From: Deroplatys truncata
Taxonomy: Eukaryota; Arthropoda; Insecta; Mantodea; Mantidae
Reading direction: 5' to 3'
DNA: 64,000 nt
NCBI GenBank assembly: GCA_030765065.1
Contig: CM060978.1
Coordinates: 60,783,421 to 60,847,420, forward strand
Part shown: positions 1 to 64,000 of the stretch, in pieces
How the letters are laid out: each line of letters starts with the position of its first letter
How positions within the stretch are numbered: the stretch's first letter is position 1
Position numbers and translations under genes: made by a program
Notes under the pieces: model-generated
Databases searched by the model: none
What the model saw: only the letters and a program-made list of their open reading frames with translations
Told to the model about the DNA's origin: nothing

Positions 1-146
1 AGCGTTTTCTTGGACGCATGGCCGTATTAGGGGGATTTGCTTCCCCTGCATTGCGCTGTTTCTAACCGGTTCTGTTCTCCCTAATATTTTCCTCCTCTTT
101 GATTGCCGTTAATGAGCTGACACGAAGTTTTGTACAGTGTTTCATA

Positions 147-960
147 TAAGGGTCATTCAAATGAAACCCGGTCACTTGTGTAAAGTAACGGTAGCGATTT
201 TATTAACTCAAAAATAGTCGCCAAAACTGTTGGCATATTTATCCCATTGCGACACTAGCCGGTCGATTCCATCTTTGAAGAAGCTAGTAGGCTGCTGTCG
301 GACCCAGGCCTGCACCCCTTCAAACACTTCGTCGTCCGTTGTGAATCGATGTCCGCGAATATCTTGTTTTAGAGCTCCATAAACATGAAAGTCACACGGT
401 GAAAGGTCTGGTCTGTACGGTGGATGTTCTAGCCTTTCCCATCGAAACTGCTGCAATGTCATCTTCACCGCATTGGCAGTGTGTGGACGGGCATTATCAT
501 GCCGGAGAATAACGCCATTGGACAACATGCCTGGGCGTTTCGACTTGATGACTCGTCTAAGGTTCTTGATAACGCTGGGCATAGATGGTGGTTCCACGTT
601 CCAAGAACTCGACAACCAGTGGGCCCTTGTGGTCAAAAAAGGACATCATGACCTTACCAGAACTGATGTGTACGGCCTTTGATTTCTTTGGAGGTGGTGA
701 AGTCGCAAGTTTCCACTGCTTGCTCAGACTCACTCCTCATTGTTCCTGCTTACTCGTCTTCATGTTCAGTAGTGGACGATAACTTGTCTGACCACCTTCT
801 CTTCGGCGTGAAACCACACTGTCGCTATGCAACGTCAAACGTTGCACACGTTGTAGTCGCTCTATCAATAGATGGTGCCACCATACACGCAGTTACGTGA
901 TGCCACTTTACGTGTAGTGCAAAGTAGACGCACTGACCAGGTTTCATTTGAATGCCCTCA
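147..960 (-). mobile_element. Internally deleted mariner-like element with TIRs
   Basis: The ends are inverted copies of each other: the left starts TAAGGGTCATTCAAATGAAA and the right, read on the minus strand, starts TGAGGGCATTCAAATGAAAC. A TA dinucleotide lies outside each end (145-146, 961-962), the normal Tc1/mariner target duplication. Only about 0.81 kb remains, against about 1.3 kb for a typical mariner. The DNA-binding half of the transposase is missing and only the C-terminal catalytic part is readable. The element cannot move by itself, though a related transposase could in principle mobilise its ends. Confidence 0.85.
208..760 (-). pseudogene. Mariner transposase, C-terminal catalytic fragment
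   Basis: The longest open stretch (636 down to 208) holds HDNARPHTA, the second catalytic Asp region, then PYRPDLSPCDF with the third Asp, then TTDDEVFEGVQAWVRQQP and a terminal WDKYANSFGDYF, the standard order of a mariner C-terminus. Upstream in another frame, GKVMM and FLERGTTIN-type residues continue the homology to about 760, so at least one frameshift is present. The DETW block with the first catalytic Asp and the N-terminal helix-turn-helix are not found. This is a dead fragment of a DD34D-type transposase, lying between TIRs at 147 and 960. Confidence 0.85.
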
Positions 961-1130
961 TACTTTGAGACTATGTGTTTTAGTCCTGCTTTTTTTTAGT
1001 TCCATTTATATCCCACCTTTAACTGCATTGGTGTTATCGGTGGCCCTTCCTTTGGAACTTATTGCCTATTGACAATGTGTTAACTCATATTCTCTTATCG
1101 TTGGGTTTATTGCACATTTTGGGTTTTAAT

Positions 1131-1280
1131 CATTAGATCACACACACATTCACACCCTCATTCATATTTCTGGACTCTGCGGAGAATAGGGGTAACCTTG
1201 GCTGGGGAAACATTGCCACCTCCCGTTGGGAATCGAATTCGGGACCCTTCGTATAGCAGGGAGTTGCTCTATTAATTGTT
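1131..1280 (-). mobile_element. tRNA-headed SINE fragment (SINE-5)
   Basis: Read on the minus strand, GGTCCCGAATTCGATTCCC resembles a tRNA B box, followed by a body with GGTGGCAATG and ending in a GT-rich stretch (CA-rich on the plus strand, 1139-1160). The A box is poorly preserved. It is probably an old tRNA-derived SINE. The only open frame here (1330-1133) shows no known domain. Confidence 0.5.
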
Positions 1281-1422
1281 TTAGTGTTACAGTGCTGTTG
1301 TAATGCCAAATATTTCGTATACTTTAGCACACATAAATCTTCATATGTGATTCATATGTGACGAACTTTTGTAGAGAATGAGACGGCGATTTATAGGCAG
1401 ATTCCCTGTTGTTCGTGGGGCT

Positions 1423-2348
1423 TGAGGCAGTATTTTTAACACTTAAATGATATCAGTCTGATTATATAACATATAAAACTTAATAATCGCCCGCCTTAAA
1501 GTAATATGTGTATAAATAACATATAAAATGTATATAACAGCTATTGTATTATGTTTATATTATTATGTACATGTACAATAATGTTATGTGAATGTTTAGG
1601 TAATTTAACAATATAGGAGCTGTGATAATATAAGCCGAAAGTTGCTAACAATGAGTTAACCTTGAGACAGTAGTGAGTTGGAAAGTTTAATAATGCTACT
1701 AGTAATTCTTGGAAAAATAATGCAATATTTTAAAACAGTTTATAAATAGCCAATCAAAAATTAGCTGAAAGTTAAATAAAAGCATTCTATTGGAGTAAAA
1801 TTAGCCAATCATAGACTTGAAATGGAAAAATTTACAAATTTAAGCGGTAAACGCCAATAGCTAGAAGGCAACGTACCTGAGCAGTTCATTCGCTCGGTAC
1901 GTATCCAGTGTGAGACGAAAATTCATTACGGCGAGCATATTATAAAGCTTATGTTTTAAAAAGTGCAAGTAATTAATAAATAATATCACAGCTCTCTATA
2001 TCAGTGAAGTGTTATTTAATCATGTGAAGGACAAATAAAAGGAGTGAAGTAAAAATTATAAGTTGTGTAAGCCTACATTCTTTAGCCGCATCACCCCCTG
2101 CTTAGAGATACATGTTTCTACAAATTAATACTGACGCGACCGAGGCAAACATAAATATATATATAATATTTAAAATAAACATTCAAATTACAAAGTTGAA
2201 TCCTAAATTTTGTGGCGAAGGCCACTGGAAAGTAAACTTTGGGACGAAGGCCACCGGAAACTTTTTATCGTACGTGGGGCGAGCACTCCAAGAAACCATC
2301 TCAAGTTTTTGGCTCCCCAACAGTCGAGCTACAATACAACCTTCTTCA
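1423..2348 (+). mobile_element. Family A solo-LTR-like element, copy A1
   Basis: It starts TGAGGCAGTATTTTTAAC and ends CCTTCTTCA, with a perfect 4-bp duplication GGCT at 1419-1422 and 2349-2352. TG...CA termini with a 4-bp duplication are the signature of an integrated LTR. Inside are CCAATCA-type boxes, a TCAGT-like initiator region and AATAAA signals before the 3' third, as in a promoter and poly(A)-bearing LTR. Unlike other copies it has essentially no extra tandem units at the 3' end, and the tip reads AACCTTCTTCA straight into host DNA. No internal retrotransposon region or second LTR follows. Confidence 0.85.
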
Positions 2349-2352
2349 GGCT

Positions 2353-2985
2353 CACAGAGAAACATTTGTAATAATGTGATTAGATTTAGGGAAATGTAAT
2401 ATAGTTTTAGTAAGAAATCGTAATTAAATCACCATGTTCTTAGAAGAACTATATGAGATTGGTGATACCATGTTTGTATAGTTTATGATTACCTATTCTT
2501 TAAGATTTTTAACAATGGTATTAAGAATCCTCGACTCTGAAGAGCGCTTAGTTAGATAAATTCTTAGTGTTTACCTCTGTTCTAAATATTATAACAGTTA
2601 TATTAAAACTACGTTAGTTATGATTTTATATTTCAGGCAACCCGTTGATATTCAGCGCTTTGCCACAAAATACCAGTAGCACAGGACGGAGGAATGCATG
2701 GCATTGTGCTGGCAGGTAACTGATATTGCATGTAGGGCATCAATCAAGGGACAATAGAGCAGAGGTTCCCACTGTATACGGTCCAGAGGTCCCCATACAG
2801 CGAAGGGAAAAATCTCATTAGCCTTTTATGATACGATTATCTCTGGGCTGACCAGACATTTCTCTAAGCATTATCGGTCTAAACAATACTGAAAAGGTTA
2901 GCCGTTGCTAATAATTTGGTAATTTAAGTCTATTATTGTGCGTGTTTTAAATGGGGGAGATTTTAATTGCTCTATCCTTCCTGAA
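2353..2985. other. Unassigned AT-rich sequence
   Basis: No repeat match, coding frame or structured RNA was recognised. The part near 2640-2830 is less AT-rich but has no readable domain. Confidence 0.5.
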
Positions 2986-2988
2986 AAT

Positions 2989-3822
2989 TCTGATGTTACA
3001 TTCACGTGGTAATCTCTACCCATTTTCATTTCCACACGTTCTATTTTTTTATTTAGGCTAGAAAATTTTATTTTAGGGGCTTAAATAAGTAAAGATTTTT
3101 CTATCTGTTTCATGTTAACCGATATAAACATTTGTAGTGGTTTTTTCTGACATTCCGTTGTGGATACAACGGAAAATACTAGCCTTGAGCGATAGTCAAA
3201 TACATTAAAATCAGGTCACTATGTGTTGATGGCTTTGAAATTGCGTTCTCTTTGTACGACCTAAGAAAGAAAAACAATATTGACTTAGGAATTCAATAAA
3301 GTTTAAAATATTTGACAAACAAAACCAGTAATAAATAATATGTCGGAAATGGTTAATGCCACAAAATTATTTCACTAAATGTGTATTAACGATACCGACA
3401 TTCTTTGTGTAGTAAATATTCTGGTATCAATTACGGTTTAATAAGTTTACGAGTTTAGAAAATTCGTTCTCAATGAAAAGAACTTCACAACTTATTCGCA
3501 GATAATTCAACATAAGCATTTAATTTGCCATGCAAATATCTTAATCATGTAGTGCTTTAACCAAAACCCTTATAGCCATTTTTTGATAAAATAAAAAAAT
3601 ACTAAATTTTTCGTTATAAAGGGTAGTTTGGGGTGGAATATGTTCTTCCCTTGGAAGGCACTGAACTGAAATATCCCTCTTTCCCACACACGCGCAAACA
3701 CACTTTTATAAAACCTCCATTTTTGGTTCAGAAGCCCCAAAACGTGATTTCTGGTGAAGTCTCGGTAAGGAATTTTTTATGGAATGCAATACTTCCTCTA
3801 CTCACTGTAGGTAAATAGTAAC
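2989..3822 (+). mobile_element. Family B element, old diverged copy
   Basis: It begins TCTGATGTTACATTCACGTG and runs through the family B landmarks (GATGGCTTTGAAATTGCGTT, the CCATTTTTTGA block, a CACACGCGCAAACACAC stretch, TCTCGGTAAGGA) to the 3' end near CTACTCACTGTAGG. Strand is assigned with the TC end as 5'. It is more diverged than the copies at 38249 or 43483. The 61-aa frame at 3633 is repeat translation, not a gene. Confidence 0.7.
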
Positions 3823-3840
3823 AAAATACTACATTTAAAA

Positions 3841-4700
3841 TCTAATGTGTGACATTCACATGAGTTTCCCTAGACTCCAATCGCTTATTAGTGGGTATTC
3901 ACATTATTCTTACGAAAGTTTTTTTTCGTATCTACTTCATTTTAATCGAAATAAACCTTTCCGGAAATAACTGCATTAGACACTTCCTTGTAGATAGGAT
4001 AACAAAGGGAATAGCGATAATGAAATGTTTTAGAACTGGACGTTAAACGCTGGACTTAAAATTCCGTACTCTATTCATAACATCGCGAGAAATCTGAAAA
4101 GCATCAGGACTTAAAAATATCGACAGTTTTGAACAATTCGAACCATTAATAATGGATATCTCGGAAATGGCTGATTCTAAAAAAAAGCTTTTTGAAATAA
4201 ATTGTGTGTTTTACAGAGATCTATATTTTTTGTGCAGTAAGTTTTCGTCTATCGCTTAAGGTTTGCCAGTTATTCAAGATTATACAAAATTCCTTTCGAA
4301 TGAAGAGGACTTCACAGGCTATTCAAAGACGATTCAAGATATACATCTTATTTGACATGTAAATATCTTTAATATATGGTGTTTTAATAAAAATATTTAG
4401 AGTTAGATTTTAAAAAATCAAACATTTTGAAAAATGTTCCATGTAAAGGGTAGTTTGGGGTTGGGGATTTTTCTTGAAAAGCTTCATTTCGTGGATGGTA
4501 CTGAACTTAAATACAAAGTTTGTATTCATCTGACCTTTCGTTTTTGAGTTATGATGTTCACAGACACGCATACACGAACCTTTTTCTAATTTTTTTTTTG
4601 GGGGGGAGGTTCAGGGGGCCTCAAAACATCTGAAATCTCGACATCGCATTTTTGGGTGGAATACCATACTTCCCTACTTACTGTACGTAGTAGAGAAAGT
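3841..4700 (+). mobile_element. Family B element with A-run flanks
   Basis: It starts TCTAATGTGTGACATTCACA immediately after AAAA and ends ACTGTACGTAGTAGAGAAAG plus T, followed by AAAA. The 3' inverted-repeat half AGTAGAGAAAGT is intact. The 5' half is degraded. It follows the previous family B copy by about 20 bp in the same orientation. Confidence 0.8.
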
Positions 4701-4704
4701 AAAA

Positions 4705-5259
4705 GCCGGTGTTGGTTGTTGTACTTGGAATAAGTATCATTGTGGTAAGAATAAATGCTAGCTAGCCACAAGAAAATATAGTATAAAGAAAAATAAAACT
4801 GACACTCTAATATGTATATCAGAGCTAAAACATTTAAAACAGCTTGGCCGTTTATTAAGCAGTGTACGCGAAACGTTACAGTAAGATGTGTTTGTCATTC
4901 AAGCTCTTCGCTCTAAACTTGACATTTAGAACTGAAACGCAATTGTGCTTTACTTGAAAAGCCAAATGACGTCACCACCACCCTCGCTGATCTAGTATTA
5001 CACAACAACAAAACAAATGATAATAATGATTTATTACGAAAGGTAGGATTTGTTTTAATTTTATGTCTTTATTAAAAGTTTCAGCAATGAATTTTTAAAA
5101 CACAATACATGAACTGATTAATACTAAATTATATTAACAACAATAATGAGGTGTCATCTCAAAATTTCATTGAATAGCTATATTCAAAATTTCTCGAGAA
5201 ATCGGGTCGTTTATATAAGAAAATGTCATTCACAGAAAAAACTGTTAAAGTATAATTAT
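4705..5259. other. Unassigned AT-rich sequence
   Basis: No coding frame of note and no match to the other families in this window were seen. Confidence 0.5.
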
Positions 5260-6331
5260 TGAGGCAGTGTTTTTAACACTTAAATGATTTCAGTCAAATT
5301 ATATAATATATAAATTCAATAACAGCACGCCTTGAAGCAGTATGTTTATGTAATTACTTGTAAAATGTATGTAACAGTCATTGCATATGTTTATATTATT
5401 GTATACATGTTCAATAATGTTATATGAATATATTACGTAATTTAATAATGTAGCAGCTGTGAGATATAGGTCAAAAGAAGCTAACAAAGAGGTAACAATG
5501 AGGTAACCCTGAGCCAATAATGAGTAAGAAAGTTTAATAGTACTACTTGGGATTCTTGGAGTAACAATAATGTAATTTTAGTGACAGTTATATAATAGGC
5601 AATTAACAACCAGAAAAAGCTTTAGTTAAATGAAGGTATTCTATTGGAGTATGATTAGCCAATCAGAGACTTGAAATACAGAAATTTACAAGTTTAGACG
5701 GCTGTAATCAATTCAGTTGCCTGCAGACAGAGTTACTAACCAGACGCAAAAAATTTCCTCGAGAAGTATAATACGTATTCATGTGAGATGAAAAATAGTA
5801 TACTTGCACTTTTTAATAAGTATTAAATAAAATGATCTCACAGCTCTGTATATCATTGAAGTGTTATTTAGTTTGTGTCAAGGATTAATAAAAAGGAGTG
5901 AATTAAAACTAATAATCTGTGTAAGCCTAAATTCTTGTCGCATCACGCCCTGCCAAGACTTTCATGTCTCTAACAATAATACTGGCGCAGTGGAGGAAAT
6001 ATAATTACTTAATACTTAAAGAAACAATTTAATTACAAAGTTAATATTTTTTAAACTTGGGGCAAAGGGCACCTGAAAGCACATTTGGGACGAACGCTAC
6101 GGGAAACTGTTAACTATTCGTGCGGTTGCAACTACTACAAGTTCGGATCCCCAACAGTTGAAATATAATACAGCATCTACAAACTGACCTTCAATACAAA
6201 AATATAACATCTTCAAATTGACGCCCAAAGCGTGGTTCAAACAACGTAAAGAACAATTCTACTTCAAATTGGCGTCCATAATAGGAGATAAATAAATAAA
6301 CAACTCCAACGTAAAGACAATATCTTCTTCA
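5260..6331 (+). mobile_element. Family A solo-LTR-like element, copy A2
   Basis: It starts TGAGGCAGTGTTTTTAAC and ends TATCTTCTTCA with a 4-bp duplication TTAT (5256-5259, 6332-6335). At 1072 bp it is the longest copy because its 3' end carries extra tandem units: TCTTCAAATTGACGCCC near 6213 and TACTTCAAATTGGCGTCC near 6260, each followed by an ACGTAAAGA-type spacer. An internal ACTGGCGCAGTGGAGG (about 5987) resembles a tRNA-Ser primer-binding site. No coding capacity. Confidence 0.88.
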
Positions 6332-6414
6332 TTATATAAATAAATAAAAAAGAAAATACTAGATATTTGGGAGCGTTTATATTTAGCAGTGGTGCCAATT
6401 TGTAGAAATGAGCT

Positions 6415-6812
6415 ATAATTTACTTCTCTATCCGAAGAGTGTAGTAGTTATCAGTTTTAATTTCTCTTTCACCTGTTGAGAATGTATTGCATTCCACCCA
6501 AAAATTCGATATCGACATTTTATTGGAAATACATATTGTGAGTCGCCGTGAATAAAAACAAAATTTGATATAGGCCTCTGTGTATGTGAATGTGTATGTT
6601 GTGAGATAGAGAGAGAACGGAATGTCATAAATACCAAACTTGATATTTAGGAACAGCATCCTCCAATGTTGTGACACAATATTCAAGAAGATCTCACCCC
6701 AAACCATTCTTTACTTACAATATTTGCCGAAATTTTCCATTTTCTCAAAACGACTGTAAGAACTTTATTAAAATACCACACATTTAAGATATTTCTGTAA
6801 CAAAATGTGTGT
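6415..6812 (-). mobile_element. Family B fragment
   Basis: It contains the family 3' half in minus orientation: TTCCACCCAAAAATTCGATA, a GTGTGTATGTTGTGAGA variant of the microsatellite core, then AATACCAAACTTGATATTTA and CATTTTCTCAAAACGACTG. The terminal ACTTTCTCTACT is altered to ACTTCTCTATC. The two overlapping open frames across 6420-6707 are translations of the repeat. Confidence 0.7.
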
Positions 6813-6817
6813 ATATG

Positions 6818-7125
6818 AGCGGAATGGCTCAGGCGGTAACGTTTGTGGCCCGCATTAGGGAGGTCCCAGGTTCAAATGCCATGGGCCGACCAATTTGACT
6901 GAGGTTGTTTCGTGGTTTCTCTCTTCGCTAAGGTAAATATCGAGTTGGATATTTAATACCACGATCCAAAGTTCCACCTTAAGTCTAAAAAAAAAGTAAA
7001 AATGAAAATAAGGTGGTAATAGCGAATGCTGTGCCATCTATCCACGGACAATGAAAGGAGGTAGACCGAACGGTAGTCTAATGCCATCTGCACGGCACGA
7101 AGCAGAAGATCCAGTTGCCATGAAC
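6818..7125 (+). mobile_element. tRNA-headed SINE (SINE-2), copy a
   Basis: GAGCGGAATGGCTCAGGCGG carries an A-box (TGGCTCAGGCGG) and GGTTCAAATGCC is a B-box about 35 bp on. The body TTTCGTGGTTTCTCTCTTC is shared with copies at 18288 and 24605. The tail includes GCACGGCACGAAGCAG, which recurs after copy A3 and serves as an empty-site reference for that insertion. Confidence 0.75.
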
Positions 7126-7234
7126 TAACCAAGGTGGTATGGTTACAGGGATGAGACCTAGAAGGCTAACTGTCTGCCTTTCTATCCACAGGCGATGAAA
7201 GCATGTAGACTGGACGGCACCCTAATGTCATCTG
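7126..7234 (+). mobile_element. SINE-4-like relic, left part
   Basis: ATGGTTACAGGGATGAGACC with TAGAAGGCT matches the segment near 8490 and resembles the GGGACGAGACCTAACAAC end of the SINE at 17655. Copy A3 is inserted at its right end after ATGTCATCTG. Confidence 0.5.
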
Positions 7235-8174
7235 TGAGGCAGTGTTTATAACACTTAAATAATTTGTCTAATTATATAATACGTAAATTTAATAACAGCC
7301 CGCCTTGAAGCAATATGTGTATGTTATAATTTGTAAAATGTATGCAAGTCATTACATATGCTTGTATTATTGTATCCATGTGTAATAATGTTTGTGACTA
7401 TATTGTGTAATTTAATAATGTAGGAGCTGTGAGAAATAGGTCAAAGTTGGTAACAATGAGGAAACCTTGAGTCAATAATGAGTAAGAAAGTTTAACAGTA
7501 CTACTTGTGATTCTTGGAGCACAATAATGTAAATTTTGAGACAGTTTAAAAATAGCCAATCAACAACCAGAAAAAGGTTCTATTGGAGTAGAATTAGCTA
7601 ATTAGGAACTGAAATATAGCAAAATTTACAAATATAGAAGTCAGTTGCCTGCAGAAACCGTTACTAAGCAGACGCAAAAAGGGTCCGCAAGAAATATAGT
7701 ATATATTCGTGAGACGAAAATAAGTTTACGTGTTAAAAAGTGTAATTAATTAATAAAAAGAATCTCACGGCTCTCTATATCAATGAAGTGTTATTTTAAT
7801 CGTATCAAGTATTAATAAAAGGAGTGAAGTAAAATTATAATCTGTGTAAGGTACATTCTTGTCCCATCCCGCCCTGCCAAGATAACTATGTCTCTAAAAT
7901 AATACTGACGCAGCCAGGCAAACATAAATATTTAATACTTAAAGAAACAGTCAAATTACAAAGTTAATATTTTTTTAAACTTGGGGCAAAGGGCACCTGA
8001 AAATATATTTGGGGCGAAGGATACCGGAAACTGTTTACTATACATGCGGTTCAACTACTACAAGTTCGGCTCCCCAACAGTTTGTAATATAATACAACTC
8101 TTTATAACAAACTACTTCTTCAAATTGACGCGCAAAGCGTGGTGCAAATAACGTAAAGAAAACAAACTTTTTCA
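7235..8174 (+). mobile_element. Family A solo-LTR-like element, copy A3
   Basis: It starts TGAGGCAGTGTTTATAAC and ends AACTTTTTCA, with a 4-bp duplication TCTG (7231-7234, 8175-8178). The flanks rejoin to CATCTGCACGCACGAAGC, nearly the same as CATCTGCACGGCACGAAGC at 7085-7105, so a paralogous empty site confirms the boundaries. One tandem unit is present near the 3' end (CTTCAAATTGACGCGC). Confidence 0.9.
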
Positions 8175-8212
8175 TCTGCACGCACGAAGCAGAAATAAAA
8201 TTAGATTTAGTT

Positions 8213-8443
8213 TTATTCATGGACGCTCTCTAGCTGCTGCGGTCCTTAGTATCTCATTCTACATCGGGCATGAGAGACCGGTAATTTTTCTCAGAGGTCT
8301 CTTTATCAGGCTTGAGGTTCTTTTACGTGCCGTAAATCTACGACACGGGACCACCGGCTGAAGGACTTTTACGCCCTTCGCCGTGTTTGAACCCGCGACC
8401 TCGGGAACTAGCATGGTAACCACTACTCCACAGAGGACGACGA
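8213..8443 (-). mobile_element. tRNA-headed SINE (SINE-1), copy a
   Basis: On the minus strand a head resembling TGGAGTAGTGGTTACCATG (A-box-like) and GGTTCAAACACGG (B box) precedes the shared body: GTCGTAGATTTACGGCACGT, AAAGAACCTCAAGCCTGATA, CCGGTCTCTCATGCCCGATG. The tail GCGTCCATGAATAAAA lies at the left end. This is the best preserved of five SINE-1 copies in body sequence. Confidence 0.85.
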
Positions 8444-8609
8444 AACAGTTGCCGTGCAGTAAGGTCTCTGTGGACACGTGACGAAGCAAGATGGTATGGT
8501 TACAGGGATGAGACCTAGAAGGCTGTCTGCCACACATCGATCCACTAGTTATCTACTAACAGATCCTTCGCGATATGAACATGTAATTAAAGCGACGTAA
8601 AATAAATAG

Positions 8610-8610
<1 letters not shown>
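8444..8610. other. SINE-4-like relic and flank
   Basis: GGTATGGTTACAGGGATGAG with ACCTAGAAGGCT at about 8492-8522 is a second copy of the relic at 7135. The rest is unassigned. Confidence 0.45.

Positions 8611-8655
<45 letters not shown>
8611..8655. repeat. (TAA)n microsatellite
   Basis: About 14 uninterrupted TAA/AAT triplets. Read on the minus strand it gives a poly-Tyr frame with no coding meaning. Confidence 0.95.
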
Positions 8656-9100
8656 GTAAAATGTTAATCTTAAATTGTTTGTGAAGTCCTCTTCATTCGG
8701 AGTGAATTTCGTATTCTTTTGTATAACTGGTAAATGTAAAAAACAAGCAAAAACATGTACTGCATAATAAATGAAAACCTCTTTTAAACACGCCATTTAT
8801 TTCAAATAAAATTTTGTGACATCAGATATTTTCGATAATTTTCAATCTTTTAATACTTTGTGAGTTTTGAAGTGTTGTCGCTATTCATTTGTTTCTCGCG
8901 ATGTTATAGAAAAAGTAAGGAAGGTTTAAGCCAGCATATATCCACTCGCTTTTAAACATATGTCTATCTATCAGTATCCTGTATTGTCCATTTACCTCTG
9001 TAAATAGAAAATTAAGTTTTCGTAAGAATAGATCGTAAATGCTGTATAAAAATAAACTATAGGGTAGAGAAAGTCATGTGAATATAAACTATTTATATTT
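8656..9100 (-). mobile_element. Family B fragment, diverged
   Basis: GAAGTCCTCTTCATTCGGAG, TATAACTGGTAAA, GTTTCTCGCGATGTTATAG and the terminal GGTAGAGAAAGTCATGTGAA follow the family order in minus orientation. It belongs to the older subfamily, as judged by CATTTACCTCTG in place of CTTGCATCTAC. Confidence 0.65.
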
Positions 9101-10318
9101 TTTCTTTAAATTGTGTAGAGTTCAGAATGGCACTACGATTTTAAAAAACACGTTTAAAATTTACATATAGTGCTGAGAATTATTCAAGAGGGGGGACACC
9201 TCGCACGCGGGGATCAGTCATTGATCTATTGCGGCTACCATCCGCCAAAAGGAAGGAAGTAGGTCAACGGAGCACAGCAGGATACAGGCCGCAGGCAATA
9301 AGTCCACAGAGACGCGCTTAACTTCCTAACATTCCCAAACTCGCAGACCCGTTTCACTGCTGCAGCCACCGAGAGAGGGCGAAGAACGACCCACCAATCA
9401 AGCAGCCCTCTGGTATCCGTGGAGAATACTCTTTCCCTTGAGCAAACATCCGCGCAAACTGTCCGGCACGCCTAGAAAGATGAGAAGGAAAAGGAATGAT
9501 GGAAAGGAAATCGTGGTAGAGTAGAAATAACCTCAGCATTCGCCTGCCGTTCTCGGGGAAACTACGAAAACACGTGGTTCAGAGTAGTGTCGCCGGGGAT
9601 CAACTCCAGAACGCCCGAATGCGAGTCGCACACGTTACCACGGCTCCACCTGACCCGGTGCTGAGAATAATAAAACACGTAGAATTAAAGAAGAATTTCC
9701 AAATTATACGAGTCGAAAGAAACAAAAAAATGTCATTTTTTGGCAATCTTCATCATTTAGTCTATCCTTAAAGTCCAGTAAGAGGAAAGAAGTCCGTTAG
9801 TTGGCAATGTATCTTTTGAATTAAAGAAGTCCAGAGAGGGGGGGGGGAGAGAAGAGTACTTAAAAACAGTCGCTGTTCTTTACAAACCACGCAACGGCTC
9901 CCCATGAATAATGCAACAGGAGTAGTCTTTTTTTCCTTGAATGTGGAGAGAGAGGAGAGGGAGAGAGATAGAGAGAGAGTGAGAGAGACGCTGTAATCCT
10001 GTTTCTGTATTCGTAGTGCTAATGCCACTTTCTTCTCTACACAACTGGACAGCGTTTTCCTTTTTGATACACATTTAGCATGCAGCAATAATGGCTGGCG
10101 CGTTCGTGCAAAATATTCATTACAGCCGCACCGGTGCCTAAAAGTCACTTAAGCAAGTAAAGTACTTTCTCAGAGACACTGTAACCGGTGTTTCATACCT
10201 GTAAAATTATAAGAGGTAGTTTCACCTGAGCTTCAAAATTATCGCTCTTTATAATATTAGAAACATTTCCAACAAGATGGCGCTTCATCACACTAGAGTT
10301 TTCCGGTAAAAAAAACTT
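9101..10318. other. Unassigned, less AT-rich segment
   Basis: About 9190-9680 is visibly richer in G and C than its surroundings and has CpGs (GCACGCGGGG, GTCCGGCACGCC). A run of G's at 9838-9847 and a GA-rich tract at 9950-9985 follow. Frames across it (10148-9768 on minus, 9574-9771 on plus) show no family motif, and the longer one is inflated by the GA tract. It could be single-copy regulatory or exonic sequence, or an unrecognised repeat. Confidence 0.4.
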
Positions 10319-11355
10319 TGAGGCAGTGTTTTTATCACGTAAATGATTTTAGTCAAATTATATAATATGTAAATTCAATAACAGCTCGCCTTGAAGTAAT
10401 ATGTGTATGTAACAATTTGTAAAATGTATGTAACAGTCATTGCATATGCTTATATTACTGTAAACATGTTCAATAATGTTATGTGAATGCATTACGTAAT
10501 TTAATAATGTAGGAGCTGTGAGAAAAATAGCTATAAAGTTGCTAACAATGAGGTAACCTTGAGGCAATAATGAGTAAGGAAGTTTAAATGCTACTAGCTA
10601 TTATTAGAGCAGCAATAATGTAAATTTTTGAGACAGTTTAAAAAAATAGCCAATCAACAATCAGAAAAAGTTTTAGTTAAGTGAAGGTATTCTATTGGAC
10701 TAGGATTAGCCAATCAGGGACTTGAAATACAGAAATCTACAAATTTAGGTGGTTGAAAAACAGTTCAGTTGTCTCCAAACAGTGCTCATAACCAGACGCG
10801 TTGCTTCTAGACAGTGCTCCTAACCAGACGCGAGATGTGTCCTCGAGAAATTAATAACGTATTCGTGTGAGACGAAAACAGTGTACGTATTAAAAAGTGC
10901 AAGTATTAAATAAAAGAATCTCACAGCTCTCGATATCAGTGAAGTGCTATTTAATTTGTGTCAAGGATTAATAAAACGGAGTGAATTAAAACTTAAAACT
11001 ATAATGTGTGTAAGCCACATTCTGGTCTCATCACGCCCTGCCAAGACTTCCATGTCTCTAAAATAAATACTGACGCAGCCGAGGCAAACATAAATGTAAT
11101 ATATAAAGAAACAGTAAAATTACAAAGTTAATATTTTTAAACTTGGGGCGAAGTCTACCGGAAACTGTTTACAATACGTGCGGTTGCAACTACTTCAAGT
11201 GTTCGGCTCCCCAACAGTTGAAATATAATACAACTCCTACTTCAAATCGGCTTTTCATACGTAGCAGCAAACAAGGTAAAGAACAATTCTACTTCAAATT
11301 GGCGTCCATACGTGGAGCTAAATAAATAAACAACTACAATAAACCAACTTCTTCA
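10319..11355 (+). mobile_element. Family A solo-LTR-like element, copy A4
   Basis: It starts TGAGGCAGTGTTTTTATC and ends CAACTTCTTCA with a 4-bp duplication ACTT (10315-10318, 11356-11359). A local 40-bp duplication in the middle repeats the CTAACCAGACGCG motif (about 10787 and 10822). Two 3' units are visible, CTTCAAATCGGCTTTTCATA and TACTTCAAATTGGCGTCC. Confidence 0.88.
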
Positions 11356-11359
11356 ACTT

Positions 11360-12189
11360 TCACGACAGTAACTTTGATAATTAGATTGAAACGCAGGTAC
11401 AGCTTAATGGTTCCCAATGTGAGGTGAGCTAGGCTATTAAGGGGTACAGGTAGGGTTCGATTTCGCAATCCTACGAGCAAAAGAAAAGCACTTTTAATGC
11501 ATGTAGCATACAATACTTTTAAAGAGCGCTTAAATTTGCAAAATTTCTATATTATAATATTCATTCCTAAAACTAACAGAGATCACGTTTAGAACGCGGT
11601 TCTTGAACAAGACAAATGGTGTTAAAATGCGAGATATCAGATGTTTTTTTGATTCGCTAGCAGTAGACACTTTCAGTGAAATAATTTTTAACATGTGAAG
11701 CGACTAAATGCTATATCATATTGCTTTCTGAATTTTTGGGTAAGTACTTCTAGTGTTATTGTTTCTGCTGCTTCTGTAATTTCACCTGATTCTTCCATTT
11801 CAGTTTCGTCTGAACTCATAATTTCCGCCATTTAGTCTTTTTGTAGGATATAAAAGAATAACGTTCTTAAAACAAAGAAAGCAAAAGGCTTCATATATAA
11901 CAAAATTTAACTCTAAAACGAAATGCGGTAAATGGAAGTATGACGATTTGTATTGTGAACAGATAATGTGAGCGCCATGAGAAATTAATCATGTAAAAAG
12001 ACATGGAAGTTATTAATCATGTGTAAATAAAGGGTAGCTACATGTGATTGGACTTAAAACCAAGGTGGTTACAATGAAGATTATCGCTGGTGTGTTGTGT
12101 GTTAGAAGTTCTACTTTTATTTCGTAAGGGCCTGCAAATTTGTAAATCTGAGAGCAATCATCGAATAAGAATATCGTCGTTTCTAATGA
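11360..12189. other. Unassigned AT-rich sequence
   Basis: No recognised repeat, frame or RNA in about 830 bp. Confidence 0.5.
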
Positions 12190-12424
12190 TCTTTATATGA
12201 CTATGACCTTCGGGGAATATCTCATTCCACCAAGCAATGACTGGAGGTTGATGAGGATTGCGGTAGAATGAGAGCCTTGGGCCTTGAGGATACTTCACAT
12301 GAACAAGTCAGAGGTGAAGGTGTGGATAGGGTCAACTTAAAATCGCCACCCCAAAGCCGGGAATCGAACCCGAACCTCAGCACGAGTGCCAGAAACGAAA
12401 CCACCATTATACCGGCACCGGAAA
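12190..12424 (-). mobile_element. tRNA-headed SINE (SINE-3), copy a
   Basis: On the minus strand the head GGTGCCGGTATAATGGTGGT and the B box GGGTTCGATTCCCGG precede a body with TCACCTCTGACTTGTTCATG, TGAAGTATCC and CTCTCATTCTACCGCAATCC. The same body order recurs on the plus strand at 19803. The overlapping open frames here on both strands are not genes. Confidence 0.75.
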
Positions 12425-12499
12425 TAGAATGTAAAGCACTAAGGAATTACATATATGTGTAAAACATTTGGGTAATAATGCAAAACAACCTTAAAAACC

Positions 12500-12644
12500 T
12501 TAAAAGTTGCACTCACATGACCTTCTCTACTCACTCTTTACAAACAGAGGCGCTTATTCATCTACTTCATGTTAATGGAGATAAACATTAGCAGAAATTG
12601 TCTTATTGCATATTTCCTTGTAGGTACAAGGGGAATTGGGAATA
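12500..12644 (+). mobile_element. Family B fragment, 5' part
   Basis: GCACTCACATGACCTTCTCT, then CTTCATGTTAATGGAGATAA and TCCTTGTAGGTACAAGGGGA are the first 150 bp of family B. It stops where the mariner fragment begins at 12645, preceded by TA, so the mariner entered this B copy. Confidence 0.7.
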
Positions 12645-13160
12645 CACGAGGGGCGTCCAATAAGTAAGTTTCAATATTCTATAAAAACATTACACAATAG
12701 TTCATGCTGAATTAATTTGATTTATATTCTGCAATCCTTCCGTTACTTTTCTACATAGTTCTTCCAAGCATTTTTGGGGACGTGACACAAGTTTTTCCAA
12801 GCCAGTATTGTACCAGGTCGGGTCCTGTGCTAGCAACCAGCTGTTCACTGATTTGACTTCATCATCGGTGTTAAAAGTGCTTACCTTTGAGTTGGAGGAA
12901 CACGTGAAAATCACTTGGGGCATGCTCCGGTGAATACGGAGGATACGAGAAAACTTCCAAGTTGAATCTTCACCCAGGCGGAGCTCAGAAGATTCAACTG
13001 GGAAGTTTTCTCGCATCCTCCGTATTCACCAGATGTTTTTCCAAGTGATTTTCACATGTTCCCCTGACTCAAAGCTCATCATGGAGGTAAGCACTTCAAC
13101 ACCATGACGAAGATCAATCAGAAGTGAACAGCTGGTTACGAGCACAGAACCCGACTTTTG
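12645..13160 (-). mobile_element. Mariner-like fragment folded into an inverted duplication
   Basis: The left end CACGAGGGGCGTCCAATAAG follows a TA and shares GAGGGGCGTCCA with the element at 35606. Minus-strand coding sequence carries PPYSPEHAPSDFHVF with the third catalytic Asp, then FNTDDEVKSVNSW and QKCLEELC, a mariner C-terminus. At 12972-12987 the sequence turns back on itself, and 12988-13155 repeats the same coding stretch on the plus strand (PPYSPDVFPSDF). The right TIR is not visible. The open frame at 13016-12702 crosses the turn and its N-terminus is an artefact of it. Confidence 0.8.
12818..13155. repeat. Imperfect palindrome inside mariner fragment
   Basis: The arms are 12818-12971 and 12988-13155 with a 16-bp spacer. 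They match closely, for example ACGGAGGATACGAGAAAACT against its complement, with small indels (CTCATCATGGAG is extra on the right). Such a structure could form a long hairpin. Confidence 0.88.
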
Positions 13161-13594
13161 GTTCAAGTTTTGCTCCAAATTTTCATATGAATCCCTTCAG
13201 ACTGCTTTGAAGGCAATTAGGACACAGATAATTAATAAGTATATAACATTACAAACCTGTTGGTTTAGCTTTACTCCAAAGAAATTAATGGACAATTTAG
13301 TCATAGGTTTTCAGCATCTAAATCCACAAAGAAAATATAAAATCCTTAACACCCAACATGTAATTCACTATTGATACAACATATTTAAAAGCACACACCT
13401 TTGTTTAAATTTACAGAAAGTCTTTTAATTTTTAAATGTAAATACTATTTCACAGAAGGCTGATAGTGTGTATTATATGCAGTTGTAACAATATTTCCCT
13501 TATAACTATTCCATTTGGAGCTTTACATATTCTCGTAACTATGCACTGTATTCGATACATTGAAACCTCAATATTAATCCAAAATTGAATTCAA
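13161..13594. other. Unassigned AT-rich sequence
   Basis: No family or coding match was seen in about 430 bp. Confidence 0.5.
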
Positions 13595-14640
13595 TTTTTA
13601 GGAATGAAGGGAAATAGTTTCTTTGTATATCTCCGTTCTTTTGCATGGAATGCCACGTGAACGTGTGCATATTTCAACAATTGGAAACCCACATTTTAAT
13701 GCCTTAGCACTAAAACAGTGCAGTTCAATAGGATCGCCATCACAGCTTATTTTATTGATCAAACTATATTGACCTCTTCTTGCCACAATTTGACCATTTG
13801 GTTTTAATATGGTCGTGGTTTTACTTTATTTATTTTCTGGATGGAAGTAGGACTTTTCCAATTAGTACTGTTAAAATGTCACCAATGGCCGATACTTTTT
13901 TCGAATTTGCTGCTTAACAGTGTCCTGGAAATCATGAAAGTCACATACGTTCTTTGCCTTCTTCAGAGAGCGTTCAACCTGGTGATGGAAGAAATCGGCT
14001 GACATGGAGGTATGTTCTTTTCACAAATAATTTATCTGTATCTCTTGAGTAGAAACTTCGTCTGAATTTACCAGGTAGGTATGTGTTGAAGCTCAGCAAT
14101 GTCCAGTTTTTGTTTTGTGCTGCACAGTAGTCGAGCCACAAAACAGTCTTTTTATGCATTTTCTTTAATTGATTGATTGAACTTTATTTATGGACTGTCT
14201 TTAACTACTATGGTCCTTAGCGTCCTATTCTATATTGGGCGTGAAAGACAAGTAATTTTGCTCAGAGGCCTCTTTATCAGGACCACCGGCTTTACTTCCC
14301 TTCCGAAAGAAGCCATGCTAATGATTTTTACGCCCGAAAAAATCCATCGCCCTCCCGCGATCTTGGGAACTAGAGGTTAGCACGGTACCACTAGTCCATG
14401 GAGTACGATGCATTTTCTTTAAAAAGAAAGCGTAGTATGTAGAAAGAATACCTTCTTGTTTTCTATTTCCATCTCCAATAGCTTCATGCCAGTTAACAGA
14501 AAGCTATTGACTTACCATCACCATTATCATTATTTGTTCCAACGAATGGAACAGGGTGTATGCGGTCTTTGAAACTTTCTGTTTCAATAATTAATTGTTT
14601 GTGTCTATCGTCTAATTCCACAGAATCTGTGTCAGGTTTT
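13595..14640 (-). pseudogene. Relic of a QNKNW-motif, transposon-like protein
   Basis: In order on the minus strand, in mixed frames: KWHEAIGDGN and ILSTYYAFFLKK (about 14520-14410), then after a SINE TVLWLDYCAAQNKNWTLLSF (about 14150-14090), EHTSMSADFFHHQVERSLKK and VCDFHDFQDTVKQQ (about 14010-13910), and lastly RGIPCKRTEIYKETISLHS (about 13655-13598). I know this order (LWLDNC..QNKNW, GHTFMSADSFHHQVE, RGIP) from a multicopy protein family in arthropods and cnidarians that usually lacks a functional name and behaves like a mobile-element protein. The catalytic role is unproven. Frameshifts, an altered N-to-Y in LWLDNC and the SINE make it non-functional. Confidence 0.65.
14169..14407 (-). 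mobile_element. tRNA-headed SINE (SINE-1), copy b, with 15-bp target duplication
   Basis: The shared body (TAATTTTGCTCAGAGGCCTC, CTTTATCAGG, TATTGGGCGTGAAAGAC) lies between perfect copies of ATGCATTTTCTTTAA (14154-14168, 14408-14422). The part between the CTTTATCAGG and GGACCACCGGC blocks is deleted. Removing the insert restores the reading frame of the surrounding protein relic at the KKMHKKTVL junction. Confidence 0.92.
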
Positions 14641-14867
14641 ATTGAAAATTAATTAATTAATTAGCTTACTTGATTGCGGTATTTTGGTGGGTAAACTAGC
14701 AGAACTGCCTGATCTGTCTTCATAGGTAAATTGCGACGGTATTACTTACAATGTTCGTTTACCTCAATGTTGGTGGGAGCCATCTTGTGACGTCATTCGT
14801 TGGTTTGGTTCGTAGCTTCCTCTGGCGTTAGCAATTTGCATCCGTTTTGAAATAATTCACTTTAAAT
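14641..14867. other. Unassigned sequence with (AATT)n
   Basis: A short AATTAATTAATTAATTAG tract at about 14647-14664. The remainder shows nothing recognisable. Confidence 0.5.
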
Positions 14868-15633
14868 GTTCTCCAGCTAGCTCTTTGGGTCGAATATGTT
14901 TCTCATGCAGGGTGTGAATCGGAAAGGAATCTTTTATCCAGAAATTACACTTAATGACGAAATTTGTTTTATAATCCTTTATTGTCGAACACGTGCACCA
15001 ACACTTTTACAAATTGATCTGGATATACGCCAAACTGAAACTGTTTGTAATAACTTCTCACTTTTTAACTCACGTACTTCGACTTTGTGTATATTTAACT
15101 GTATAATATTTTATAATAATTCTCGTGTAACTTGACGAAATGAAGGACTGGCTGACGATGTGTAGTGTACACGAAATTTTGATGAACTGAGCGGCCGACG
15201 TGTAGTGTATTGAGAATTCCGTTGAACTGGGGGGGACGCTCCCTTGAACCTACACTATTTATAGGCTTGCCTCAAGATACGCCTAAAGATTATAAATGAA
15301 CTGCCATTGGCTAATAAAACGCGCCAACATTAGCGTCTATTTTAATATCCAATGAAAACCACAAATACATATGCTTTAGGAAATGTTCTAGAAGCTTCTA
15401 TCGAAACCGCGCGAAACATTACGTAACTTCCTTGTTCCCGGTAATGATAAACAACTCACCCCATCGCTGCATTCTTGCGCCATTACTAACAGTTTCAGTA
15501 AAGCCTTATATTATTATTTACCAATAATAATTACAATTAATAAACCTCTGAAATCAATGTCCCATAAAAGTACATATTCATATTACACTCAATATTTACA
15601 TTTAAGTAATTTGTGATACAAATTACCGTATCA
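14868..15633 (-). mobile_element. Family C LTR-like element, minus copy
   Basis: On the minus strand it begins TGATACGGTAATTTGTATCA and has the order ATTGGATATTAAAATAGACG, GCTAATGTTGGCGCG, a TATA box in CCTATAAATAGTGTAGG, CCCAGTTCAACGGAATTCTC, CAATAAAGG poly(A) signal, CCTTTCCGATTCACACCCTG and GAGCTAGCTGGAGAACA. All these blocks recur at 57688-58425. ATTT lies outside both ends if the 3' end is taken at GAGAAC. It reads as a promoter and poly(A)-bearing LTR without internal region. Confidence 0.7.
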
Positions 15634-16499
15634 AAATTCAAAATCCTTCCAACTCTGATGTTAAATGTTAATCAAGTTTCTCGGAGCACTTCATAGAGTT
15701 AACACAAATGTACTTTAATTCAATGAAATTAATTTAATTTAATACAAAATTTACTTTCACAGAACCAGCGATCTGGAGTAGGCGCGCCTTCTTAACAATT
15801 CGTTTGTTGACTTGACACTTTATACATTGTTAGAAATAGCAGTTAGTATATCAACTTAATAAAACAGAACACCTCAACTCGCTGCAAATTTAATACCAGT
15901 AAATCTATGTACACAATATTATGCTGCATAAAATAAAACATATAACAGTAAGTTTAAATACTAAAACGAAAAGCCAACTCCATTGTACTTGAGCTTATCT
16001 AAATTATTATAAGAAATTAAGGCTTTTTAAATTACTTGTAATATAAAAGATATGAAGATAAGCCAAAATTAATTTCAGTGCAGGGCAGTAGAATGTTAAA
16101 TGTCGTATTTTCACCCTGGAATATGACGCATAACGTCCTATAAACAAAGAAAATCACCTTAACCTAGTTTTTAAAAAAAATTGGAGTTAAAGTCTTTTGT
16201 TTTATGAGGATAGTAATGTGTTCGGTTGCTTGCACTCTATTATACGCTTATGCTGCTTCAAAAGTTTTTGGAGAATGCTGATTTCTTGAGATGTCGCAAT
16301 AAACAGTCAGAGCGTCGCAATAAACAAACGATGGGAATACACTCGCAGCGTATGCGCAAGTGTTACCAATTTTAGTATTCCATAGAGCTGTTCAGCTCAG
16401 TAAAGCCGAACCTGGTTGCCCTATTGTGAAACTCGGAAGCTTAAACCAAAGCTTAAGCGGCGCCCGTTGCTTAGTAAACCTTTTTCTTAATATTAAACT
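15634..16499. other. Unassigned sequence
   Basis: About 870 bp without a recognised repeat or frame. A short direct repeat GTCGCAATAAACA occurs twice near 16294 and 16315. Confidence 0.45.
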
Positions 16500-16586
16500 G
16501 TGAAACCGGTCTTAAGAGTGGGTGGCCATTTGATGGCTTTCAAATTACGTTCTCTGTATGACCAAGAGAAAAAGAAAGAATAAAGA

Positions 16587-17328
16587 TCTGATGTATTGCA
16601 CTCACATGACTTTCTCTACTCTTGTATTACTGCCAATTTTCTTGTAGATGCAAGGGGAATATGCTAGGCTTTAAGTCATAGTCAAATATTTTAGGAGCTG
16701 GTTGCTATGTGGAGCATTCCATTCTCTTTGCATGTCCAGAACATAATAAAACGAATAACGTATTCCCATAAGTATGCAAAATTCAAACAAACAACAAGGA
16801 ATATCTCAGAAATGTGTATGACTTAAATTGTGTGTTTTAACAAGATCTACAATTCTTGAGTAGTAAACGTTTGTCTATTTATTACGGTTTACCAGATATG
16901 CGAAACTCATACAGAATGAATAGGACTTTTAGGGAAGTTCCTAGAAAAGTCAGGCTATACATTTTATTTGCCATAAAAATATCTTAAAAATGTTATATTT
17001 TAATCAAAAGCGTTAAGAGCCATTTTTAAAGAAATCGTACCCTTCGAAAAATGATGCATGTAAAGGGCTTTATGGAGTGAGGAATTTTCTTTTAAACCTT
17101 TGTGTCGCATTCTTGGATGATACTAAACTCATATAGCAAGTTTGGTATTTGTTCGACTTTTCGTTTTTGAGTTATGCTACTAGACACACACACACACGGA
17201 CATGGTTTCCGAAAATGCTTTATTTTATTCAGAGCACCTCAAAACACATATTTCCGGTGAAATCTCGGTATCGAATTTTTGGGTGGAATACAATACTTCC
17301 CCTACTTACTATACGTAGTAGAGAAAGT
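16587..17328 (+). mobile_element. Family B element inserted in an older family B copy
   Basis: It starts TCTGATGTATTGCACTCACA and ends TACGTAGTAGAGAAAGT followed by AAAA. Both inverted-repeat halves, ACTTTCTCTACT (16610) and AGTAGAGAAAGT, are intact. The core has ACACACACACACGGACATG. The plus-strand frame 17149-17361 is repeat translation. Confidence 0.82.
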
Positions 17329-17654
17329 AAAACATTATTTGACATAAACTGTGTGCTTTAACGAGATCTTAATATTTTATGTAGTAAGATTTTGTCTATC
17401 TTCATCGTTTACTATGCAAAAGTAAAGCCAAATGAAGATCACTTCAGAGGCTATTTCTAGAAAAGTCAAGATATACATTTCATTTCTAATTAAAATATGT
17501 TGAGCATGTGGTATTTTAATCAACATGGTTGCCATTCTTTGAGAAAATCAAAATTTTAGAATAATGTTACATATACAGGGTACTATGAGGCCTGGAGATT
17601 TTTTGAAAATCTTCATGTCGCATACTTGGAAGATAATAAAGGAATAATAAATCA

Positions 17655-17962
17655 TGTGGTGCTGTACCCCGCGAAGGGACGAGACCTAACAACTTGACTG
17701 CCGGCCTCAGGTGCCCCTTAAGCATGGCAGAGGTGGGCGATCATCTGATATGGAGAGGCGGTGTGGTAAGCAACACGCATCCTCCAGTCGGAAGGTTGGC
17801 TCACGCCTATCGCAGCTCCTTACTTTATTCATGATGCTGTGTGGGCACCGGTCCTATACAGGGACTTAAAATCGTAGCCTCCGGGGTGGGATAGAACCCG
17901 GGCGCATACCGTAGCTGGGAACCTGAGTTCACGCTCTAGCCCACAGTGCCACATCGCAGGAC
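17655..17962 (-). mobile_element. tRNA-headed SINE (SINE-4)
   Basis: On the minus strand the head has GTGGGCTAGAGCGTGAACTC and the B box GCCCGGGTTCTATCCCACC. The body has CGATTTTAAGTCCCTGTATA and GGAGCTGCGATAGGCGTGAG, and the end is GGTCTCGTCCCTTCGCGGGG. It interrupts a family B copy. Relics of its 3' end lie at 7135 and 8490. Confidence 0.75.
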
Positions 17963-18100
17963 TATTCTTAGAAGTTACTTAACTTAAATAACAAGTTTGG
18001 TATTTAACAGACTTTTGTTTTTGAGTTATACTGTTCACAGACACAGATACATGGACATACGGACCTCTCTTGACATCGGATTTTTGAGTGGATTTTTTTT

Positions 18101-18287
18101 TCCCAAACGCTTGTCTTTTGAAGCTTCGGTATGCACTGCAGTCATTTGCTTATTCTGCTGCCCTAAGAACTTATTAGTTCTATCTCATCAATCCTCTATT
18201 CTTAATGAATAGTTAGAGTTCTGTAAGGGGAAGGGCACACGTTTACAAACTCACCAAAATGGAATCCGAGATACCTGTCTATTCACC
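18101..18287. other. Unassigned spacer inside broken family B copy
   Basis: It begins with a T-run after GGATTTTTGAGTGG. No family match in about 190 bp. Confidence 0.4.
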
Positions 18288-18796
18288 GAGCGGGATAGCT
18301 CAGGCGGTAACGTCTGTGTAGAGTCCCAGGTTCGATTTCCCCGGTGTCCGCCTACTCTGACTATGGGGTTTTTCGTGGTTTTCCTTTTGTTGCCTAGGCG
18401 AATGTTGGGATGGTGTATTCTACCACGAAATCTCCCGTCCCTCACTTGCTATAATTTCATCTCTCTCCCTTTCATCTTTCAAGAAGTGTCTTCGGGTTCC
18501 GTCGTGCGGCTAGGTCGGGCTGATGGCACGGTTGCTGCATTTTAGAAAGGATTTCTACCCGTAAAACGCCAGGGGACTTTGGACCGCTTGCTAGAGTCGC
18601 TTCGTGTCCCTTTCTCGGGATTCTTTGCCTCTGCTGGTGAAGGCGGATGTTTCAAAAACTGGAAACATTAGGGACCTCCGTGCGTCTCTGTGGACCTGAC
18701 CTCCTGCTGCTCCTTCACTTGTTCCCTACCTCCCAGGTGTGTAGTCACAATAGATTCCATTGGTCGCAGTTGTCTATTCTGTGAGGCAATGCTTCA
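18288..18796 (+). mobile_element. tRNA-headed SINE (SINE-2), copy b
   Basis: GAGCGGGATAGCTCAGGCGG (A box) and AGGTTCGATTTCC (B box) start it. TTTTTCGTGGTTTTCC, CTAGGCGAATGTTGGGATGG and GGTCGGGCTGATGGCACGG follow. The first ~250 bp match copies a and c. The right ~250 bp (CTGGTGAAGGCGGATG, ACCTCCGTGCG) is less certain and may be a separate fragment. The frames on both strands are not genes. Confidence 0.65.
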
Positions 18797-18836
18797 CGGT
18801 TGCCTCTACTTACTATACCTTGTAGAGGAAGTAAAA

Positions 18837-19802
18837 ATGCATTAAAGTAAATAGGAAGCATTTTGAGCAACTCTTGAAAGCATTCTAAAATTTAAATAAT
18901 AGTAAAATTAATTGTAGTTTGTAAAACGAGCCCATCGCGCAGAAATCCACAACAAAGGAGAGCTGCCCGAGTTTTGAAAGCGAAGGAGACCGCCTGTCGC
19001 CTACGAAGATGCGTCTGTAAATTACACAGTGCCTTTAATTCTTATTTTAACATCTAGTTAACGTTCACTGGAAGTCTTTCTCTTCGGTTTGATTTTCGTT
19101 GACAAAGATTCACATTTAAGTGTGACCAGAAGGTTTCTTGAAAGGCACAATTGTTCCTAAAATAGCACGGCGGTTGTGTGGCGCAATAAATCAAAATGCT
19201 GTCACGTGGGACAATGAGGGAAATGGACGTCATCTCCGGGGTTTCGGGATAATGCGAGAAAGACTGGATAGAGGTCATTTCCTCGCTCACGAGGGCACAC
19301 CGAAAACACGTGTTTACTGTTGCAAGAAAATGCATTCAGCTTTAATGATGTTAATTTTTCACGGTGGCTTTTGTAGACATTTGTATTCATACACTTTTAT
19401 TATTACGTAAAGCAGAAAAGCCTTAAATGATTAATCATTCAGTGTCCTATTGGCTTTGTGCTATAGTTTTAAAATTATTATTTCACTCGTGGCCCCATTT
19501 GTGTTTGAAAGAATGTATTTTCATTCAACCAATCACGGTCGTGATTCACCCTTCATCCAAATCTCTTTACCACCTCATCTTTACGTGATAAACATAGTTC
19601 CTCCCTTTTTTAATATTCTGAGCAGGTTGGATTGTTACCTTGTACTGCAACTAAATTAAGAATACCATTCCGACAATGTACACAAATTAGGAAAACAACA
19701 TGCCTACGTCATCTACATAAAAATGAAGGAATTCCTTCTAATTCCTAGTTTTAATAACTGAGTTTTTAAATAATATTTGTTATAATAAAGAATACTATAA
19801 CC
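18837..19802. other. Unassigned sequence
   Basis: About 965 bp. Overlapping frames of 60-93 aa on both strands lie at 19054-19410 without any motif I recognise, and none looks like an exon with splice sites. Confidence 0.4.
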
Positions 19803-20165
19803 TATAATTTTGGGGAACTACCTCTGTGGTGTGTGGTTAGCAGAGTTTCGGGTTAGATTTCCGGCTGGAGAATGGAGATTTTTAGGCCACCGAAGTTTCG
19901 TTTTCGACTCTCGTTCTGAGGGTCTGAGGTTCGGTTTGTGGATCAACACCTTTACCTCACGTGAAGTATCCACAGGACCCAACATGTTCGAAGTCTACGA
20001 TAAAAGCTGTAGGTCCTCTCATTCCACCGCCATCCTCATCATCATCTACCATACCATCGAGTTAACGGACTCCGTCCTCTGGGTACCTTCACCTCAGAAA
20101 TGGGTCCAGTCATTGCATATGGGATGAGGTTTTCCCCAAATATCATATCATATGGGGAGCGTTAG
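19803..20165 (+). mobile_element. tRNA-headed SINE (SINE-3), copy b
   Basis: CTCTGTGGTGTGTGGTTAGC (A box region) and GGGTTAGATTTCCGGC (altered B box) lead into CTGAGGTTCGG, TTTACCTCACGTGAAGTATC, CTCTCATTCCACCGCCATCC and CAGTCATTGCATATGGGATG. This is the order seen in the minus copy at 12190. The 105-aa frame inside is a by-product. Confidence 0.78.
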
Positions 20166-21254
20166 AGACGACGATAATGTTGGTTATTGCATTCTTACAG
20201 TACTGCAAGCCTATTTATAGTTTGCATTGCCAGATGGTATTAATAATATCATATGATCAAGTTGTAATGATCAAACAAACGAAGTGCGACCACATGATTC
20301 TTATTCCTTTTAAAAAACGCTGTTTAAATTGCAAGTTAATATAAGTATTCTATGACTGTATTTTAATAATCATTATTCTTTGATAAATCTCTTTATTTTA
20401 TTGTGAAATAGTCCTAGCAAATGCTACTCTTGATTAACAATTCCGCTAGATAAATTCTCTCGCCACTTTGTGACTAGAATTTATCCATCATTTGGAGATC
20501 CTCGACAATATATAGGCTCTCGTCTTGCAAGCAGAATTTTTATGCATACAGATATAAATAGGCTTTCTTTCTCTCCTAGCTCAATATACAGAACGTAACA
20601 ATAAGGTACGGCCAAACTTTCAGAACACAGTTGTCACGTGTAGGAGAAGAAAATGGGTTATATGAACATGGGTCCCGGAAAGCTTTAGTCCCAAGTTAGA
20701 AATCGTTTTTTACAACTCTTCAGAGTATACTAATTATGGGAAGAAGATAGAAACAGAACATACCAGCATACCACATGAAACTGTTTCTTGCCTGAAATGT
20801 CAAACGTCAACATGGACAAAAATTTACAAAACCTATTCTTTTTAAACTAATAAAATGAACTTGCTCTAAACTCATAAACCACAAGACTTTTTTGTTTTTA
20901 AACATATATTTCATAATATTTTTGGACCTTTTCTTCTACATATATTTTACATATTGCCAAATTGTTCGTTTTTGCCTGTCTATAAACATAAATTGTTATC
21001 TGGATATATCTGAGTTGTAACATTCATACTATTTTATGTTACATATACTGCAAATTATTAATGTTACAGATTATTTTTCTACCTGTTGTTACCCAAGATA
21101 TTCCCCATAATTGATTTCAAATAGGAATACAATACTCAGCTTTCAAAACCGCCACTAATTATTTGCTAGCTATTATTTGTACTGTTTGCATGAAAACATT
21201 AGAAAGAAAAGAAAAGGTGAACTGTTTTAAAATGTTTGTTGTATAACTAGGATA
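20166..21254. other. Unassigned AT-rich sequence
   Basis: About 1.1 kb without recognised repeats or frames. Confidence 0.5.
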
Positions 21255-22538
21255 CGAAGGCAGTCCCAGGAGTACCCAACCCGATGTATAGGTAGTGGTT
21301 GTGTTTCAAACAAATGACTATGGTAGAAAGTACCAACCTTATAAAGCTTAAGTTTGAAGTTTGATAACGCTATATTGTTTAGTAATTGTTTGGCAGCCAT
21401 CAATAGTGAACGCCGTCAGCAAATCTGTAAACATGGATAAAACTGGTCATCGTTATGTGATACATTACTTTCATTTGAAAGGTCTCAGTCCAACTAATAT
21501 TAAGGCTGAGCTAGGTACTACTCTGGGGCAGTCTGCTCCTTCGTTTACAACAGTAAAATATTGGGTGGCAGAGTTTAAGCGAGGCTGTACGAGTTGCCAA
21601 GACGAACATAGCAGTGGTCACCAGACCAAATGAGGTTACCACGCCAAAATTGTGAGGAAAGCCACAAAATGGTATTGGATGACCGTCAACTGAAAGTGCG
21701 TGAGCTAGCAGACATCGTAGGCATTTCAAAAAGTGCTGTACATCGCATACTGACTGAAAATTTGGACATGAGAAGGCTGTGCACAAGATGGGTGCCGTGT
21801 TTACTCACAATGGAACAAAAACAGCGTCGTGAGGATGTTTCAGTCGAGTGTTTGGCAATGTTTCGCTACAATAAAGCCGAGTTTATGTGTCGATTCATAA
21901 CCATGGATGAAACATGGGCCCATCACTTCATACCTGAGACGAAGGAACAGTTAAAACAGTGGATTAAAAGGGGAGAATCAGCTCCAAAGAAGCCGAAGAC
22001 AGTTCCATCTGCAGGAAGGTCATGGCGTCAGTTTTTTGGGATGCGCGTGGAACAATGTTCATTGATTATCTACAAAAAGGAAAAATAATAAATGATGAGT
22101 ATTATGTGAACTTATTTCAGAGTTTGAACGATGAAATCAATCAAAAACGGCCGCATTTAGCGAAAAAGAAAATTTTGTTTCATCAAGACAATGCACCAGA
22201 TCACACATCCATTATCGCCATATCCAAAATCAATTAAAGTTCGAGCTGCTTCATCATGCACCCAATTCGCCAGATTTAGCCCCCTCTGATTGTTTTCTGT
22301 TTCCAAGTTTCAAGAAATGGCTTGGGGTAAAAGATTTGCCAACAATGAAGAGGTGGAGTCTGGAGTTGATGGTTATTTTGCAGAACTCGACGGTTCTCAC
22401 TCTAAGCAGGGTATCGAAGCTATTGGACATTGCTGGGTAAAATGTATCGCACTGAAAGAGACCTTGTAGAGAAATCCAGATGTTTTTCCAAAATGTTTGT
22501 TTTCTTTGTTAGGTCGGGTACTTCTGCGACAGCCCTCA
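21255..22538 (+). mobile_element. Near full-length mariner element with TIRs
   Basis: The left end CGAAGGCAGTCCCAGGAGTA pairs with the right end, which on the minus strand reads TGAGGGCTGTCGCAGAAGTA. About 20 of 27 positions agree. TA flanks both (21253-21254, 22539-22540). At 1284 bp it has the usual mariner length and carries a whole but broken transposase gene on the plus strand. Confidence 0.9.
21433..22440 (+). pseudogene. Mariner transposase, full span, disrupted
   Basis: The start is ATG at 21433 (MDKTGHRYVIHYFHLKGLSP), with TVKYWVAEFKRG of the N-terminal helix-turn-helix region. A stop at 21631 and a frame change lead to MVLDDRQLKVRELADIVGIS and VHRILTENLDMRRLCTRWVP, then DETW with the first catalytic Asp at 21906. 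Another frame change near 22020 gives VFWDARG, then HQDNAPDHTS with the second Asp near 22190, and after a further shift SPDLAPSDCFLFP with the third. Spacing of the last two is about 34 residues, so DD34D. At least three lesions: a stop and two frameshifts. Transposition would cut and paste the element at TA sites, but this copy cannot make protein. Confidence 0.9.
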
Positions 22539-22540
22539 TA

Positions 22541-23796
22541 CAACTTAAGTGCACAAACGAGATGTTTAACTGTATATGTGCAGGTCTATGCGCAAATAGA
22601 CATTAAGTTTTAAAGCTTAATCTTCTGGTAATTTAATAAATCCCAAGAGAGAGTGTGCGCTCAACTGCGAATATCGATCAGTACAAGTGCCGGTACCAGA
22701 GTAACTCTCTGATTTTAGTTACACACCTTCTTATTACTTAAGCTCCGCTTACATTAGAACTACTTCCACCAACATTGTTTTACGCCCTGGCCTATACTTA
22801 TAGATCCTACGAGTGCCTCTGTTACCTTGTTACTAGGGTTCCTTTCTTAAATCTGAGAATTTCATCCACTATTCTCTTTGGTAGAATTTCTGCCTATGTG
22901 AATGTTTACATTTACTGAATTAACTTTAAACTGCCTTCCTAGAATCTTTAAGCTAATGTGTTCCATCCTCGGCTGATACTAATAACTTTCACTAACATGG
23001 CTTGCTAATTACCTTCTTCTTTCCGGACAAATCTTTCAATTCAGGCGTATTGCATTATACAGTTATTTAAATATACGGAATTTATTTATTGCAAGTATTT
23101 CTCAATTCTAATATTATCTCTCTATTTAATAGCTTATATATTCCCATCAAGAATTGCAGTATCACTTCTTACATATCTTGCGACTTTCAAAAGTTCCTCG
23201 TAGTTCCACTTTTGTTCCTTTTCTTTAAAACTTTCTACATATTATTTGGAAATTGACGAAGAATGTAGAACATTATCCTTATATCAAGTATATATTTTCG
23301 CCAATTTCGCTAAGTTCGCCACTGGTCATTTTAAGAAACGATAGTTAGTCGAAAGATGACAGCAACTACTTCACATGTGGTATCTCACCGAGTGCTAAAG
23401 TTCAATCATCAACTTCGTTTGCTATGCGTTATTCACCATATTGTGTTAGCAGTGGTTGGCCATATAACTTCAACTCCGTAAGTATCTGTATCGTATGGCA
23501 AAACTAGCATGGTTACATAGTGTAATATATCATTTTAAACCCTTTTGTATGTACCTTATAGTTGTAATATTAGAATTCGTAGTCTGTACTAACGTATTAG
23601 CCTGACGATTTTAGTACCTATATGCGTTCAAGAGTTCGCCTTGTAGCTTTCTAACTAATATCAATTATGCTTTTCCCCTTTAATCTCCGCTTTTGGATTT
23701 GTCAGTTCAAGGTTGTGACTAATTATTATTTAGATAACTAGAAAATTGTAATGCATATACAACCTATTTCAATGTAGTTTTGTCCAATACTAAAAT
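22541..23796. other. Unassigned AT-rich sequence
   Basis: About 1.25 kb without recognised repeats or frames. Confidence 0.5.
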
Positions 23797-24560
23797 ACAG
23801 TGTGTCCATAAAAATATTGTCATACTTTGAGCTGGTATTGTGTCGCTTTAGGTAGTTATATTTGTGTGAAGTTGGCGACATTCGAAAGAAAAATATTTTG
23901 TACTATATTTCATAGAGATTGAATGTGACCCCCACGAGTGACGTTGCAGACATCAATGCTATATTCCCATTCACGTCACACACGATCCAACATATCTGAT
24001 GAAATGGACTGGAGGCAGCAGTGATGCGAAGTTGCATTTCTTGCAGGTTTTAAGGCAATGGGGTACATAGACACAATTCTATATGTAACCTCATAAAATG
24101 AAGTCGCAGACCGTCCAGTCAAGCGACCTCGGCGGCCAATTGTAGAAAACATTGTCATCATTTCCGGCATGTCCAATCCATCTTATTGGAAACAGCACAT
24201 TCAGATGTTCCCGAACATGTAAATGCCGGTCAGGAGGTGCTCCATCTTGTTGGAAAATAAATTCGTTACATTCTTCTTCCAATTGTGGAATGAACCATTC
24301 AGTGAGCATGTCAAGATAACTTGGACCCCTGACAGTGGCCTCTAGAAAGAAAAATAGGCCTCAGACTTGAAGTTTCGATATGGCACAAACGAAATTCACT
24401 TTAGGGCAGCCTCTTTCTACTTCCAAAATGGCATGTGGATTCTAGATTCCCCAAATCCTAACAATATACCCGTTCACTTTTCCATTAACGTGGAATGTTG
24501 CCTCATTACTGAAAATTATGGCTCACAGGCTCCCCTTCAACGGAAACCGGGTAAAGCCCG
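23797..24560 (-). pseudogene. Mariner/Tc1-superfamily transposase fragment (QQDGAPP type)
   Basis: On the minus strand, in order with frame changes: SNEATFHVNGKVNG, NPHAILEVERGCPKVNF, LEATVRGPSYLDML, FQQDGAPPDRHLHVREHL (second catalytic Asp), NWPPRSLDWTVCDFILWGY-like (third Asp, with a stop for W), YVPPLP and ending in ICWIVCDVNGNI. This matches a widespread arthropod transposase family with EATFH, QQDGAPPH and WPPRSPDLTPCDFFLWG blocks. The N-terminal part is missing. The left end ACAGTGTGTCCATAAAAATA at 23798 looks like that family's TIR. No right TIR was found, so this is a truncated copy. Confidence 0.8.
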
Positions 24561-24604
24561 ACCCAGCAGAGGATACTTGAGCGGTTTCCATCTGACGGGG
24601 CCGA

Positions 24605-24820
24605 GAAGTTGCAACATTCAAGCCATCTGCGCCATCTGTTCACAGTCGTCCGACACACAGCCCTGGAATGATATTAAAAGGTGAAATGAGAGGGGATAAG
24701 GGAGAAAGAAATTCGGCGGAGTCAATGCGGCTTCCCAGCATTCGCCTAGTGATCCGAGGAAACCCACGATTTCCCGAATGCGAACCGGAGACACAACTGC
24801 CTGAGTCCCGCTCGATAATT
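24605..24820 (-). mobile_element. tRNA-headed SINE (SINE-2), copy c
   Basis: On the minus strand: GAGCGGGACTCAGGCAGTTG, GGTTCGCATTCGGG (B box-like), AATCGTGGGTTTCCTCGG, CTAGGCGAATGCTGGGAAGC. The order matches copies at 6818 and 18288. The plus-strand frame 24668-24892 is not a gene. Confidence 0.65.
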
Positions 24821-25388
24821 CTAATAGACAATCTCACTCATATAACCCCAAGGATTCAAACTCAAATTAAAAACATACTCAAAACTTCATAGTAAAACAC
24901 AAAAATCAGGAATTCCTAAAAGATCCCAAACAACCAGTTAAAATTTGTAAACTTCCAAACCTACTAGCTCTCATTCATCTGACCAATACCTTCAATAGAG
25001 CATCCCGAATATCATCATAAAGGAAAATTCAACTGCTACAAGCCAAGGCATGCACCACGTAGTACCGATGAAAGTCGTCGAGTTCGCCGACAGAAACCAT
25101 GTTGACATCAAACACGGGATGTCTCCAAATAACCATACTGGGAAATAAATATTTATATTTGAGAAATAGTATGTACAGTTTAAAATTGTCACGTTTTAAA
25201 TTTTCATCATTTTAGATATTTCTCGTTTTAATTTTTGGAAATTATTTTCTTGACTAGTTAACTACAAGGGAGTATGCATATTAATGTTCTATTATAATTC
25301 TGTTGAATATGTAAGAATCATTTCAACAAAATTGTTTGAAATTTATAGTAATTGGCCATTTTATTATCAACGTATTGCTTAAAACATA
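24821..25388. other. Unassigned sequence
   Basis: About 570 bp, AT-rich at the right. No family match was recognised. Confidence 0.45.
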
Positions 25389-25459
25389 GAGGGTTGTTCG
25401 CAGCAAACATTATGGTAACAAACATTAAGACCCCCTTATCATATAAAAAATCAAGCCTT

Positions 25460-26112
25460 CACTAGCAGTGATGTTCTATCTGACAGGCTTTAGCTTGAGC
25501 AGCATCTGCAGCACAGCTTCCACTGGAGAAAACTGCTATTAAATACAAGGATGTCCAGTTTATTACATTCCTCCTCGCTGCTTTCCAGAGTTCATCCAAA
25601 TTTTGCGGTCATCTGCTTCCAAGAGCTCCTTTCAGTAGCCCAAATGCACAAAACTCTTATCAGTGATGCATAACGAAGTCGCTGATGGTATGGAATGTAT
25701 TCCCATTTCTCTTTCTATGTTCTCCAAACGTTTGTAGGTCGAAGGAGACGTATGGCTTGATGGCTTATCCTGATGCAACCAGAGCTTATTTACACCTGCA
25801 CCATAGAGAGCATGGATTTCTGTATTGAAAATTGATATCAGCACGTTAGGCTGATAATATGCCGAGTTGATTTTCGCATTTTTATGTACACAGTGAATGG
25901 TTAATTTGCCTTTGTAACTGTACCTTGCTATTAGCATGAAACCATTGGGGAAATTTTCGTTAGTTTCCTAATACAACGTTCAAATTTGTTTCTCTCCTTG
26001 GCCGGTAATATATAACCCAGGGTTTGTTGCAGTCACATATATAAACATATGCCTCATCTAAATAGACAACAAACGTCCGCTTTTCACCAGATAGGTATCG
26101 TTCATACAGTTT
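25460..26112 (-). pseudogene. Tc1/mariner-type transposase, C-terminal part
   Basis: On the minus strand from 26110: LYERYLSGEKRTFVVYLDEA with the first catalytic Asp, CNKPWVIYYRPRRE, then GKLTIHCVHKNAKINSAYYQ, YGAGVNKLWLHQDKPSSHTS with the second Asp, and after a frame change SLCITDKSFVHLGY and LLEADDRKIWMNSGKQ. The expected SPDVAPMD third-Asp block is scrambled. It continues the N-terminal part at 26816-27150 across the LINE insertion. Non-functional. Confidence 0.8.
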
Positions 26113-26674
26113 TTGGAATCGGATTGTAAAATTAAACCTTCTCTAAGTCTAGCAAATGAAATAAAATTGAACTGGCGTAAAGAAGCATATATACTTAATT
26201 TAGGAAGAAAGGAAAGATCAGGAATGGCATGGTTTAGACTGGCGGCCTGGAGGGCACAGAAAATGAATGACGATTCTGGCAAGAGAATCTGCCCATTCTG
26301 TGATTTGGATGAGGACTGGGTACATAATTTGGCGGAATGTGCACAGTGGGAGAACCAGCGAACGATTAAACTGAAAGAAAAAAATTTAAGTCCCTCAATA
26401 AAGAGATTGGCATGTTGGGATCTGCTGGCTGACTAGAGGAACTGGCAACACATGCGCAAATTTTTGGCTAAAGTGCGCGAAGCTAGGTCAAATTTGTTGA
26501 GTTAGACTAAGAAAATTTATCTCTAATTCCCTTTTTCTTGTTCCTTTTTGATGCGTTTTCTTTCTCTGTTGTTTATTTTGTCACCCTATTGTATTTAAAT
26601 ATGCATGTACGGTCAATGACCCATGCACTAAATACTTGTGAAACAACTTCAATAATTTGAAACCAATAAAGATA
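26113..26674 (+). mobile_element. 5'-truncated LINE: ORF2 C-terminus plus 3' UTR
   Basis: The open frame 26113-26436 encodes GRKERSGMAWFRLAAWRAQK and a cysteine motif ICPFCDLDEDWVHNLAEC (CX2C...HX4C), the C-terminal knuckle of R1/Jockey/I-like non-LTR elements. It ends KRLACWDLLAD. About 230 bp of 3' UTR follow, with GCATGTACGGTCAATGACCC at about 26603 and AATAAAGATA just before a tetranucleotide tail. The reverse transcriptase is absent, so this is a typical 5'-truncated insertion, opposite in strand to the transposon it interrupts. Confidence 0.82.
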
Positions 26675-26815
26675 TCCATCCATCCATCCACCCACCCACC
26701 CATCCATCCACCCACCCACCCATCCATCCACCCATCCACCCACCCATCCATCCATCCATCCATCCATCCACCCATCCACCCACCCACCCACCCATCCACC
26801 CATCCATCCATCCGT
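26675..26815 (+). repeat. (ATCC)n / (ACCC)n tail of the LINE
   Basis: About 140 bp of ATCC units mixed with ACCC variants directly after AATAAAGAT. It looks like the LINE's 3' tail rather than an independent microsatellite. On the minus strand it gives [10 protein letters not shown]-type frames that are not proteins. Confidence 0.9.
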
Positions 26816-27150
26816 CAGTGGCACGTTCTGCAATGTGTTTGGGCAACAGCTTATATCTCCAGCTCTTATGGCATTTTTCTAGATTCAAATCCTGTTTGAT
26901 TATGATGTTCACAGTAGAAAAAGACATCCCTAATTATTGTGCCATCAGCCTCTGACTTGCAGCACTTGGTCCAGAGGCATGGGCCTTCACCTTCCAAATT
27001 ATCTCCGGGGTGCAACTGGTGGCCGGTCGTGGATTTCCCTGTTTCTTGCCCTTTGGAACAAGTACTGATGTTGTGTGCCCATGAGATCACTTTCTTGGAT
27101 ATGGTAAAACCACGCCTCTTACACTGCTTAATAATCTTAGAATACAAGTA
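26816..27150 (-). pseudogene. Tc1/mariner-type transposase, N-terminal part
   Basis: In mixed frames on the minus strand: [44 protein letters not shown], then [20 protein letters not shown] and [17 protein letters not shown]. The last blocks are the second helix-turn-helix of a Tc1-type DNA-binding domain (SVSTVHRIIKKDLGLK in relatives). It belongs to the element whose catalytic part is at 25460-26112. Confidence 0.7.
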
Positions 27151-27354
27151 ATTTGCATCGGAAAGGGCAATAATGCACCCTTATCAGAATGATTTTATTT
27201 TTGACGCTATTTGATACAGCAAGAAAAGAGCACACAACTGAACAAACACAGTGATACACTCATACTGCTGAACTTTCATTCGTTCCACATGTTTCAGCGC
27301 GGAGCTATTGTGCTCATCTGATATTGTTACCATAGATCGTGAGCAACCTCTGTA

Positions 27355-28319
27355 TAAAGAATTTAACTTAACAGAAAATGTCTGGAAAATTATCAATTTA
27401 AGAAGTGTATTGTCACAGTTTTATATATATATTTTATATGTATATATATATTCCTGTAATATGGCTATAAGCTACATAAGGTACATAGGAGTAGATTAAG
27501 TTTCTAGCAAGTTAGCCGCAAATTTGATCGTATTTTTAGTAGGGTTAGGAATGATTTGTTATTTTTAAACTTTTTCCAACATAGGCAGCATTAGTTTAAT
27601 TAGTTTTTAACGCCGTAGTGATTTGCTTTGCCTTTGTAATGAACAGGAGGGTTAAATCTGTTTCAAGACTAACTCTATGGGGTTAGAGGGGAGATGTAAG
27701 GCAGGCAGTCGATCGGTCTTTCTTGAAGCAAGAAATTACTCGACTCCCAGGTTTCCGTCTTCGCCTGTTTTTGCCATTAGAAATTATTATTGCGTAAGAA
27801 GTTAATACGCCTTCACCCCACCCTATAAATTCATCTCTCTAATTAACTCAGCAAGTTCGCAAGTGTTTCTGATTTTTTGTACTACATCTTTTGTATTTTT
27901 CACCCCCTCAACCTCCACCATCCACTCTCATTTTCTCTTCATTATTTCTAATTTCCAATGTTAACGTCAGAGTCGGCGTCGTCTGCAGAACTCGGAGTTT
28001 CATTAAATTCCAAAATATGGTAGCACATGCACCCTCGCGTCTTAACCAGTAATACCAACTGCACAGGTTCTAAACTTGCCTGCCAGATTACAAATGCGAG
28101 ATTGGAATTTATGGCTAGTAAAATAAGCAGGGATATAGCGAGCACGTGCCGAATATTTACGTTCCCTTCTTAAAATCTTATAATCCAGGGTGAAAACGAA
28201 TAGCTTTGCGTAGAAATTCTACGAACTAATGCAGCGTAACGCCCTTGCACATTTATTTAATAAGAATTTGTCTATCTTGGCGTCACATAGATATGTTTAC
28301 TATTTAAAATGTGTGAAAT
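27355..28319. other. Unassigned sequence
   Basis: About 965 bp. An AT dinucleotide-rich stretch lies at 27420-27455. No frame or family was recognised. Confidence 0.45.
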
Positions 28320-28390
28320 AGGGACTCCTAGATGCCTAACTAAACAGTTACATAAATAACTAAACCTCGGCGCAATAGCCGCTAAGAAGC
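28320..28390 (+). repeat. Family D fragment
   Basis: TTACATAAATAACTAAACC followed by TCGGCGCAATAGCC matches ACATAAATAACTAGAGTTAG and GCGCAATAGGC at about 29628-29660. It abuts a 5'-truncated family B copy. Confidence 0.55.
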
Positions 28391-29178
28391 TACTATTCTT
28401 ATAAACGCTTATTCTCCATATGTTTCAGGTTAATCGAGATATCGATATGTTAATCTTATTGCTAATTTTCTTGTAGATACAAGGGGAATCGGTAGGCTTT
28501 AAGCGATAGTCAAATACTTTAAGAGCTGGTTGCTATGTGGAGTATCCCATTCTCTTTGCATTACCAGGACAAAAAATGAATAACCAATTTCCATTTGAGA
28601 AAAAGTATAAGTATTGGAAAATTTAAGGGAATAACAAGCAATATTTCGAAAATGACTCACTCAACAAAATAAATGCATATGACATAAATTGTGTATTTAA
28701 ACGCGATCTGCATTTTTGGTGTCGTAAAGTTTTGTCTATCTCTTATGGTTTACCAGTTATGCAAAAGTCGCTCACAATGAAGAATGCTTTTGGAAACGTT
28801 CCCAGAAAATTCAAGATATACATTTCATTTGTCATGAAAGTATCTTGAACATGCGATATTTTAATCAAAATCGTTAGAGCCATTTTTGAGAAATTTAATT
28901 TTCGAAAAATGTTCCATGTAAAGGGTGGAGGGATTTTCTTGAAAACCTTCTTGTTGCACCTCTGGAAGATACTGAACCTAAATACCAAGTTTGGTGTTTA
29001 TCCGACTGTTCGTTTCTGAATTATGCTGTTCACACACACACACACATGAACATGATTACAAAAATGCTTTTTTAGGATTCAGGTGGTCTCAAAACATGTA
29101 TTTCCGGTGAAATATCGGTATTGAATTTTTGGTTGGAATACAATACTTCCCCTACTTACTATATGTAGTAGTGAAAGT
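28391..29178 (+). mobile_element. Family B element, 5'-truncated
   Basis: It enters at CTTATAAACGCTTATTCTCC, lacking the first ~45 bp, and runs to TATATGTAGTAGTGAAAGT followed by AAAA. The internal A-rich site GGACAAAAAATGAATAACCA is empty here, the reference state for the self-insertions elsewhere. The minus-strand frame 28988-28743 is repeat translation. Confidence 0.8.
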
Positions 29179-29189
29179 AAAAATAAAAT

Positions 29190-29970
29190 AATCCCACATC
29201 ATATATTAAATTTACTAAGCCCCAATATTCTCTTAATGAGGCGTAAACTGTAAACGATGTTCCCTTATTTGCACTCTTCAGTTAGTATGCATTTTATGCT
29301 ATATTTTCAGTCAATTATTATTGATTCCGATATTATTGTTGCCTTATAATAAAATAACTCATCTTTTTACATCACTACTGCGTTTTCGCTCACATGGGAA
29401 GTAGAAAACAATAAAGTCATTGCATTGTCGAACAAAGCTATGAGTTAACACTAAAATTCGATTTCTGAGTTGTAAACCAATACTTTGTTGTATGGACAGA
29501 TAACCAGAATCTTCTAGAAGTTTCTTTCCCCCGCCTCCAGAACGTGTGTCCAGATAGTTCTATAATGTTCTGTGGAAGATTCCACTTATTAAAATGTAAG
29601 AGGAGTAGTAGATACCTAGTTATACAGGTACATAAATAACTAGAGTTAGGCGCAATAGGCACTAAAAACTTAAAGTAGGCAGGCAAATAGAGACTACAAA
29701 AGTTCAAAATAGGCACTATGATTATAAGTATGGAAGTACGCACAATCATACGACTTAAAAACTCCTTTTGGCATGAGAGAACCATATCATATATTAAATT
29801 TACCAAATCCCAATATACTCTTAACGACGTATAAACTGTAAACATTATTTCTTTATTTACACTCTTCAGTTACTGTGTTTTTAAATATTCATGGCTATTG
29901 GTTAAAAGTTGTTTTCTGCCAAACCTTAAATTTTTCAGCAGAGATAAACAACTGTATTTATCCATGTCCA
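29190..29970 (+). repeat. Family D repeat with internal direct duplication
   Basis: The block CATATATTAAATTTACTAAG (29200) with CCCAATATTCTCTTAA and CACTCTTCAGTTA recurs at 29790-29885 as CATATATTAAATTTACCAAA with CCCAATATACTCTTAA. A further related segment is at 33565-33900. No terminal structure was resolved. The minus-strand 135-aa frame here has no recognised domain. Confidence 0.55.
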
Positions 29971-29973
29971 TTT

Positions 29974-30919
29974 TGAGGCAGTATTTTTAACACTTGAATA
30001 ACTTTAATTAAATTATATAATATGTAAATTCAATTACAGCCCGCCTTGAAGCAATAAGTATGTAATAATTTGTGAAAATGTATGTAACAGATATTGCATG
30101 TGGTTATATTATTGTAAACATGTTTAATAATGTTATGTGAATGCATAACTTAGTTTAATAGTGAAAGAGCTGTGAGAATAATAAGTTTATGGTTGCTAAC
30201 AGTGAGGTAAGAATGAGGTAACCTTGAGGCAATAATGATTTTGAGAGTTTGAATGCTACTAGTCATGATTAGAGCAACGATAATGTAAATTTTGTGACAA
30301 TTTAAAAATAGCCAATCAACAGACAGAAAAAGCTTTAGTAAAATGCAGGTATTCTATTGGACTAGGATTAGCCAATCAGAGACTTGAAATACAGAAGTTT
30401 ACGGGTTTGGACGGTTGAATTATATTCAGTTGCCTGCAGACCTTGGTAGTAACCGGATGGAAGATGTGTTCTCTAGAGAAATATTACGTATTCGTGTGAA
30501 TCGTAAAATAACTATACGCGTTAACAAAGTGCAAGTATTAAATAAAAGAATCTCACAGCTCTTGATATCAGGTAGTACTATTTAATTTGTGTCAAGGATT
30601 AATAAAACGAAGGGAATTTAAACTTAAAATCTGTGTAAGCCTACATTCTTGTCGCACCACACCCTGATTAAGAGAAACGTGTCTCTAAAGTAATAGTGAC
30701 GCAGCCTAGGCAAACATAAACATAAATACTATCTATAGAATCAGTTTAATAACAAAGTTAATATTATTTTTTTAAACTTGGAGGGTAACAGCAAAAATAC
30801 ATCTTAAAATCGGCTTTACATATGTAGCAGCATATTACGTAACAAACAATCTTCTTCAAAATTGACGTGCATACGTGGAGTTAAATTATATAAACAACGT
30901 AAAAAACAATACTTCTTTA
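29974..30919 (+). mobile_element. Family A solo-LTR-like element, copy A5
   Basis: It starts TGAGGCAGTATTTTTAAC and ends ATACTTCTTTA (final CA decayed to TA), with a 4-bp duplication ATTT (29970-29973, 30920-30923). Two 3' units are visible: CTTAAAATCGGCTTTACATA and CTTCAAAATTGACGTGCATA. Confidence 0.85.
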
Positions 30920-31069
30920 ATTTGTAAAATCAATTTAAAATAAGGAATTAATACTCTTTATAGGAATAGAAAATTCGTTCCCCATGTATCTCAATGAAAT
31001 ATGCACAGTTTCGTTAATATGGTTATTAAGAAGTATTGTTGGACAGGATACGCCTTGCTGTTACATTCT

Positions 31070-31865
31070 CATTTACGTATAGTAAAAATTGGATACCCAG
31101 ATTTCACCGGAAATACACATTTTGAGGCCCACCAAATCCAAGAAAATTATTTTTAGAAAAAGCTCGGTATGTGTGTGTCTAGTGACTGTGAACAGCATAA
31201 CTCAAAAATGAAAAGTCGGATAAATACCAAACTTCGTATTTAGGTTCAGTATCTTTAAAAGATGCTGCACAAAGATTTTCAAGAAAATCCCCCCACCCCA
31301 GACTATCCTTTACATAGAAAACGTTTTAAACAAATTATTTTCTCAAAAATGACTACGATTTCGTTTAAAATATCATATATAAGATATTTTCATCACAAAT
31401 CAAACGCATATCTTGAATTTTCTGAGAATTTCCCCAAACGTCCCCTTTATTCTGAATGACTTTTGCATAATTAGAAAACCGTAAGAGAAAATTTTACCGT
31501 ACAAATAATGAGATCTCGTTAAAACACACAATTTATGTCATATACATTGTTTGTGGAATGAACCATTTCCGATATGTTCCTTGTTTATTTGAGTTTTCCA
31601 ATAATTATACTTTTTCTCGAATGGAAATTCATTTTTATCTCCTGGACATACAAAGAGGATGAAATACTCCACATAGCAACCAGCTCTTAAAAGATTTGAC
31701 TATCGCTTAAAGCCTACCATATTCCCTTTGTACCTGCAAAAAGAATTAGCAAGAAAATAGTTTCTGCAAACGTTTATCTCGATTAACCTGAAGTAGATGT
31801 AGAATAAGCGTTTGTAAAAATAGTTTTACAAAGTAGAGAAAGTCATGTGAGTGCAACACATCAGA
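31070..31865 (-). mobile_element. Family B element, minus orientation
   Basis: It runs from ACGTATAGTAAAAATTGG through GGATACCCAGATTTCACCGG and the GTGTGTGTCT core to GTAGAGAAAGTCATGTGAGT and the terminus ACACATCAGA. Its 3' inverted-repeat half is lost. The plus-strand frame 31262-31459 is repeat translation. Confidence 0.78.
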
Positions 31866-32305
31866 ATATTTTTTAGCTTATCATCTAACAGACACCTACT
31901 GATCATAAAACAAATTATTTGTTCTAAAGTTTTTATCACTGTTCTATATTAAAGTAAAGTGAAAAACGTGATTGTCTTTTCTTGCGTTACTAGGAACAGG
32001 AACCAAACAAAATATTTATCAATCATCAATTTCATCCTAAGAGCCTTATTATTTTATTCGCCATTTGGAGGAAAAAAAGTGATAATAAGTTGGGAACTGG
32101 TCAAGTACTAAGATGGGTTTTGCTAGGTTATGCGTCTAGGCTTTCCGTGTTCATTACGATAAAAAACGCGAAAACCGGGTAAGATGTTCTGCCAGTTAGC
32201 CATCGAATTATCACTTAATGATTATTGAGTCTGTTATGTTTTATTGTTAAAGAGGTTATTATTGCGTTTGCAATGAAATACTCCTAGTCTTTTTAAGTCA
32301 CTACA
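31866..32305. other. Unassigned AT-rich sequence
   Basis: About 440 bp without a recognised repeat or frame. Confidence 0.45.
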
Positions 32306-32616
32306 GCGTTTGGCTCAAGTAGTGCAGTGGTTATCGTGCTAGCCTCTAGCTCCCGAAGTCACGGGTTCAAACCTGGCAGAGTGTGATGGATTTTTTCGGA
32401 TGTAAAAATGTTTAGCATAACTTCCTTCGGAAGGGAAGTAAAGCCTGATCCCGTGTCGTAGATTTACGGAACATAAAACAACCTCAAGCCTGATAAAGGG
32501 AACTCTGAGCAAAATTACCGGTCTTTTACGCCCAATATAGAATGGAACACAAAGGACCACAGCAGTTAAAGAGCGTCCATAAACAAAAAACAATTTAATT
32601 TAATTTTCACGTGGGA
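32306..32616 (+). mobile_element. tRNA-headed SINE (SINE-1), copy c
   Basis: AGTAGTGCAGTGGTTATCGT (A box) and ACGGGTTCAAACC (B box) lead into TTCCTTCGGAAGGGAAGTAA, AACCTCAAGCCTGATAAAGG, CCGGTCTTTTACGCCCAATA and a tail GAGCGTCCATAAACAAAA. Copy A6 lies immediately to the right. Confidence 0.85.
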
Positions 32617-32620
32617 AGCT

Positions 32621-33558
32621 TGAGAAATATGTTTGTTTGTTGCTGCTACGTATGAAAAGCCGATTTGAAGTAGGAGTTGTATTATATTTCAACTGTTGGG
32701 GAGCCGAACTTGTAATAATTGCAATCGCACGTATAGTAAACAGTTTCCGGTAGCCTTTGCACCAGGTTTAAAAAATTATTAATTTTGTAATTAAACTGTT
32801 CCTTTAGATATTTTATACTTATGTTTGCCTCGGCTGCGTTAGTATTATTGTTAGAGACACTTTTCTCTTAGCAGGGTTGTGATACGACAAGAATGTAGGC
32901 TTACACAGATTTTAAGTTTTAATTCACTCCTTTTTATTAATCCTTGACACAAATTAAATAGCACTTCACTGATATCGGGAGCTGTGAGATTCTTATATTT
33001 AATACTTGTACTTTTTAACACGTATACTATTTTCGTCTCACACGAATACATAATTAACTTCTCGAGGACACATCTCGCGTCTGGTTATGGGCACTGTTTT
33101 GGGGCAACTGAATTGATTTCAACCGTCTAAACTTGTAAATTTCTGTATTTCAAGTCTCTGATTGTCTAATCCTATTCCAATAGAATACCTCCATTTAACT
33201 AAAGCTTTTTCTGGTTGTTGATTGGCTATTTTTAAACTGTCTCAAAATTTATTATATTGCTGCTCCAATAATGACGCATTTAAACTTCCTTACTCATTAT
33301 TGCCTCAAGGTTACCTCATTGTTATCTCATAGTTAGCAACGTTTAACTTATTATTCTCACAGCTGCTACATTATTAAATTACGTAATGAATTCACATAAC
33401 ATTGTTAAACATGTTTACAATATTATAAGCATATGCAATGACCGTTACATACATTTTACAAATTATTACATACACATATTGCTTCAAGGCGGGCTTTTAT
33501 TGAATTTATATTTATATAATTTGACTGAAACCATTCAAGTTTTAAAATAACTGCCTCA
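32621..33558 (-). mobile_element. Family A solo-LTR-like element, copy A6
   Basis: On the minus strand it starts TGAGGCAGTTATTTTAAA and ends AACATATTTCTCA, flanked by AGCT (32617-32620) and AGTT (33559-33562), a 4-bp duplication with one change. One 3' unit, CTTCAAATCGGCTTTTCATA, is followed by CGTAGCAGCAACAAACAAAC. The end ATATTTCTCA is shared with copy A8 rather than with the CTTCTTCA majority. Confidence 0.85.
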
Positions 33559-33562
33559 AGTT

Positions 33563-34189
33563 GAAAACAACAAAACCTTCCTACCGATGATAAAAGGAAT
33601 TAGTTAACACTGATATTCGATTTCATAGTTGTAAACCAGTAGTATTTTGTGTTTGACCATTTACCATACTCTTTATTGTTCTAAGTAGCCACTATTTTAT
33701 AATTACGCCAAATAATGAAAGGCTGATGATAGGAAAGAAATACTTGTGTTACAAACTTCCTTAGGCATGTTGTCAACAATGGCTCATAGCTCGAAATATT
33801 AATTGCAAGAAATCTTTAGTTAAAGCTCTCATTGTTTAAAAAGCCACAATATTCCCTTAAGGTACACTGTGAAGATATGCAATTATAGGCACTATAAAAT
33901 TAGTATATTTCACTCCAGTAAACATTAAACATATTTGTGCAGGATGCACCATTTAAGTTGAGACTGTACAATACCTCCAAAACGAAGCGTTGTAGAAAGA
34001 AATGTCGTTAATAAAAGCTGCTTGATGTTATGGGGAACTAAATGCCATTAGTCGTGTTTTGTTTGGAGGACGTCGTGATGGTCATTTTAGAGTAGTATAT
34101 CAAACAAAAGTCATCCATCTATTCAAATAACAGGCGCAAAAGGTAGATAGGTTAACATTGGTTGTAAGGAAGTGTGTGCGTTTATACAC
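33563..34189. repeat. Family D-related segment, then unassigned sequence
   Basis: TTAGTTAACACTGATATTCG and TTGTAAACCAGTA match 29445-29480 in family D, and CACAATATTCCCTTAAGG near 33850 matches its CCCAATATTC block. From about 33900 nothing is recognised. Confidence 0.45.
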
Positions 34190-35148
34190 TAGGGCAGTAT
34201 TTTTAACACTTAAATTATTTCAGTCTAATTATATTATATATAAATTCAATAACAGCCCACCTTAAAGCAATGTGTGTACCAATATATAAAAAGTGTATAT
34301 TACAGTCATTGTGTATATTTATATTTTTGTATACATGTAATATGTTATCTGAATATATTACGTAATTTAATAATGTAGGAGCTGTGTGAATAATGGGTTA
34401 AAAGTTGCTAACAATGAGGTGACCTTGAAGCAATAACGAGTAAGAAAGTGTAATAATGCTACTAGTCATTCCTGGAGCAACAATGATATAATTTTTGTCA
34501 CAGTTTATAAAATAGCCAATCAACAACCAGATAAAAGTTTAATTTAAATAAAGGTATTCTATTGGATTAGGAATAGTAATCAGAGACTTGAAATACAGAA
34601 ATTTACAAATTTAGGCGGTTGAAATCAAGTCAGTTTTTTGTAGACAGGGCTCCTAACTGGACGCGTTGCTAGTAGACAGTGTTTCTAAACGGATGCGAGA
34701 TGTGTCCTCGAGAAATTTAATACGTATTTTGTGTGAGAAAATAGTTTACGTGTTAAAAACGCAAGTATTTAATAAAAGAATCTTACAGCTCTCTATATCA
34801 GTGAAGTGTTATTTAAATCGTGTCAAGCATTAATAAATGGAGTGATGAAAAACTTAAAATCTGTGTAAGCCTACATTCTTAAGTCGCACCACCTCCCTGC
34901 TAAGGCATTCATGTCCCTAAAAAAAATATAAATACTGACGCAGCCGAGGCAAACATAAATATATAATATTTAAAGAAACAGTCAAAATTACAAAGTTAAT
35001 ATTTTTTCAAACTAGCGGCAAAGGCCACCGGACCGGAAAGTACATTTGGGGCGAAGGCTACCGGAAACCTTTTACCATACGTGCGGTTGCAACTTCTTCA
35101 AATTGGCTCCCAAAGCGTGGGACAAATAACAATATAACTACTTCTTCA
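34190..35148 (+). mobile_element. Family A solo-LTR-like element, copy A7
   Basis: The start is altered to TAGGGCAGTATTTTTAAC. The end is CTACTTCTTCA, with a 4-bp duplication ACAC (34186-34189, 35149-35152). The last unit CTTCAAATTGGCTCCCAAAG with CGTGGGACAAATAAC is close to a tRNA-Lys primer-binding site. Confidence 0.85.
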
Positions 35149-35152
35149 ACAC

Positions 35153-35605
35153 TAGTGAGGTGTTACGTAGGTTATTTATTTAACATTTTACATACTTATT
35201 TATGATTATGGAGGGAAAAGCTACAAAGAGACGAAATGCTGGTAAACTAAGAAGAAATGCTATTTAATAATGAATGTGTTAAATTATTTCTTAAGTAAAA
35301 TGAGTGCTAATAAGGCAGTAAAAGAAACAGCTAAAACTACAGGGTGTTAGAAACAGTGTGTATAGGATAAAAAAGGAACGAATAAAAGGACCTCTAAGGT
35401 TCCAAAAACCAAAGCAAAGAAGAGTGGATGAAATAAAAATCCGCTAGGTTAATGCAATATTATGTAATAGCGCAAAACTGTTGTCCAGGGTAAACAGTGC
35501 TGATATCTTACAAAATTATAGAAGTTATCATTGTATATCGCCAAATATCTTGTAATAATGCTTATTTTTATGCCTGTAAAATCATATTTCGAAGTACTAA
35601 AAGTA
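35153..35605 (+). pseudogene. Tc1-type transposase helix-turn-helix fragment
   Basis: About 35300-35443 translates as MSANKAVKETAKTTG and then GVRNSVYRIKKERIKGPLRF with QKPKQRRVDEIKIR after a one-base shift. This resembles the N-terminal DNA-binding part (TGVSRNTVYRIKKE, GPLRSP) of a Tc1-like family. No catalytic part follows before the mariner element at 35606. The rest of the interval is unassigned. Confidence 0.55.
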
Positions 35606-36304
35606 CGAGGGGCGTCCAGTAAGTAAGGAACAATTGCACATCATTCTCGGTGCCGGTCCCACACCATGACAATTGCATCCACCCTAGTTAGCTCTTTACT
35701 ACACCTCAGTGCGAGTCGAGTTTCGTAATGTGAGGTCACGCCTGTGTGTGCTACAACATATCCAAATGGCGGCGCCAACTGAAAATCCCGCCAAATGTGA
35801 AATGCGTAGTGTGATTCATTTTTTAAATGCACAAAATGTTCGCCCAATAGAAATTTTTAGGAAAATAATGTAAGTGTATGGTGATAATGCAATGAACGAG
35901 CCTTCAGTGAGGAAATGGTGCATAATGTTTAACCAAAGAAGAACAAGTGTGTACAACGAAGACCGGTGTGGGAGGCCATTACTCATAGCGTATTAGTTTA
36001 AAGCAAATGTTGATGAAAGAATGCAGCATATTCACTTGTTTCCGAAAATAAAGAGCTTTCTGGGTGGAAAAGGGTTTTCAACCGATGAAGGCCACATAAT
36101 CGGCAGTGACAGTCTCTGACAGTAGAAGAGTATAAATAAGCAATGAAAAACTGGTACCAGTTACAACAATTGCCTTGACAGCAATGGCGATTACATTGAG
36201 AAATAGAGTAAGGCACTGTATCTTTGTAAATAAAGTTTTGCGTTGAAATCTTTTGTTATTATTTAGTTATGCTAAATCGTTCTTTACTTTCTGGATGCCC
36301 CTTG
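35606..36304 (+). mobile_element. Internally deleted mariner element with TIRs
   Basis: The left end CGAGGGGCGTCCAGTAAGTA pairs with the right end, CAAGGGGCATCCAGAAAGTA on the minus strand, with TA outside each (35604-35605, 36305-36306). At 699 bp, it joins an N-terminal transposase start (ATG at 35767: MAAPTENPAKCEMRSVIHFL, then SVRKWCIMFNQRRTSV and EDRCGRPLL) to a C-terminal end (KGFSTDEG near 36073 and GDYIEK near 36187). The whole catalytic middle is missing. It shares its TIR with the fragment at 12645. Confidence 0.88.
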
Positions 36305-36306
36305 TA

Positions 36307-37494
36307 CAAAGAGGAGACAAAGTGTAGGTGAAAATTAAATGTCTTATTATTACCTTAAATAGCAATGCAGATATTTCACTTTTTCGTGATGTAACATTCA
36401 TTATACATTAAATTGGTAGACCGATCGCAGCTGGACACCAAATTTGCGAGCGCACATATAGTACATGTGGCAAGAGTGCGATCCATTTAAGCTGTGCTGT
36501 CTTAAGCGTGAGGCAAGATTTATTTTTATTCAGGGGGCCTGAAAACTTTTTTCCACTTCACGTCCTCATTAGTAACAAGCATTAGCTTGTGATATAAACA
36601 GTTTTTGCTGCCTAAATGGAACTCGGTCCGAATAGCCTCATTTATAACTATTTCTAGGTAACATAACGAATACCTGTGAATTTTTCATGGATGGAAACAT
36701 TACATGTGTTTTATTATACAATTTTGCAACAGTTCTTTGAAGGCAGTATGTTTTTAAGAGACAAAAAATAAAGAACGAAGAAAAGCTATGTTCTAAATGT
36801 GTGTTTCGGCTATTTCGACACTATATTTCAGCAAAACTGTCCCCAAGAAAGAAAGTCCGTAAACTGCCCATTCTAATATACTACTGCGTCGAGTGAAATT
36901 TTTTCTTTCAGAGCTCGCCTTTTTATATGGGCCATATAAGCAAAGAGCAGTCAAGCCATAATCGGAAAAGTACGACGTCTCTCAAAGTTAAACAATAACA
37001 GTATATTCCCAGACCATCCATGAAGTCCTCTAAGGGAGTGGGTGTATTCAGAAATAAATGTGAGGAGAAAAACTCATTTCACGAGACAACACAGGGCAAT
37101 GTGTAGTTCTCAATAGCCAGCGAGCCTATTGTTGGGAACTTCAATATGCAACAGATCTGTTGATTATATTAGGAACAGGATTTCAATAGTGGTGTCGAGG
37201 TACGTCAACAGTTTCAAGCAAATTGCCGCTACTGTTTTGAGCACATCTTTTCTCGCATTTCTGTTTTTGTTACCTTTCACTTTGCTCTAGACAAGGGGCA
37301 AATGAATAGAAAGGCTTCACACTGTTGCCTAGAATGTGTAGCCAAGGTATTTTTGGATGTATCATTATTGGACCGTGCCTATAACGGCTTTTCCATAGTT
37401 GAACCAATGCTACATTCCATCGGCTCTTCATGTAAAAACGCGGGATAAGCGGAAAAGCATTCGAGCAACCTGCAGCGTTAAATGACTTGTAAAT
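36307..37494. other. Unassigned sequence
   Basis: About 1.2 kb without recognised families or frames. Confidence 0.45.
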
Positions 37495-38248
37495 GAATTA
37501 GGTAGAGGAAGTATTGCATTCAACTCAAAAAGGTTATACTGAGATTTCACTGGAAACATATATTTTGAGGTTCTCTGAAAATTTTGATGTGCCACAATCA
37601 CATTACTTTCTCTGTACTGTGCTACAAACTATTATTACAGCTTATAATACAGATAAACCTCCATTACGCATTTCGTTGTAGGCATAAAAACAATACGCTA
37701 AGCTTTAGCAATCGTGAAATCCTTTCAAAGCCGGTCGCCTTGAATTTCTGTTGAGTTTGCATTACATGAAAAAGAAGGAAAGAAAGAAAGAATAAAGCAA
37801 TAGCGTTTTGCCATTGTGAAAACTATATATAAAGTATCTGAAAACTCATACCAATAAAAGGAATATCTATGAAATGGTTAGCACCACCAAAAATCTAATT
37901 TGACATAGCTGAAATATGTGCTTTGACGAGATCTACATATTGGTTTGCTTATAAGAGAATGTCTATGTCCTTCGGTTTTCCCATTACACCAAAATCACTT
38001 GAAATGAAAAGGATTTCACAGATTACTCGTAGAAAATTCAGGATACATATTTTGCCATGAAAATTATTAGCCATTTTTGAGAAAATAATGAAACATTTTC
38101 CATGTAATAGGTACTTTAGGATGGGGTGATTTTCCTGAAAAATCTCTGTGTAGCGTCCTTAGAAAATGAACTCAACTGCTTAAAGTCTGGTGTACTATAT
38201 TTGATACAAAAATGTGTCTTTTAAGCTTTTAAGTTTGATCGCTTTTTT
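37495..38248. mobile_element. Old family B fragments in opposite orientations
   Basis: 37495-37585 is a minus-oriented 3' piece (GTAGAGGAAGTATTGCATTC, GAGATTTCACTGGAAACATA). 37590-38240 is a plus-oriented diverged copy (ATCACATTACTTTCTCTGTA, CTTTGACGAGATCTACATAT, CCATTTTTGAGAAAATAATG). Both belong to the older subfamily. The right end is where the next copy begins, in a T-run. Confidence 0.55.
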
Positions 38249-39119
38249 ACTTTCTCTACTACGTATAGTAAGTAGGGGAAGTATTGTATTCCACCCAAAA
38301 ATTCGATACCGAGATTTCACCGGAAATATATGTTTTGAGACCCCCTTAATCCAAAAAAAGCATTTTTGGAAACATGTCCGTGCTGGTGTCTGTGTGTGTG
38401 TGCCTGAAACAACATAACTCAGAAACGAACAGTCGGATAAACACCAAACTTGGTATTTAGGTTCAGTATCTTCAAGAGATGCGACACGAAGGTTTTTAAG
38501 AAAATCCCCCTGCCCAGATTACCCTTTACATGGAACATTTTTCGAAAATTTTAATTTTCTCAAAAATGGCTCTTAACGATTTTGATTAAAATACCAGTTT
38601 ACGATGTTTTCATGACAAATGAAATATATATCTCGAATTTTCTGGGAATGTCTGCAAAAGTATTCTTCATTGTGAACGACTTTTGCATAACTGGTAAACC
38701 ATAAGAGATAGGCAACATTTTACTACACAAAAAATGTAGATCGCGATAAAATACACAATTTATGTCATATACATTTTATTTGTTGAGTGAACTATTTTCG
38801 AGATATTGCTTGTTATTCCCTTAGATTTTCTAATATTTATATTTTCTAATACTACTTTCTAATACTTTTTCTCAAATGGGAATTCGTTATTCATCTTTTT
38901 CCATTTCCTGTACATACAAAGAGAATGGAATGCTCCACATAGCAACCAGCTCTTAAAAGATTTGAGTATCGCTTAAAGTCTACTATATTCCCCTTGCACC
39001 TACAAGAAAATTAGCAATAAGATTAACATCTCGATTAACATGAAGCATATGGAGAATAAGCGTTTGTAAAAATAGTTTGTACAAGAGTAGAGAAAGTCAT
39101 GTGAGTGTAACACATCAGA
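38249..39119 (-). mobile_element. Family B element, complete, in a T-run
   Basis: On the plus strand it begins ACTTTCTCTACTACGTATAG after TTTTTT and ends GTGAGTGTAACACATCAGA before TTTTT, so the flanks are homopolymer T on both sides. Both 12-bp inverted-repeat halves are intact (ACTTTCTCTACT and AGTAGAGAAAGT at about 39086). The microsatellite core is GTGTCTGTGTGTGTGTGCC. At 871 bp it is a good reference copy. Confidence 0.88.
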
Positions 39120-39124
39120 TTTTT

Positions 39125-39365
39125 AAAACTACTTTTAAAGCCTTTACTTATCAACTTTACGAAAGGAGATGCTGAAACTGGCCACCATCGTTTTTCCATA
39201 CATTTTTGGTACCTCTTTAGGAAACTATCCATCACTCGCTGTAGTTCACGTTGAGAAATTTCCTGGCGGATATTTTGTTTTAATTCTTCCAGGGTGTGTG
39301 TGTTTGTCTTGTACACTTTGTTTAAGTTAGCCCAGAGATAGAAATCGCAGGGGGTTATGTACATA
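39125..39365 (-). pseudogene. Transposase fragment (TPCDFYLW type)
   Basis: The minus-strand frame reads ITPCDFYLWANLNKVYKTNT, HTLEELKQNIRQEIS, ELQRVMDSFLKRYQKCMEKR. This is the C-terminus of a mariner/IS630-superfamily transposase group with the LT.CDFYLWG..K..VY.TNPHTLEEL pattern. Only about 75 residues are homologous, and the frame's last ~35 residues run into the family B copy. A fragment without ends. Confidence 0.75.
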
Positions 39366-39370
39366 TAATT

Positions 39371-40385
39371 ATATTAGCAGATGATCGTTTGTTAATGGCA
39401 GAGAATCAGGAGGATGTGCAGAAATGAATGTTCGACCTGAATAAGACAATAAAAGAATACCAAACACAAATACATTAAAAGTATTAACAAAAGCGAAGTT
39501 AAAATATATTCATATTTCTTGAGTTGACGTATGAATAAACAAAAATGTTTGGATTTCGAGATCCCTCCCATAGATGAGGTCATGCAGTTCCTTTTACAAC
39601 CACCAGATGAGGTTCGCAACGAGTCCATGGCAAGAGGTAGGGGGAAAAAACAAGAGAACAGCTTAGTCGACTCACCTGCTGAACATAGGTAGGGCGCTAC
39701 CTAAAACAATTGTCCATTTTAATTTTAAGAACTTGACGCGAGTAAAGTTGTGTTAACACATCGATTCAAGAAATATGAGTAAAAGAATACAATATAGAAA
39801 TTTCGGGATAAAAACAAAGGCTACGGCATGATGGGTAAAGAAAAATTTTAGGTAAAAATTGTAAATACTCGAGCAGCTGTCAACCTATAAATATTTGAGT
39901 TCAACAATATCAATAATTAATGGAAGGCAGAAAAGGAAGAAAATATCAAAGCATATAACAAAATCAATGGGTGTATTAAAAGATGTTTTGGTAGAAATAT
40001 GAGGATGGATCTTAAATTAAGACTTTATAGAATAACATCTAAGCCCACATTAAAATATGCATCTGAGACTTGAATAGGAAAAACCAAGATTGGAGGCACC
40101 AAAAAAGAGATTTTTAAGGTCTTTATTGGGTATAACTAGAAAAGATCGACTCTGGAATTTCATACCAAGGAGAAGAACTAGAGGAAGCAAACAGTGTAGA
40201 AGATATTAAAAGGTATCAGCGGGTATTAGAACCTTCGGGGTTACCACGGCAAGCACTGTTTTATAAAACTTTGGGTGGTAGAGACATTGACCGAATCCGC
40301 ATGAGGTGGAGAGAGTAGTTTGATTAGCCTTGGAACAGGAATGAAGGCCTAATCCACGTTAAGGAAGAAGAAGACAAAATGTATC
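39371..40385 (+). pseudogene. LINE reverse transcriptase C-terminal relic
   Basis: ILADDRLLMAENQEDVQ at 39371 carries the reverse-transcriptase ADD box and is followed by MFDLNKTIKEY. After about 300 bp of scrambled or inserted sequence come YKYLSSTISINN, NKINGCIKRCFGRNMRMDLK, LRLYRITSKPTLKYASET, RFLRSLLGI-like, and near 40240 GYHGKHCF and GGRDIDRIRMRW in mixed frames, ending in GAAGAAGAAGAC. The order is that of RTE/Jockey-like insect LINE ORF2 C-termini (YLGS, KPTLKYGSETW, GRPRKRW, poly-Lys/Glu codon end). Stops and frameshifts are numerous. Endonuclease and N-terminal RT are absent. Confidence 0.8.
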
Positions 40386-41834
40386 CAACCAGTGGACAAT
40401 CTTTGATACCGTAATTGACATGAAGATACAAGTAATTAAATAAACCCATAAAATTAGTTAAGGAAATAAATGCAATACATAATTTCTGTACATTAAATTA
40501 ATTTACGTATTATGTAACAGGTTTGAATATAAAGATTTGTCCGAAGAATAAAAGTCATTAGCGAGTTATTTTGAGAAACGTCGTTAATAACAGCCGAATA
40601 TAGAACACATTAGTTTAAAGACTCTTGCAATGCAGTTAGGGTTTAGTTCAGTACGTTTACAAATTCACAGACCGGAATTCCGCAAATTAGAAAGACAAAT
40701 GAAATTCTTAGAGTTCAGCAGGCATGGCTTAGCAACAGTGTCAGATCGCGTACGTAGAGTTTTCAGATTGGGCAGCATAAGGAGGTAACGTTGGTGGGAG
40801 TAGCTACAGGTAGGCGGACCTTAAGTTAGGAAATTTCGTGCAACCTAAATCAGACATACTCTCTCTTGAGGATTATTCACTTAATCACGTGACTTAATCG
40901 TGTGAAGACGATCCTTGCGACTACGTGTGTGATAGTTTCATTTTAAGTTGTGTAAGGCTTAGTGACGCGCTTGAGAGAGTTAAGAGTTAGCGGCTATCTT
41001 AATCGATCTTTCTGAGCAACATTTCTGCGAATTACGGTAAATGAGCTTCGCTTCCTTATTGTTATATAAGTAATTAACTCGTAAATTCACAGTCGGCGAC
41101 TCTTCTCAAACTGAAACTTTTAGTCAATATTAAAATTTCCCAGCTAACTAATCTGGTGCTGTCCTTTCAAAATACACTCACGCATACCCTGAGAGAAAGA
41201 TCTTATACCCAACCACTGTAGCAGCCGGCAGCAGAACCAACATGAGATATTGGAGATGACGTCAAAAGGTGACACCGAGCATTCACCGTCAAACTTGGCG
41301 ACCATTATCGTATTCATCTTTATATGTATGACACTCGTGAAAATTGTTGCAACCATTGTCGCTCCTGCGAAAAACATTCACAAGTTCACCTGTCAATATT
41401 ATCCAGTTGTTGCATAAGTCACACTTAACTTTAAATGTGCCTGAACGCGATGATGCAGGTGGACAGCGAAGCTAGCATTTTCCAGGACGAGGTTCGCTTA
41501 TCGAAAAAAAATATATAGAGGGCGCTGAGATGTGGTAGAGACATCTGTTGACATGGCAATACTAAGCGCCGCCGCGGACTATTCCGGTCCATAACATTCA
41601 ATACAAGTTTATCACGTTTGAAGGGGCTCCGACCCTTTATAGCTTGCTGGCGAGGTCGTAAGGGAAACAGGCCCAAGTGATCAGAGACATTTGGTACCTC
41701 CGTCTTCTTATGGACCTATAAAAACGGGACGGGGCCCAGTCTGAATTACATCAAAACATGTCGAAACTCATGTGGCCTACGTTGTCCAGGCACAATGACG
41801 TCACCTGGGGGTAATAATGTGAAGTTCGTCGTCT
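40386..41834. other. Unassigned sequence
   Basis: About 1.45 kb. 41640-41760 is less AT-rich with a TATAAAA at about 41718, but no gene structure is readable. Confidence 0.4.
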
Positions 41835-42128
41835 TTCGTTCATGACTTTCTCTACTCATGGCATTATTTATACATACTAAAGATTTATTTATATAAAATG
41901 GTAATTCTACATCCGCTTGATGATTATAAAATAAATACTAATCTTACATTCACACGTCTTTATTTACACACTAATGTTTATTGCATATAGTTGTAGATTC
42001 AACAGGGATAGCAACGGTCAAGTTTTAAAAACTGGTCGCTACGTGCTGGCTTTCAAGTTGCGTTGCCAGAATAAAAGAGTTTGAAAAAAGGACCAGGTGT
42101 GTTCGTGTGTCAACAGAATAACTCAAAG
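41835..42128 (+). mobile_element. Family B fragment, old subfamily
   Basis: TTCATGACTTTCTCTACTCA, GGTCGCTACGTGCTGGCTTT with CAAGTTGCGTT, and at its right end TCAACAGAATAACTCAAAG. The SINE at 42129 interrupts here. Confidence 0.65.
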
Positions 42129-42423
42129 GTCGCCCTCCGTGGTGTAGTGGTTATCATACTAGTCTCTAGTTCCCGGGGCCAAGGATTCAAAACCGTGGAG
42201 AGCGATAGATTTTTTCCGGTGTAGAAATCCTTAGCATCACTTCATTCGGTAGGAAACAAGCCGGTACTCCCATATTGTAGGTTTACGGCACGTAAAAGAA
42301 CCTCAAGCCTCATAAAGAGGCCTCTGAGCAAAATTTCCGGTCTTTCACACCCAATATAGAATGAGACGCTAAGGACAACAAAATTAAAGGGCGTTCATAA
42401 ATAAAACAACATATTTTATTAGC
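42129..42423 (+). mobile_element. tRNA-headed SINE (SINE-1), copy d
   Basis: CTCCGTGGTGTAGTGGTTAT (A box) and AAGGATTCAAAACC (B box degraded) precede GTAGGTTTACGGCACGTAAA, GAACCTCAAGCCTCATAAAG and CCGGTCTTTCACACCCAATA. The flanks ATAACTCAAAG (42118-42128) and ATAGCTCAAGT (42424-42434) are probably a decayed target duplication. Confidence 0.82.
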
Positions 42424-42864
42424 ATAGCTCAAGTACAAAAGATAACCAAACTCTGAATTTAATCTCAGTGTGTTTCAAAGATATGACACGGTTTTCCCTC
42501 GCCCCAAACTACGCTTTGCATGGAAAATCTCTCGTTATTTTCTATTTTCTCAAAAATGGCTCTAACGATTTTGATTAAAATATCATATGTTTAAGATATT
42601 TTCATGACAAATGAAATGTATGTCTCGAATTTTCTGGGAATGTCTCCAAAAGCATTCTTCATTGTGAACGACTTTTGTATAACTGGTAAACCATAAGAGA
42701 TACACAAAGTTTTACTGCACAAAAATGTAGACCGCATTAAAATACACAATTTATGTCATATTGTCATTTTTGTTTAGCGAACCATTTTGGAGATATTGCT
42801 TGTTATTCCCTTAAATTTTCCAGTACTCATGCTTTTCCTCAAATGGAAATTCGTTATTCCTTTT

Positions 42865-44603
42865 ACTTTCTCTATTACGTATAGTAAGTAGGGGAAGTAT
42901 TGTATTGTACTCAAAAATTCTATACCGAGATTTCACCCGAAATACATGTTTTGAGACCCGCTGAATCCAAAGAAAGCATCTTTGCAAACATGTCCGTTTG
43001 TCTGTGTGTCTGTGAACAGCATAACTCAGAAACGAACAGTCGGGTAAACACCAAACTTGGTATTTAGGTTCAGTATCTTCCAGGAATGCTACACGAAGGT
43101 TTTCTAGAAAATCCCCCCATCCCAGGATACCCTTTACATGGAAGATTTTTCGAAAATTTTAATTTTCTCAAAAACGGCTCTAACGATTTTGATTAAAATA
43201 TCATATGTTTAAGATATTTTCATGACAAATAAAATGTATATCTTGAATTTTCTGGGAATGTCTCCAAAAGTGTTCTTCAGTGTGAACGACTTTTGCATAA
43301 CCGGTAAACCATAAGAGGTAGAGAAATTTTTACTACACAAAAAATGTACATCGCGTTAACATACACAATTTATGTCATATACATTTTTTTTTGTTGAGTG
43401 AACCATTTTCGAGATATTGCTTGTTATTCTCTTAAATTTTTCAATACTTATTTTCTTAAATGGGAATTCGTTATTCATTTTTACTTTCTCTACTACGTAT
43501 AGTAAGTAGGGGAAGTATTGTATTCCACCCAAAATTTCGATACCGAGATTTCACCGGAAATGTTTTGAGACTCACTGAATCCAAAAAAAGCAATTTTGGA
43601 AACATGTCCGCGTGTGTGTCTGTGTGTCTGTGAACAGCATAACTCAAAAACGAAGAGTCGGATAAACACCAAACTTGGTATTTAGGTTCAGTATCTTTTA
43701 GAGATGCGACACGAAGGTTTTCAAGAAAATCCCCCCACCCCAGACTACCCTTTACATGGAACATTTTTCGAAAATTTTAATTTTCTCAAAAACGGCTCTA
43801 ACGATTTTGATTAAAATATCATATGTTTAAGATATTGTCATGGCAAATAAAATGTATATCTCGAATTTTCTGGGAATGTCTCCAAAAGTATTCTTCATTA
43901 TGAACGACTTTTTCATAACTGGTAAACCATAAGAGATAGACAAAATTTTACTACACGAAAAATGTAGATCGCGTTAAAATACATAATTTATGTCATTTAC
44001 ATTTCTTTTGTTGAGTGAAGCGTTTGCGAGATATTGCTTGTTATTCCCTTAAATTTTCCAATACTTATACTTTTTCTCAACTTCGTTATTCATTTTTTTT
44101 ATGTTCTGTACATGCAAAGAGAATGGAATGCGCCACATAGCAACCAGCGTTAAAATATTTGACTATTGCTTAAAACCTACCATATTCCCCTTGCATCTAC
44201 AAGAAAATTATCAATAAGATTGACATCTCGATATCTCCATTAACATGAAGCATATGGAGAATAATCGTTTGTAAAAATAGTTTGTACAAGAGTAGAGAAA
44301 GTCATGTGAGTGTAACACATCAGATTTTTTTGTATTTGATATGCAAAGAGTATTAATCTGTGGCAAAGGGAATGGTTCTGCACCTAGCAACCAGCTATTA
44401 AGAGATATGTATATGCTTAAAGGCTACTGTATTTCTATATTGCCCTTGTAAATATATATTCCCCTTACATCTAGAAGAAAATTAGCAATAAGATAGAGTC
44501 TGCAAATGTTTATCTCGATTAATATGAAGTAGATGGAGAATAAGAGGTTGTAAAAATAGTTTGTACAAGAGTAGAGAAAGTCATGTGAGTGTAACACATC
44601 AGA
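42865..44603 (-). mobile_element. Middle family B copy of the nest
   Basis: Its pieces are 42865-43482 (ACTTTCTCTATTACGTATAG to AATTCGTTATTCATTTTT) and 44325-44603 (TTTTTTTGTATTTGATATGC to GTGTAACACATCAGA). The right piece has diverged around CTGTGGCAAAGGGAATGG. Confidence 0.8.
43483..44324 (-). mobile_element. Inner, complete family B copy
   Basis: On the plus strand it begins ACTTTCTCTACTACGTATAG and ends GTGTAACACATCAGA, 842 bp, with both inverted-repeat halves intact and T-runs outside. The 97-aa minus frame 43764-43471 crosses its end and is repeat translation. Confidence 0.88.
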
Positions 44604-44832
44604 TTTTTTGTCCTGGTAATGCAAAGAGAATGGAATACTCCACATAGCAACCAGCTCTTAAAGTATTTAACTATAGCTTAAAGTCTACCATTTCCCCTTC
44701 CATCTACAAGAAAATTAGCAATTAGATTAGCATCTCGATATCTCGATTAACACGAAGCATATGGAGAATAAGCGTTTATAAAAGTAGTTTGTACAAGAGT
44801 AGAGAAAGTCTTGTGAGTGTAACACATTCGAG

Positions 44833-45343
44833 TTTTCCATATGCAATCTCTTGAAGAGCTGTCACCATTCAGTTGTTTCTTGCGATCATGGAAAGAGTAT
44901 GAGATCTGATGACCAATGTATAGCGACCCTACTATCAGTCAGCCTTTCTGTATCCCTCTTGCATCTACAACGAAATGTGGGTAGAGAAAGAAATGCGAAT
45001 GCAACAAATAAGATTTTTGTTACTGGGAATGTTTCACGACTGTATGTATTAGACCTTAGTCCTCCAGCTCAACATCTCGAAAACGCTTTGGTAAAGGCTT
45101 GCAGAGGAAAGCACCACTTTGACAGTAAGCAAGTACATTGTTCGTAATTTCTTCTCGATTGTTTAGCTCATTTGCTTAAATAGTCAAGTCAGTTGCTCTT
45201 TAATGACTATGTTCTCTGACGTCACACTGCATGCAGTTGGCTGTAGTTGACTGTGGCCATGAAATCCTGGATTAAACAAATAGTTATCGTCCATTGATTA
45301 GTTATGCAGGTATCGAGATTGGAAATGTATATAACAAAAAAAA
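44833..45343. other. Unassigned, with a small family B scrap
   Basis: 44955-45030 (CTTGCATCTACAACGAAATG, GTAGAGAAAGAAATGCGAAT, AACAAATAAGATTTTTG) resembles the 5' ~80 bp of family B in minus orientation. The remainder and the 98-aa frame over it are not recognised. Confidence 0.45.
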
Positions 45344-46129
45344 TCACTCACATGACTTTTTCTACTCTAGTACAAAATATTTTTACAAACGCTTATTCTC
45401 CATATGCTTCATGTTAATCGAGATATCGAGATGTTAATCTTATCGCTAATTTTCTTGTAGGTGCAAGGGGCATTGGTAGGCTTTAAGTGATAGTCAAATA
45501 TTTTAACAGCAGGTTGCTATGTGGAGTACTCCTTTCTCTTTGCATTACCAGGACAAAAAATGAATAACGAATTCCCATTTGAGAAAAAGTATAAGTATTG
45601 GAAAATTTAAGGGAATAACAAGCAATATATTGAAAAAGGTTCAGTCAAAAAAATGTATACGACATAAATTGTGTATTTTAACGCGATCTACATTTTTTGT
45701 GCAGTAAAATCTTGTCTATTTCTTATGGTTTACCAGTTATGCAAAAGTTGTTCACAATGAAGAATACTTTTGGAGACATTCCCAGAAAATTCGAGATATA
45801 CATTTCATTTGTCATGAAAATATCTTAAACATATGATATTTTAATCCAAATCGTTAAAAATTTTCCATGTAAAGGGTAATCTGGGGTGGGGGGGATTTTC
45901 TTGAAAACCTTCGTGTAGCATCTCTGGAAAATACTGAACCTAAATACCAATTGGTGTTTATCCGACTGTTCGTTTCTGAGTTATGCTGTTCACAGACACA
46001 CAGACGGACATGTTTTCAAAAAAAAAATATTCAGGGATCTCAAAACATGTATTTCCGGTGAAATCTCGGTATCGAATTTTTGGGTGGAATACAATACTTC
46101 CGCTAATTACTGTACGTAGTAGAGAGAGT
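45344..46129 (+). mobile_element. Family B element, nearly complete
   Basis: It starts TCACTCACATGACTTTTTCT directly after an A-run and ends ACGTAGTAGAGAGAGT before AATAAC. The internal A-rich site (GGACAAAAAATGAATAACGA, about 45551) is empty. The plus frame 45983-46201 is repeat translation. Confidence 0.82.
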
Positions 46130-47185
46130 AATAACGACCTTTCACATATAAGAGAGCTTGGGGTGGATAATATAATGCAAATCTTTGAGTTGTATGCTTG
46201 AACGATGCTGTATTCCGATAAGAGAAACTAAACAATAAGCATTTCAGTGTTTAAATGCATTCCTCTTAAGCCACCTGAATGAGCTATCACTTGCTCTACT
46301 TCATAATTAAAAAACTGGAAGTTGTTGTTTTCGAACCAAAATTTCTGCATGACGGCTAACGCATCAGATGCAGCGATTCCTTCTCCGAAGAGACTTCGTT
46401 CGCGCCGCTGAAGATATCCATCGCAGTTGTGGACGAAACATCTGGAACTCCTGTATCGGCATAACAGCCCGAAAAATACTTCCAATTATATTTGCGACTT
46501 CGGTTGTGAAAGCCTACATTCTCTCAAAACTTCTGTATTCCGTTTTAACCAGAAATTTACATTTTGAGCTTCTCAAAGGAAAGAAGAAATAAATACTTTT
46601 GGGAAGCAAATTCATGTGTGTTGTGGACGCACAAAAAGCAAACATTCGAAAAAAAACGTAAAACTTTATATATAAATCTTTATACTTATATTTATTGTAT
46701 ATTCTGGAACTTGAAATTAGATACAGTGTTATGTTCTTACACAGGAATACATTAATAGAATTTTTGCATCAGTCCCTTGTTCACATTTGTGAGAAACAAC
46801 CAGGAGTCGTGTCAGTAAAGGAATCTGACGTGAATACCTTCACGAGTTTCTCTACCAATGAAAATTCATATATATTCATTATATACATAATATTATATTT
46901 CATATAAAAGTCATTCTTCTATTCTCTTACGTTATTCACGAAAAGTTTAGCTTGTGTATGATTAGAAATAAAGCTTAGCAATATAAAACATGGGGAAAAG
47001 ACAATCAAATCTTATAGCTGTAGTAACCAGCTATTGTAATAGAAAGACTAAAAGAGAATCATAAATGTTCAAATACCTTGTCAGCTGTACCAGGGAAAGT
47101 GTAAGCATATGGCATATAGGAAACGACTAATGCTACGGAAAAAATGACGAAATTTGTTTTATGAGCTCTGCAATATTTTATTTTG
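46130..47185. other. Unassigned AT-rich sequence
   Basis: About 1.05 kb. Frames at 46228-46485 (minus) and 46368-46592 (plus) overlap a less AT-rich patch at 46330-46480 but show no domain I can name. Confidence 0.4.
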
Positions 47186-47520
47186 TCTGCACCTTAAGGC
47201 TTCCTAGTTATCAAAATTTAGTCAAAATGAAGCGGACTTTATAGAAAATTCAAGATATACATTTTATTTTCATGAAAATATCTTAAACAATGGCATTTTT
47301 ATCAAAACGGTTGGATGTAAAGGATAGTTTGAGGTGAGAAAATATTTGGTAGGAATTTAAGTATGGAATTTGGTATTTTACCGAATTAAATCTTTTGAGG
47401 TATACTGTTCTCACACATCCACGCTCGGAACCTGTATTCAGAGGACCTCAAAACATATATTTCTGGTGAAATATTCTTATCGAATATTTGTGTGGAATAC
47501 AGCACTTCCTCTACCTATTG
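47186..47520 (+). mobile_element. Family B fragment, 3' part, old subfamily
   Basis: GAAAATTCAAGATATACATT, GGATGTAAAGGATAGTTTGA, CAAAACATATATTTCTGGTG and CACTTCCTCTACCTATTGA follow the family order. The 5' half is missing. Confidence 0.65.
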
Positions 47521-47920
47521 AGAACGCAGCTATGCGATAAACGCAGGAAGGTAGGCAGGCTAGGAACCGGGCAGTCGGGGGATGCGGAAGAAGTCAGGAA
47601 GTTAGTTGCGCCATTAACGTCCTCTGGTATTTTAGGCAGTTACCGCTATGGTATAAAGGTGGCTAGCTGGTAGCCTTGCACCCCCTGAGTAATCGCCACC
47701 CTCACCACCACCCCCCGTGCTGTATATGTCAGTTACAGCAGTGGTTCGGATTTCCAAACCGGCACGATTCACTAACTCTTGTCTATGCTACATGTGCGGA
47801 TAAATAATGCAGCTAAGCATGGTCACAGCAAGTCAAACCTCATAGTATCATGAATATCTAATATTTAGGTATTTATTTATCTCAAAATTGAAATAGGACT
47901 TGTCTTGACAGTGAAGAGAT
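47521..47920. other. Unassigned sequence
   Basis: 47520-47720 is richer in G and C. No frame or family was recognised. Confidence 0.4.
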
Positions 47921-48163
47921 CAATAAATAGAATAAATGAGTCGAAAGAAAGCCTTCACTTACATAATGATGGTAAAAAATTCCGGACGATCGTTTCGGGA
48001 CTTCAAGGTCCCATCTTCTGCAGGATTTTTGGAAGTCAACTCACAAAAATCTTGCAGAAGATGGGACCTTGAAGTCCCGAAACGATCGTCCAGAATTTTT
48101 TACCATCATTATGTAAGTGAAGGCTTTTAATATCTTTCGACTCATTTATTCTATTTATTTATT
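47921..48163. mobile_element. Fold-back (palindromic) element
   Basis: The arms 47922-48031 and 48044-48162 are inverted copies of about 105 bp with a 12-bp centre (GAAGTCAACTCA). They agree almost base for base (GACGATCGTTTCGGGACTTC against its complement), apart from a six-base TAATAT insertion in the right arm and a few substitutions. It would form a long hairpin. It may be a fold-back MITE, or a recent inverted duplication. The 64-aa plus frame reads across both arms and is not a gene. Confidence 0.85.
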
Positions 48164-48354
48164 CATCTGTTAGTTTGAGCTTCAGGGTTTGAATAGCAGC
48201 AAGTCAGTTCACGAGAGTTCATGATTTTATTGTAACCTGTCTAGTAATGCGTGTATGTATAAATTTGCAGTTACCAGTCCGAAATATTGATCCTTATAAT
48301 CTATACAACGTTATTGTAAGGCAAATTCTACAAATGTTATTTCGAAAGAAGTAC

Positions 48355-48850
48355 GCTGCCGTACATAAGGATTCCACCTTCATGTAACCAAGTTTTGACT
48401 CCACACAGTTCGCTGAGTGACTGTGGATTGAAGGGGTGGTTCGCATACCACCTCTATGAAAGTTTTCGCTAAATTGGTACACAAGAAAACCAATTGCAAA
48501 TAATCCGACCTTCTGGAGGAAGGTATGAACAATGATTTGCACGTATGGTTAAACTGAAAAACAGCTACAACATTTATACTAGGACTTTTATCAGCGATAT
48601 GGCGTCGAAGATTAATTTTTTGCCACTACTAAATGGCAGTAAGAAAACCTGCACTAAGAATATGGTAGGCAGCTTGTAAATATGAGGTTTAAGTTGTAAT
48701 GTTATCCTTCGGCAGTTCAGCAATACTTTGAGGGAGATAAAGTACCCTGAAAATCCTGTGAATAGATTTATGTTTGGGAAAACAGAGATGGTGACACTGG
48801 CAGGGAGTGGGACTAGGTTTTGTTAGTACCAATATAAACATTATGGCCAC
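48355..48850. repeat. Family E repeat, copy 1
   Basis: TTCCACCTTCATGTAACCAA, GAAGGGGTGGTTCGCATACC, CGTATGGTTAAACTGAA, TTTATCAGCGATATGGCGTC, GTAATGTTATCCTTCGGC and AAAGTACCCT occur here in the same order as in copy 2 at 49660. Nature unknown. Confidence 0.7.
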
Positions 48851-48899
48851 ATTTTAAGCACGTCAATATACATTAAAGACTAAAAAATGTACAACTTAT

Positions 48900-49466
48900 G
48901 TAAACTGGAGATTAATTAAATGAAGCATACAAAATGTTATCTATTGCATTTACATACTCATTCACAAACGCTATCTCTCTAATTACATGTTAATCAACAT
49001 TACACATTTTATTGTAAGTGCAAGAGGGACACAGGAGGCTGAAGCTATAGTCAAATGTTCAAGAACCAGATCAGTATATGCTGGAATTGAAATTCCTTTC
49101 CACGACATTGTGAGAAATAACTGAATGATGACAGAACTTCAAAAAGTGAAAATTAAAAAACTCCTACCAATAAAAACAAATATACCGAAAATGGCTAATA
49201 TCATAATAAACGTTGCTTTAAATAAGTACGAGTAGTGTTTCAAAGATATCTAATTTTTTGCTTTACGAAAAATAATTCAAATATATGTCTTTTTGCACAT
49301 GTAAAAGTCGTAAAGTTATGGTATTTTAATCACACTAGCTACAGATATTTTTGACAAAATAAAAAATAAGGTAGTGAGAGAATTTTGTTGCAAATCCTAG
49401 TGTGGCATCCCTGGAGGATTAACTTAAATGTCAAAATTGGTATTCTATTCTTTTCTGAATTACGCT

Positions 49467-49503
<37 letters not shown>

Positions 49504-49640
49504 GATCGTTGTCTAAAAAATACTGTTTCTTTTTTGTTTTGTTTCAGAAGCCTCAAAGCATTTCCGATGAAATCTTGGTATAGAATTATTGAATGGAATG
49601 CAAAACTTTCTCTACCCACTGATGTGCATAAAAAGTGACA
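48900..49640 (+). mobile_element. Family B element, old diverged copy
   Basis: CACAAACGCTATCTCTCTAA, CATGTTAATCAACATTACAC, TTGTAAGTGCAAGAGGGACA, a (CA)n core at 49470-49500, GATGAAATCTTGGTATAGAA and CTTTCTCTACCCACTGATG. It separates two family E copies. The minus 98-aa frame includes poly-CV from the (CA)n tract. Confidence 0.65.
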
Positions 49641-49659
49641 CATTCCGCTAGATTGCAAC

Positions 49660-50195
49660 AATGTTTTTCCCTCCGTAAGTTTTCCACCTTCAGGTAACCA
49701 AACTCTGACTCCACCCGCCGTAATCATTTCCCTATGTGATTAACTTGAAAACAAGCTAGACGAAAAAACAAACCAATGAACGATGTTATAATTGGTATAC
49801 AATTGAAGGGGTGGTTCGGATACCGCCTGTATGAAAGTGTTTCACTGTGTTTGGTACACAAAGAAACTCTAGACCAGTACAATATACTTCGTCTTCTAGG
49901 GGAAGGGGTGAAGAATTATTTGCCTGTATCGTTAAACTGAACAACAGCTGCGCCATTTATTGAGCTTTCATCAGCGAAATGGAGACGAAGACAAAGTTTT
50001 TCGTGTTTATTTCTACTTTTTATCTCATATTTTATTTTTGCGCCTAAATTTGATGAAGCATTGCCTTAACGCTACTCCACTAGTGAGGATATGTAGCGTG
50101 TAATGTTACCCTCCGGCCATATTTTGGGAGAGTGAAAGTACCCTTCCTATCCAGCAGCTAGTGATTATGCTCAGAAAGAGAGTAGCTCACGCTGT
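49660..50195. repeat. Family E repeat, copy 2
   Basis: TTCCACCTTCAGGTAACCAA, GAAGGGGTGGTTCGGATACC, TATCGTTAAACTGAACAACA, TCATCAGCGAAATGGAGACG, GTAATGTTACCCTCCGGCC and AAAGTACCCT. It is roughly 80% like copy 1 by eye, with an extra segment around 49735-49800. Confidence 0.7.
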
Positions 50196-50204
50196 CAGAG
50201 GGTG

Positions 50205-50345
50205 GGGCCACATTTGTCTTCTTCCTCCTAAGTATTAGGCTCTCTGGCCTGTTACGCTCTCATTGCCATCTTCTTCAGGGTCGTCCTACGTTCCTTCTTC
50301 CTTATGGTGGATGTTTAAAGGGCAATTTTCGGAATTTTTTTAAAG
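50205..50345 (-). pseudogene. LINE ORF2 C-terminal scrap
   Basis: On the minus strand KLPFKHPP, GRRNVGRP, ERNRPESLILRRKK in mixed frames match the GRR..GRPRKRW...Lys-rich codon end of insect LINE ORF2. It has the same orientation as the ORF1 relic to the right and could belong to the same or a related element. Confidence 0.55.
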
Positions 50346-50514
50346 TGGAATTAAACGTGTCTTTGTGTGGTACCGCATAGCACCAGCGTTAGTATGTGAA
50401 GGAAGTTGGCTGCTGCCCTATGGGCGGGAGCGGGTAAAGGTAGTTACTAAGTTCCACCATGAAACCTGACTACAACACTAGTGGGAATGGCGAGGGTTTG
50501 CAAGAGAATGGACG

Positions 50515-51079
50515 TTAGGAATGAGGATAGTACTGATGATGCTGCTGCTGTTGCTGGTTGAACTCCTTGCATTGCTGCAAGAAGTTCGCGACTCTATCCG
50601 AGTTCGTCTTCAGCCTGGGACTAAGAGATGAGACCCGGATGGCTTCGGCGATAGATGTGATTCTGGATGAAGTGCTGTCGAACTGCCCAGCTAGGAAAAC
50701 CTGTTGAGCAGCTGATGTGGTTTGAAGATCCCTAATGAGTTCCTCCAGGGCTGTCAGCTTCATCGTCATGTTCAGAAACTCCACGTGGAGATCCTGAACG
50801 GTGTCACGGCTGTCAATGGCTGCGGCGTAGGTGCTGGTGGCTTCTGCGGTGCCTTCCTGCGAGGATGCAGGGGGCAGAGCGCTTGGCCGGTGAAGTGCGT
50901 TGACCACAGGTTGCATAGCGGCGGCGGCGTAGTCGTCCTGAGTACACTATGAGGTGGTGCAGGCGGAACCACTGTAGTAGCACCTTGGTTGTTGGAAGTA
51001 TTTTTGGCTTCCAACAGACGAAGGACAGCATGCTGGGACTTGATTCTAAACAGCCAAAACTGGCCAAGCATGGGCACAT
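50515..51079 (-). pseudogene. LINE ORF1 (gag-like) relic, C-terminal part
   Basis: In mixed frames: SQHAVLRLLEAKNTSNNQGA, then proline-rich linker, then TSTYAAAIDSRDTVQDL (the YAAA motif common near the end of R1/Jockey-type ORF1), LNMTMKLTALEELIRDLQTT (amphipathic, coiled-coil-like) and a Gln/His-rich end FNQQQQQHHQYYPHS stopping at 50515. It follows the zinc-knuckle part at 51404-52005 after an inserted fragment. Confidence 0.65.
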
Positions 51080-51164
51080 ACTTAATGGAAGTACGTGTAC
51101 TAAGAGATAAGGTGTTCGTGTAATTTTTCTTTAAACATATGTGGTGCTTGAGTACTTGTGCGTG

Positions 51165-51197
<33 letters not shown>

Positions 51198-51403
51198 GAG
51201 TGTGTTTTATATGTATGTATGTATGTATGTATGTATATAGTGCGGTGATTATAAAAAAAATAATTGTTTTCTGGTTGAACAGCAAGTCCCGTATACAGAC
51301 CAGGTATTTTTCTAGAGAGCATGTACGGTCTTATGACCCATGTGACTGTGTTATGCAATTAATGTAATACTAAATACTTAATAAATACCACCACTACCAC
51401 TCC
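51080..51403 (+). mobile_element. LINE 3'-UTR fragment inserted in LINE ORF1
   Basis: GAGCATGTACGGTCTTATGA then CCCATG, ending AATACTAAATACTTAATAAA and a CCA/CTACCA tail, resembles the LINE 3' UTR at 26600-26674 (GCATGTACGGTCAATGACCC, ACTAAATACTTG, AATAAAGAT, then a tail). Upstream are (GT)n at 51170-51195 and (TATG)n at 51212-51237. The orientation is opposite to the ORF1 relic it splits. The left boundary is uncertain. Confidence 0.55.
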
Positions 51404-52005
51404 CTACCTTGGTTGTGCTGAGTAGGTCGGCTCCTCATGACCATAGGCACAGCAGCGCCTGCAGGGCACCTGGCGTTCTACTCGGCTGGCCTCGATGCGT
51501 AAGCACCGCCCTAACAAGGGCAGACCCGCCCTCAAGGCCGCTTCATAGTCGCCAGGGTCTGCGTACTCGATCCTTACGATCGACGTGGGTCCCTGCGCTC
51601 CGTAGATCCGAGTGGCTTTCAAGGCTAAAGGTCACTGCTGGTGAGCTGAACTGATGAGATACCTGACTGGCAGGTCCCTCGGGACCCCTCGGATGATAGC
51701 GCAGTACCTCCCATGAGGCACAGGCTGGGAAGCTCCAAGGATCGCTGGCGTGAACCCCGGTGAAGATGGCAGCAACTGCGAGGCAGTCGCGGCGTGGCTG
51801 CACTGGATGGCGGCGAAGCGGCGGTCGAGGCAAAAGTTGCTCCTGGCTACTGCGGCGAGTTCTCCTCGGCGAGTTCTCCTCGGCGGGTTCCGGAGGAGAA
51901 GAAGACGGTCCTGCCTTAGCTGGCTCGGCGACTCTACGGCGCTTCTTCTTCGCCATCTTGGACCTGAGTGTGTTTTCGGGATACGAGCGTTTAGATTTTC
52001 TCCCC
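51404..52005 (-). pseudogene. LINE ORF1 (gag-like) relic, N-terminal and zinc-knuckle part
   Basis: The likely start is ATG at 51954 (MAKKKRRRVAEPAKAG), a basic, Pro/Ser-rich N-terminus. A frame change gives YCAIIRGVPRDLPVRYLISS and another KATRIYGAQG, SIVRIEYADPGDYEAALRAG, GRCLRIEASRVERQ and the knuckle CRRCCAYGHEEPTYS (CX2CX4H, final Cys changed to Tyr). The pattern (RGVP, ATRI, ARVEYADP, CRRCLRYGH) is that of R1/Jockey-type LINE ORF1 proteins that bind the RNA template. At least two frameshifts. The segment is clearly richer in G and C than the surroundings. Confidence 0.8.
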
Positions 52006-52154
52006 AATTTTCTCTATAGTGTAATATTTTATCATTAATTGTATAAATAACACATTCCTCTCTTATTTGTTTATTTCTATCCTGTTTCTGAAAAAAGCAT
52101 TTGTCATTGCCAATATAATTAGCTGTTTTCCTTACGGACCTCTTTTTATGCATG

Positions 52155-52285
52155 TTGGTATACGTGATATAGAAAGTAAAGAATGCCTTTTAGGATTTAC
52201 AGGACATTCCAAAACTTTGGTATCAAATTTCTGGGTGGAATATAGTATTTCCACTTATGTAGTATATTTTCGTGGAAGATAAAGT
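52155..52285 (+). mobile_element. Family B 3' fragment
   Basis: CAAAACTTTGGTATCAAATT, TCTGGGTGGAATATAGTATT and a decayed end GTAGTATATTTTCGTGGAAG. Confidence 0.6.
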
Positions 52286-54013
52286 AATCATTGAACTAAC
52301 TTGGTTGCATTTTGTAGTAGGTTTTACCACTGAGCCACTTCCCTGTTTTCTGCTTTGAAATGAAAGGTTTTACAAGCAGCTGATTATTTCTTCGCCCTGT
52401 ATATAGAAAGAATATCTGCTTTATCCAACCAAAACGATTGGTATGCAGTTATTAATTGCCATATACTTAAAGTTATGAAAAAATAAAAATTTTAAAAGGA
52501 ACTTCTATGTAACTGTAACTGACAAGAAATGCATGCGGTGTTACACGAAATTAATCCAACCGAAAAGGTAAAATGAGGAAGATTTGCTGCAATATGGGGT
52601 AGGTATGTGAATGCTCAGGTGGGGGAGCTATGGGCGAAATGGCCTACCTTGTTGATTCTTCTCATGCACAAGTGAACCAAGGAAAACACCTTGAGGGCAC
52701 AAGCAAACCAATATAGCGTGTGTCAACACGAACATGTCGCCCGCCGCGGGTTGCATCTCGCTGCACAAGGGGCTAGCGCTGGATTATTAGATTCATCTGC
52801 ATGCATGCAGAAGCGACATATGTCTCACAATTGCTCTTTATATCATAGACTGGGCCCGTTATTATTTCCTGAAAGCACCTTTGGGCATTGTCCGTTACGT
52901 CTGATGGCAGGTGATAATGAGGAAGCCGTTGGAACGTGGACTTCGAACCGCGTGCGGACTTGGGGATATTTCACATAAGTTAGTCAGAGGTAAAGGAGCG
53001 TTAACAGTTTAAGGATACCCATCTATGTAATAAAGCAAAAAACTGCCAACATTTATAACTATGGATTTTAGTGTTTACAATCCGATTAAATGGTAAATCA
53101 CATTCTACTAGAATGCGAAGCCACAGGACGGATAAAATACCAGTTTTTTGGAGCTACCGCAAAACTAGATACAGATCCTAATCTAGTGAGATAAATACTG
53201 CAAATAACCAAGATTGGGACATTCTTTCAAATCGTCCGAAATAGAAGGAAAATTACCCTTCATTTTTTAAACCAAACGAAACTTTCTGTATTTGTAGACA
53301 AGCCCGAAACAATGCTCTATGCAAACTTAAAATTTAGAACATCATAGTTTTGCGATTAAAATTCTTCAAATTTATCATATCTTCCTAAATTTCCTTCATG
53401 ATGAAATAACTCTGAAACCTTTAAATCTAATTACTTAAATCGAACTTTACTTTGATTCCCTAACTTTAATTTTATACTGATACGTAAAAACGTTCTTATC
53501 TATATTTAAGAAAGAATTTTCTATTTTTTAAAGTGTAGGCGGTTACTGATTAAGAAAAATAATGTTATTTTGTACGGTAAGATTCCGTAATTTAAACACA
53601 ATCACACATATACTTTATGTAATGAATACTGATTAGGTTTTGTCTAATATAATGAAATACGAAAATTACTTTACGCGCTCACGGTTGCTCTTGCACGTTT
53701 TGAACTGAAGGTCAAGCAAACTGCTGTGCACGGTTAAATAATGAGAACGCTTACTAAGCAGTATGCACTTGTGAGTATTTCCTCACAGATTCACAGAGCA
53801 CTTGGTGATCGTCGTGCATCAACCACGTAAATCGCTGCGTTTATTCACTTTTTGTGTTTAACTACGAACACCCAAACATAGCCACTTTTCCAACTGCGCA
53901 ACTACTCTTAATGGCACTATGGGTTGTTCATAATCTAATATATGGTGTATGTTATTGGTTTAATATTTAACTGTTTAAATAGTTACACTATTGGTTTGTT
54001 ATTCCGGAAACAG
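52286..54013. other. Unassigned sequence
   Basis: About 1.7 kb, the longest stretch without a family match. 52600-52980 is less AT-rich and holds a 95-aa plus frame (52691-52978) without known motifs. The rest is AT-rich. Confidence 0.4.
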
Positions 54014-55036
54014 TGAGACATTTAAATAATTTCAGTCTAATTATATAATATGTAAATTCAATAACAGCCTGCCTTTAAGCAATACGTGTATGTAATAATT
54101 TGTAAAATGTATATAACAGTCATTGCATGGGCTTATATTATTGTATCCATGTATAATAATGTTATGTGAATATAGTACGTAATTTAATAATGTAGGAGCT
54201 GTGAGAATATTGAGTTAAAGTTGCTAACAATGAGGTAACAATGAGGTAACCTTGAGTCAATAATGAGTAAGATAGTTTAACAGTACTACTTGTAATTCTT
54301 GGAGTAACAATAAAGTAATTGTAGTGACAGTTTATAAAATAGCCAAGCAACAACCAGAAAAAGCTTTAGTTAAATGAAGGTAATCTCTTGGAGTAGGATT
54401 AGCCAATCAGAAACTGAAATATAGCAAAATTTACAAATCTAGAAGTCAGTTGCCTGCAAACAAACAGTGTTCCTAACCGGACGCGAGACACATCCTCGAG
54501 AGATTTTATACGTATTCGTGTGAGACGAAAAAATAGTTTACGTATTAAAAGTGTAATTAATTAATAAAACATCTCACAGCTCTCTGTCTCTCTATCGGTG
54601 AAGTGTTATTTAAATCGTGTCAAGCAGTAATAAAAGGAGTGAAGTAAAATTATAATCTGTGTAAGCCTACATTCTTGTTGTATCACAACCCTGCCAAATA
54701 TCCATGTCTCTAATATAAATACTGACACAGCCGAGGCAATCATAAATACATAATACTTAAAGAAACAGATAAATTGCAAAGTTAATATTTTTTAAACTTG
54801 GAGGCAAAGGCCACCTGAAAGTACATTTGGGGCAAAGGCTACCGGAAACTGTTTACTATACGTGCGGTTGCAACTACTACAAGTTCGGCTCCCCAACAGT
54901 TGAACTACAATACAAACTACTTAAAATTGACGCCCAAAGCGTGGTGCAAATGACGTAATAAACCACCATTTTCAAATTGGCTTCCATACGTGGTGCTAAA
55001 ATAAAATACAAAACAACGTAATAAACATATTTCTCA
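54014..55036 (+). mobile_element. Family A solo-LTR-like element, copy A8
   Basis: The 5' end is shortened to TGAGACATTTAAATAATTTC (about 14 bp missing after TGAG). The 3' end is AACATATTTCTCA as in copy A6. It is flanked by ACAG (54010-54013) and ACAT (55037-55040), a probable duplication with one change. Two 3' units are visible, one with CGCCCAAAGCGTGGTGCAAA. Confidence 0.78.
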
Positions 55037-55190
55037 ACATAAATACCAAATTTGGTACTTAACTGGTTTTTTGTACACACACACACACACACACACGGAC
55101 ATGTACCTATAACATACATATCTAAAGTCCACTGAATGTACCCCTTGTAAGGTTAAAAGAATATAATTATATAAAACGAATTTCTGAAAA
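55037..55190 (+). mobile_element. Family B scrap with (CA)n core
   Basis: ATAAATACCAAATTTGGTAC and a (CA)n tract (55075-55096) followed by CGGACATG are the middle of family B. Confidence 0.55.
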
Positions 55191-55239
55191 AAAAGTCTGT
55201 CTTTGAACACTATACCTAGCTCAAACTCTAAAGTGTGCA

Positions 55240-57070
55240 AATACCAAAATATGGTGTGCTATATTCATATGACTCTCTCCAGCCTCTATCGTTTATTAGT
55301 GAGTATACAAACTATTCATATTCAAGCTTATTTTTCTATATACTACACGTTAATTCAAATAAACCTTTACAGAAATAGCTACATTACACATTTCGCTATA
55401 AATACAAAGAGAACAGCAATAATCAACTATTTAATACCTGGACGCTATACATTCCGTGCTCTTCTCATGCATTCGCGAGAAACAACAGAATGCTAAAAGG
55501 GCTTTAAATAATGCCCAAGTAATGAACAATTCGAACCATTAATAACAAATATGTCAGAAATGGCTGATGGCACAGAAAATATATTTGAATTAAATTCTGT
55601 GTTTTAAAGAGATATACATTTTTTGTGTAATACATTTTCGTCTATAGCTTAAGGTTCACGAGTTATACAAGATTATACAGAGTTCCTTCAGAATGAAAAG
55701 AACTTTAAAGGCTGTTCTCAGAAAATACATGTTATACATATTTTTTTCATATAAACATCATTAATATATACTACTTTAATCAAATTGTTTAGCGCCATTT
55801 TTCAGACAATGAAAAATTTCTAAAAAAATGTTCCATGTAAAGGGTAGTTTGGGGTGGGAGACTTTCTTTAATATCTGCGTGTCACATCTTTAGAAGATGC
55901 TGAATCTGAGGCAGTATTTTTAACGCTTAAATAATTTCAGTCTAATTATATAATATGTAAATTCAATAACAGCCCGCCTTGAATCAATAAGTGTGTGTAA
56001 TAATTTGTAAAATGTATATAACGGTCATTGCATATGCTTATATTATTGTATCCATGTGTAATTAAGTTATGTGAATATATTACGTAATTTAATAATGTAT
56101 GAGCTGTGAGAATAATAAGTTAAAAGTTGCTAACAATGAGGTAACTTTGAGGCAATAACGAGTAAGAAATTTTAACAGTACAACTTGTGATTCTTTGAGT
56201 AACAATAATGTAATTGTTGTGACAGTTTATAAAATAGCCAATCAACAACCAAAAAAAAAGCTTAGGTTAAATGCAGGTATTCTATTGGAGTAAAAAATAG
56301 CCATTAAGAGACTTGAAATACATAAATTTACAGGTTTAGACGGTTGAAATCTAGTCAGTTGCCTGCAGACAGTGATTGTAGCCGGAAGCGTGATGCATCC
56401 TCAAGAGATTTTATACGTATTCATGTGAGACGAAAACTAACTTTACGTGTTAAAAAGTGCAATTAATTAAACAAAAGAATCTCACAGCTCTCGATATCAG
56501 TGAAGTGATTTTTAATTTGTGTCAAGGATTAAAAAAAGGAATGAATTAAAACTTAAAATCTGTGTAAGCCTACATTCTTGTCACATCACGCCCTGCCAAG
56601 ACTTCCATGTCTCTAACAATAATACTGACGCAGCCGAAGCAAACATAAATATTTAATACTTAAAGAAACAATAAAATTACAAAGTTAATACTTTTTTAAA
56701 CTTGGGGCAAAGGCCACCTAAAAATACATTTGTGGCGAAGGCTACCGGAAACTGTTTACTATACGTGCTGTTGCAACTACTACAAGTTCGGCTCCCCAAC
56801 CGTTAAAATACGATGCAACTCCTTCAATACAAACTACTTCAAATCGGCTTTTCATACGTAGCAGCAGCTACCTACTTCAAATTGACGCCCAAAGCGAGGT
56901 GCAAACAACGTAACAAACCAACTACTACAAATCAAAATACCAGAGGATTTCTTTTGGGGATCCATGGGTCTCAAAATGCGTATTTCCGGTGAAATCTGGG
57001 TGTTGAATTTTTTTTATGGAATGCAAAATCTTCTCTACGTATTAATTATGTGGTAGAGAAAGAAAATTTA
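55240..57070 (+). mobile_element. Family B element split by copy A9
   Basis: 55240-55906 runs from TATTCATATGACTCTCTCCA to GAAGATGCTGAATC. 56930-57065 resumes AATCAAAATACCAGAGG, CATGGGTCTCAAAATGCGTA, TTCCGGTGAAATCTGGGTG and ends TTATGTGGTAGAGAAAGA. Removing A9 and one AATC gives GATGCTGAATCAAAATACCA, which matches the undisturbed family sequence (GATACTGAACCTAAATACCA). Confidence 0.8.
55907..56929 (+). mobile_element. Family A solo-LTR-like element, copy A9
   Basis: It starts TGAGGCAGTATTTTTAAC and ends CAACTACTACA, with a 4-bp duplication AATC (55903-55906, 56930-56933). It lies inside a family B copy, so it is younger than that copy. Two 3' units are visible: CTTCAAATCGGCTTTTCATA and TTCAAATTGACGCCCAAAGC. 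Confidence 0.9.
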
Positions 57071-57635
57071 GTTTATCAAGTTGGGCATCGTTTAATCTAT
57101 CTACATACAAAAGAAAGAAACAAAAGACAAAAATATCTACCCCCTGTTTGGAATTCCCTATTTTCTAAATTTTATGAAAAGCTGCATTAATTAGAATTCA
57201 TCTGTAATAAAATCACAACACAAAATGAAGCAGGGTGATCTTGTCGTGGTAGATGGTTTAAAAGAATGATACATCACGTTTTAAGAATACAGAAGGATAG
57301 GATGTTTGGTGTATTATTAATCACACACTTGAGAGAATCGTCCTGCACTGTAAATGTGTTCACATCGCATTAATAAGATGAAGATGACCAATAGCTGCGT
57401 GGCTAAATAACCTAATCATGCTATTGAGTTGCGTGAATGTTTCATCGAGATCGACGTGCTGATTAATGGCGTTCCCTCGTGTGAAAAGATCCAGGGGCGG
57501 ACTGGCTACTATATATTCTGTTTTGGGTCGTATATGCTGAATTTATGAATTTGGTGTACTTCTGTAAATCTTATAAGTGGTTCACTTATGCCGCGATTCA
57601 CCAATCCCGGCAAATTTATCTTGCGGGACATCAAA
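57071..57635. other. Unassigned sequence
   Basis: About 565 bp. No frame or family was recognised. Confidence 0.45.
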
Positions 57636-57687
57636 CCAGTACTTCGTCAATTTTTGCCGATCGCGAAGCGCTTATGTTTTGAAACAT
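57636..57687 (+). repeat. 50-bp direct repeat, left copy
   Basis: From CCAGTACTTCGTCAATTTTT through GCCGATCGCGAAGCGCTTAT to GTTTTGAAACA. It matches 58489-58538 with two differences. Confidence 0.9.
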
Positions 57688-58425
57688 GACGCAGTATTTT
57701 ATATCACAACACTGTGAATGCCAGAATGATTGTAGTGTAAATTAACATTATTGTATAACAATGATTTGAGATGTTTGTTAATCATCAGCATTGTTAGAAA
57801 ATAAGTTTACACGGCCTCACTGAAACTGACAATAGGAGCGGGTAACAATGAGCGAGGGGGTGAGTTGTTTATTAATTAGAAGAGGCAAGCAAATGACGTC
57901 AGAGTAGCGCGCGTTTCTTTAGAAATGGAGGAATATTTTCCCTAGAGCATATGTGTTCGTAATTTTGATTGGATATAGAAATAGACGCTAATGTTGGCGC
58001 GCTTTATTAACCAATAGCAGCTCTGTTATAATCTTTAGGCATATCGGGGTGAGGGAGTGTAAATACTAAAGCCAGAGACAAGTATTCCCCAGTTCAACAG
58101 AATCATCCACGGGTTACACTTCGCGCAATTCTATAGAATCTCTCGCGTCGTAAAGCTAGTTACAAAAATGTGAAATAGTCGAATTAATAATGTGCGGCAA
58201 ATAAGTGATTATAGTTACATTCGAAAATATAACAGTTTCATTTGGGCCTGTATCAAGAGTAAATATGTGAAATTAATGAAGTGTGACGGCAATAAAAGTG
58301 TAAGAATAAATTCTTTTATCGGTGTTATCTTTTAGTAACAACTCCTTTCCGTTTACACATCCTGTTCAAGAGATTTGCTCGACTGGGTAATAATAGCTAG
58401 CCGGAGGACAAAGAACCGAAAATTC
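57688..58425 (+). mobile_element. Family C LTR-like element, plus copy
   Basis: It begins TGACGCAGTATTTTATATCA and has ATTGGATATAGAAATAGACG, GCTAATGTTGGCGCGC, CCCAGTTCAACAGAATC, poly(A) signals in CAATAAAAGTG and GAATAAATTC, CTCCTTTCCGTTTACACATC, and GCTAGCCGGAGGACA. The same blocks in the same order are at 14868-15633 on the minus strand. The first ~18 bp resemble the family A start, and the end resembles an internal part of family A. The right boundary is approximate. Confidence 0.7.
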
Positions 58426-58488
58426 AAAATAATAACACAATAACAGGCGCTCAGCAAATCAGATAACACGAATGATACCGCGAAAAAA

Positions 58489-58538
58489 CCAATACTTCGT
58501 CAATTTTTGCCGATCGCGAAGCGCTTATGTTTTGACAC
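58489..58538 (+). repeat. 50-bp direct repeat, right copy
   Basis: CCAATACTTCGTCAATTTTT through GCGAAGCGCTTATGTTTTGA. It is the counterpart of 57636-57685. The sequence between 58426 and 58488 has no match on the left side. Confidence 0.9.
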
Positions 58539-58640
58539 ACCACTCGATAACCTGATGTCACCAAGAATGTCATGCAGTCTCTCTGTCTTGAACGTCATTC
58601 TCAATCGACTGTTGTGAGAAAGCTGTATTTTAGGAGTTGT

Positions 58641-59544
58641 TGCTACGTATGAAAAGTCAGTTTTAAGTAGGAGTTGTATTATATTTCAACTGTTGGGGAG
58701 CCGAAATTGTAGTAGTTGCAACCGCACGTATAGTACCCGGTTTCCGGTAGTCTTCGCCCCAAGTTTAAAAATATTAGCTTTGTAATTTGACTGTTTCATA
58801 GATATTATGTTTTTGTTTGCTTCGGCTGCGTCAGTATTATTTTAGAGACATGGATGTCTTGGCAGGACGTGATGCGACAAAAATGTAGGCTTACACAGAT
58901 TTTAAGTTTTAATTCACTCCTTTATATTAAATTTGACACAAATTAAATAGCACTTCACTGATATCGAGAGCTGCGAGAGTATTTTATTTAATGCTTGCAC
59001 TTTTTAACGCGTATACTATTTTCGTCTCACACGAATACGTAATTAATTTCTCGAGGACACATCTCGCATATGGTTATGAGCACTGTCAGGAAGAAACTGA
59101 ACTGTTTTCCACCGCCTAAATTTGTATATTTCTGTATTTCAAGTCTCTGATTGGCTATTCCTAGTCCAATCGAATACCCTCATTTAACTAAAGTCTTTTC
59201 TGGTTGTTGATTGGCTATTTTTTTTAAACTGTATCAAAAATTTACATTATTGCTGCTTTAATGACTAGTAGCATTTACACTTCCTTACTTATTATTGCCT
59301 CAAAGTTACCTCACTGTTAGCAACTTTAAACCTATTTTTTCTCACAGCTCCTACACTATTAAATTACGTAGTGCATTCACATAACATTGTTGAACATGTT
59401 TACAATAATATAAGCATATGCAATGACTGTTCCATACATTTTACAAATTATTACATACACATATTGCTTTAAGGCGGGCTGTTATTGAATTTACATATTA
59501 TATAATTTGACTAAAATCATTTAAGTGTTAAAAATACTGCCTCA
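58641..59544 (-). mobile_element. Family A solo-LTR-like element, copy A10
   Basis: On the minus strand it starts TGAGGCAGTATTTTTAAC and ends CTTTTCATACGTAGCA. GTTGT flanks both ends (58636-58640, 59545-59549), a perfect 5-bp duplication. At 904 bp it is the shortest copy and stops inside the first 3' unit. Confidence 0.85.
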
Positions 59545-59626
59545 GTTGTCAAGAACAAAACCAGTATAAGAAATATTGGGAATTAGTGAATTTGCACTAC
59601 AAACATTCTGAATATTACGGAAAAAA

Positions 59627-60380
59627 TCTGTGTTACATTCACATGACTTTCTCCATCCCTTGTCGCTAATACACAAATTATTCTTACGAAAGTTTATTTT
59701 CTTGTATACTTCGTTTTAGTCCAATTAAACGTTTGCAAAAATAGCTACATTACACATTTCGTTATAGATACAAAGGGAACAGCGACAGTTAAATATTTAA
59801 GAACTAGACCTATAAGCTGGGTTTAAATTTCCATACTGTTTACGTGACAACGCGAAAAACAACTTAATGTTGACGGGGCATTGACATCGTTCAACAATTC
59901 GAACCATTAATAACTGAAATTATAGAAATGGCTGATGCCACAAAAAAGTTATTTTAAATAAATTGTGGGTTTTAAAGTAATCTTACTCATTTTTTCTTTC
60001 CTTCTTGTTTAACAGTTATAGAATATTATACAAAGATTCCTTCGGAATGAAGAGGCCCTCACAGACTATTCCCAGAAAATTCAAGGCTATTCATTTTTAT
60101 TTGTCAAGTAAATATTTTAATATATGGTATTTTAATCAAAATCGTTGCTGCCATTTTTATAAATTAAAAAATTTAGAAAAATGTTACATGTAATGGACAG
60201 TTGGGTGTGGGGGATTTTTTAAAATCTCCCTGTTTCATTCTTAGAAGTTTCTGTTCACAGACACACAATGGAGCTCTTTTGGGGTTTAGGAGCCTCAAAA
60301 TATATATTTTCGGTGAAATCCTGACATTGAATTTTTGGACATACAATACTTCCCTACTTATTATACGCAGTAGACAAAGT
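59627..60380 (+). mobile_element. Family B element with A-run flanks
   Basis: It starts TCTGTGTTACATTCACATGA after AAAAAA and ends TACGCAGTAGACAAAGT before AAAA. Internal blocks are diverged (GACCTATAAGCTGGGTTTAA). The plus frame 60201-60425 is repeat translation. Confidence 0.8.
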
Positions 60381-60659
60381 AAAAGTATGACTTCTTCTTT
60401 CTACTGCAGTAGACTCACCGAATGACAAAATGGCCACATGAGTACAGTCGATGGTGTCTACAGTGTCAGAAAATTCTGAAATTGCATAAAAATCTTACGT
60501 CACTGAGACCGTAAGGAAGCGACTGCATCCGCCACTGTGGATTTCGAAACTCCATTGCAGCTACCTTTAAGAATATGAAATTACCCCGAGGCAAAATATT
60601 GGTGTTACCAATAACTGTTGAATTGGTAAGAGTGGTCGATTTCTGTTCGTAGGACATTC
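60381..60659. other. Unassigned sequence
   Basis: A 63-aa minus frame (60657-60466) shows no motif. No family match. Confidence 0.4.
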
Positions 60660-61285
60660 CAATCTTGGTTCAATTTCTTCTTCTTCACTTCATGGTTTGA
60701 TCACTTCGCCCAGCAATTGTCTTCAGTATGTCCTGGGTAGTCCTTGACCTCTTCTTCCTCTAGGCTAGTATTCCGAGCTGTCTTGGTCTTTCACTCTTTT
60801 ATTTTTAAAGTTCCCTTGTTTTACCCAGTTTATGATTATTGTGTTTTTACTGTTTTCGTTACCGCTTATTATCGCAACTACACGACACAGACACAAACAC
60901 CCATCCCCATGGCGGGACTCAACCCCGCGACCCTCAGCTTGGCGGAGCGCCGGAACCACACACTCCAGCGACCACGCCTACGAGGGCGGGCTATCCATTC
61001 TTAGTAAACTTTCTGTCCAATCTTGTCTATTACCTAATATTTTCTTGTATATTGAATTGATATTTATCTCTTCCCTAACATCTTCATTTTGTATCCTATC
61101 CATCCTCGTAGATTCTTTTCACTCCATAGGAATTTCACTTCCGCCCACTAGATTTTGATCAGTTATTTTTGAGTTAGTATGATTTAACTTCCCAGGTTTC
61201 ACTTCCATAAAGCAATTTGGGTAAAGTCATTACTTTATAGAATTTCTTTGCTTTCTAGCCTTGTTTGTAAAGTTTCGACCCAATT
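60660..61285 (-). pseudogene. LINE ORF2 C-terminal relic split by a SINE
   Basis: On the minus strand from 61260: KFYKVMTLPKLLYGSETWEV, then KFLWSEKNLRGWIGYKMKML, TRKY.VIDKIGQKVY and, beyond the SINE, RPRQLGILA, RSRTTQDILK and IAGRSDQTMK before a GAAGAAGAAG codon end. The order LPKLLYGSETW ... GW/M..K ... GRRSRGRP-like ... Lys/Arg end is that of RTE/Jockey-like LINE ORF2. Several stops. The reverse-transcriptase catalytic box is not in the preserved part. Confidence 0.75.
60800..61005 (-). mobile_element. tRNA-headed SINE (SINE-6)
   Basis: On the minus strand GTGTGTGGTTCCGGCGCTCC and GGTCGCGGGGTTGAGTCCC (B box-like) resemble a tRNA head. A body with GGGTGTTTGTGTCTGTGTCG and ATAATAAGCGGTAACG follows, with an A-rich end near 60805. 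It interrupts the LINE relic. The four overlapping frames across it are not genes. Confidence 0.6.
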
Positions 61286-62087
61286 ACTTCGATTCAGTAC
61301 CAAAAATATCCATTGCTCACTTGCTGGAATAACAGTAAATGCGATGGCTCTTCTCGAAAATTGGAGTACTTACATAACCTTCAAACTAGAGTTGACGTAT
61401 CCTCAAAAGTTGAGAGAATTTTGGTGGTCAAAAGGATGACACATAGGTGAAACAGAACGTCCGCTTTTGATGAGCCATCAATAGTTTGACGATCTTCAAA
61501 TACTTTTGACGACGTGCATGTGCATTTAAACTGGGGATTATTGAGCTTCTCATTTACGACATTCTCCTGAAACGTATACAAAAGCTTTTGTCTTATTTTG
61601 AAAACATTTTTGTTCTAGATTGTCCAAGATCCCAACAACTTTAATGTTTTGCATTAAAGGTGTTAAAATAAAATTTAAAGTCAGTGGCAGAATGTTTCCG
61701 AAGCGAGACAACCAAATGCTTCAGAAACGTTTGGAACGTCTGTTAGTAAAGTTGAGTGCAATCAGAAATATACGTAATCCAATGTAACTTCACGGATGGT
61801 GGTGGAGGATAAATCAGTTGCTTATTTAATGTTTATTGTGATTAAGAGGTGAAATATAGCCGCAATGCAATCCTGTGCAGTAGCCATAATGACATTCATG
61901 ACCTTTAAGTCATACCCACACATAACTTCCGCAATGTAGTGATCAAGATACACAACTTCCGCAATGTAGTGATCAAGATACACAAGTGCCCATTGCGAAA
62001 ATGAGGTTACCTATCAGAATGTAAATTTCATAAGGGGTCTCCGGATTTATTCCGCTTTTGACGCCAGTCACTTATCTGAGTAGACGC
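61286..62087. other. Unassigned sequence with a short tandem duplication
   Basis: About 800 bp with no family match except the 30-bp duplication listed separately. Confidence 0.45.
61923..61985 (+). repeat. 30-bp tandem duplication
   Basis: ACTTCCGCAATGTAGTGATC with AAGATACACA occurs twice in a row, identical apart from the first bases. Confidence 0.95.
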
Positions 62088-63068
62088 TGAGTCAGTATTT
62101 TTAACACTTAAATGATTTTAGTGAAATTATATAATAAAAAATATAATAACAGCCCGCCTTAAAGCAATATGTGTATGTCACAATATATAAAAGGTGTATA
62201 TTAGTCATTGTATATGTTTATATTACTGTATACATGTGTAATAATGTTATCTGAATGTAATTACGTAATTTAATAATGTAGGAGCTGTGAGAATAATAGG
62301 TTAAAAGTTGCTAACAATGAGGTAACCTAATACTGCTACTAGTCATTCTGGGAGCAACAATAATGTAATTTTTGTGACAGTTTATAAAATAGCCAATCAA
62401 CAACTAGAAAAAAGCTTAAGTTAAATAAAAGTATTCTATTGGATTAGGAATAGCCAATCACAGACTGGAAATATAGAAATTTATAAATTTAGGCGGTAGA
62501 AATCAAGTCGTTGCTTGTAGACAGCGCTCATAACTGGACGTGTTGGTTGTAGACAGTGTTCCTAACCGGACAAGAGATGTGTCCTCGAGAAATTTAATAC
62601 GTATTCAGTGTGAGACGAAAATAGTTTACGTGTTTAAAAAGTGCAAGTATTTAATAAAAGAATTTCACAGCTCTCTATATCAGTGAAGTATTATTTAAAT
62701 CGTGTCAAGGATTAATAAAAAGTAGTGAAGTAAAAATTATAACCTGTGTAAGCCTACATTCTTCTGCCGCACCACGCCTTGCAAAGAAATCCATGGCTCT
62801 AACAATAACACTGACGCAGCCGAGGCAAATATAAATATATAACATTTAAGGAAACAGTCAAATTAAAAACTTAATATTTTTAAATTTGGGACGAAGGCTA
62901 CCGGGTACCATACGTGCGGTTGCAACTTCTTCAAGTTCGGCTGCCCAACATAAGAACTACAGTACAACACCTACTTCAAATTGGCTTTCCATAGGTGAAG
63001 CAACAACTTACCTCAAATTGGCTCCCAAAGCGTGGGGTAAATAATAACAATACAAAACCACTACTTCA
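62088..63068 (+). mobile_element. Family A solo-LTR-like element, copy A11
   Basis: It starts TGAGTCAGTATTTTTAAC and ends CACTACTTCA. The flanks ACGC and ATAT do not match, so no duplication is evident. Either it has decayed or the copy is rearranged. Two 3' units are visible, one with CAAATTGGCTCCCAAAGCGT followed by GGGGTAAATAA. There is a small deletion around 62325. Confidence 0.8.
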
Positions 63069-63292
63069 ATATTTTGAGATTGTCACCAGTGCTTCTAGCA
63101 CAAGATTAGCGAAAGATAAGTGGAAGTGGTGGTTATCTACAGTTCCGAGGTCACTTTAGTGAAATGGGACTTGCATTATATCTTTTCAGTATTTACATTT
63201 GGAACTTCATTCACTTGCATCTGTTAAATTAGCAATCCCAGCACGTATACACAAATAATTAAACGGTTTTTGTAGCGTAATTTCGGCTTTAA

Positions 63293-63581
63293 GTGTTCCT
63301 CTGTGGTGTAGTGGTTATCATGCCAGGTTCTAGTTCCCGAGGTCACGGGTTCAAACCGGGCGGAGGGCGATGGATTTTTTGGGGTGTAAAAATCCTTAGT
63401 ATGGCTTCCTTTGGAAGGGAAGTAAACCGCTATAGTAGACTTACGGCACGTAAAAGAACCTCAAACCTAATAAAGAGGCCTCTGAGCAAAATTACCGGTC
63501 TTTCACGTCCAATATAGAATGGGACGCTGAGGACCACAGCAATTAAACAGCGTCCGTAAATAAAATGCAATTCAATTCTTA
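63293..63581 (+). mobile_element. tRNA-headed SINE (SINE-1), copy e, with 15-bp target duplication
   Basis: TCTGTGGTGTAGTGGTTATC (A box) and GGTCACGGGTTCAAACCGGG (B box) are intact. The body includes TTCCTTTGGAAGGGAAGTAA, TACGGCACGTAAAAGAACCT, CCGGTCTTTCACGTCCAATA and GGACGCTGAGGACCACAGCA, with an A-rich end. Perfect flanks TAATTTCGGCTTTAA at 63278-63292 and 63582-63596 show LINE-type insertion, and their lack of decay suggests a fairly recent one. The 74-aa frame inside is not a gene. Confidence 0.93.
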
Positions 63582-63596
63582 TAATTTCGGCTTTAA

Positions 63597-64000
63597 TGAC
63601 ACATTTTTAACCTTTTTAATAACAAAATAATTGAAGTAACCTTTATATACATGATTATTTTTATTTTTTTTAAACGTTTGTTGTTTCTCTTTTTGGTTTC
63701 TTACCAGGTTTTGTCTCGGGATCTCATGAAAATCTGGGCAAGATAGGGGTAAATCATCCACACAGCAGCCAATATCGTAACGATATCCTTCCAGTTAGGA
63801 AGTATCACTGAAACATGCAAATTCTGTGATCGGTTCAAAGAACGCACAAAATGTCCTAGTGAAAACCAGTTACGCACCGCCGCAGTACATTAACCTGTTT
63901 ACGAAGTTGGAAACGCATACAGGCCGAAGTTCAATTTCGCACCTCCTCTTTGAGACAAGGGGCTCGCTGAACTAATGACGTCATTCTTTTAAACCAACTA
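63597..64000. other. Unassigned sequence to window end
   Basis: No family or frame was recognised in about 400 bp. The last 200 bp are less AT-rich. Confidence 0.4.

What the first reader, a model, noticed from the sequence alone, without database searches (positions are those of the whole stretch)
6200..6331. LTR 3' ends that grow by units of primer-binding-site-like sequence plus the LTR tip
Seen: the family A tip CTTCTTCA (or CTACTTCA) is reiterated inside the element, each time followed by AATTGGCGCCCAAAGCGTGG-like sequence (decayed forms ATCGGCTTTTCATACGTAGC, ATTGGCGTCCATACGTGGAG) and an ACGTAAAGAACAA spacer. Unit number varies: none in A1, about one in A3, A6, A7 and A10, two or three in A2, A4, A5, A8, A9 and A11. 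Known: TGGCGCCCAACGTGGGG is complementary to the 3' end of insect tRNA-Lys and follows the LTR in many Gypsy-type elements. Inference: faulty primer removal or template slippage at the LTR/PBS junction added PBS-plus-leader units to the LTR, giving a variable repeat and possibly several primer sites.
Basis: partly seen in the sequence, partly recalled or inferred. Interest (0 to 1): 0.8.

Follow-up and report, generated by a model that had tools for sequence, protein, structure and literature searches.

The report
Retrotransposon LTRs that absorb primer sites
In an unnamed 4.3-billion-base genome, probably an animal's, a large group of jumping genes carries repeated copies of the site where copying starts, and the end of their long terminal repeat falls at different copies of that site, so the repeat takes in or gives up start-site units.

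Summary
The window has 11 LTR insertions (926-1072 bp; 8 of 11 with an exact 4-bp target duplication). Their 3' ends carry variable numbers of units [AAT + primer-binding-site (PBS)-like word + spacer + tip ending CA]. Genome-wide the perfect tRNA-Lys PBS occurs 5,432 times, 4,721 of them with CA exactly 3 nt upstream; host tRNA-Lys genes match it.

Full-length relatives show the anatomy. In 15 elements whose two LTRs define the LTR end, it lies 3 nt before a PBS word; 6 of 15 have a further PBS unit in the leader and 12 of 15 have PBS-like words inside the LTR. Two members of one family, L028 and L026, differ by one unit that is leader in one and LTR in the other. In-use words are perfect in 11 of 15, LTR-resident ones in 1 of 21.

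Best reading: tandem PBS cassettes. The primed site sets the LTR end, tRNA copying renews it, and misregistered strand transfer shuffles cassettes. Structure is shown; mechanism is inferred.

The parts
5260..6331 (+). A2: the LTR insertion holding the finding, TGAGGCAG..CTTCTTCA, TSD TTAT
   Evidence: exact 4-bp TSD
6140..6181 (+). A2 unit 0: AGT + TCGGATCCCCAACAG word (tRNA-Asp/Lys PBS-like) + spacer to tip CATCTACA
6182..6215 (+). A2 decayed b-like unit (AAC + TGACCTTCAATAC..) to tip CATCTTCA
   Evidence: by comparison with the b unit of L013, by eye
6216..6266 (+). A2 unit c: AAT + TGACGCCCAAAGCGTGGT + spacer + tip CTACTTCA
   Evidence: (best tRNA of 24: Lys-CTT); perfect-PBS c-type units in L031, L035, L036
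6267..6331 (+). A2 unit d: AAT + TGGCGTCCATAATAGGAG + spacer + terminal tip CTTCTTCA
   Evidence: same 22-nt spacer behind a perfect PBS in L013; in A2 itself the best of 24 tRNAs is Arg-TCG, not Lys
1423..2348 (+). A1 LTR insertion; unit 0 only (word 2309-2326); TSD GGCT
7235..8174 (+). A3 LTR; units 0, c (8126-8143); TSD TCTG
10319..11355 (+). A4 LTR; units 0, b (11248-11265), d (11300-11317); TSD ACTT
29974..30919 (+). A5 LTR; units b (30811-30828), d (30863-30880); TSD ATTT
32621..33558 (-). A6 LTR; units 0, b (32645-32662); flanks 3 of 4 alike
34190..35148 (+). A7 LTR; unit c (35104-35121), unit 0 absent; TSD ACAC
54014..55036 (+). A8 LTR; units 0, c (54928-54945), d (54978-54995); flanks 3 of 4 alike
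55907..56929 (+). A9 LTR; units 0, b (56845-56862), c (56883-56900); TSD AATC
58615..59544 (-). A10 LTR; units 0, b (58642-58659); TSD CAAC
62088..63068 (+). A11 LTR; units 0, b (62982-62999), c (63019-63036); no TSD

Best explanation
Family A belongs to a large group of tRNA-Lys-primed, Ty3/Gypsy-like LTR elements whose U5/leader junction is a tandem array of cassettes, each [PBS + spacer + tip ending CA + 3 nt]. Reverse transcription fixes the LTR's 3' end just upstream of the PBS that the tRNA primes, so priming at a downstream PBS absorbs one or more cassettes into both LTRs, and priming at an upstream one returns them to the leader (the boundary shift is shown; primer choice as its cause is inferred). 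The primed site is renewed by copying the tRNA and stays mostly perfect, whereas cassettes inside the LTR are not renewed and decay (the pattern is shown; the cause is established retroviral knowledge plus inference). With several PBS copies the second strand transfer, itself an annealing between PBS copies, can occur out of register or between two packaged genomes, which would duplicate, delete and shuffle cassettes with the PBS as the joint (inferred from cassette orders and from elements whose two LTRs differ in their tails). The units at 6182-6331 are such absorbed, decayed cassettes in a solo LTR.
For: Host tRNA: 2 of 2 tRNA-Lys genes predicted in a 301-bp sample of a tandem cluster end GTTCGAGCCCCACGTTGGGCG, the exact complement of the PBS. 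Spacing: 43 of 52 PBS-like words (edit distance up to 4, search hit excluded) have CA exactly 3 nt upstream, other gaps 0-5 of 52 each; 4,721 of 5,432 perfect words genome-wide. LTR ends: in 15 of 15 elements of the table the end sits 3 nt before a PBS word; 13 of 15 have exact 4-bp TSDs. Boundary moved: L028's LTR ends before PBS1 (TSD CAAT), while L026, 88.2% alike in the LTR body, has PBS1 + spacer + tip inside both LTRs (TSD ATTG). Extra units beyond the LTR end in the leader: 6 of 15. Decay: in-use perfect 11 of 15, LTR-resident (edit distance up to 5) 1 of 21; for the 4 elements whose in-use PBS was not the search hit, 4 of 4 against 1 of 21, Fisher P 4e-4. Cassettes: 54 of 61 spacers from 39 loci examined fall in 10 loosely drawn families, in orders such as m4-m5, m5-m6 and m6-m4. 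L091: the 3' LTR has one more c-type unit than the 5' LTR, TSD ACAA; L056: tails differ, TSD AAAG. Family A's own unit d appears with a perfect PBS in L013.
Against: The in-use PBS carries a 2-nt insertion (TGGCGCCACCAACGTGGGGC) in 4 of 15, though tRNA copying should correct it; no tRNA-Lys end listed (first 100 of 169 matches) explains it. In L074-L076 the PBS extends to 24 nt of tRNA complement, which points to read-through of the primer in some elements. Family A is seen mostly as solo LTRs: of 3 family-A-type full-length candidates tried, L083 and L091 gave LTR pairs, with L083's TSD not exact. In family-A-type relatives the word before the leader is perfect in only 3 of 12 and the tip is TTCA in 8 of 12. 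In the window the terminal 14 nt of A6 and A8 agree although their last units differ, which suits internal deletion or exchange as well as primer choice. L060's gap is 4 nt, not 3. Exact or near-exact unit twins (L023, 57 bp; L057 two-unit block) could be ordinary slippage. No reverse-transcription product was observed.
Confidence: 0.7

Rival explanations
1. Ordinary tandem-repeat turnover: units in U5 multiply and shrink by polymerase slippage or unequal recombination, and the LTR end is simply the last repeat.
For: Tandem twins (L023, 57 bp; L057 block) and homologous spacers c/d; A7 lost unit 0 precisely tip to tip.
Against: The LTR is not always the whole array: 6 of 15 elements have PBS units beyond the LTR end in the leader. 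L026 carries in both LTRs, 3' LTR included, a segment that is leader in L028, which slippage inside one LTR cannot move.
Confidence: 0.15
2. Faulty primer removal or read-through at the LTR/PBS junction adds PBS plus leader to the LTR.
For: Units begin with the 18-nt PBS; in L074, L075 and L076 the word runs on to 24 nt complementary to tRNA-Lys inside family-A-type elements; 2-nt insertions occur in the middle of many PBS words.
Against: Of 43 perfect words in distinct contexts in the held loci only those 3, which were fetched by a search for that very run-on, match all six further tRNA bases; L016 matches the first four. It does not predict units staying in the leader or cassette shuffling.
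Confidence: 0.07
3. The PBS-like words are kept for another role (enhancer, RNA structure, small-RNA target, insulator) and their likeness to the PBS is history only.
For: LTR-resident words share recurrent changes (TGGCTCCC, CCAWACG) across subfamilies, as if a second form were kept.
Against: LTR ends fall exactly 3 nt before such a word in all 15 table elements; the in-use word is the perfect tRNA complement in 11 of 15.
Confidence: 0.08

Closest known systems
Osvaldo lineage of Ty3/Gypsy elements (insects; PMC3286476: start of abstract, passages and the whole of section 13 seen)
   Same: PBS complementary to tRNA-Lys, LTRs about 1-2 kb, a conserved 29-30 nt stretch across the LTR/PBS boundary in three elements
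   Different: No PBS arrays or moving LTR ends are described in the parts seen; one element there has a tRNA dimer at that spot. Pol phylogeny was not obtained here
HIV-1 with duplicated or multiple PBS (PMC3185550 and PMC1084362, passages seen)
   Same: Partial PBS duplication (MAL-type insertion) and cultured viruses with multiple PBS; PBS regenerated from the tRNA during plus-strand synthesis
   Different: Natural partial duplicates or cultured variants; the passages seen do not describe LTRs that contain PBS units or a moved LTR end
LTR1 lentiviral vectors (PMC5542766, passages seen)
   Same: An extra PBS next to the LTR decides which sequence is copied
   Different: Engineered; the aim is to drop leader sequence, not to extend the LTR
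Mag-lineage elements of Culex with tandem repeats in the 5' UTR (PMC3286476, passage seen)
   Same: Tandem repeats near the leader in three elements
   Different: Not described there as PBS + LTR-tip units

Membership tests
LTR retrotransposon | TG..CA termini with short target-site duplication | tested here: met
   8 of 11 window copies exact 4-bp TSD; 13 of 15 full-length elements
LTR retrotransposon | Two LTRs around an internal region with a PBS after the 5' LTR | tested here: met
   19 of 24 candidates tried had a second LTR; the 11 window copies are solo
Ty3/Gypsy (Metaviridae) | Ty3-type capsid (Gag) | tested here: inconclusive
   L094 ORF: PF19259 Ty3_capsid E 1.3e-4 but 21.9 bits, below the 29.1 cut-off; L016 and L017 ORFs match no Gag family
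Ty3/Gypsy (Metaviridae) | pol order PR-RT-RH-INT | not tested
   No pol was sought; L016 and L017 elements are about 4.6 and 4.2 kb
Osvaldo lineage | PBS complementary to tRNA-Lys | tested here: met
   Perfect complement of the genome's own tRNA-Lys ends
Osvaldo lineage | LTR about 997-2055 bp (range in PMC3286476, Culex) | tested here: inconclusive
   Window LTRs 926-1072 bp; L028 771, L026 937, L016 1133, L057 1333 aligned
Osvaldo lineage | RT/INT phylogeny | not tested
   No RT sequence obtained

The most novel reading that the evidence does not exclude
The PBS array is a cassette-exchange system. Because the second strand transfer is a PBS-to-PBS annealing, these elements trade U5/leader cassettes between co-packaged genomes as they replicate, the LTR has no fixed 3' end, and tRNA templating keeps whichever joint is in use perfect. 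One family can thus remodel its LTR modularly, which may be part of why it reached very high copy number.
Probability: 0.35. Interest if true: 0.85.

Novelty: new variant of a known kind. Interest (0 to 1): 0.72.

Why it matters
Textbook LTR elements have one PBS that fixes one LTR end. Here the end lies at different PBS copies in different insertions, and the losing sites are left inside the LTR as decaying fossils. That gives a natural record of primer-site choice and of out-of-register second strand transfer, with thousands of copies to test it on. It also warns annotators: LTR length, PBS position and LTR-pair comparison are ambiguous in such families.

Tried and rejected
No tRNA genes in the window. 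No relatives by one exact 23-mer in viral contigs and in prokaryote genome contigs, nor by one tip+PBS pattern in viral contigs. Family-A LTR pairs about 4-6 kb apart: of four stretches fetched, three hold neighbouring copies about 85% alike, and L078 is a 3,947-bp tandem duplication. A variant tRNA for the TGGCGCCACC.. word: not among the tRNA-Lys-type ends listed (first 100 of 169). For that reason I raised the primer-read-through rival from 0.05 to 0.07 and lowered ordinary repeat turnover from 0.17 to 0.15. A fixed ladder 0-b-c-d of which LTRs keep a prefix: considered for the window copies, rejected because L031 has d before c (by eye) and cassette orders are cyclic. Unit b fits no tRNA better than shuffles in 5 of 6 copies. 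No usable second LTR for L034, L037, L050, L054, L092 (only about 3.7 kb downstream searched for the first four). L018's start is fused to another LTR tail, so no TSD. Literature searches; one search was swamped by 'PBS' as saline. Their listings showed no report of LTR ends moving along PBS arrays; subscription papers are mostly not held.

Full report
WHAT IS THERE. BLAST of the A2 body against the window gives 11 copies. Reading outwards, they begin TGAGGCAG or a changed form of it (A7, A8, A11) and end in a CTTCTTCA-like tip; 8 of 11 have identical 4-bp flanks, A6 and A8 agree in 3 of 4, A11 has none. They are complete insertions of 926-1072 bp without internal region: solo LTRs. The 3' ends differ by whole units: 0 (A1), 0c (A3), 0b (A6, A10), c (A7), 0cd (A8), 0cd plus a decayed b-like unit (A2), 0bd (A4), bd (A5), 0bc (A9, A11). 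A tree of the LTR bodies (weak: 2 of 8 inner branches well supported) needs 4 changes for unit d, present in 4 copies, so the last unit does not follow descent. Against 24 recalled fly tRNAs, c fits the tRNA-Lys-CTT PBS best in 6 of 6 copies and d in 3 of 4 (A2's own d fits Arg-TCG best); unit 0 fits tRNA-Asp best in 7 of 9, ties in A1 and fits Lys-TTT best in A11; b is no better than shuffles in 5 of 6.

THE GENOME. The window lies in an unnamed 4.29-Gb assembly. A 23-mer of the family-A body occurs 32,712 times exactly (control 0); 5 of the 11 window copies carry it. The predicted ancestral word, tip + AAT + perfect PBS, occurs 4,646 times with up to 2 mismatches, control 0. The perfect 18-nt PBS occurs 5,432 times, and with CA exactly 3 nt upstream 4,721 times. 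Of the 100 places listed, 23 words lie in 11 tandem clusters under 150 bp (counted by eye). A search for tRNA-Lys ends gave 169 matches; those listed (first 100) all end GTTGGGCG, about 85 of them in one cluster on C9. A 301-bp sample of that cluster holds two predicted tRNA-Lys genes, both ending GTTCGAGCCCCACGTTGGGCG, so the PBS is a perfect complement of host tRNA-Lys. The three off-cluster matches fetched are not tRNA genes: they are family-A-type LTRs followed by a PBS that runs on to 24 nt of tRNA complement.

THE WINDOW'S UNITS ARE DECAYED PBS CASSETTES. Elsewhere in the genome unit d has the same spacer (22 nt identical to A2) behind a perfect PBS (L013), and c-type spacers likewise (L031, L035, L036). 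Family-A-type full-length candidates, found by a leader word (61 hits), were read at 12 loci: the best LTR match is A1, the short type, in 8 of 12; the tip is TTCA in 8 of 12; the PBS before the leader is perfect in 3 of 12 (L081, L083, L084). L083/L093 is an LTR pair (93.6%, TSD not exact, 2.1 kb inserted in the 3' LTR). In L091/L094 the 3' LTR has one more c-type unit than the 5' LTR, with TSD ACAA on both sides.

WHERE THE LTR ENDS. I tried 24 candidate full-length elements. Nineteen had a second LTR: 15 entered in the table, L060 (tandem arrangement, gap 4 nt), L083, and L056 and L091 whose two tails differ. Five gave no usable pair (L034, L037, L050, L054, L092). In the 15 the LTR ends at a CA exactly 3 nt before a PBS word; 13 have exact 4-bp TSDs (not L018, L058). 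L049 was entered one base too long, so its offset reads 2 instead of 3. The end is not at a fixed place in the array. In L016, L011, L012, L028, L053 and L058 a further PBS unit follows in the leader (perfect in 4 of 6). In 12 of 15 there are PBS-like words inside the LTR, 21 in all at edit distance up to 5, 1 perfect (L057). In-use words are perfect in 11 of 15 and TGGCGCCACCAACGTGGGGC in the other 4. Ascertainment matters: the loci were chosen for a perfect word or for CAACGTGGGGC before the leader. In L016, L028, L053 and L058 the in-use word was not the search hit, and 4 of 4 are perfect (Fisher against 1 of 21, P 4e-4).

THE CLEAREST CASE. L026 and L028 are 88.2% alike in the LTR body (674 of 764), 59 of 68 in the unit and 590 of 655 in PBS2 plus leader. 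L028: the LTR ends ..CCGCGACA, PBS1 is perfect, then spacer, tip, perfect PBS2, leader; TSD CAAT. L026: both LTRs run on through a decayed PBS1 (TGGCTTCCATACGTGGTG.) and spacer to the tip CCACTTCA; PBS2 is perfect; TSD ATTG; its 3' LTR lacks about 130-145 bp further upstream that the 5' LTR has. A stretch that is leader in one is LTR in the other, also in the 3' LTR whose neighbour is host DNA. Reverse transcription primed at a different PBS gives this directly. The direction (gain or loss) is not known.

SHUFFLING. Cutting arrays at PBS words, 61 spacers from 39 loci examined fall into 10 families (single linkage, lax threshold) plus 7 singles (five loci dropped as repeats of another). Orders differ: L009 m5-m6, L053 m4-m5, L054 m6-m4, L011 m1-m1-m4, L017 m1-m3-m1, L057 m6-m4-m2-m5-m2-m5. 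The ring m4>m5>m6>m4 argues against a single ladder with losses. L023 has 57-bp tandem twins. Tips vary within a spacer family, so joints just upstream of the tip also exist; this is unexplained.

MECHANISM. That the LTR 3' end is set by the primed PBS is textbook knowledge (recalled); that the PBS is rebuilt from the tRNA is stated in a passage of PMC1084362. Multiple or partly duplicated PBS in HIV-1 are in passages seen (PMC1084362; PMC3185550), and an engineered vector uses an extra PBS (PMC5542766). From these and the anatomy I infer primer choice among tandem PBS copies, decay of unused copies, and out-of-register second transfer. Unequal LTR tails (L091, L056) fit the last point, but change after insertion cannot be excluded. 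The 24-nt PBS of L074-L076 suggests that primer copying sometimes runs past base 18; of 43 perfect words in held loci only these three, fetched by a search for it, show all six further bases.

CLASSIFICATION. tRNA-Lys PBS, LTRs mostly around 1 kb, 4-bp TSD and a weak Ty3_capsid match point to Ty3/Gypsy, perhaps the Osvaldo lineage (PMC3286476). I obtained no RT, so membership is open. The L016 and L017 elements, about 4.6 and 4.2 kb, show one 312- or 305-aa ORF without a recognised retroelement domain in the part read and look non-autonomous.

NOVELTY. Extra PBS copies are known as variants in HIV-1. LTRs that carry arrays of relic PBS cassettes, with the LTR end at different copies, did not appear in the listings, within the held library. 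I rate it a new variant of a known kind.

Noticed in passing
G000:C9:191136769-191175541 (L096 = 191137400-191137700): A very large tandem cluster of tRNA-Lys genes with a period of about 144 bp (about 85 of the first 100 listed matches); the 301-bp sample has two predicted genes.
   Followed up: partly
L074, L075, L076 at about 1497 (oriented): PBS extended to 24 nt of tRNA-Lys complement (TGGCGCCCAACGTGGGGCTCGAAC) after family-A-type LTRs, past the usual 18-nt stop.
   Followed up: partly
L049, L057, L061, L062 around 1490: The in-use PBS carries a 2-nt insertion, TGGCGCCACCAACGTGGGGC, although tRNA copying should remove it.
   Followed up: partly
L056/L068 and L091/L094: Two LTRs of one insertion (TSD AAAG; TSD ACAA) differ in their 3' tails while the bodies agree (99.7% and 93%).
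   Followed up: partly
L014, around 1500: A family-A LTR tail with a perfect PBS is followed by an inverted copy of the same tail: a tail-to-tail palindrome.
   Followed up: no
L078: A 3,947-bp tandem duplication including a family-A LTR, 99.93% identical over 1,501 bp.
   Followed up: no
L009/L010 and L059/L060: LTR-internal-LTR-internal tandem arrangements with periods of about 2.7 and 3.0 kb.
   Followed up: no
window 2204-2260: A 29-bp repeat (TAAACTTTGGGACGAAGGCCACCGGAAAG) inside the LTR just upstream of unit 0; single in A4, A6, A10, A11.
   Followed up: no
window 5980-5996 (A2) and the same place in the other copies: TACTGRCGCAGCCGAGG, with changes in some copies, resembles the start of a tRNA-Ser PBS (recalled); a possible still older primer site inside the LTR.
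   Followed up: no
window 38244-39124, 42510-44334, 28392-29187, 45345-46137 and others: A second repeat family, longer copies 81-88% identical over about 800-980 bp, not identified.
   Followed up: no
window 208-645 (-), 21612-22088 (+): Mariner-like transposase remnants: DDE_3 below the Pfam cut-off for the first; the second judged by eye.
   Followed up: no
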